Positions 1 to 33,201 of a stretch of 33,201 bases of DNA are shown here, piece after piece. Positions within the stretch are counted from its first letter, which is position 1. Every line of letters starts with the position of its first letter. Under the pieces are notes generated by a model, which had not been told where the DNA came from, made no database searches, and saw nothing but the letters and a program-made list of their open reading frames with translations. The stretch is from Gemmatimonadetes bacterium SCN 70-22 (GTDB lineage: Bacteria; Gemmatimonadota; Gemmatimonadetes; Gemmatimonadales; Gemmatimonadaceae), in NCBI GenBank assembly GCA_001724275.1, contig MEDZ01000003.1, positions 1 to 33,201 on the forward strand, in the 5' to 3' direction. The position numbers were made by a program, and so were the translations under genes.

Positions 1-34
1 GCCGCGCTGGTTTCTTGCCGTTCCGTCGACTCAT
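1..34 (-). CDS. 5' end of an unidentified gene leaving the window
   Basis: An ATG at 32-34 on the minus strand is preceded by a strong Shine-Dalgarno sequence (GGAGGAG, with a second GGAGG a little further upstream). It opens a frame of 11 codons, beginning MSRRNGKK, that is still open at the window edge. The N-terminus is very basic. It lies about 40 bases downstream of the 153-aa gene on the same strand and could be its operon partner. Too little is visible to name a function. Confidence 0.45.
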   Translation of the reverse strand, partial: MSRRNGKKPAR

Positions 35-49
35 GGACTCCTCCGGGTA

Positions 50-66
50 CCTCCATAGTGTGGAGG
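50..66 (-). terminator. Short hairpin between two minus-strand genes
   Basis: CCTCCA and TGGAGG form perfect 6-bp arms around a 5-base loop, starting ten bases past the stop of the 153-aa gene. There is no U-run, so it is not a typical intrinsic terminator. One arm also contains the outer GGAGG in front of the next ATG, so folding could mask that ribosome-binding sequence. The role is inferred. Confidence 0.25.
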
Positions 67-75
67 CAGTGGGAG

Positions 76-537
76 TCACATTTCAACTGAGGCAGGACAA
101 CGCCCTTGCCCCACATCGATGACGAGGTACTTCAAGCGCCGTCCAACCCGCTCTTGGCTTGCAACGGATTGCATCAGGCGCAGGTATCGGAATAACGAAT
201 GCTCCAGTCTCGTGGTGCATGGAACGAGCACAGGAGTACAGCGCGCGAGGTCAACATCAACACCACTCGCGAACAGGTCCGCGACCCCCAATTTTTCCAT
301 TGTCGTGACGAAGGCGCCCTCTTCGAGAAGCTGCGATTGGCGCAAGGCGCTCAATGCACGACCAGGCGCTACTGCGAGATTGCGAATACGCACTCGCATT
401 GTCGCTTTGGTAGTGACGATACGAATGCGCGTGCCATTGCGCTGCAAGTCGGCGCGCAGCGAAGCAACAAACCGTAGTCGCTCCTGTGATAGGCGCACCG
501 AACGACCAATCGTCGTGCGACTGTTGTGTGTTGTCAC
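76..537 (-). CDS. Hypothetical protein, 153 aa, downstream of ASCH gene
   Basis: I do not recognise this protein. The frame starts at a GTG preceded by a GGGAGC-type Shine-Dalgarno sequence about 8 bases upstream. That start lies only 24 bases after the stop of the ASCH-domain gene, so the two are probably co-transcribed. The product is basic with many Arg residues in its first half, and it has no signal peptide or membrane segment. Codon use is less GC-biased at third positions than in the BREX genes, as expected of accessory DNA. The good start site and tight spacing favour a real gene over a chance frame. Confidence 0.55.
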   Translation of the reverse strand: MTTHNSRTTIGRSVRLSQERLRFVASLRADLQRNGTRIRIVTTKATMRVRIRNLAVAPGRALSALRQSQLLEEGAFVTTMEKLGVADLFASGVDVDLARCTPVLVPCTTRLEHSLFRYLRLMQSVASQERVGRRLKYLVIDVGQGRCPASVEM

Positions 538-561
538 GAGCTCGCTCCCGCACCCATTCTG

Positions 562-1044
562 TCAGCCGGCATCCGTACGGCCGCTAAGCGCTAATATGTT
601 TCCGACTCTCGGGAACGAGTCGAGATAGGCGAAGCTCTGTGGTGGAACGAACGAGAGAAGGCGAAGCGCGCTCAGCTCGAGAGGCGCCGGAAGACGTGCG
701 AACCGCTCGATTCGCAGTGCGAATCCGCTTTGGAGTCCACGAAAATAGTCGAGAACTTCCCGTTCAGGCTCGCCTCCCACGCCAGACCGGGCATGCTCAA
801 GTAGCGCGCCAGGTGGAAGTTGTCTAACCTCCGAAACCCACGCGGTCGCCACAATGGCACATCGAGGACTCGTTGCGTAGATCACCACCGGGAAAGGCGG
901 AGGTTGGCGCGGTACCCTTCGGCGAAACTCGTAGACCTTCTCGCCGGACTCGATTGCGTCGACCCAACGCGGCTTGAGCGACAGTACAATTGTGCGCGCA
1001 TCGCCAGTTATGGGCGTCAGCTCTGCATTCGCTCGCATCGTCAT
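562..1044 (-). CDS. ASCH-domain protein (PUA-like fold), 160 aa
   Basis: Residues about 20-75 read like an ASCH domain: a leading strand VLSLKPRWVDAI, then a GEKVYEFRRR segment, then the PVVIYATSP strand and a further hydrophobic strand. ASCH domains are small PUA-like beta barrels that bind RNA or modified nucleotides, and one characterised family member hydrolyses acylated cytidine. Which activity applies here cannot be told from sequence. The ATG at 1042-1044 is used; an alternative ATG lies two codons inside. The 153-aa gene follows 24 bases downstream. ASCH and related PUA-like domains are common in defence islands as sensors of modified bases, so a link with the neighbouring systems is plausible but inferred. 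Confidence 0.7.
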   Translation of the reverse strand: MTMRANAELTPITGDARTIVLSLKPRWVDAIESGEKVYEFRRRVPRQPPPFPVVIYATSPRCAIVATAWVSEVRQLPPGALLEHARSGVGGEPEREVLDYFRGLQSGFALRIERFARLPAPLELSALRLLSFVPPQSFAYLDSFPRVGNILALSGRTDAG

Positions 1045-1307
1045 TCACTCACTGAGGGTCTCCCCGTCCTTTGGCAACTGTTAGGCAGACTGTCGGGTAA
1101 GCTCCGCTGCCGGGTAGACAGCGTGGAGTGGACTTTCCGGGAGGACGTCAAGATGATCCGCCTCGACCCCGACAGCCCGGGCAAGCGCATCTCCGTCGCT
1201 TTCTACTTCCCACTGCCGCATCGGTGGCCGGGTCCCGCCGCCACCTTCTTGCTAAGGCTCACTGCACATTCGCAATCTACCTCGGCTCTGTTACTTGACC
1301 GGAGCAC

Positions 1308-1781
1308 TTACCCCACTCCCGCGAGCAGACAAACTACCTCCAGTACCGATGCACCGACCGAGTTTGGAACAGCAGGCAAATAGTCTGCATTCTTGGAGGA
1401 GTACGCGTGAACCACAGACCCGTCAGGGCCAAGAAAGCTCGTTTCCACAAATGCGATGCGGTGACCGCGACAGTCAAAACGCATCAGGAGCGACCGTCGC
1501 GTGAAGTAGTACTTCCGCCAGACTGTCGCCCAGTTTAGTTGCCTAGCTTCCTCGAGAGACAGGGTGGCCGAGTCTTCCTGAACCCGTTCGTAGCGCTCCT
1601 GAGTCAACGCTTCCACCACAGCGGCGTCGAGCTTTCTGATACTCCTTGTATCGACGAGGATGCGATGTGTCGGAGTCCGTACCGCTGGTGCCCAATGCAA
1701 GTCGTCCTGCGCCCCTGCTGTATGAGTCGATATGGCGCTGCAAAGGACGACAACGATGCCCGCGAAAACCATCGTCGGGCG
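1308..1781 (-). CDS. Secreted protein resembling the surface-adhesin E family
   Basis: The GTG at 1779-1781 is chosen because AAGGGA sits about 8 bases upstream. It gives a short basic n-region, a hydrophobic core (VFAGIVVVLCSA) and a cleavage-like site at THTAGA/QDD, i.e. a Sec signal peptide. The mature part has the layout of surface-adhesin E-like proteins: a conserved VDTRSIRK segment (the family's D..SI motif), then a basic patch with a Cys (RFDCRGHR) and a second Cys near the C-terminus (EVVCLLAG), which may form a disulfide. It lies downstream of brxL on the same strand but is separated by about 170 bases and a hairpin. It is probably host housekeeping DNA, not part of BREX. Frame extension to 1919 is possible but would bury the signal peptide. 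Confidence 0.6.
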   Translation of the reverse strand, partial: RPTMVFAGIVVVLCSAISTHTAGAQDDLHWAPAVRTPTHRILVDTRSIRKLDAAVVEALTQERYERVQEDSATLSLEEARQLNWATVWRKYYFTRRSLLMRFDCRGHRIAFVETSFLGPDGSVVHAYSSKNADYLPAVPNSVGASVLEVVCLLAGVG

Positions 1782-1927
1782 CACGCATTTATCCCTTATG
1801 CGCGGTCGATGCGGCATTCGTTGTTGAGAAGTGTTCACCAATTGCTCTCCGACGTCGTCGACGTGACACGACTGTAGACGAGGTTTCTCAACCGCTGTGA
1901 CAGCCGTCCGAGCGAGCAAGCCGGGCC

Positions 1928-1947
1928 GACGCTAGACGTCAAGCGTC
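1928..1947 (-). terminator. Hairpin just past the end of the BREX operon
   Basis: GACGCT and AGCGTC are perfect 6-bp inverted arms around an 8-base loop, which itself holds the palindrome GACGTC. It begins six bases beyond the brxL stop codon. No T-run follows on the minus strand, so intrinsic termination is only a possibility. Confidence 0.3.
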
Positions 1948-1953
1948 TCATTC

Positions 1954-3996
1954 TCACGCCAACCCCAGCACCTTCATCGCCGCCGTCCGCGGATCCCCAT
2001 AGAACACCGGATCGACCTGCTCCACGATATCGCCACTCACCTCGAGAAAGCTCCGCTTGTTCTCGATCGGAATGAGCGCCCGCTTCGCCCCGTTGTCCTT
2101 CGCCACCTGCAAAGGCTCAACGAGCGAACGCAGCGGCTTGATGTTCCCTTGGACGCTCATGTCCCCGAGTACGAGCAGGGCAGGGCTGACGGGCGCCTTC
2201 CTGAGCGCCGAGTAGCACGCCACGAAGAATGCCACGCCGACTTCGGCGTCCACTCGATTGGCGAGAAGATCAATCACCTCGACGTGCAGGTCGGAGGTGT
2301 CCATGTCCCTCGCGATCCCGAGCTCCGACTTCTTGGCCTGCATGTAGCTGAAGGCGCGACTCACCGACTCCTTCATCGCGCCCGCGACACCTCCGGCCAG
2401 CTTCAACTTCCCGGTGCCCGTGGAAACGGAGATCTCGACTCGATACAGGCCGACCGTCCCGTCGGAAGTAACGCCGGCGGTGTACACCGTGCCTGGCGCG
2501 AGCGGGTCGGTCGAGATGAGGTCGCGGCCCCCCTGCTCGGGAACGCCGACGAAGCGCTCCTCGCCAGTCTCGTGCAGCGTGTAGCTGAACGAAGTATGGT
2601 AGTACTCGAAGGAGCCCATCTTCTTCAGCTGCTCCTTCACTCGGCGCCGCCCTTCCAGCGCGAACTCGACCAGTTCGGCGAGCTCCTCCTGAGACACTTC
2701 GCCGTGCGGGTACAGGATCTTCATCAGCCCCGACACAGTCTTCCGCACCGCCTTGCGGTCGCGGGCGTTGAGGTGCGAGCCAAGAGAGAAGTGCCGGTCG
2801 ATTACTTCGGTGAAGTTGTGCTTCCGCAGTTCACGGAGTGCTTCGGCCAGGTAGTCGACCACAAATCCGTAATGGTCTGTGAACAGGTCGTTCCGCATCT
2901 TCGGGATCTCCCAGCCGGGGAGATAGAAGTGCAGGCGATCGATGAACGCCATGTCGTCGCGAATGATGTCGGGCATCGGGGCGAACAGGTGCCCGGTCTG
3001 CACCATGACATCAATCGGCTGGTTGGTGTTGCCGAACATGGCGATGCTGGCATCGCCGGTGACGGCCTCCTGTCCACGCTGAAAACTCCCCGACTCGCAG
3101 AAGGTCTTCATCGTCGTGATGACCTCCTTGGGCATCTTCTGGAGGTCGGCGACTTCGTCGAAACCCACGACATCCCAGATCTGCACCATTCCCTTCTGGC
3201 GCCCTGACATGTGGCCAAAGAGGTTGGCCACCGTGGTGCCGCCGGTCAGGAGTGCGGAGTACGGCGAGACCTCCTGGACGACATAACTCTTACCGGTGCC
3301 GCGCGGCCCCAGCTCGACGAGGTTGTAGTTGCGCTCCGTGAGCGGGATGAGCCGAACGAGGAAGAGCATCTTGAGACGGCGGGTCATTTCGCCTGGCTCG
3401 TATCCCATGCTCCGCAGCATGAGATCGAGCCACTCATCGCTGGTGAACGCTTGTCGAAGTCGTCGGTACTCCTCGAGGTCGAACGTTGCGATCTGGATCG
3501 GGGTGAGGCGGTCGATCCAGAACGGGTTCTTCCCCTTGGACGCCTCGTCGTACTCGAAGCGCATGTCCACCTGCGCCCAGATGCCGCCCATCACCAGACG
3601 TTCGTACTCGCGCACATAGTGTTCGGGGATGTGCACGTTCTTGTGGCCGAAGTTCGTGACGTCGGCCCAGTAGTCCGAATCAACGATGCGAACCTTGACC
3701 TTGTCGATGAAGCTGTGGCGTCCGCGATCCTTGACGATCGCCTGCGCCTTCATCGACTCGTCGGAGCGGATGTAGTTCGAGGCGAGGGTATCGTTGACAA
3801 CCTGAAGCCCCATCTGGATCGCGACTTCGTCCGAGGACGCGCAGTACTTCCCCAGGAGGAACTCGAGGACGAACACCGGGACGTTCGCTCCGACCTTCAC
3901 TTTGCGCACGAGGTCCTTGCGCACCACCTTGCCCGCGAAGGCGCGATTCACCTTGTCGTCGAGGGAGTCACGCGCTGGCGTCACGCCGGTGCTCAT
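1954..3996 (-). CDS. brxL: BrxL, Lon-like AAA+ protein of type 1 BREX
   Basis: The protein is 680 aa, the usual size for BrxL, the AAA+ ATPase that defines type 1 BREX and is needed for phage restriction but not methylation. An N-terminal domain (1-200) precedes a Walker A at about 230-237 (GPRGTGKS) and a Walker B at about 278-281 (GFDE). The C-terminal third (about 500-670) resembles the Lon protease domain (LLVLGDMSVQGNIKPL), yet the Lon catalytic Ser and Lys appear to be replaced (EVGVA where Lon has GPSAG; SLVEPL where Lon has GLKEK). This fits published structural work describing BrxL as a DNA-binding AAA+ machine, not a protease. The ATG lies three bases after the pglZ stop, with GGAG/TAGGA upstream. 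It is the last gene of the operon. Confidence 0.95.
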   Translation of the reverse strand: MSTGVTPARDSLDDKVNRAFAGKVVRKDLVRKVKVGANVPVFVLEFLLGKYCASSDEVAIQMGLQVVNDTLASNYIRSDESMKAQAIVKDRGRHSFIDKVKVRIVDSDYWADVTNFGHKNVHIPEHYVREYERLVMGGIWAQVDMRFEYDEASKGKNPFWIDRLTPIQIATFDLEEYRRLRQAFTSDEWLDLMLRSMGYEPGEMTRRLKMLFLVRLIPLTERNYNLVELGPRGTGKSYVVQEVSPYSALLTGGTTVANLFGHMSGRQKGMVQIWDVVGFDEVADLQKMPKEVITTMKTFCESGSFQRGQEAVTGDASIAMFGNTNQPIDVMVQTGHLFAPMPDIIRDDMAFIDRLHFYLPGWEIPKMRNDLFTDHYGFVVDYLAEALRELRKHNFTEVIDRHFSLGSHLNARDRKAVRKTVSGLMKILYPHGEVSQEELAELVEFALEGRRRVKEQLKKMGSFEYYHTSFSYTLHETGEERFVGVPEQGGRDLISTDPLAPGTVYTAGVTSDGTVGLYRVEISVSTGTGKLKLAGGVAGAMKESVSRAFSYMQAKKSELGIARDMDTSDLHVEVIDLLANRVDAEVGVAFFVACYSALRKAPVSPALLVLGDMSVQGNIKPLRSLVEPLQVAKDNGAKRALIPIENKRSFLEVSGDIVEQVDPVFYGDPRTAAMKVLGLA

Positions 3997-3999
3997 GTC

Positions 4000-6552
4000 C
4001 TACACTCCGAGTCGTACGGGGATATCGCGCGGCGAGCGATAGAGCTCCGCATCAGTGGTGGGATCCTGAACGACCACCCGCACTGACTCAACGCTCTCGT
4101 CACTGAGGAGAAACGCCACGACTGCCGTCTTTGAGCTGTCGAGTGCAATCATGCCTGTTGCACGATCAAGCTCGGCGTCGATGGCCATGCCCACGGCACC
4201 GACCTGCTTAGCGCCCGACATGAGCAACGGTCGTACATTCCTCGAAGACTGAAAGACCGGAAGGTTCTCCCCACCAAATTGCAGCGATACGCTGAAGATT
4301 CGATTGGTGATGGCGTCGGGCAGGCCTGTCACCGCGATCGGCGCGGCCGACGGCCGCGATGCCGCCGGTGCGACGGTTCTGACCGTGACCACCGGCACGA
4401 CAAGTTCCTGCAGCGACGGGCCACCATGGCTGTAGGCGAGGTCGCCGCCCGCTTTGAACACCGCGGTGCTCACCGGGAATACGAACTCGAGATCCGAGTC
4501 GTATCCGAGCTCCCTCGCAGGCACTCGGCAACAACCGGGCGGGGTTCTTCCTCCTTTGCCGATCCAACACCTGCGATGCAGATCCACGGTGTTGCCGCCA
4601 GGCGCATCGATGCGCATCGACTGGTCGCGGTCAGCTGCGAAGAACAGGTGACCATGGTCGGCCGTTACCACAGCGTGCTCGATGCCCGCTGCGGAGAGCT
4701 TGCGAATGGCGCGCGCGAGGTTGTCGATGACGGTGTCCATCACCTGCCGCGCCTGGAAGGTGAAGCCCGTCTCACCCGCATGATCAATCTCTTGCGAGCG
4801 AACGACGAGGACTTGTGCGCCGTCGAGCTTCTTCGCGAGCCTCGATGGCTGTAGGCTCAAGAGCTCGTCGAGCGAGAAGTCGGCGAGCGTCGGGACGCGC
4901 GCCGCGGCGTGTTTCTTACGGGCACCGAGGTCGGGCAGGAAGCTGTCGTCAATGCGAGCTCCGAGCTTGCCGCTCTGTTCGACGACCGAGAAGCTCGCGG
5001 AGGCGCCGGGCTGCAGCGCCGCCATTCCGATGGGCGTGATGCTCGGCAGCGCGCCCACGGCGGCGTGCACGGTGACCTCAGACGTCTTGGGCAAGCGCGC
5101 CGCGAGCTCGACGCCCATCTCGAACCGCATCGCGTCGACGAGGAAGTAGGCGACGGGCTTTGGCTTGTCGGCGACGATCTCGCTCCAGACGCGCGTCTGG
5201 TGGAGGGCTCCGGGCACGGCCCACCCGGCCTTCACGAGCGCCTTGGTGAAGCCTTCCGCCATCGCGTGGCACGTGTCCTCGTGGGCGCGCCGGACTACAC
5301 CGAGCGGGCGCTCCTCGGGCTCTTCGTCGAGGTTCGCCACCCAGGCCTCGAGGCGGCGCTGGGCCTGATCGAGGCGGAACCACCCGTCCTTCGACACGTA
5401 GGCAGCTAGCCACGCGGCGGCGTCTCCCGAGGTCTTGTTGACGGCCTTTCGCACTCCAATCGCGACGTTGCCCAGCTCGGCCATGCGCCGAGTGGCTTCC
5501 CACTGGGCCTTCCTGCTGACGTCTCGGTCAAGCCAGAAGCTCTGCTCTCGGTCCGCGACGAGCGCGAGCGCCTCGCCGAACTTGCCGTTCGAGATCAGCT
5601 CGCCCGCGTGGCGAAGGAGCGCGCGCTCCTCGAAGCGGAACGTGTCGATGGAGCCGAGCGCGCCCGCAGGCAGCTTGGCGTTATTGAGCCCGAGTTCCTC
5701 CTCGACGCGGTCCGCGAGCGCCGCGTAGGCATCGGCGTGGCCGGTGCGCAGGCGCCGCGCGAGCTCTCGCACGGCGGACTCCTCGTCCTTCGTCTGCGGT
5801 TTCCCGACACCGTCGAGCGACGCGGGCGCGTCACAGGACAGGTCGAGCCGGAACTCGCCCGCGAGCACGTAGCGCAGCGTGATGGCGCGGAGCTTCGCGA
5901 GCGGAGAGTCCGCAACGAGGTCGAGCCCCAGCCGCGCCTTCACGAGCTTGGTCAGCTCGCGCGTCGCCTCCTTGCTCACGATCTCCGCGTCCCGTGCGTC
6001 GCTCACGAGCCACGCCGTGAGGAGGCCTTCGTTGCCGCTGGCGTCGTGGAAGATGCTCTTCAGGATCGACGGCGGCTCCGCGCCGGAGTTGCCGGCGGCC
6101 GCGCGCGCAAGGTCCTCGTAGGAGACCTTGCGGTCGAAGGGCAGCATCTCGTCGACGACACCGAGGGTGTACTTCTGGAGCAGGACGTTCTTGGCGAGCT
6201 GCTTGAGCTGCGGCTCCCAGGTCGTACCGGCCTTCTCCAGTTCCATCAGTACCGACGCGTGGCGGTCACGCGCGACGCCCGGCAGGTAGATGACCACCGC
6301 GCCCGGCGCGTCTCCGCTCACATGCGGCTCAACGATTGCGCGCAGCTCGAACATCGAGCCCGAGAACTCGGCGAGGCTCGCCTTCGTGCCCGCGACAGCC
6401 ACGGGAACGGGATCGCTCACCGCCCGCGGACCACCGCGCACCTCGTCCACGAACGGCTGGAACTCGCCGCGCTCGTCGTACCAGACGACGACGCGACGGG
6501 ACTTGATCTTGTCGGCGAGCTGCTTCGCCACGTAGTCGTGAAGCGTGTGCAT
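4000..6552 (-). CDS. pglZ: PglZ, alkaline-phosphatase-superfamily BREX protein
   Basis: This 850-aa protein is the PglZ signature component of BREX. The alkaline-phosphatase fold is visible in the C-terminal half: a first metal-site strand at about 465-475 (FLVDAMRFE), a Thr-containing loop (SITPIGMAAL), an EIDHAGE segment, ADHGH at about 629-633, and SHGGPSLQE at about 705, followed by VVPVVTV. The N-terminal 400 residues are largely helical with no obvious motif. In the family these residues bind divalent metal; the substrate in BREX is not settled, and published work implicates PglZ in methylation complexes with PglX, BrxB and BrxC. The start ATG overlaps the stop of the second pglX (TGATG at 6550-6554), so translation is likely coupled. 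Confidence 0.95.
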   Translation of the reverse strand: MHTLHDYVAKQLADKIKSRRVVVWYDERGEFQPFVDEVRGGPRAVSDPVPVAVAGTKASLAEFSGSMFELRAIVEPHVSGDAPGAVVIYLPGVARDRHASVLMELEKAGTTWEPQLKQLAKNVLLQKYTLGVVDEMLPFDRKVSYEDLARAAAGNSGAEPPSILKSIFHDASGNEGLLTAWLVSDARDAEIVSKEATRELTKLVKARLGLDLVADSPLAKLRAITLRYVLAGEFRLDLSCDAPASLDGVGKPQTKDEESAVRELARRLRTGHADAYAALADRVEEELGLNNAKLPAGALGSIDTFRFEERALLRHAGELISNGKFGEALALVADREQSFWLDRDVSRKAQWEATRRMAELGNVAIGVRKAVNKTSGDAAAWLAAYVSKDGWFRLDQAQRRLEAWVANLDEEPEERPLGVVRRAHEDTCHAMAEGFTKALVKAGWAVPGALHQTRVWSEIVADKPKPVAYFLVDAMRFEMGVELAARLPKTSEVTVHAAVGALPSITPIGMAALQPGASASFSVVEQSGKLGARIDDSFLPDLGARKKHAAARVPTLADFSLDELLSLQPSRLAKKLDGAQVLVVRSQEIDHAGETGFTFQARQVMDTVIDNLARAIRKLSAAGIEHAVVTADHGHLFFAADRDQSMRIDAPGGNTVDLHRRCWIGKGGRTPPGCCRVPARELGYDSDLEFVFPVSTAVFKAGGDLAYSHGGPSLQELVVPVVTVRTVAPAASRPSAAPIAVTGLPDAITNRIFSVSLQFGGENLPVFQSSRNVRPLLMSGAKQVGAVGMAIDAELDRATGMIALDSSKTAVVAFLLSDESVESVRVVVQDPTTDAELYRSPRDIPVRLGV

Positions 6553-9500
6553 CAGGCGTCTCCTCCATCGGCGGCGGCAGCGGACTTGCGACGGCCACCA
6601 CCACGACGCCCGCCGCTCTTACCGGCGGCAGCAGGCGCTTCGAGTAGGCTCCTGAGCGCGGACTTCACAGCGGGCGAGGTTCGCTCGCGCACGAGCTCGT
6701 CGACGCTGCGCGTGGGCGTCTTGCGCGCGGTCCACTTGCCGTCGCTGCCTTCGACCCAGAACACGTCCTCGAGCCCGTGGGCAATGGCGACGCTCCGGTC
6801 CTTCGCACACTTGCGGACCACGCGCTCGGGCCACAGGTGCATCGCGAGGTGCGCCCAGTCGTACTTCCCCTCGCAGAGCGCGTCCCAGGTGGACTTCAGC
6901 TCCTTCTGCCAGGACTTGTTCTGCGGAAGGAGCCGCCAGAGCGGGGCGAAGTTGATGATGACGCCGTCATCGAGGTTCGGCTTCCAGAGCGGCGCGACGC
7001 GCTTCACCTCGTCGAGAAAAGCGCGCAGCTCGTCAACGACCGCCTCCTGCGCGGCGAGAGTCTTGCGCTGGGCGGCGGTCGCGCCGTCGCGCAGCTCGCT
7101 CGTGAGCGACTCGAGGCGCCGCTCTTCGTGTGCGAGCTTGGGCGCGACGTAGTCGTTCTGGACGCGGAAGAGCGTGTCCTTGCTGAACGCGTGGATGTAG
7201 AGCCAAACCGAGCAGCTCGCGGAGGGCGTCGCGAGCTGCCAGTAGATCGGCGCCTTGCGTCGGCTCTTCGAGTACATCCTGATGTGCAGCGGGAAGAACT
7301 CTTTGGCGAGCCACGCGCGGAGGTTCTCAGGCGCGTCGACCTTTACGCGCTCGGCGACAGCGATAGCGCGCGCGGCGAGGTCGTCCGCGTGACCTTCGTC
7401 GTCGACAAGGATGTCGGGGCGGTCGGAGGGCTCTTCGCCCTCCGGGTACATGCCGGGCGAGCGCGAAGGCAGCGGGTCGAAGGGCTCGGGCTCGGGCGGG
7501 ATGGAGCGCTCGCGGGTCGCGAGGCGGGGGTCGAAGCGGCCGAAGGCGACGCCGACGAGCCAGGACGCGATGGACGCGATAACGCCGCCCTGACCAGCGC
7601 TCGACTCGCCGAGTTCGTCCTCTTCGTCTTCGCCGTCCGCAGCAGCGTCAGGGGTTGTGGATGCACGACTGAATGACGCCTCGATGGCTGCACGATCTTC
7701 GAGGCCGATGCCGTACAACCCAAACGCGGACTCGTCGATCTCCTGTTGAAGCGCAGCGATGCGCCTCTCCATGTCCGCACGGTCGAAGTCGCCCCTGTGT
7801 GCGTTTGGACCATCAGGGAGTGCGAACGCGTGCGAGGTTTCGATGCACGAGTCAAGCGCGCGCTTCATGGCCCATGCTTGGTGGGCTGTTCCAGCCAAAG
7901 CCCGCTCCTGAGCATCGGTCGTGCGTGCGAGAGGCGTCCGCTGAATGACTCCAACCTCGTACGACCGCGCGGCGCCGCCTGCCTTCGCGTCGGCAGCAGC
8001 AAGCTGAAACTCAACCAGCGACCTGAATGCTTTGGAAGTCGCAAGAGCGAGAGTCGAAAGGAGTGCCTGAGAGCCATCCTGATCAACAAACGCGGCGGGT
8101 CCTTTGTCGCCGAACACGCAGCCGCGCGGCATGACTCGAAACGAAAGCTCGCTCTTGGTCCGCCGCGGCCACGTCAGACCAGGACGCGAAAAGTAGCCGG
8201 TGTTCTGCGGGCGTGATGCAGGACGATCTGAGCTGGGCTTTGTCAGCGTGACGATCTCGACGCCATCCGACTGCCAGTTCACCATCAGGTGAAGGTCGAA
8301 ATAGAACGGGGAGTACGGGCCACCTTTCGCGAACGGGAACCACTTGCCTGTTGGAGTCCCGATGCTCTCTCGCATGGCGACCTCCCACCACAATCGAACG
8401 AAGCGAAAATCGTCCGCCGTCGCGAGCCCTTGGCGAGCCTCACGATGTTCTGCCTCAAAGGCCGGCTGGTGCTGAAACACGCTGCGGAGCGCGTCGCTCA
8501 CCCAATAGGCGAAAGGGCTCCCAGGCACAGCCGAGAAGGTGACCGGCGAGACGTCAAACCGCCGGTGCATTCCCTTCTCATCAGGGCGCAGAACCGCCGC
8601 GCTCAGTGCCTGCGCTTTGTCCTCAAGCTCCTCTAGAACGCGAAGGAACACCGTACGGCGCTCCCCATTACTCGACGAACGCTCAAGGCAATAGGCTGCC
8701 GCCTCAACCAACGCGGCATCCATCACGCCGAGGCCAAGATCAGCAAACACCGCGGGCGGTGCGTTGGCGAGGATGATGTCCTCGCGCCATCGTTGAAACG
8801 AGGTCAGGAAGAATCCGGTGCGGGAAGTAATGGCCCCCAACAGGCCCCGATCGATGAGCAGCTCGATGCCGCGCTCCACGAAGACCGCGTAGATGTCGTT
8901 CTTCGTCCGAGGATAGGAACTCTCGAGTTCCTTTCTGGCGCGGATCGTGCCGTCTCCAAACGGCGGGTTCATCAGCACCGCGTCGAAATTTTTCTCCGAA
9001 ATGCTGAGGAGCGCTACGCCGTGCGCTGCGTCGTCGGTAAAGAGACGGCGCCGCGTACTCAATGTGCCATTCTCGTCGCGCACGAAGCGATCAACGGCAG
9101 CGCGAATACGCTCTTCGGGCGGCGCGAACAGCTCACCCTGCTTGCGGGTGGTCCTCACGAGCTTCTCGACGCGCAGGAGCAGACCGAGGTCGCCCGCGAG
9201 GCTCAGCGACTCGACCAGCGACGTGAACACGCGCCCGAGCTCCGCGTCGCCCAGCTTCGCCACGAACTCCTTGGCGATCTGGTCGTCGGCGACGAGCGGC
9301 TCTGCCACGACAATGTTCGACCGGCGGATCTGCGCGCGGTCGCCGCGCCCGATGCCGAAGTCCCGGTACGCCTTCTGCGCCCGCATCCACAGCGCGAGCT
9401 GGGCGATCTGCGCGCAGCGCGGGTCGATGTCGACGCCGTGGAGGTTGTGTGCGAGGACGAGCCCCGGCGCAGCCTTCTGCAGCGCGTCGAGACTTGGGTA

Positions 9501-10487
9501 GTCCTCGGCGAGCGCCTTGCCCGTGGCCTCGCTCTTCGGGCTCTCCGGGTCGACGTAGGCCTCCTCGTAGATCGCGAGCAGCAGGTCGAAGGCGTATAGC
9601 AGGAAGTGCCCGCTGCCGCAGGCCGGGTCGAGCACGCGCAGATCGCGCGGGTCCTTCTTCGCACGCGGCGCGAACTCCTCGCCGGGCTTGCGGACCATGT
9701 ACTCGCACTTGTCTGCGAGCGCGGTCTTCGTGCCGCGCATCTCGTACCAGATGCGGCCGAGCGTGTTGTCGGTGAGGAACTGCACCACGTAGCGCGGGGT
9801 GAAGAACTGGTTGCGCACCGCCAGCTCGCGGCTGTTGCGAGGGGCCTGACTCTCCTCGCGCATCTTGCGGCGCTCGTCCTGGCTGTTGAAGAACTGGTAG
9901 ACCCAGCCGATGGTCTCGTCCTCGCCCCATACGCGGGCAAGCTCGGTGGCGTTCAAGATCTCGCGGAGCTGCTCGAAGGTCGCGCGCTTCGGCCACAGTA
10001 CGCTCGACGGGTCGCGGCGGTCGAAGAGGACCTTTACCTCGGTCGACAGCTCATCGAAGAGCGACTCGATGTAGAGCCGGTACCCCGCGCTGTCGGGCAG
10101 GAGCGGAAGCCCGGGCGCCATGCCGCAGAATTCGCGGTAGCCGGCGGACTGCTCGCCCTTCGTGATGCACTCCTGCATCAGGTCCCGGGCCTCAAGCATC
10201 TTGAGAGCGACGAAGCGGTTGAGCGTCGTGAACGCGGCGTCCCGCAGGTAGTCGCGAGCGGCATCGGCAGCGCCCATGCCCGCGGCACGCTTGTGCTCGA
10301 TGGCGGCGACGATGCGCTCACGCTGGAACGCCTGCCGGGCCGAGAGGTGGCCGCCGGCCTTCGCGGCCACCGCGCCGTCACGGTGCACGTCGAAGTCGCC
10401 CTCAAGCTGCGCGGCGAAGTCCTCCTCGAGGAGCTTCCGCGCGCGCTGGGTGGCGCGTTCGATGGCGTTACGGGTCTCCTTATCCAT
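6552..10487 (-). CDS. pglX: PglX, complete second BREX adenine methyltransferase
   Basis: Intact PglX of about 1311 aa, the N6-adenine methyltransferase that marks host DNA in BREX. Order: N-terminal helical domain (1-280), SAM-binding motif I DPACGSGHF at about 285-293, catalytic motif IV NPPFG at about 505-509, a divergent target-recognition region (about 560-1000), an acidic stretch (GEDEEDELGES), and a conserved C-terminal helical region ending in a basic SGGRRGGGRRKS tail. The ATG at 10485-10487 forms TGATG with the stop of the pglX C-half; a TTG one codon upstream is less likely. Residues 80-260 and the last 250 are almost identical to the split paralogue, but the central recognition region is not, so the two enzymes should differ in target site. 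Confidence 0.93.
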   Translation of the reverse strand: MDKETRNAIERATQRARKLLEEDFAAQLEGDFDVHRDGAVAAKAGGHLSARQAFQRERIVAAIEHKRAAGMGAADAARDYLRDAAFTTLNRFVALKMLEARDLMQECITKGEQSAGYREFCGMAPGLPLLPDSAGYRLYIESLFDELSTEVKVLFDRRDPSSVLWPKRATFEQLREILNATELARVWGEDETIGWVYQFFNSQDERRKMREESQAPRNSRELAVRNQFFTPRYVVQFLTDNTLGRIWYEMRGTKTALADKCEYMVRKPGEEFAPRAKKDPRDLRVLDPACGSGHFLLYAFDLLLAIYEEAYVDPESPKSEATGKALAEDYPSLDALQKAAPGLVLAHNLHGVDIDPRCAQIAQLALWMRAQKAYRDFGIGRGDRAQIRRSNIVVAEPLVADDQIAKEFVAKLGDAELGRVFTSLVESLSLAGDLGLLLRVEKLVRTTRKQGELFAPPEERIRAAVDRFVRDENGTLSTRRRLFTDDAAHGVALLSISEKNFDAVLMNPPFGDGTIRARKELESSYPRTKNDIYAVFVERGIELLIDRGLLGAITSRTGFFLTSFQRWREDIILANAPPAVFADLGLGVMDAALVEAAAYCLERSSSNGERRTVFLRVLEELEDKAQALSAAVLRPDEKGMHRRFDVSPVTFSAVPGSPFAYWVSDALRSVFQHQPAFEAEHREARQGLATADDFRFVRLWWEVAMRESIGTPTGKWFPFAKGGPYSPFYFDLHLMVNWQSDGVEIVTLTKPSSDRPASRPQNTGYFSRPGLTWPRRTKSELSFRVMPRGCVFGDKGPAAFVDQDGSQALLSTLALATSKAFRSLVEFQLAAADAKAGGAARSYEVGVIQRTPLARTTDAQERALAGTAHQAWAMKRALDSCIETSHAFALPDGPNAHRGDFDRADMERRIAALQQEIDESAFGLYGIGLEDRAAIEASFSRASTTPDAAADGEDEEDELGESSAGQGGVIASIASWLVGVAFGRFDPRLATRERSIPPEPEPFDPLPSRSPGMYPEGEEPSDRPDILVDDEGHADDLAARAIAVAERVKVDAPENLRAWLAKEFFPLHIRMYSKSRRKAPIYWQLATPSASCSVWLYIHAFSKDTLFRVQNDYVAPKLAHEERRLESLTSELRDGATAAQRKTLAAQEAVVDELRAFLDEVKRVAPLWKPNLDDGVIINFAPLWRLLPQNKSWQKELKSTWDALCEGKYDWAHLAMHLWPERVVRKCAKDRSVAIAHGLEDVFWVEGSDGKWTARKTPTRSVDELVRERTSPAVKSALRSLLEAPAAAGKSGGRRGGGRRKSAAAADGGDA
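6560..7280. repeat. Direct repeat copy A: 3' end of intact pglX
   Basis: This stretch of about 720 bp, encoding the last 240 residues of the intact PglX, is highly similar at DNA level to 10492-11212, at an offset of about 3932 bases. Many runs match exactly, including around the AFSKDTLFRVQND, WKPNLDDGVIINF and WDALCEGKYDWAHLAMHL coding segments. Same orientation, so it is a potential site for unequal recombination or gene conversion. Boundaries are by eye. Confidence 0.8.
9585..10240. repeat. Direct repeat copy C: N-terminal block of intact pglX
   Basis: DNA encoding roughly residues 80-300 of the intact PglX, including motif I, is closely similar to 17085-17735 in the pglX N-half (offset about 7492). 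Shared protein runs include SAGYREFCGMAPGL, LPDSAGYRLYIESLFDEL and NATELARVWGEDETIGWVY. Boundaries are by eye. Confidence 0.8.
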
Positions 10488-12682
10488 CAACCACCTAATG
10501 CGGCTGTTGCAGATGGCTTGCGACGCCCATCAGAACGACGCCCACTGCTCTTGCCGGCGGCCGCAGGCGCGTCGAGCACGCTCTTCAGCGAGGACTTTAC
10601 GGCGGGCGAGGTTCGCTCCCGCACAAGCTCGTCCATGCTGCGCGTGGGCGCTTGGCGAGCGGTCCACTTGCCGTCGGTGCCCTCGACCCAGAACACTTCC
10701 TCGAGCCCGTGGGCGATGGCGAGGCTGCGGTCCTTCGCGCACTTGGGCACCACCCGCTCGGGCCAGAGGTGCATCGCGAGGTGGGCCCAGTCGTACTTGC
10801 CCTCGCAGAGAGCGTCCCAGGTGGACTTCAGCTCCTTCTGCCAAGACTTGTTCTGCGGAACGAGCCGCCAGAGCGGAGAGAAGTTGATGATGACGCCGTC
10901 GTCGAGGTTTGGCTTCCAGAGCGGCGCGACGCGCTTCACCTCGTCGAGAAACGCGCGCAGCTCGTCAACGAGCGCTTCCTGCGCGGCGAGGGTCTTGCGC
11001 TGGGCGGCCGTCGCGCCGTCGCGAAGCTCGGCGGTGAGCGACTCGAGGCGCCGCTCCTCATGCGCGAGCTTCGGCGCTGCGAAGTCGTTCTGTACGCGAA
11101 AGAGCGTGTCCTTACTGAATGCGTGGATGTAGAGCCACACCGAGTAGCTCGCAGATGGCGTGGCGAGCTGCCAGTAAATCGGCGCCTTGCGACGGCTCTG
11201 GCTGTAGCGCTTGATGTGCGACTCAAAGAAGTCGCGAGCGAACCAGGTTCGCATGTCTGGCGTGCCGAGGAGCTCGGCGGCCTCGCGCCAGCGCGCGTTG
11301 TCGTCGTCGAAGACCGTATCGAACACCGACCGAACGGCGCGAACGAGGTCGCGCGGGTGACCGGAGTCGTCGACGAGGATGCCGTCCGTCGGGAAGGTCA
11401 TCGGGTAGCCCGACGGTGGCACGGCGACTGGTAGGCCATCGTCGTCCGTCAGCATTCCAGGCGAACAGACGGGCAGCGGGTCGAAGGGCTCCGGTTCGGG
11501 CGGACCAGCGCGTTCGCCGGTCGCGAGGCAGACATCGAAACGGCCGAAGGCTACGCCCAACGTCCACGAGAGAAGGGAGGCTACCATCGGCGCAGGGTCG
11601 ACCTCTTCCGCGACACTAGCCTCATGATCCGACTCGTCGTCGAACTCGGATTCGGGGGCAGGCTCTTCCTCCGATTCGGTCAACACCTCCAGCGGCGAAA
11701 CGGTCTCAAGGTCCCCGAGAAACACACCGTACAGACCTGCACAGATGTCATTCAGTTCGTTCTCCACTATCCGAACCGCATCTCGAGCGGCGGCAGCGGA
11801 GTTTGAGGCGGCCTGGGACCGCTCGGCGAGCGTGGCTGATGGATCATTTCCTGTTGCTAACAGCGGCGGGAGCACGAAAGCGTGGGATATCTCGTTTCGA
11901 GAGTCGAGCCTCCTCACAGTTCGCCATCCTCCCGTACACAATTCGACAATGCGAAGCTCCACCGCTTGGTGGGGCAGTGGAAATGGCGCCGCGTTTATTA
12001 CGCCGGTCTCATACTGGAAGCCGCCCGCCTTGCCAGCGAATAGCGAAATCGCTGCATTGAAGGGAACCGAGTTGAAGATGCCGAGACAGAGCGGCAGCTC
12101 GTCGAGGGGCGCGAGTGCGACCTTGCCTCCGACACTGAAGGCGCAGTCTGCAGGAAGAGCTTGCGCAGAAAACACGACCCCGCGTAGAGGCCAAGTTACG
12201 GCGGGCTTGAGGTAGTGGTCTGCAGAGACGGGCTTCGGGTTCCACCGTCCGGGCCGACCGACGAAGCCGTGGAAGCTCAGTCGCTTCTCATCCCACCGAA
12301 CGAGTACAGGAACGTCAGCGTAGAATCGAGCAAAGCGTCCCCCTTTCGCGAACCCAACCCACCGCGGACCGGTGCTCTTAAGGGCGGGGCGAACCTCCGC
12401 CCAGAAGCGGACATATCTGAAGTCGTCACACGTCGATGCTCCCTGCAGGGCCGTTCGCTTATCGTTTTCGTAGCGCGGCAGTCGATGGAACGCGCTAATG
12501 AGCGCTTCGGATGCCCAATAAGCGAAGGGTGCCGTCGGAACTCGATGGATCGCCTCCGTGTCCACGCGAAAAACGCGACGAACACCGTGTAAGTTCGGCT
12601 CGCGGCTCCCGATGAGAGCTTTCAGTAGTTCGCCTTTGGAGTCTACCGGCGCGTCAATAACCCTAAAGAAGATCGTCTTCAT
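10487..12682 (-). CDS. pglX: PglX C-terminal half (target recognition plus C-domain) of split PglX
   Basis: This 731-aa protein starts at ATG 12680-12682, giving MKTIFFRVID, which aligns with RTVFLRVLEE in the intact PglX immediately after its YCLE segment. It therefore covers the region after the methyltransferase domain: recognition region (about 1-330, divergent from the paralogue), acidic linker (TESEEEPAPESEFDDESD), FGRFD/EPEPFDPLP segment, and a C-terminal 250 residues nearly identical to the intact copy. It has no motif I or NPPF of its own. The start overlaps the stop of the upstream NTPase gene (TGATG, 12680-12684) and its stop overlaps the start of the intact pglX. The open frame continues 69 codons further upstream inside the NTPase gene but without family similarity. 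I infer that it pairs in trans with the N-half. Confidence 0.85.
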   Translation of the reverse strand: MKTIFFRVIDAPVDSKGELLKALIGSREPNLHGVRRVFRVDTEAIHRVPTAPFAYWASEALISAFHRLPRYENDKRTALQGASTCDDFRYVRFWAEVRPALKSTGPRWVGFAKGGRFARFYADVPVLVRWDEKRLSFHGFVGRPGRWNPKPVSADHYLKPAVTWPLRGVVFSAQALPADCAFSVGGKVALAPLDELPLCLGIFNSVPFNAAISLFAGKAGGFQYETGVINAAPFPLPHQAVELRIVELCTGGWRTVRRLDSRNEISHAFVLPPLLATGNDPSATLAERSQAASNSAAAARDAVRIVENELNDICAGLYGVFLGDLETVSPLEVLTESEEEPAPESEFDDESDHEASVAEEVDPAPMVASLLSWTLGVAFGRFDVCLATGERAGPPEPEPFDPLPVCSPGMLTDDDGLPVAVPPSGYPMTFPTDGILVDDSGHPRDLVRAVRSVFDTVFDDDNARWREAAELLGTPDMRTWFARDFFESHIKRYSQSRRKAPIYWQLATPSASYSVWLYIHAFSKDTLFRVQNDFAAPKLAHEERRLESLTAELRDGATAAQRKTLAAQEALVDELRAFLDEVKRVAPLWKPNLDDGVIINFSPLWRLVPQNKSWQKELKSTWDALCEGKYDWAHLAMHLWPERVVPKCAKDRSLAIAHGLEEVFWVEGTDGKWTARQAPTRSMDELVRERTSPAVKSSLKSVLDAPAAAGKSSGRRSDGRRKPSATAALGG
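10492..11212. repeat. Direct repeat copy B: 3' end of pglX C-half
   Basis: Partner of 6560-7280 in the same orientation. The close DNA match, against the divergent sequence just inside it, suggests recent duplication or ongoing gene conversion of the C-terminal coding block. Boundaries are by eye. Confidence 0.8.
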
Positions 12683-14316
12683 CACCGCACCTCCCCGTCG
12701 CGCTTGAGCGGAACCCCGCCCCGGCGCGCCAGCTTGAAGCCAAGTCGATAGATGTCCGGCACGTCGAGGCGCCCGGTCTTCATCTCCCGCCAGACGCCAA
12801 GTTCCGCGAGGCGCTTCCGCGCGCTGTCGGCCGAGTCGACCTCGGCCGCGACGACATCCGCATCCGAGAGCGCGTCTGTCTCGTGCCACCGCGCCTCCGC
12901 GTCGGGGAACTCAAAGGGCACTGCCACGTGCCCGACGAGCGCCGCCATCAGCGGCTGCACCCAGGGATGCTCGGCGATCTCGCCAACCCGAATACGGGAC
13001 GCCTCGTGTACACCGGCGTGGAGGCTGCGGAAGTGGACCGCGAAGTCGTGATCCGCGTCATGGTCAGCCGTGTGCGACACTGCCGTGGTCAGAGCGGAAA
13101 GGAAGCTGCGCGGGCTGATGTCACCGTGGGCATCCGCCAAGTGCGTAGGCAGCCACCGATACGGAAATCCCTTGCGGGCGCTCTCGCCCATGAAAGGACC
13201 GGTGAGCCGGTGGAAGAGCCGCTCCTGCATGGCCGGCTCGAACTGTGACTCGGGCGGAGGCGCCCAGTTGACGGCTCCCGAGAGCCTGAGGATCTCCTGC
13301 TTCTCGTCCCTGCCGAGGCCGCGGCCCTTGAGCTTGTGCTCGAAGAGCGTCGTGTACAGGTCCTGGCGGTACTCTGCGCCCCGCAACGGGTGGTTGCCGA
13401 GGAGCTGCCAGAGCAGGCCGTACAGCTCGGTCGTCAACCAGCGCAGCGACGCCGTCGAGGCCCGCAGTTTCGACGCGTCGGGGAAGCGACCGACGCGTCG
13501 GTCCGCGAACTGATCCGTGCGCAGGAAGACCTTGGCGCGCAGGTGGCGAAACGAGCGGAGCTCGAGCGCGAGTTGACAGAGGCCTTCCACCAGGCTGTAG
13601 AAGGTGGCGGCGTCATCCGCTGCGTCGTCGATGGCGTCGAAGACCCAGATGCTGTCGCGCTCGATGGCGTGCAGGGCCTCGTCGAACTGCTGCAGCAGCC
13701 GATCGACGGCCTCGGGCTGGTCCACCGCCCAGGCGACGCGCTCCTCCCAAGAGTCGACAGCCGGTAGTAGGAGGTCCACCGGCGGAACCTGCCGCCCATC
13801 GACGCCCGATCCGTCCCAGAGTCCCGTGCCGACGTCGCCTCCACCACCAGAGCCCGTCCGGTCTCCCTGGCCCGCGCCATTGTCCGCATTCCGGCCGAGA
13901 CCATGCTCGGCTGCATAGCGCGACGCGCTCCAAACAACAACCGCCTTCCAGACGAGGCGCGACTTCTGCCCGGCGCCCAAGAGGCGGGCGAACACGTCCT
14001 TGGTTGGGTACTGCTTCAGGTCAGGCGTCTTCCCGAAGCCCGGGAAGACGAGAGTCTCCTCGCGGATTCGAACATCGGGCGCCGCGCGGGCAAGGAGCCC
14101 GCGGTGCTCTCGGGACTGAAGCGCAGCCCACCAGTAGCTCTTGCCCATGCCACGGTCGCCGAGCACCACCGGGATGTTGATGTGGAGCGCGCGCGCGTGA
14201 GACTTCGGCACGAAGAACTGGTGCCTGGGCGGAGGGGCGCCGTATTCGGCGCTCTCGGCCGGAAGGGCGTCGCGAATCAGCTCGCGGAGTTCCCCCGTGC
14301 GCATGCGTGTGCTCAT
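12682..14316 (-). CDS. P-loop NTPase of the cassette inside split pglX
   Basis: A 544-aa protein with Walker A at 53-60 (GDRGMGKS) and a Walker B-like strand at about 223-230 (IWVFDAID). A following strand ending in KVFLRTDQF could carry a sensor-like Arg. Residues about 139-175 form a Gly/Asp-rich, low-complexity linker between Walker A and B. The C-terminal 60 residues (RKRLAELGVWREM, then DIYRLGFKLARRGG) look like a winged-helix element. The general plan resembles STAND/KAP-like signalling ATPases, but I cannot assign a named family. The start overlaps the KGGVGR ATPase stop by ATGA (14313-14316) and the stop overlaps the pglX C-half start. The coupling to both suggests a shared complex or fixed stoichiometry. 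Confidence 0.75.
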   Translation of the reverse strand: MSTRMRTGELRELIRDALPAESAEYGAPPPRHQFFVPKSHARALHINIPVVLGDRGMGKSYWWAALQSREHRGLLARAAPDVRIREETLVFPGFGKTPDLKQYPTKDVFARLLGAGQKSRLVWKAVVVWSASRYAAEHGLGRNADNGAGQGDRTGSGGGGDVGTGLWDGSGVDGRQVPPVDLLLPAVDSWEERVAWAVDQPEAVDRLLQQFDEALHAIERDSIWVFDAIDDAADDAATFYSLVEGLCQLALELRSFRHLRAKVFLRTDQFADRRVGRFPDASKLRASTASLRWLTTELYGLLWQLLGNHPLRGAEYRQDLYTTLFEHKLKGRGLGRDEKQEILRLSGAVNWAPPPESQFEPAMQERLFHRLTGPFMGESARKGFPYRWLPTHLADAHGDISPRSFLSALTTAVSHTADHDADHDFAVHFRSLHAGVHEASRIRVGEIAEHPWVQPLMAALVGHVAVPFEFPDAEARWHETDALSDADVVAAEVDSADSARKRLAELGVWREMKTGRLDVPDIYRLGFKLARRGGVPLKRDGEVR

Positions 14317-15620
14317 GGCGCTTCCTCCGACAGGAAGGTTCGGTCGAACCAGTCGAAGAGCTTCCCATAGGCTGCGCCGATCGGGCCTTCCTGGAGCGCG
14401 CTGAGCGGGTCGAACGCCACGAGCCCTTCATCGAAGAGCACCTCGCGAGGGTAGTGGTTTGCCGATTCGTCCGTCGGCTGGAAGTTGAACACGGAAACAG
14501 GATCCCTGAGGTCTTCCGAGGCCTCCGGCGGCTGATCGTAGAGGGTCTCCCAGAACAGCTTGTAGGCACCGTCGCGGAGGCCCTCTACGTATGCCTCACC
14601 ATCTTTCCTCGGGACCATCGACCCGATCACCCAAAGCCTGTCGCGGAAATCGCGGACGCCTGGATGAGAACGCCAGTGCTCAAACAGGAAGCGATAAGCC
14701 GCCCAGGTCTGGCGCGTGTCCACCGCGAACATCAAAGTGTCGGCGCCCATCGCAAGGATAAGCGCGGCGCTCGTGTCATGAAGGCCGGTTCGGCTGTCGA
14801 GCAAGACGATGTCGGGCTTCTCTTGCTCTTCGAGATCCCGAACCAACCTTAGCAGCCGGTGCGGCCAGAACTCATGCCCCGTCGGACCGCGCTCGAGGTA
14901 GGCGCGCCCCAGCTTGGGAAGGTAGTCGCCTTGGTCATCAGGATGAGTGCTCGCACCGCGGAAGCCGGTGTCCGTTCCGAAGCAGGGGACGACGAGCACT
15001 TTGCCGTTCGTCGCGACTCCAAGCTCGCTCTCGGCAACCATGTGCGGCAACACGAGGGGGCCTTGTCCGACCGCGTCCTCCACGAACCAGTCGACGACGC
15101 CGAATCGAGGCAAGCTCTTGCCCAAGAGCGTCGTCCCGACTCCGGGCGATTCGAGGTCGAGATCGAGAACCATCACCCGCCTGCCCTTCTTGGCGAGGTG
15201 CCAGGCGAGCGCCGTTGCGGTCGTCGATCGGCCTACCCCTCCCTTCATGGAGAAGAGCGTGAATCGCTTCCGTCCACCTGACTCAACGGGCGGAGACGCA
15301 CCCCAATCGGTCCCTGTCAGCAGGCGGTCTACGAGGACCGCCTGAGCACCGCCCTCTACCTCGAGAATCACACGTGCGGATCTTGCCGCCGTTCCGATGT
15401 CGGACTCCCCAAGGAACGTCGACGTGGGCGCGTACCCGTAGACTCCGAGCGCATCGGACAACTCGGCCGCAAGAGTATCGGCAACGTCGGCCCGATCGTC
15501 GGGCAGGACCACGCGGAACTTGCCGTAGAGGTCGCGAACCAGGACCACTGCTCGAGCAGGATCGCCGAGGTGCTGAAGCGCGATCTCCGCGGCTTTGGAG
15601 AGGGCGTCGTTGAACATCAT
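14313..15620 (-). CDS. KGGVGR-motif ParA/MinD-like ATPase
   Basis: A 435-aa protein. Residues 1-115 form a separate N-terminal domain I do not recognise. The rest is a SIMIBI-class ATPase of the ParA/MinD type: deviant Walker A at 126-133 reading KGGVGRST, where the usual Lys before Ser/Thr is Arg; then VLDLDLESPGVG at about 151-162 and a Walker B-like strand DIVLLDSRTGL. The first (signature) Lys of KGGVG is kept. This variant matches a recognised group of KGGVGR ATPases often found near defence genes, whose biochemistry I do not know. MinD/ParA proteins dimerise over ATP and recruit partners; here likely partners are the coupled NTPase and the HEPN-like protein. The start is ATG at 15620, overlapping the preceding stop (TGATG). 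Confidence 0.8.
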   Translation of the reverse strand: MMFNDALSKAAEIALQHLGDPARAVVLVRDLYGKFRVVLPDDRADVADTLAAELSDALGVYGYAPTSTFLGESDIGTAARSARVILEVEGGAQAVLVDRLLTGTDWGASPPVESGGRKRFTLFSMKGGVGRSTTATALAWHLAKKGRRVMVLDLDLESPGVGTTLLGKSLPRFGVVDWFVEDAVGQGPLVLPHMVAESELGVATNGKVLVVPCFGTDTGFRGASTHPDDQGDYLPKLGRAYLERGPTGHEFWPHRLLRLVRDLEEQEKPDIVLLDSRTGLHDTSAALILAMGADTLMFAVDTRQTWAAYRFLFEHWRSHPGVRDFRDRLWVIGSMVPRKDGEAYVEGLRDGAYKLFWETLYDQPPEASEDLRDPVSVFNFQPTDESANHYPREVLFDEGLVAFDPLSALQEGPIGAAYGKLFDWFDRTFLSEEAP

Positions 15621-16033
15621 CAGAGCACCCCGTCAAGAATCAGTTGCTTCAACAGCTGGTTGCAGTCCGTCGCAGCCGCCATGTGGGGGGCGACAGACGC
15701 TCTCGAGAAGTGATGTCGGCCCCAGTATCGTTGGTTGACATTCCATGTCCCGAACGGGTTCGTTGGAGACAGGTAGGCGGCGTATTTCGCCTCGAACAGA
15801 CCGCTCGCGAACGATTGGAAGCCCGACCAAAGAACATCGATGTGCGTTTTGTGGCCATCCGGCCAGTCGCCGTTCTTCGCCAGAGGGTGACCAATGCCGA
15901 GCATCACGGCCTTTAGGGCGCACTCGGTCGAGACGCCAAACAGATGGTCGGCGTTGGCGAACCTCGCGCAGCCCTCAAGATGGAAGCCGTCGTCGTAATG
16001 CCTCTCCGCAGCATCTCTCCAATCGGTGCTCAT
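15620..16033 (-). CDS. Small HEPN-like protein at the head of the cassette
   Basis: A 137-aa, mostly helical protein. The segment ARFANADHLFGVSTECALKAVM at about 23-44 resembles the first long helices of HEPN-type nucleotidyltransferase/RNase partner proteins, and R102-YWGR-H107 gives an R-x4-H arrangement like the HEPN RNase motif, although the residue after Arg is Tyr where a polar residue is usual. If HEPN is right, it could be an RNA-cleaving effector or a structural subunit; similarity is recognised only by eye. Its ATG overlaps the stop of the pglX N-half (ATGA, 16030-16033), and its stop overlaps the start of the KGGVGR ATPase (TGATG). It is therefore made directly after the methyltransferase half. 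Confidence 0.6.
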   Translation of the reverse strand: MSTDWRDAAERHYDDGFHLEGCARFANADHLFGVSTECALKAVMLGIGHPLAKNGDWPDGHKTHIDVLWSGFQSFASGLFEAKYAAYLSPTNPFGTWNVNQRYWGRHHFSRASVAPHMAAATDCNQLLKQLILDGVL

Positions 16034-17979
16034 GCAGCGGCCTCCTTGCGCAGGCAGTAGGCCGCGACCTCGACCATCGCGCTGTCGAGAACGCCTTGGC
16101 CGAGGTCGGCGAAGACGATGGGCGGTGCCTCCTTCAGCAGAATCTCCTCACGCCACTTCTGGAAGCTCGAAAGAAAGAACCCGGTGCGAGACGTGACCGC
16201 TCCCAGGTAGCCCGTAGGGTGCAGGAGCTCGATGCCGCGCTCCACGAAGGCCGCGTAGACGTCGTTCCTTGTCCGCGGATAGGCGGACTCGAACTCCTTC
16301 TTCGCCGCTAGGCTGGCCGCGCCGAAGGGCGGGTTCATGAGCACCACATCGAAGCGCTTGCGGCAGAGGTCGATGAACGCGATGCCCTGCGCGGCATCGT
16401 CGGCGAAGAGCTGGCGGCGGACGCTCATCGACGCCGGCGCACCGGCGGCGTACTCTTGCAGGGCCTGGACGATGCGCTCCTCGGCCGAGTCGAAGAAGGA
16501 CTCATCAGAGACGCCGGAGAGGTCGAACTCGAGCTGGGGGTTCCGTGGGAGATCGAGTCCGGGCAGGATCCTCTGCGGCTCTCGTTGTTCGCGAAGAAAC
16601 TGCTCCCGCGCTTTCGCCACCGCGCTCTGGAGTGCCTGGTCGAGCTTGAGCAGCGAGCCGACCTCCCCGGCAAGGCGCATCTCCTCGACCATCCGCTGGA
16701 ATAGCGCGCCAAGCACCTGCGGCCGAAGCGACGAGGCGAACTCCACCACCATGCTTCGGTCCCCCGGCATCGGCTCAGCGGTGACGACGTTCGTGCGCTC
16801 GATCAGCGGGCGGTCTTGGGCCGCGACCTGGTGGTCGTTGTATGCGCGCTGCGCCCGCATCCAGAGCGCGAGACCAGCGATCTGCGCCGCGCGCGGGTCG
16901 ATGTCGACGCCGTGGAGGTTGTACTTGAGGATCAGCTCGGGGACGGCGCGGCGCAGGGCCAGCTCGGAGTCGTAGTCCTCTTTGAGTGTCCGGCCGGTGA
17001 CCTCAGATTTCGGCGTGGCCTCGGCACGCCAAGCCTCCTCGTAGATGCCGAAGAAGCTATGCGTGGGATCGCCGGCGAGCAGGTCGAAAGCGTAGAGCAG
17101 GAAGTGGCCGGAGCCACACGCGGGGTCCAGTACGCGCAGATCGCGAGGGTCTTTGGCGGGGCGCTCCTCGAAGCCCTCTTCGGGCTTCACGAGATATTCG
17201 AGGTGGGCGAGCTGCGAGTCGGCTCCACGCATCTCACACCACGTCCGGCCGAGCGAGTTGTCGGTCAGGAACTGGACGACGTAGCGCGGGGTGAAGAACT
17301 GGTTGCGGACGGCGAGCTCCCGGCTGTTGCGTGGGGCTTGGCTCTCGGCCCGCATCTGGCGACGCTCGTCTTGGCCGTTGAAGAACTGGTAGACCCAGCC
17401 AATGGTCTCGTCCTCGCCCCACACCCGCGCGAGCTCGGTGGCGTTCAGAATCTCGAGGAGCTTCTCGAAGGTCGCGCGCTTGGGCCAGAGCATGCTCGAT
17501 GGATCGCGACGGTCGAAGAGAACCTTCACCTCGGTTGACAGCTCGTCGAACAGCGACTCGATGTAGAGCCGGTAGCCGGCGCTATCGGGCAGGAGCAGAA
17601 GACCTGGCGCCATACCGCAAAACTCACGGTAGCCCGCCGACTTATCGCCTCTGGTGATACACTCCTGCACGAGCCTCCGGGCCTCGAGCATCTTGAGTGC
17701 CACGAAGCGGTTGAACGTGGTGAAGGCAGCATCGCGCAAGAAGGTTGCGACAGCGGTCGCGGAGGTGATGCCCTGCGAGCGCTTGTGAGCCACGGCGGCC
17801 ACCAGCTTGTCCCACAGCACGCGGTCGCGAAGAGACAGGTGCGCACCGGGGGCGAGCGGGATCCGTCCATCGACGAAGATGTCATAGCGGCCCTCAAGCT
17901 GCTCCCTGAACTCCTGTTCGAGGAGCCGCCGCGCCTCTTGAGTGGCGCGTTCAATGGCGTTGCGTGTGTCCTTGTCCAT
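16030..17979 (-). CDS. pglX: PglX N-terminal (methyltransferase) half of split PglX
   Basis: A 649-aa protein aligning with the first half of the intact PglX, which is about 1311 aa. It has the N-terminal helical domain, motif I DPACGSGHF at about 285-293, and motif IV NPPFG at about 547-551. It ends at VEVAAYCLRKEAAA, exactly where the intact copy continues YCLERSSSNGERRTVF. All catalytic methyltransferase elements are present, while the recognition region is encoded 3.3 kb further along the operon. The segment between motifs I and IV is longer than in the paralogue (extra residues around LPGLDLPRNPQLEF). The ATG at 17979 has AGGGGC upstream and lies 13 bases after the brxC stop. The stop codon is shared in an ATGA overlap with the HEPN-like gene, so this end looks selected, not accidental. 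Confidence 0.9.
   Translation of the reverse strand: MDKDTRNAIERATQEARRLLEQEFREQLEGRYDIFVDGRIPLAPGAHLSLRDRVLWDKLVAAVAHKRSQGITSATAVATFLRDAAFTTFNRFVALKMLEARRLVQECITRGDKSAGYREFCGMAPGLLLLPDSAGYRLYIESLFDELSTEVKVLFDRRDPSSMLWPKRATFEKLLEILNATELARVWGEDETIGWVYQFFNGQDERRQMRAESQAPRNSRELAVRNQFFTPRYVVQFLTDNSLGRTWCEMRGADSQLAHLEYLVKPEEGFEERPAKDPRDLRVLDPACGSGHFLLYAFDLLAGDPTHSFFGIYEEAWRAEATPKSEVTGRTLKEDYDSELALRRAVPELILKYNLHGVDIDPRAAQIAGLALWMRAQRAYNDHQVAAQDRPLIERTNVVTAEPMPGDRSMVVEFASSLRPQVLGALFQRMVEEMRLAGEVGSLLKLDQALQSAVAKAREQFLREQREPQRILPGLDLPRNPQLEFDLSGVSDESFFDSAEERIVQALQEYAAGAPASMSVRRQLFADDAAQGIAFIDLCRKRFDVVLMNPPFGAASLAAKKEFESAYPRTRNDVYAAFVERGIELLHPTGYLGAVTSRTGFFLSSFQKWREEILLKEAPPIVFADLGQGVLDSAMVEVAAYCLRKEAAA
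17085..17735. repeat. Direct repeat copy D: N-terminal block of pglX N-half
   Basis: Partner of 9585-10240, same orientation. Recombination between the two copies would remove the whole three-gene cassette and the C-half, and restore a single continuous pglX. Boundaries are by eye. Confidence 0.8.
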
Positions 17980-17992
17980 CTCGCGGGCGCCC

Positions 17993-20900
17993 CTATTGAA
18001 CGATGACCTTCTTTCCGGCGCCGATGAGGCGCGCGCACTCTTCGCGCACGCCGTCGAGCGCGGCCTCGAGCTGCTCCTCGGTCTCGATGCCCCCGGCGAA
18101 GTAGCTGCCGACGCTCACGGTGACGACGCGCTCGCCGTCGATGATGTGCCGTAGCGCGGCCACGGCCGCGCGCAGGCGCCCCTCGCAGGCGTCGCGGTCC
18201 GCGCGCAGCTGCGGGATCGGCACATGTTCCGCGCCACACTTCATCCCTCGCTCGAAGGGCTCGGCGAGGCGACGCTGCTGGTCCTCGTCGATCTCGGACC
18301 AGCCCGGCGTCTTGATGAGCTTGTCGAACGCCTTGGTGTACACGGCGACGCGGGCATCGAGCGCCTCGTCCTCGCGGCGCGCGTACTCGGTCTCGATGGC
18401 CTTGGTGTTCTGCTCGATGGACGGCAGCTCCTTGAAGAACGTCTCGCGCGCGAGAAGGTCTTCGAGCGACGCGGCGCGCGTGCGCAGCTCGTCGGTGACG
18501 TCCGACTCCTGGCTCAGGAAGCTCCAGAGCACGCCCTGCGCCTTGCGCGCGCGCTCGAGGTCGTGAAGGCGCGGCTCGCTGAGCACTTGCTCGAGCTCCA
18601 CGGCCCGCTTGATGGCGTCCTTGATGCCCCGATGGCTCGTATTGAAAGTCGCGATCGCGTTGTCCTCGGAGCCCCGGAGGATCGCCTTCATCTGGCCGAT
18701 GGCCCCGTCGAGCACCGTGCCGCCCGGCAGACGGTGCGCGGTGAGCGTCGCGAGCGCGGACGCGACGGTGTCCTCGTTGCGTGCGACCTCCCTGCGGAGC
18801 TCGGTGACGATGGCACCGGCGTTCAGCTCCTTCACCTCGGTGCCGAAGGTGTCGCGGAAGGCCTCGGAGGCCTTCACCAGCTCCTCGAACTCGATCCCCT
18901 TCTTCGGGCGGAAGGCCGCCTGCCGGAACAAGTTGTTGTTCGAGAAGGTGTCGCGCGCCTCGACGCCGGTGACCGAGTCGATCGTCTGGCCCTTGCTGAT
19001 CGCCTCGATCCTGCCGGCGCGCAGCAGCGAGAGGACGAGCAGGCGCACGACCTCGAAGTCCCAGCCGAACGGCTCCTTCGCAAACTCCTCAGTGAGGTAT
19101 CGGCCGCTCGCGGTGTCGCCGTAGTTGGCACGCTCCTCGATGCGGTCGAGCACTTCCTTCAGTGGCCCGCTCTCCGTGCGAAAGACGGTCTTGCCTTTCT
19201 CGTCGCGCAGGAGGCCGATGCTGCTGAACACGCTGGGCAGGCCCTGAAGGTTCTCTGCGGTGAAAAGGGCGTCGATTCCCTTCTTCACGTCCGCCGCCTT
19301 CGCTGAAGCCTCCTTAAAGCGGTCAAAGACCTCGGGCAGTACCTGTCCGAGCACCTCAGCTGCGGTCTTGCCCACGTCGACAGCGCGGTTGTTGGGACTG
19401 CGGTCGTTGCCGCGAAAGTAGATGCGGCCCGAGAGGCATGCAGCGCGCAGTCGGCGCCGAAGTTCCTCGCTGTGGCGACGCAGGCGAACCCGCTCCTCGG
19501 CGATCAGGGCAGGCGTGTCGTCGCCCTTGGTCTCGCGCTCCTTGCGCGCGAGCATCTCCTTCGAGCGGAAAAGCTCCACCGTCTCGCGGTCGATGGAATC
19601 GTCCAGCGCGATGCACCAGAAGACATGCTTTTTTCCCTGCTGGCTGCGCGTGCGCAGCTCGGCGGCCATCGTGTCAAAGTCCTTCCCGTCCTCGGCGAGG
19701 TAGACCTGGAACATCATGTCGCCCGCGGTGATCTCGCGACCGTGGATCGCTAGGCCCGCCTTGAAGGTCTTCGTGTCCACGAGGCTGTGCGACGGCTGCG
19801 GTTGCCAGAACCCCGATAGCATCTCCTGGTAGAGTCGGTGAGAGTCACCTGGCTTCGGACTGATTCCATTGCGAAGGCGCTCCCAGTCGTCCTCGGCGGG
19901 CGTGGGGATGCGATAGCCGTCGTCGCCATGGCGAACCTGATGCGCATCTTCGAGCGCTCGCAGGGCCTCCTTCACCGAGGCGAGCTGCGAATCTCCGCCG
20001 ACGCTGCCGTGAAGGGCCGCCGCGATGTTCTCGGCGCTGCGGTGCACGCTTTTCACGTACTGCAGCAGGCAGGTAACCTTCGCGACCGGCTGGGCGAGTG
20101 GGTGCTCCACGACCTTCGACAGGGCGGAGATCTTCGCGCGCACCTCGGAACCGATATTCCCCTCGATGAGATCGTAGACTTGGTCGAGACGCACAAGGTC
20201 GCCGAGCTCCGCGTCGGCGAGGTTCACGGCTGGGTTGATCAGGAGCTGTTGTGCCAGCTTGATGATGGTGCGGTTCGCACCGCCGACGTGCTTGCTCGCG
20301 CCGCCCTGCGTACGCAGACCCGAGACGACCTGGATGATCAGGTCGATCTGGTAGGGCAGTAGCGGGTACAGGTCGATGAACGCCTCGCGTGACAGCTCCG
20401 GGAGCTTGATGTCGGCGGCGAGGCGCGTGTGCTGGGTGAGGCGGCCACGGTGCTCGTCGAAAAGCTTCCCGAGCGCGGCCTGCGCCGCGGCGTTCTTCGA
20501 AAGCACGCGGCGGCTGGTGACCTCGGAAATGTCACTCGGCTCGAGGTGGACCTGCAGCGGGAAGCGATCCATCAGGCGCGCGAGCTCGATCTTCTTGTCG
20601 TCGAGGCCGGAGACCAGCTCGCCAAGCTTCTCCTGCGAAGTGACGACGACCCAGTGCTTGCCGCGCCCCTTTACGCCGAGCTGCTGCACGACGGCCTGCA
20701 GGTCGAGCATCTTCTGGACGTCGCGCGCAACGAACTGGCCCACTTCGTCGACCACGAACATCAGCGAGTGTCCGGGCTTGCGGCGCTTCATCAGCTCACT
20801 CGCGCGCTCTGCGAGCTTGCCTGGGGATATGTCCGCCTTGTTCTTGACGGCCTTCACCCATGAATCGGCCATCGGGTACGTGTCGGGGTCGAGGCTATGG

Positions 20901-21538
20901 AGCACGCGGCTCGCTTCCGAGAGTGCGAACGCGACTTTGCCCTTCTCTGCGGCCCAATCCTTTTTGAAGATGCGCTTGTACTCCTTCTCGAAGCGTTCGA
21001 GCTCCTTCTTGTCTTCGAGACCGATCTCGAGCTCCGAGAGATCGAGGTCTTTCGCATAGCCGAGGCTCTGTAGGAAGAGCCCGTACATAATCTCGGTCAG
21101 CGACTGGTTGCCGCTGCGAATGCCGCGATCCGTCGAAACGTCGAAGATCACCGCGTGAGTCGGGATCTTCTCGTTGATGCTTCGTAGGAGGACTTGCAGC
21201 TGCTGAGAACCAGTGCGATCAGCGAACAGTGTGGCAGCCTTCTTACCGCCGACTGACCTGTTCTCGATCGAGAGTCCGAGCATCTTCGCGAAGCTCGACT
21301 TACCAGAACCGAAGAATCCCGAGACCCAAACCGCGATCCCTTCGTGAGGCTTATTCGGGGTCTCGGCGTATCGCTCGAAAACGTCGACGTAGTGCTTGCT
21401 GATGGCGTCTGTGACGACGTACTCCCTGATCTCGTCGCGAATGATCTCCGCGTCGCTCTGGTCGACTTTGATGACCTCTTCGATGCGTCGGTAGATATCG
21501 CCGGCGAAGAGTGTCTTGATTCGTTCCGGAGTGGTCAT
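17993..21538 (-). CDS. brxC: BrxC (PglY-like), large BREX ATPase
   Basis: An 1181-aa protein of normal BrxC length. BrxC/PglY proteins are large P-loop ATPases required for BREX and reported to work with BrxB and PglZ. The N-terminus is typical (LFAGDIYRRIEEVIKVDQSD), followed by Walker A at 74-81 (GFFGSGKS) and a Walker B strand LMFVVDEVGQF at about 258-268. A strand WVVVTSQEKL beyond it suits sensor 1. The C-terminal half (about 880-1120) is rich in charged heptads and probably forms long coiled coils. The gene follows brxB by 11 bases and precedes the pglX N-half by 13. No strong Shine-Dalgarno sequence is seen at the ATG, so it may depend on reinitiation. Confidence 0.95.
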   Translation of the reverse strand: MTTPERIKTLFAGDIYRRIEEVIKVDQSDAEIIRDEIREYVVTDAISKHYVDVFERYAETPNKPHEGIAVWVSGFFGSGKSSFAKMLGLSIENRSVGGKKAATLFADRTGSQQLQVLLRSINEKIPTHAVIFDVSTDRGIRSGNQSLTEIMYGLFLQSLGYAKDLDLSELEIGLEDKKELERFEKEYKRIFKKDWAAEKGKVAFALSEASRVLHSLDPDTYPMADSWVKAVKNKADISPGKLAERASELMKRRKPGHSLMFVVDEVGQFVARDVQKMLDLQAVVQQLGVKGRGKHWVVVTSQEKLGELVSGLDDKKIELARLMDRFPLQVHLEPSDISEVTSRRVLSKNAAAQAALGKLFDEHRGRLTQHTRLAADIKLPELSREAFIDLYPLLPYQIDLIIQVVSGLRTQGGASKHVGGANRTIIKLAQQLLINPAVNLADAELGDLVRLDQVYDLIEGNIGSEVRAKISALSKVVEHPLAQPVAKVTCLLQYVKSVHRSAENIAAALHGSVGGDSQLASVKEALRALEDAHQVRHGDDGYRIPTPAEDDWERLRNGISPKPGDSHRLYQEMLSGFWQPQPSHSLVDTKTFKAGLAIHGREITAGDMMFQVYLAEDGKDFDTMAAELRTRSQQGKKHVFWCIALDDSIDRETVELFRSKEMLARKERETKGDDTPALIAEERVRLRRHSEELRRRLRAACLSGRIYFRGNDRSPNNRAVDVGKTAAEVLGQVLPEVFDRFKEASAKAADVKKGIDALFTAENLQGLPSVFSSIGLLRDEKGKTVFRTESGPLKEVLDRIEERANYGDTASGRYLTEEFAKEPFGWDFEVVRLLVLSLLRAGRIEAISKGQTIDSVTGVEARDTFSNNNLFRQAAFRPKKGIEFEELVKASEAFRDTFGTEVKELNAGAIVTELRREVARNEDTVASALATLTAHRLPGGTVLDGAIGQMKAILRGSEDNAIATFNTSHRGIKDAIKRAVELEQVLSEPRLHDLERARKAQGVLWSFLSQESDVTDELRTRAASLEDLLARETFFKELPSIEQNTKAIETEYARREDEALDARVAVYTKAFDKLIKTPGWSEIDEDQQRRLAEPFERGMKCGAEHVPIPQLRADRDACEGRLRAAVAALRHIIDGERVVTVSVGSYFAGGIETEEQLEAALDGVREECARLIGAGKKVIVQ

Positions 21539-21549
21539 TTTCTATCGGC

Positions 21550-22125
21550 TCAGAAGATCTTCGGACGGTAGTTGTGCTCAGCGTCCAGGACGCCCATGAA
21601 GCGAAGCCCGGCCGCTCCATCCAGGTCACCGGGATAGAAGAGAACGGTGGGAACGAACACGCGCCCCTTCAATTGTTCCAGCAGCGAAAACGTCCGGTAC
21701 ATCGGGAACAGCGCACCGGTTCGCACAATGAAGACGATGTCGCGCAGCGGATCCGGACTCGGTGGCATCCGTTCGGACACCAGGTCTACGAGCGGCGCGT
21801 ACTCTGAGAGCACCGAGTGCACTGTTTCGACAATCGAGTGGACGCCCTGCTCGCGCTCGGCCTGATACCAGTCTTCGAGTGCCCGCTGCGAACGCATCGC
21901 CTCGTCGAGGCATTCCGCGAGCGAAATCCGCCAGACCCGCTTGCCCTTCTGCGAGAGACGCGTTTCCAGTAGCGACACCTGCCGTCGCAACTCGAACTCG
22001 TCCTCCGGATCGTATCGGAAGAGCGCATAGGGCATGTCGTGATAAGCACTGATGCGCTGGCGAGGATCGGGAAGCTCCAGCACGGGCTCGAGAATGTCCC
22101 TGAGTCGATACTCGAGCTCACTCAT
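21550..22125 (-). CDS. brxB: BrxB (DUF1788)
   Basis: A 191-aa protein of the DUF1788/BrxB family, an essential small BREX component without an assigned enzymatic activity. Recognisable segments are the N-terminal ELEYRLRDILEPVLELP, the central VFIVRTGALFPMYRTFSLLEQL, and the C-terminal VPTVLFYPGDLDG followed by LRFMGVLD near the end. The ATG at 22123-22125 is preferred over an in-frame start at 22164 because it gives an ATGA overlap with the brxA stop and matches the usual family N-terminus. Confidence 0.93.
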   Translation of the reverse strand: MSELEYRLRDILEPVLELPDPRQRISAYHDMPYALFRYDPEDEFELRRQVSLLETRLSQKGKRVWRISLAECLDEAMRSQRALEDWYQAEREQGVHSIVETVHSVLSEYAPLVDLVSERMPPSPDPLRDIVFIVRTGALFPMYRTFSLLEQLKGRVFVPTVLFYPGDLDGAAGLRFMGVLDAEHNYRPKIF

Positions 22126-22907
22126 GCGACCATCTGCTCCGCGTATTCCAGCGCGCTCGCACACGGGAGAGAGAGATGGACCAGACTTCCAGCGACGTGG
22201 TACTCCACCTTTCGGTATTGATGCAGGTGCAGCAACTCCTGCTCGACGTCGGATGGACGCATCATGAACAACCGCCAGTCAGGTGACGAGACAACTCTTC
22301 CCGGGTTGTAGTATTCGTCCTTCATTGCGTGCAGCAGGTAGATGAAGCTCTGCTCGGGGAGGTGATACGAGCTGAATTCCTTTACTACGCTGCCGCGGAG
22401 AAGTCCAAAGTCGGCTGCGAGCTTGAGCAGGCCAGAAGCAACTCTTTTCGTTGTCTCTTCCGCCCAATCGTGCTCGGTGATAGCGCCACGCGCATTTATG
22501 TCCGAGAGATATCGCTCGACATCATCTTGGCGCACGCGAAATACTCCGCTCTCATGCGCTTGAAACAGCCAGCTCTGGAGAAAATCACGCAGTAGAAATT
22601 CGTCGCGTGACATGTGCCAGAGGAGCAGCGGCTTCCATTCACCTATATCACACCCACGCTGAGCGAGAATGACGAGCGACCGGTCGCGACCCTCAGGGTC
22701 GAATCGACGATTCAGGACTTTCGCCACGTCGCGCAACCAGGTGGAGCTACGAGCGCCGATGAAGTTCGTAGCGCGCAGCAGGTCAAGGTTCTCACGCTTG
22801 GAGCGAACGAAGTCCCACGCCGCGAATACAGAGTAGGTCTCCTCGATCATCGCTCCCTTGATGATCGTGAACGATGACGCCACGTCGGCGCGCGACGCTG
22901 CGCTCAT
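22122..22907 (-). CDS. brxA: BrxA (DUF1819)
   Basis: A 261-aa protein of the DUF1819/BrxA family. The N-terminal signature SFTIIKGAMIEETYSVFAAW at 12-31 is clear. The remainder is helical, with WLRDVAKVLNRRF, a DVERYL-containing helix and the C-terminal LLHLHQYRKVEYHVAGSLVHL. Published structural work on an enterobacterial BrxA describes winged-helix-like DNA-binding domains, so a DNA-contact role is likely. Its ATG overlaps the brxE stop (ATGA, 22904-22907) and its stop overlaps the brxB start. Confidence 0.92.
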   Translation of the reverse strand: MSAASRADVASSFTIIKGAMIEETYSVFAAWDFVRSKRENLDLLRATNFIGARSSTWLRDVAKVLNRRFDPEGRDRSLVILAQRGCDIGEWKPLLLWHMSRDEFLLRDFLQSWLFQAHESGVFRVRQDDVERYLSDINARGAITEHDWAEETTKRVASGLLKLAADFGLLRGSVVKEFSSYHLPEQSFIYLLHAMKDEYYNPGRVVSSPDWRLFMMRPSDVEQELLHLHQYRKVEYHVAGSLVHLSLPCASALEYAEQMVA

Positions 22908-23464
22908 GCATCGCTCCGCCGCAGGTACGGAACGGCCGGATGTCCAGGCTCCCCGCGTGCAAAACCCAGCGCGAGCAGTGCGATATCCGCATTCGTTCCG
23001 GCGTATGTCCCTGGCAAGGGTACGGCGCGCCCCTCCGCGGAGCGACGAAGCCTGGTGAAGCGCTCAAGATCTTCGGCGCTCACGAGCTCTCGCGACTGGA
23101 GTGCGCCAAGAAGATCATCTCCCGGCAGCGTTTCGAGCTGTGCGAAGAAAGGATCCCACTCGCCGGCGTTGTCGAGCCACCGCTCCCAGCGGGAGTCAAA
23201 CTCCTCCTCGGTCGCCTCCGGAAGGCGCCACAAGTTGACGCAGCCGGGAGGGTCAAACAGCTCGGCGCATCGATGCGCGGCGACGGCGAAGACCGACCGG
23301 GCCTGGGCGAACCGATGGGTGCGGGGGAAGCCGCGACGCAGCGCGACGGCTCCGAGCTTTCCAAGTTGCCCTTTGGTATTCCACCATCTCGCGAGGTCCA
23401 TTTCGCCGAAACGGGCGACGACGAGGCGGATCTTCAGCAGTCGGTCGAGGTCGATCTCGGTCAC
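22904..23464 (-). CDS. brxE: BrxE-family protein, first gene of the BREX operon
   Basis: A protein of about 186 aa. The N-terminal segments TEIDLDRLLKIRLVVARFGE, WWNTKGQLGKLG and PRTHRFAQARSVFAVAAHRC, with a CVNLW-like motif (here CVNLWRLPEATEEEFD), are ones I associate with BrxE, a small first-gene component described for type 6 BREX. Its molecular role is not established. The GTG at 23462-23464 is chosen because it gives MTEIDLDRLL at the N-terminus; the open frame extends to a TTG at 23501-23503. Neither start has a good Shine-Dalgarno sequence. The coding sequence overlaps brxA by ATGA. Finding it in front of a brxL-containing type 1 set is unusual. Confidence 0.75.
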   Translation of the reverse strand: MTEIDLDRLLKIRLVVARFGEMDLARWWNTKGQLGKLGAVALRRGFPRTHRFAQARSVFAVAAHRCAELFDPPGCVNLWRLPEATEEEFDSRWERWLDNAGEWDPFFAQLETLPGDDLLGALQSRELVSAEDLERFTRLRRSAEGRAVPLPGTYAGTNADIALLALGFARGEPGHPAVPYLRRSDA

Positions 23465-23958
23465 GTCCGGCAAGTTCTCAGTCGTATGAGGAAGGTGAAT
23501 CAACCATTCTCACTGTCGCTCGCTGCGGCGGGCAGAAGTGTATGGACACCATAGACTTACGACACGGAATGGGTCGGCTGTCCTCCGAGGCCGCTTGGGA
23601 CGTTCGAGGCGGTCCGAGTCGCTCACAACACGATACTATGGAATCGTACGTTTCTGGCCCGCACCTCCCGTTCCATGAGCGTCCCGCGTCGTGATGAATG
23701 GGGTGATCAGACGCCGGCGCTCAGAGCCGTAAACGATAAGCCCGCGCGGTGACAGCGACCAGAACTATGGCGCGCGGAATCTTCGACTGACCCGTGATCC
23801 TCGTTCCTCAAACGGGGGGTAGATCAGAACGAGCAGCGGTTACACAGCCCTCAGGGCACCCGCCCCTGGTTCGTGCATGCTCTCGCGTCGTGAGCGGCCG
23901 GCCGACGCCGCGCCCCCTATGCATTCCCCTCCGTCGGTCTCTTAGAAGTCACTGGTCC
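23465..23958. other. Gene-free upstream region of the BREX operon
   Basis: No convincing coding sequence is seen here. It must carry the BREX promoter on the minus strand and the 3' flank of the HNH gene. It holds a strong inverted repeat at 23536-23558 and a looser one at 23800-23833 (CTCGTTC/GAACGAG with a 20-base loop). I could not identify a confident -35/-10 pair. No gene for a BrxR/WYL-type regulator is present in the window. Confidence 0.6.
23536..23558. promoter_or_regulatory. Inverted repeat upstream of brxE, candidate operator
   Basis: Arms AAGTGTATGG and CCATAGACTT flank a 3-base ACA spacer; nine of ten positions are complementary. It lies 33-94 bases upstream of the possible brxE starts, where a repressor of the operon would bind. 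The two-fold symmetry with short spacer suits a dimeric regulator better than a terminator. The role is inferred from position and symmetry only. Confidence 0.4.
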
Positions 23959-24912
23959 TCACATCACCGTCCGCACCAGCGGCACGAGCGGATGGCAGGG
24001 TTCCGATGGTGCGACAACCACTCGATACCAGCGCGACAGGATGCGACACAGGCGCCGATCGGAACGCATCGCCTTGGTGAGTTCGCCTTCCAGTTCAGTC
24101 AACTTTGCGCTTGCCTCCGGTGTCAGGAAGTGATCGACAGCCCGGTCGCGCTTGGCGGAGTTACAGGAAGAGCAGAGCAGGAGAACATTGCCGCGCACGA
24201 CTAGTTCCTCTGCGTCGAGCATTACTAGGTTGCCGCCAGCGTTCTTGGCCCGCCACCAGTGATCCAGACACAGCGTGCGCGACGCTCCGCACACGACGCA
24301 GGTTCCGCCAAAGTGCCCGATGATGCTTGAGCTCCATTCACGCCGGACGTAGTTGTCGACTGGATTCCCGCGTCTGTAGTCGCCTTCGCTTAGGAGATAG
24401 CCATCCCGCGCAACTGCGGTCACGGAAAGCTGTCCGGTTCGGGTGCGTGAGAAGGCCCTGGCTGCAGCTCGTTTCTGCGCACTCGTGGCGCGAACCTTGG
24501 TTCGGAAGCGCGCTTGCGCCTCCGGAATGTGTTCGCTGAGCAGATGTTTGATGGTTGCGATACGACGACGCTGTTGTACGTATCTCAACTTGGCGACCTC
24601 CAGCGCACGTCGCTCGTCGACGGCCACCACAGGATTCACAACGTGCAGCGCAAGCAGAACTGAGTGGACCCATCCTACGGACGCGCGCTCTCGCGAGTTG
24701 ACCGCATCCTCGCATGCAGCGACTGCACTCTTCATATCAGCGAGCCTAGGTTCCAGCGCTGCGAGTCTGGCCTCCAACTCAGCGCGGACAAGAGTCCGAT
24801 CTCCTTCGATGAGGCCTTTCCGGCATTGACGGCAATATCGGGAGCGGGCACGAACTCCCGAAGAGGACCACGTCGCTCCGCAGCGCACACACCGATACTC
24901 GATCACGATCAT
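23959..24912 (-). CDS. Zinc-ribbon, coiled-coil, HNH nuclease
   Basis: A 317-aa protein starting at ATG 24910-24912, with GGGG about 7 bases upstream. The N-terminus is a zinc ribbon with CVRCG and YCRQC pairs at about 8-31. A helical, probably coiled-coil segment follows (about 38-75, ELEARLAALEPRLADM). A basic region precedes the HNH domain: CVVCG at about 204, LDHWW with the conserved His at about 217, a GGNL turn, then GNVLLLCSSCNSAKRD at about 235-252. The Cys pairs are structural zinc ligands and the His-Asn-type residues belong to a metal-dependent nuclease. The open frame extends 100 codons upstream, but that part has no recognisable features. The target is unknown; its position directly upstream of BREX on the same strand suggests a defence role. 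Confidence 0.75.
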   Translation of the reverse strand: MIVIEYRCVRCGATWSSSGVRARSRYCRQCRKGLIEGDRTLVRAELEARLAALEPRLADMKSAVAACEDAVNSRERASVGWVHSVLLALHVVNPVVAVDERRALEVAKLRYVQQRRRIATIKHLLSEHIPEAQARFRTKVRATSAQKRAAARAFSRTRTGQLSVTAVARDGYLLSEGDYRRGNPVDNYVRREWSSSIIGHFGGTCVVCGASRTLCLDHWWRAKNAGGNLVMLDAEELVVRGNVLLLCSSCNSAKRDRAVDHFLTPEASAKLTELEGELTKAMRSDRRLCRILSRWYRVVVAPSEPCHPLVPLVRTVM

Positions 24913-25592
24913 GGGAAGTCCCCACCCCTCGGGCCACGATGTCGAAGGATCTACGACTACTGAGCGATCAGTGCGGGCAAGTGTCTCCTGCTGTAGCAGG
25001 CTCCAACCCCTAGGGTCTGAAGGCCGCCAATCGGCGATTGTGCGGGAACTTCTGACCAGCTCTGATCTCCTCCCCGCTCCAGCAGGGAGGTCATCGGGGC
25101 GGATGGGGCTGCCTGTAGAAACGACAATGTATGACACGGTGGTGACGCTGTAAGAGTGTTGCGGGGACGCGACAGCGATGCCCGAGCGGATGCCTGGTAC
25201 TCGATCTGGCATCTTGGTGATCCCGGTTGCAGCTTCTCGACCTCAGCCGTGAGGTCACCACGCTCGATGCTGTCAGACTGGCGCGCGAGTTTTCTGTTGC
25301 CGTGATGGGAGGAATGGGGAGGGGACCCGTGTAGCCACGAAGACCGACGTCACCACCGCGTGTCGAGTGAGGGGCGCCCGCCTCGGGCCTTCGCCTTTCG
25401 ACCGGCCATCGCGTGCCCATCGAGTCACGTGCCGCCTCGGATACTCAAACGGCGCGGGGGCTCGCCCAGCCCAATCTTGCGGCTTCTGGTGCGACTCAAG
25501 CGCGTCCAGTCGCTCTCGAGTCCAATCGCTCGAACGTGGGCCAGCGCGCAAGTCCAGAGACGTACACTCAACTGACGGGAGGCACAGCCCTC
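24913..25592. other. Gene-free region between the divergent HNH and mcrB genes
   Basis: This holds the upstream regions of two divergent genes. Open frames continue into it from both sides but show no family similarity, so I treat it as non-coding. Small hairpins are visible (CCTGC/GCAGG at 24987-25000). No clear promoter pair was found. Confidence 0.5.
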
Positions 25593-27710
25593 GTGGATTT
25601 CGATGCTCGCCTGCAACAACTCTTCGAGGAATTTCGGACCGACTATCTGCTGACCGCCGATGGCAGCAAGCACCGTCAGGCGTACGCGAGCGGTCGGCAG
25701 AGCGCGCGGGCCAACCTCGGGGACATCACGGCGCGCGCCGACCGCCGCGAGGAGGTCACCGATCTCGTCCTCGCACGCCTCCTCCCCCACATCGACTCGG
25801 CGCGCCACCGGGAGGATGGTTCCTGGATCCACGTCGCCCCGGCGATCAACAAGGACATCAAGTCCTGGTACGAGGGAGCAGGGTGGGCAACCAAGAGCGA
25901 GTGGCCGGCGCGCGCCGCTCACATCCTGACGTTCATTCGACGTGTGGTCGACCAGCCGAGCGAGTTGGCCGATGCCTGTCGCCAATTCTCCGCGTCGCCC
26001 CTCGGCAAGGCGCTGCAATGCGGGATGATGACGCCCATCCTGAGCGCCCTTCGCCCAGACGACTTCTCGATCGTGAACACCAAGGTATGTCGCCTCCTCA
26101 AGGAAGTGACAGGAAAGGACTACACCTCGGCTCTGAAGAACTATCCCGACACCAACGCCGCCATTCACGAGCTTGTGGCGCGACATGACGGACTGTTCGG
26201 GACCGCGCAGCAGGCCGGCGTGTCTGCGCTCGAAGCGTTCGACATGATGGCCCATTGGTTCGTCGCCGTGCGCGAGGACGACGCCGATGAGCAGGGAAAG
26301 GGCGTCGATCGAACGTCTGCCGATGCCGCGCGTCGCGTCGTCGAGACCTTGTGCCCCGATTCGGCGCCGCGTGCAGCGGCGCTGGGCACACTGGCCCAAG
26401 CGATTCGCTTTGCACACGAACTCGGCCCCCAGTCCTGGTCCATCACCCTCAAGTCAGATCTCGTTCGGTTGAACGTCGGAGGTCTCATCGCGGTAGACCT
26501 GAGGAAGCAAGGGCTCGCGATGACTGTCGCGCAGGACGAGATGCCGCTGGAGACTATTCAGGCGCTGTCCGACGCTGAGCACTGGGAGTTCAAGTACATG
26601 GACCACGCCGTGTGCTACCTGCTCCCGTACGATGAGCTGGATCCGGCGGTGGGCCAACTTGGACCCGCGATGGAGGAGCATCTCCGGCGCGTGACGACGC
26701 GAACCCAGTTCGCCCCGTTCCGGACTGCGCACTCGCCGGGAGTGTTGACGATGCTGCGACAGCTCAAGTACGAGGTGCCCGATCCGGAGTACGCTGCTCC
26801 GCCCGCTCCCGGTGGAAGGATCGCCGAGCCGTTGCCGGGTCAGGGCGCGAGCACGGGTGCCGCACGGCAACCCCGCTATTCGCTGCAGGACCTCGCGCGG
26901 GAAACGCTTATGGATGAGGCGCTTCTCGGATCGTGGGTCCGAGCGATCAATCGCAAGGGGCAGGCGATCATCTACGGCCCGCCGGGGACCGGGAAGACGT
27001 ACGTCGCCGAGCGACTGTGCCGACACCTGGTATCGGGCGGCGACGGTGCCGCGGAACTGGTGCAATTCCACCCCGCCTACGCGTACGAAGACTTCATCCA
27101 GGGGCTGCGTCCGGAGACCAACGCGAACGGGGCGCTCAGCTACCGTATGATCCCGGGTCGCTTCATGGAGTTCTGCGAGCGCGCGGCGCGGGCAAGTGGG
27201 CCGTCGGTCCTCATCATCGACGAGATCAACCGCGCCAACCTCGCGCAGGTCTTCGGGGAGCTGATGTACCTGCTGGAGTATCGCGATCGCGAGGTGCCGT
27301 TGGCTGGCGGAGCGCGACTGCGCATCCCGCCGAACGTGCGGATCATCGGGACGATGAACACCGCCGATCGGTCGATCGCGCTGGTCGATCACGCCCTGCG
27401 TCGGCGATTCGCTTTTCTCCATCTCCTGCCTAATCACGAGATCCTCGAGCGCTATCACGTCAACACCTCGCTCGACGTTTCCAAACTCTGCGCGGTACTG
27501 AGTGAGCTCAACGCGGCCATTGCGGATCCGCACTATGCGGTCGGCATCTCCTACTTTCTGCGGGATGGGCTGGCGGAGGAACTGCCGATGATCTGGGAGT
27601 CGGAGATCGAGCCTTATATCGAGGAGCTCTTCTTCGATCGTGCCGACGAGATCGCGAAGTTCCGATGGAGCGCGGTGAAGTCCCGCGCGACGCCGGAGCT
27701 GATAGCGTAG
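25593..27710 (+). CDS. mcrB: McrB-type AAA+ GTPase of a modification-dependent restriction system
   Basis: About 705 aa from a GTG at 25593 with GGGAGG ten bases upstream; the frame is open from 25413, but that extra N-terminus looks unconserved. The C-terminal 250 residues are McrB-like: Walker A GPPGTGKT at about 461, the FHPAYAYEDFIQGLRP segment typical of the family, Walker B VLIIDEINRAN at about 539, and the MNTADRS signature at about 588, followed by ALRRRFAF. McrB hexamers hydrolyse GTP and drive McrC cleavage. The N-terminal 400 residues, which in McrB proteins read the modified base, are not the classical E. coli recognition domain and carry a helical WYEGAGW/PARAAHIL region. mcrC follows after 10 bases. 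Confidence 0.88.
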   Translation: MDFDARLQQLFEEFRTDYLLTADGSKHRQAYASGRQSARANLGDITARADRREEVTDLVLARLLPHIDSARHREDGSWIHVAPAINKDIKSWYEGAGWATKSEWPARAAHILTFIRRVVDQPSELADACRQFSASPLGKALQCGMMTPILSALRPDDFSIVNTKVCRLLKEVTGKDYTSALKNYPDTNAAIHELVARHDGLFGTAQQAGVSALEAFDMMAHWFVAVREDDADEQGKGVDRTSADAARRVVETLCPDSAPRAAALGTLAQAIRFAHELGPQSWSITLKSDLVRLNVGGLIAVDLRKQGLAMTVAQDEMPLETIQALSDAEHWEFKYMDHAVCYLLPYDELDPAVGQLGPAMEEHLRRVTTRTQFAPFRTAHSPGVLTMLRQLKYEVPDPEYAAPPAPGGRIAEPLPGQGASTGAARQPRYSLQDLARETLMDEALLGSWVRAINRKGQAIIYGPPGTGKTYVAERLCRHLVSGGDGAAELVQFHPAYAYEDFIQGLRPETNANGALSYRMIPGRFMEFCERAARASGPSVLIIDEINRANLAQVFGELMYLLEYRDREVPLAGGARLRIPPNVRIIGTMNTADRSIALVDHALRRRFAFLHLLPNHEILERYHVNTSLDVSKLCAVLSELNAAIADPHYAVGISYFLRDGLAEELPMIWESEIEPYIEELFFDRADEIAKFRWSAVKSRATPELIA

Positions 27711-27720
27711 AAGCTTCCCA

Positions 27721-28929
27721 ATGCCCTCGCAGCGCCTCCGAATCGTCGAGCATCGCGGCACCACCTTCCACCGCGACGCGCTCACGCACGCCCACGGGGA
27801 GACCATCCTTAGTAAGCTCGGCAGGCGCATCGACATTGAGTTTCCGACGCCGCGCACGGCCGATCGATGGATCCTGACGTCGCAGGGGTGGGTTGGTCTG
27901 CTGCGCGTCGACGACGACCTGACCGTCATCGCCGAGCCCAAGGTCCCCGTTGCCAACCTCGCGCGCATGCTGCAGGTCGCGCATGAACTCCCCATCGAGG
28001 TGCTAGACGGGCTGGTCACATGCGAGACGATCGAGGAGCTCTACGACCAACTGGCGAGGCTACTGGCCGACGCGGCGCTCTCGCTCGTGCATCACGGCCT
28101 GCACCACGTGTATCGACCCCATCAGGAGTTGCGCTCGTCGATCCGTGGCCGGCTGCTCCTCAACCACCTGCGGACGCCGCGGGCGGATCCACGGGTGACG
28201 TGCGCGTTCAACGAGCGCACGGCCGACACGATCGAGAACCGGATCGTCAGCGCCGCTCTGCATGCGGCGTTGCGAGGGGGATACTGCACATCGATGACGC
28301 GGGCGCATCTGCGCAAGGGACTGCGCCAGTTCGTCGGGCGGGTGACGCCGACTGTAGTGAGCGTGGAGGATGTCGACCAGCTGCGGTATGATCGACTCAC
28401 GGCGCGCTACCGTCGCGTGCACGCGCTGGCGCGATTGTTTCTGGACGAGCGTTCCCCGTTGGCACGGGAAGGAGATCGCACGAGCCTCCCTTTCCTGCTC
28501 CACATGCCCTCCCTGTTCGAACGGTTCGTGGAGCGGTGGCTCAGATTCCGCATCGAGCGCGACGTACTACCGCTGCGCGTGCTGCGGCAGGAGAAGTTCC
28601 GTGTCGGCGATCCGGATGCCGTGGTCTTCAGCATGGATGTTGTCATCACAGACAACGTGGGGCGCCCGATTTGCGTGCTGGACACGAAGTACAAGGACGC
28701 CGGGGTACCGGCTGCGGGCGATGTCGCGCAGGTGGCCTTCTATGCGCAAGCGACGGGCGCTCGCAGCGCGGGGTTGATCTACCCAACGCCCCTGAACGGG
28801 ACATGGCAGGGGAATAGCGGCTCTGTCAACGTCTTCGCACATCACTTCGATCTCTCCGGCGATCTCGAGCGAGCGGGAGGACAGTTTCTTTCCGGACTCC
28901 TCCATCACATCGGGACTCTACCGAGCTGA
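27721..28929 (+). CDS. mcrC: McrC-type nuclease subunit
   Basis: A 402-aa protein with a beta-rich N-terminal domain that contacts McrB in the family, a helical middle (SLVHHGLHHVYRP, SSIRGRLLLNHL, NERTADTIENRIV), and a C-terminal PD-(D/E)XK nuclease core. The catalytic residues are likely the Asp of MDVVI at about 307 and the DTKYK triad at about 320-324, followed by the FYAQATGARSAGLIYP helix-strand. In complex with McrB it cuts DNA bearing modified bases. The start ATG lies 10 bases after the mcrB stop, so the two form an operon. Confidence 0.9.
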   Translation: MPSQRLRIVEHRGTTFHRDALTHAHGETILSKLGRRIDIEFPTPRTADRWILTSQGWVGLLRVDDDLTVIAEPKVPVANLARMLQVAHELPIEVLDGLVTCETIEELYDQLARLLADAALSLVHHGLHHVYRPHQELRSSIRGRLLLNHLRTPRADPRVTCAFNERTADTIENRIVSAALHAALRGGYCTSMTRAHLRKGLRQFVGRVTPTVVSVEDVDQLRYDRLTARYRRVHALARLFLDERSPLAREGDRTSLPFLLHMPSLFERFVERWLRFRIERDVLPLRVLRQEKFRVGDPDAVVFSMDVVITDNVGRPICVLDTKYKDAGVPAAGDVAQVAFYAQATGARSAGLIYPTPLNGTWQGNSGSVNVFAHHFDLSGDLERAGGQFLSGLLHHIGTLPS

Positions 28930-28944
28930 CACGAGAACACATGC

Positions 28945-30033
28945 ATGCCGATCAAGACTGAACTCTGGAAGGTTGCAGCTTCTCCGTCTCCGCTCGTCGA
29001 GTCGAAGTTGCCGAGCGAGAGGCTGCTGGAAGACATGATTGTCGCGCAGCCCAGCCTCCTGTCGGAGGAATGGATGCTCATCGGCCGGCAGGAAGACACC
29101 GGCTACGGCGGGCGCATCGACCTGCTGGCGATCGCGCCGGATGGCGTGCTGGTCCTGATCGAGCTCAAGCGCGATCGCACACCGCGCGAGGTCGTCGCGC
29201 AGGCGCTCGATTATGCCACGTGGGTCGAGCGCCTGCAGCCGGAGGACATCGCGGCGATTTATGGGCGATTCGCCCCGGGGCGTCGACTCACCGACGATTT
29301 CCAGGCTCGCTTCGGCCAAGCGCTCGACGAGGCCTCGCTGAATGACTCACACCTCATCGTCGTCGTGGCCTCCGCCCTCGACGCGAGCACCGAGCGGATC
29401 GTCAATTATCTCAGTGATCGCGAAGTGCCGCTCAACGTCTTGTGCTTCCAGGTGTTTGCGGCTGGGAGCGAGCAGTTTCTAAGCCGCACATGGCTCATCG
29501 AGCCAGCCAAGACACAGGTCAATGCGTCGACGTCGCCAGAGGATTCGAAGGAGCCGTGGAACGGCGAGTACTACTGTTCATTTGGCCGCGGGGCCGAGCG
29601 TTCGTGGGAGGATGCCGTCGACTTCAGCTTCATCTGCGCCGGGGGTGGAAGTTGGTACTCGAACACGCTGAAGCTCCTTTCGCCTGGCGACCGCGTATGG
29701 GTCAAGGTACCGGCAACGGGCTTTGTCGGCGTAGCGCGCGTGACCGGGTACTCCACGCCAGCGAGTGCATTCACGAGGGTCGTTGACGGCAAGGATCGGC
29801 CGGTGTTCGAGGTCGCGACGCGCGGCAACTATCATCGGCAGTTCATGGACGATCCCGAGAAGTGCGAATACTTCGTGCCGGTGCGCTGGCTCCAGACGGT
29901 GCCGCTCGATGGCGCGATCCAGGAGATCGGGATGTTCGGGAACCAGAACTCGGTCTGCAAACCGACGACGCCGAAGTGGCGGAAGACGGTGGAACGGTTG
30001 AAGGAGGTATTTCCTGGACACGCCACAAGCTGA
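28945..30033 (+). CDS. NucS-like PD-(D/E)XK nuclease with PUA/EVE-like C-terminal domain
   Basis: A 362-aa protein with two parts. Residues about 25-165 form a DUF91/NucS-like nuclease domain: GRIDLLAI at about 55-62 with the metal-binding Asp, LIELKRDR at about 71-78 with the E-x-K pair, and QALDYATWV at about 90. The C-terminal part (about 200-350) has a PUA/EVE-like look: SFICAGGGSWYSNTLKLLSPGDRVWVKVP, then GVARVTGY and a YFVPVRW strand. EVE/PUA barrels bind modified bases, so this may be a stand-alone modification-sensing nuclease or an accessory to McrBC, whose stop is 15 bases upstream. The nuclease assignment is firmer than the C-terminal one. Confidence 0.7.
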   Translation: MPIKTELWKVAASPSPLVESKLPSERLLEDMIVAQPSLLSEEWMLIGRQEDTGYGGRIDLLAIAPDGVLVLIELKRDRTPREVVAQALDYATWVERLQPEDIAAIYGRFAPGRRLTDDFQARFGQALDEASLNDSHLIVVVASALDASTERIVNYLSDREVPLNVLCFQVFAAGSEQFLSRTWLIEPAKTQVNASTSPEDSKEPWNGEYYCSFGRGAERSWEDAVDFSFICAGGGSWYSNTLKLLSPGDRVWVKVPATGFVGVARVTGYSTPASAFTRVVDGKDRPVFEVATRGNYHRQFMDDPEKCEYFVPVRWLQTVPLDGAIQEIGMFGNQNSVCKPTTPKWRKTVERLKEVFPGHATS

Positions 30034-30099
30034 TGTTCTCAGACTCTGATGCTTTGTCAGATGAAGTCGAGATTCACGAAACGGAGAGAGGAGGAGGCG

Positions 30100-30414
30100 A
30101 TGACGGCGCGAAAGCGGAAGACTCGCGTGACAGCTGAGATGATGATGCCGTCGAATGACTTGGCACGCATCGTCGGCGACGCGCCTAAGTCGCGTACGCA
30201 GATCGCGAAGGCGATCTGGGAGTACATCGATCGACACGGACTGCAGGATCAACGGTACAAGCGAAACATCAACGCCGACGCGCGGCTCGCGAAGATCTTT
30301 GGAGGGAAGCGGGTCGTCAGCATGTTCGAGCTTGCTGCGATGGTCGAAAGTCACCTCCGAAGGGCAGATGACAAGATGTCGCCGGAGAGGCGCGTTCGAG
30401 GTAAGAGCAAGTAA
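30100..30414 (+). CDS. SWIB/MDM2-domain protein
   Basis: A 104-aa basic protein starting at ATG 30100 directly after an AGGAGG-rich leader; two in-frame ATGs upstream (30049, 30061) are less well placed. A SWIB/MDM2 fold is readable over about residues 17-85: LARIVGDAPKSRTQIAKAIWEYI, then LQDQRYKRNINADARLAKIFG and VSMFELAAMVESHL. The tails are Lys/Arg rich and may contact DNA. In eukaryotes this domain belongs to chromatin factors; in bacteria it occurs as small proteins or fused to topoisomerase I, and is suspected to be nucleoid-associated. Its presence at the end of a restriction operon is odd. The function here is unknown. Confidence 0.85.
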   Translation: MTARKRKTRVTAEMMMPSNDLARIVGDAPKSRTQIAKAIWEYIDRHGLQDQRYKRNINADARLAKIFGGKRVVSMFELAAMVESHLRRADDKMSPERRVRGKSK

Positions 30415-30456
30415 CAGACGTCCAAGCCCGGTGCGGCTCATTCTGCGGCAGCGGGA

Positions 30457-30948
30457 GTGGCGCGGCCCTCCGAGGTCAGTGTCGCTCGGTTCCTCGACAA
30501 GAATGCCGAACTGGACGCAACGGCAACGCGCACGGTCCGCCGAGAGCAGAAGTTGCTGCGGCAACTCAAGTTCGCAGGGAAGTCAGAGGCCCACTGTGCC
30601 ATTTGCGGTCGCGCGCTTCCCGTCGAACTTCTTGTGGCGGCCCACATCAAGCCGCGGAGTCGCTGCTCCGCGGCCGAGAAGAAGCGCGTCGACGACAACG
30701 TGATGGGAGTGTGCGTCCTGGGATGCGACGCCCTCTTCGAGCGAGGGATCGTCTACGTGCAGCAGGACGGGAAGGTACAGTCGGCGGCCAGCGGCGCCCT
30801 GACGCAATCTCTCACAGAGCACGTCTCCAAGCTGGTGGGAAGAGTCTGCACAGCGTGGACTCCTGCATCTGAGCGATTCTTCGCATGGCATGCCGGGCAT
30901 CACGAGGCGATCCGTCGTCGCACGGAGGCTCAGCGGCTCGGGACATGA
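30457..30948 (+). CDS. HNH endonuclease-like protein, 163 aa
   Basis: Starts at GTG 30457, 42 bases after the SWIB gene and in the same frame. After a helical N-terminus, residues about 47-110 form an HNH_2-like domain: CAICG, then LLVAAHIKPRSRC with the conserved AAHI His, then DDNVMGVCVLGCDALFERGIVYV. The usual N-G-x-x-L-C...H of the second half is altered to a Cys-containing NVMGVCVLGCDALF, a variant I have seen in this family. It probably is a metal-dependent nuclease of the accessory type; specificity is unknown. It could be co-transcribed with the mcrBC operon. Confidence 0.7.
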   Translation: MARPSEVSVARFLDKNAELDATATRTVRREQKLLRQLKFAGKSEAHCAICGRALPVELLVAAHIKPRSRCSAAEKKRVDDNVMGVCVLGCDALFERGIVYVQQDGKVQSAASGALTQSLTEHVSKLVGRVCTAWTPASERFFAWHAGHHEAIRRRTEAQRLGT

Positions 30949-31055
30949 TGCTCGCGCGGAATCTCCTCGCGAAAGGCTCTGAACGTCAGCTGCGTGAACC
31001 GTAGATGCGCTTCCCTCATCGTGAGTTCAATCTTCTCTCGGAGCCACGTTCGACT

Positions 31056-31706
31056 ATGCGAATCCGATCGACACTGCTCGCGCTCGTCTCAATTGCCGCC
31101 GTCGGCTGCGCGATAGCCACAGTCGTAGGCTTCCGCGACCCGTCGTTTGCCTTCACTCGATTCTCTCGCCTGGCGGTGATCGCGGGCGGGATGACACTCG
31201 AGAACGCGGTAGCTGTCGAACGGGCAACGTGTCAACGCTTGGCGCCGGCTCCGTGCACCGTCGGAAAGGAGGCACTGCCTCCTACCCGAAGCTATTCGAT
31301 GGAGGAAGCGAAGGATCTACTCACACTGCGAGGGGTCGACGGAGTCCTTGTCATACTGCTTACGAGCGACGAGGAGAGCGTGAGATACCTCGGATCCACG
31401 AGTTCTACGACGGCTCAAGCTTCCGTATCGACGATGGGGACGGTGAATCTGTATCGCTCCGGTGGAATTCTCTCGTCTCAGAGTACTACGGGTCTCTCTG
31501 CTCGGACGCGGACTGAGGCAGAGTACTCATACTCGCGAGCAGCGTCTGCGCAGCTCGGAATCTTTGATCGGGCGACGGGTAGGCTTGCCTGGCGTGGTGA
31601 GATCAACGTCTCCGGAGTAGGGGCGTTCGCATCGGATGGTCAGTTCATACAAGCGGCCACGAAGGAGATTGCTGCGGAGTTGAAGAGGGCGGGACTCAGT
31701 CAGTAG
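31056..31706 (+). CDS. Putative lipoprotein, about 216 aa
   Basis: ATG 31056 gives MRIRSTLLALVSIAAVGC, a short basic n-region and hydrophobic core ending in an AVGC lipobox, so the mature protein should be lipid-anchored at Cys18. The frame is open from 31005, but that extension would displace the signal peptide. The mature domain begins with FTRFSRLAVIAGG, which recalls small envelope proteins of the DUF4136 kind, and later has a Ser/Thr-rich stretch and a strand AQLGIFDRATGRLAWRGE. Function unknown; it appears unrelated to the defence genes. Confidence 0.7.
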   Translation: MRIRSTLLALVSIAAVGCAIATVVGFRDPSFAFTRFSRLAVIAGGMTLENAVAVERATCQRLAPAPCTVGKEALPPTRSYSMEEAKDLLTLRGVDGVLVILLTSDEESVRYLGSTSSTTAQASVSTMGTVNLYRSGGILSSQSTTGLSARTRTEAEYSYSRAASAQLGIFDRATGRLAWRGEINVSGVGAFASDGQFIQAATKEIAAELKRAGLSQ

Positions 31707-31906
31707 GCGCCGCCGATCGAGGGGACGACGATGCCGGATCTGGTGGATGAAGGGGTCTTCGTCTTCTACGCGGGGTGGCTGAGGAGGCCGCCATCATGCG
31801 GCCGCTCTCCGCTTACGGGATCGAGACAAGCACGGCATCGGTCACCACGCCACTGGCTACGATATACGTTTCCCGCACGCGAGCCTCACCAACGGCCGAC
31901 GTACGA
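31707..31906 (+). other. Short spacer with a possible 59-codon leader ORF
   Basis: An ATG at 31731 opens a frame of 59 codons whose TGA (31908-31910) overlaps the ATG at 31907 of the DUF429-like gene as ATGA. The start resembles real coding sequence (MPDLVDEGVFVFYAGWL), but the rest becomes Arg/His-rich and does not. It may be a leader peptide, a truncated gene end or chance. Confidence 0.25.
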
Positions 31907-32713
31907 ATGAGCGAAGCGCCTAGAATCATCGCCATCGACTGGTCCGGTTCGATCGCCGGTTCGGAGCGCACGATCTACTTGGCCGAGGTGAACAACGGTC
32001 ACGTCACCGCGCTCGAGCGCGGACGGAATCGAGAACGCCTGATCGCGCACCTGATTGATGTCGCACGCCGCGATCCTGAAGTGATCGTCGGCCTCGACTT
32101 CGCATTTTCACTCCCCCAGTGGTTCCTCGAGTCGAAGCAGCTGTCGAGCGCACCCGAACTCTGGGAACTCGCCGCTCGGGAAGCAGAGGACTGGCTGAAC
32201 CGGTGCCAGCCCCCGTTCTGGGGGAGACCCGGAACTACAAGACCATCGCTCCCGGAGCACTTTCGCCGCGCGGACCTGGAAGTACCGTCGGTGAGCGGCG
32301 TGAGACCGAAGTCGATCTTCCAGATCGCAGGGGCTGGGACTGTCGGAACCGGCTCGCTGCGTGGCATGCCAGAACTGCGACGCCTCCGCCAAGCCGGCTT
32401 CGCCATTTGGCCATTCGATCCACCGCGATTGCCGCTGGTCATCGAGATCTATCCGCGCATCCTCACAGGACAGATCACCAAGAGCTCACCCGAGGCGCGC
32501 GCTGCTTACCTGTCGAAACGCGTCCCCGATCTGGCGGCCGACTTTCGGGTGCGAGCCGCGACGTCCGATGACGCTTTCGATGCCCTGCTCTCCGCAATCG
32601 AAATGGCGGCCAGAGTCGATGAACTGATTTCGCTCCCCACGGCACGCGATGCACAGGACTTGAAGGAAGGGCGCATCTGGATTCCGCGGACGTTGCCGGC
32701 GCGCTCGAATTAG
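31907..32713 (+). CDS. DUF429-like protein (RNase H-type fold)
   Basis: A 268-aa protein from ATG 31907. The N-terminus IIAIDWSGSIAGSERTIYLAEV and the second strand VIVGLDFAFSLPQWF match DUF429-like predicted nucleases, in which acidic residues on RNase H-like strands (here the Asp of AIDWSG and of GLDFAF) would bind metal. Later conserved-looking parts are SIFQIAGAGTVGTGSLRGMP, IWPFDPP, VIEIYPR and DAFDALLSAIEMA, the latter resembling the family's C-terminal helix. The open frame reaches 31775 without similarity. The substrate is unknown. Confidence 0.75.
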   Translation: MSEAPRIIAIDWSGSIAGSERTIYLAEVNNGHVTALERGRNRERLIAHLIDVARRDPEVIVGLDFAFSLPQWFLESKQLSSAPELWELAAREAEDWLNRCQPPFWGRPGTTRPSLPEHFRRADLEVPSVSGVRPKSIFQIAGAGTVGTGSLRGMPELRRLRQAGFAIWPFDPPRLPLVIEIYPRILTGQITKSSPEARAAYLSKRVPDLAADFRVRAATSDDAFDALLSAIEMAARVDELISLPTARDAQDLKEGRIWIPRTLPARSN

Positions 32714-32751
32714 GAATAGCGGAGTCTCCCACGGTCAGGGGCAGCAGTTCA

Positions 32752-33072
32752 TCACCTTGCGGAGACGCGAATCGGCTGGATGACCAGCACTCCATCTCGG
32801 TGACTAATGCGAAACGTCCCATCGTATCCGCGCCGCTGCAACACCGTCGCCGCCGCACGGATGCGCGCCGAAAAGCGACTCGGCTGCCGGCTCTCCCAAT
32901 CCGTTTCAAAGGTGCGAGGATCGTCGCGTCGTACCGTGACGTGGACGTCGCGCTCGTATCCTCTCGGACCGAGAAAGACGCGGACGTCCGGGGGGAGGTC
33001 ATCGCCCAACCGCGAAAGCGCTTGTTCCAGAGCGGGGAAGAACCTCGACCTCGTGGAGAATGGAAGATTCAT
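32752..33072 (-). CDS. Hypothetical protein, 106 aa
   Basis: A small protein convergent with the DUF429-like gene, 38 bases apart. It has a plausible folded-domain pattern: a helix (FPALEQALSRLGDDL), a strand with VRVFLGPRGYERDVHVTV, a helix (PSRFSARIRAAATVLQRRG) and a strand pair (GTFRISHRDGVLVIQPI). No family is recognised and no Shine-Dalgarno sequence is evident at ATG 33072. The coherent alternation of structure makes it more likely real than the overlapping plus-strand frames. Confidence 0.55.
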   Translation of the reverse strand: MNLPFSTRSRFFPALEQALSRLGDDLPPDVRVFLGPRGYERDVHVTVRRDDPRTFETDWESRQPSRFSARIRAAATVLQRRGYDGTFRISHRDGVLVIQPIRVSAR

Positions 33073-33201
33073 CGTCGATAGGTAGGCAAGGACGCATCAC
33101 GAAGCACTCGAGGCATTCCAGACGGGTTGGCCGTCAGCCACTGTTTCGTCTACCTCCCCGCCCCATCCCCGAACGCAATCAGAACGTCTCTCAAGTCCCC
33201 C

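Follow-up and report, generated by a model that had tools for sequence, protein, structure and literature searches.

An McrBC-type operon followed by a candidate modification-dependent endonuclease of the PDC-S11 family next to a BREX locus

A division of labour between defences against unmodified and modified DNA has been demonstrated, according to sections of PMC8565348 and PMC11411939, for TgvAB, which is encoded in a Type I locus of Vibrio, and for BrxU, which is encoded beside BREX. Among the sensors of modified bases, the EVE domain of VcaM4I, which flips 5mC and 5hmC, is an experimental model for a sensor of this type, as described in part of PMC7897488. Passages of PMC7641849 already report the association of EVE domains with Type I restriction-modification (RM) systems and with PD-(D/E)XK nucleases, targeting modified DNA, and predict that EVE-PD(D/E)XK fusions are type IV enzymes. 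Among the papers searched, none names both NucS and an EVE domain, and neither NucS nor DUF91 occurs in the passages and the term count taken from the McrBC census PMC11090510. The family PDC-S11 is a catalogue entry, to which the relevant sections of PMC10855318 and PMC12813430 assign no mechanism. Two correlations are given in these sections (PMC10855318/PMC12813430): in Streptococcus suis, PDC-S11 is among co-occurring subtypes that include RM type IV, and in a set of Pseudomonas aeruginosa strains, 90% of 10 strains with PDC-S11 were phage resistant.

In the window, that is the whole stretch of 33,201 nucleotides of DNA that was analysed, ORF calls place three genes one behind the other on the plus strand: an mcrB-like AAA+ gene (25593-27710), the gene of the McrBC nuclease subunit, mcrC (27721-28929; PF10117, E 7.9e-37), and a gene encoding a protein of 362 amino acids, hereafter NUC (28945-30033). 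The gaps are 10 bases between mcrB and mcrC and 15 bases between mcrC and NUC. The mcrB frame is open from 25413, and the GTG at 25593 is the likelier start, since it is preceded by GGGAGG (25577-25582) and since homology with cyanobacterial McrB proteins begins nearby. McrB is an AAA_5 protein with a McrB-type motor core (26967-27410; PF07728, E 2.2e-22); it carries the Walker A motif GPPGTGKT and the motif MNTADRS. An mcrC gene downstream of such an AAA+ gene is the arrangement of a McrBC operon. The presence of a NucS-like PD-(D/E)XK nuclease gene 15 bases after mcrC, noted earlier, was confirmed by these ORF calls and by the fold match given below. Directly downstream of NUC, a SWIB-domain protein and a small HNH endonuclease-like protein are encoded (30049-30414 and 30457-30948).

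A BREX locus is also encoded in the window, on the minus strand (1954-22907), in the order brxA-brxB-brxC-pglX...pglZ-brxL. One of its pglX copies is cleanly split into an N-terminal half (16030-17979; profile positions 4-659) and a C-terminal half (10487-12889; profile positions 664-1330) by genes matching the candidate system PDC-M28, namely B (14313-15620) and C (12682-14316), and is followed by an intact pglX (6552-10490). Between BREX and mcrBC, a frame of 417 amino acids (23959-25212, minus strand), divergent from mcrB, shows only weak zinc-ribbon and HNH-type signals.

NUC is a member of an already catalogued candidate family: it matches PADLOC PDC-S11 (PDLC04916) over its whole length (511 bits, E 2.7e-154, NUC residues 1-357, profile positions 1-355 of 358). 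The PDC families reportedly come from a preprint describing new defences against viruses that are embedded in immune systems. The nuclease domain of NUC (residues 1-195; 28945-29529) contains the Pfam NucS_C domain at residues 25-93, with a score of 25.1 bits that is barely over the cut-off of 24, and the NCBIfam NucS model is matched at positions 129-201 of 250 only, that is in its later half. An alignment of NUC from the window with relatives from 47 of the 80 loci described below (58-71% identity) shows that D59, E73, K75 and Q86 are kept in all 48 sequences, arranged as in a PD-(D/E)XK site. The same 48-row alignment was used for an AlphaFold2 model (mean pLDDT 83, pTM 0.52), which has two domains whose mutual placement is uncertain in view of this pTM and which was compared with known structures by Foldseek and VIA-align. 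In this model, residues 24-179 match NucS of Pyrococcus abyssi (2vld_A; Z 12.4, rmsd 2.1, 108 aligned residues); the N-terminal domain of NucS is absent from NUC, and an EVE/YTH fold occupies the C-terminal half instead.

This C-terminal domain (residues 205-356; 29557-30012) was delimited on the basis of the AlphaFold2 model, of structure matches and of a weak profile match. Residues 206-357 match PH1033 (1wmm; Z 10.9, rmsd 2.7, 117 aligned residues) and the EVE domain of VcaM4I (6yex_B; Z 10.3, rmsd 3.4, 122 aligned residues); MJECL36 is matched as well (Z 10 to 11), and YTH domains score lower (Z about 9). The order of its structural elements agrees with the description of EVE in passages of PMC7641849. 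Pfam gave no EVE match in NUC, and when profiles were compared with those of 30 EVE domains from the taxonomic family of the window, the alignment was in register but weak (P 0.0024, probability 12%), so that the EVE-like assignment is founded on the predicted fold. The earlier note had proposed a PUA/EVE-like domain joined to a NucS-like nuclease; the guess was right as far as the fold is concerned, since the model combines a NucS-type domain with a C-terminal fold of the EVE/YTH type (PUA superfamily). NUC shows two features of modification-dependent endonucleases with a PUA-superfamily sensor, namely a domain of the EVE/SRA/YTH kind, here by predicted fold, and a nuclease domain of modelled fold with a conserved catalytic motif. 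Judging from the model, the EVE-fold domain may read modified bases.

Full-length relatives of NUC are rare in the window's phylum: the PDC-S11 profile matches 37 of 298 genomes, most of them through the nuclease part alone, and is matched over its full length in four, this one included. In the three others, respectively, (i) an Mrr gene lies 122 bp upstream of the NUC relative on the same strand, (ii) hsdR, hsdS and hsdM lie downstream on the opposite strand, and (iii) the gene is on a 3.2-kb contig. A sample of two classes (293 + 289 genomes), drawn evenly around two centre genomes carrying NUC, contained six further NUC genomes at E<=1e-40 (6/580 non-centre genomes). NUC has no match in PHROGs; it was found in 94 plasmid records, of which six contexts were read.

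The company of NUC was studied with profiles for Hsd, McrB, McrC, Mrr and NUC that were built here in three iteration rounds. The 80 loci examined rank highest among 113 confirmed relatives from one-genome-per-species data, a set which therefore leans to close relatives, and 13 of them have less than 7 kb of upstream sequence. An Hsd homologue, a term that covers more than verified Type I systems because the profiles can admit related methylases and helicases, is encoded in 57 of the 80 loci, and homologues of all three Hsd genes in 39, often in the order hsdR-hsdM-hsdS-NUC. In 23 loci, an HsdS homologue lies directly upstream of NUC, on the same strand and within 150 bp, and Pfam confirms hsdR, hsdM and hsdS in one locus (L043). 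A genome control with HsdM_N drew on 50 of the 80 loci, and 49 NUC genomes (231.6 Mb) were searched, with 78 places typed among those listed; up to 34 HsdM_N places, in 29 genomes, fall within the range of a NUC locus versus 0.29 expected by chance, these 34 being matched by coordinates alone on any contig, some of them possibly by coincidence on short contigs. No Hsd homologue was within reach in 23 of the 80 loci, and in the class-wide sample Hsd homologues are near NUC in only two of six, so that the link with restriction systems is frequent and not obligatory. Other partners, seen once or twice, are an IIG-type methyltransferase with a MADS-like ATPase, a DISARM/IIG-like methyltransferase and Druantia DruE3; a further one is an Mrr-like gene, past which lie brxL and pglZ. 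Of the nine NUC loci on viral contigs, seven include an Hsd homologue, and in five of these seven HsdS adjoins NUC; at L213-L217 and L219, on contigs filed as viral, NUC comes after Type I RM genes. With such an occurrence, the Type I RM-NUC cassette is apparently carried by proviruses or satellites. Type I RM is thus the most frequent company of NUC.

The best explanation, to which we attach a moderately good probability, is that the locus consists of a McrBC-type operon and, behind it, a self-contained modification-dependent (type IV-like) endonuclease, NUC, which is an exchangeable companion of restriction systems. In this account, cleavage by the NucS-type PD-(D/E)XK domain would follow once the EVE-fold domain had flipped and bound a modified base of the foreign DNA. 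NUC would travel with restriction systems, most often straight after a Type I hsdS, and would here have been placed behind mcrBC, acting alongside McrBC and not as one of its subunits. It would intercept phages with modified DNA that methylation-based systems, here BREX, fail to stop. For the idea, already put forward for this locus, that an enzyme against modified DNA complements BREX, there are demonstrated cases, beside BREX and within RM, in the BrxU and TgvAB sections of PMC8565348 and PMC11411939. The base read is probably not the N6-methyladenine of the host, which NUC should tolerate since it is often encoded together with N6-adenine methyltransferases (HsdM, and PglX of the BREX locus in the window); more probable candidates are modified cytosines or hypermodified bases.

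The same diversity of partners could also suit a back-up effector, that is a NUC which would not itself read modified phage DNA but would be set off once a phage has disabled or evaded the neighbouring restriction system, or by damaged DNA left by that system, and would then degrade DNA and possibly kill the cell. NUC does accompany many unlike systems, its nuclease domain is of the type of the mismatch and branched-DNA enzymes NucS/EndoMS, and auxiliary and back-up nucleases found near BREX are the subject of a survey, as passages of PMC12839542 indicate. However, neither a dedicated partner gene nor an antitoxin was found beside NUC, and fusions of an EVE sensor with a nuclease are typical of enzymes that depend directly on modification, which makes this explanation unlikely.

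Less likely again, and in our opinion improbable, is that NUC is a plug-in reader-cutter that couples physically to unrelated DNA-translocating machines (HsdR, McrB, DruE and those of DISARM/MADS type), the present case being a split-reader McrBC. If this were true, NUC would give each machine the ability to sense modified bases and, in the window, would replace the reader missing from McrB.

The earlier note proposed an expanded type IV machine; as part of it, NUC would be a working subunit of McrBC and would provide in trans the base-reading function missing from McrB. The gap of 15 bases on the same strand is in its favour, as is a McrB in which Pfam detects no reader. Indeed, no known recognition domain is among the Pfam matches listed for McrB (25 of 27 families, E<=1), so that the claimed absence of a classical recognition domain holds at the level of Pfam only; the AlphaFold2 model of the N-terminus, built on a five-row alignment, is poor (pLDDT 47) and does not extend this claim to the fold. 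Two regions can be distinguished there: N1 (25617-26282), common to McrB proteins of Calothrix and Nostoc plasmids, and N2 (26352-26867), which recurs ahead of the P-loop in four large AAA proteins from the phylum. Relatives of the N-terminal region were found in 3 of 296 genomes of the phylum, the window included, once and weakly among 321 genomes of a single class, and not in viral contigs; in plasmid records, the two Calothrix and Nostoc McrBs are the only N1 matches and N2 has no relatives. In a 1056-aa AAA protein (L208, 2971-6141), the P-loop is preceded by an N2-type region, of which a second, weak copy lies farther upstream. The Calothrix and Nostoc McrBs that share N1 are preceded by small PUA-type genes, located between a GNAT gene and mcrB (L142, 4402-4896; L204, 2598-3074), whose EVE scores of 20.8 and 22.9 bits lie below the cut-off of 23. 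These genes speak in favour of the expanded machine, but they also follow the GNAT gene and may belong to it.

The linkage of NUC to McrBC outside the window tells against this machine. McrC was detected in none of the 80 NUC loci of close relatives, none of the nine on viral contigs and none of the six in the class-wide sample, with a profile that matched 25 ORFs among 30 short McrB loci (L112-L141). Conversely, NUC was absent from the two cyanobacterial plasmid McrB regions and from the 20 McrB regions fetched in the phylum, where greedy gene picking may hide McrB or McrC and NUC matches were given priority. Five of the 49 NUC genomes contain PF10117, never within the range of the NUC locus. 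The sole match to the McrB profile among the 80 loci, at L100, is a Clp-type ATPase and was excluded. The proposal that the three genes form one expanded McrBC system therefore failed the linkage test, the mcrBC-NUC trio having been found in no other set examined, and we regard it as quite improbable; no second example of the trio appeared in the material searched. Elsewhere the restriction systems that NUC follows are mostly different ones, so that the trio gives the impression of an exchangeable part of defence set beside McrBC rather than of a new fixed machine.

A NucS/EndoMS-like nuclease for mismatch or lesion repair, standing beside mcrBC by chance, is very improbable: its nuclease domain is nearest to NucS/EndoMS in fold and sequence, but the N-terminal half of NucS is lacking, the gene is rare and patchy at the six occurrences in the sampled genomes, it is in strong excess beside Type I RM, and it is carried by viral contigs and plasmids.

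In comparison with the described systems, the locus resembles McrBC type IV restriction by its mcrB-like AAA+ gene and its mcrC, and differs from it by a McrB whose N1 and N2 regions match no Pfam reader and by NUC as a third gene. NUC shares with NucS/EndoMS the C-terminal PD-(D/E)XK nuclease domain of the latter, whereas it has no NucS N-terminal domain and has an EVE-fold domain added at its C-terminus. It corresponds to PDC-S11 from end to end, and its position behind mcrBC was seen in no other relative examined; the proposed mechanism would give PDC-S11 a concrete candidate function, and the cassette hsdR-hsdM-hsdS-NUC recurs, also on viral contigs. With VcaM4I and other modification-dependent endonucleases of the EVE-nuclease type, NUC has in common an EVE-fold sensor fused to a nuclease; VcaM4I, however, is composed of an N-terminal EVE domain and an HNH nuclease, whereas NUC begins with its NucS-type PD-(D/E)XK domain and ends with the EVE fold. 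BrxU and TgvAB both belong to the GmrSD family, and no relation of either to NUC was found in any comparison made. The likeness lies in the arrangement: as in the BrxU/BREX and TgvAB/Type I RM pairs treated in parts of PMC8565348 and PMC11411939, a modification-dependent enzyme would be encoded with a methylation-based system and would provide complementary cover. If this explanation is right, the idea drawn from these two pairs extends to a different enzyme family, common to many defence systems.
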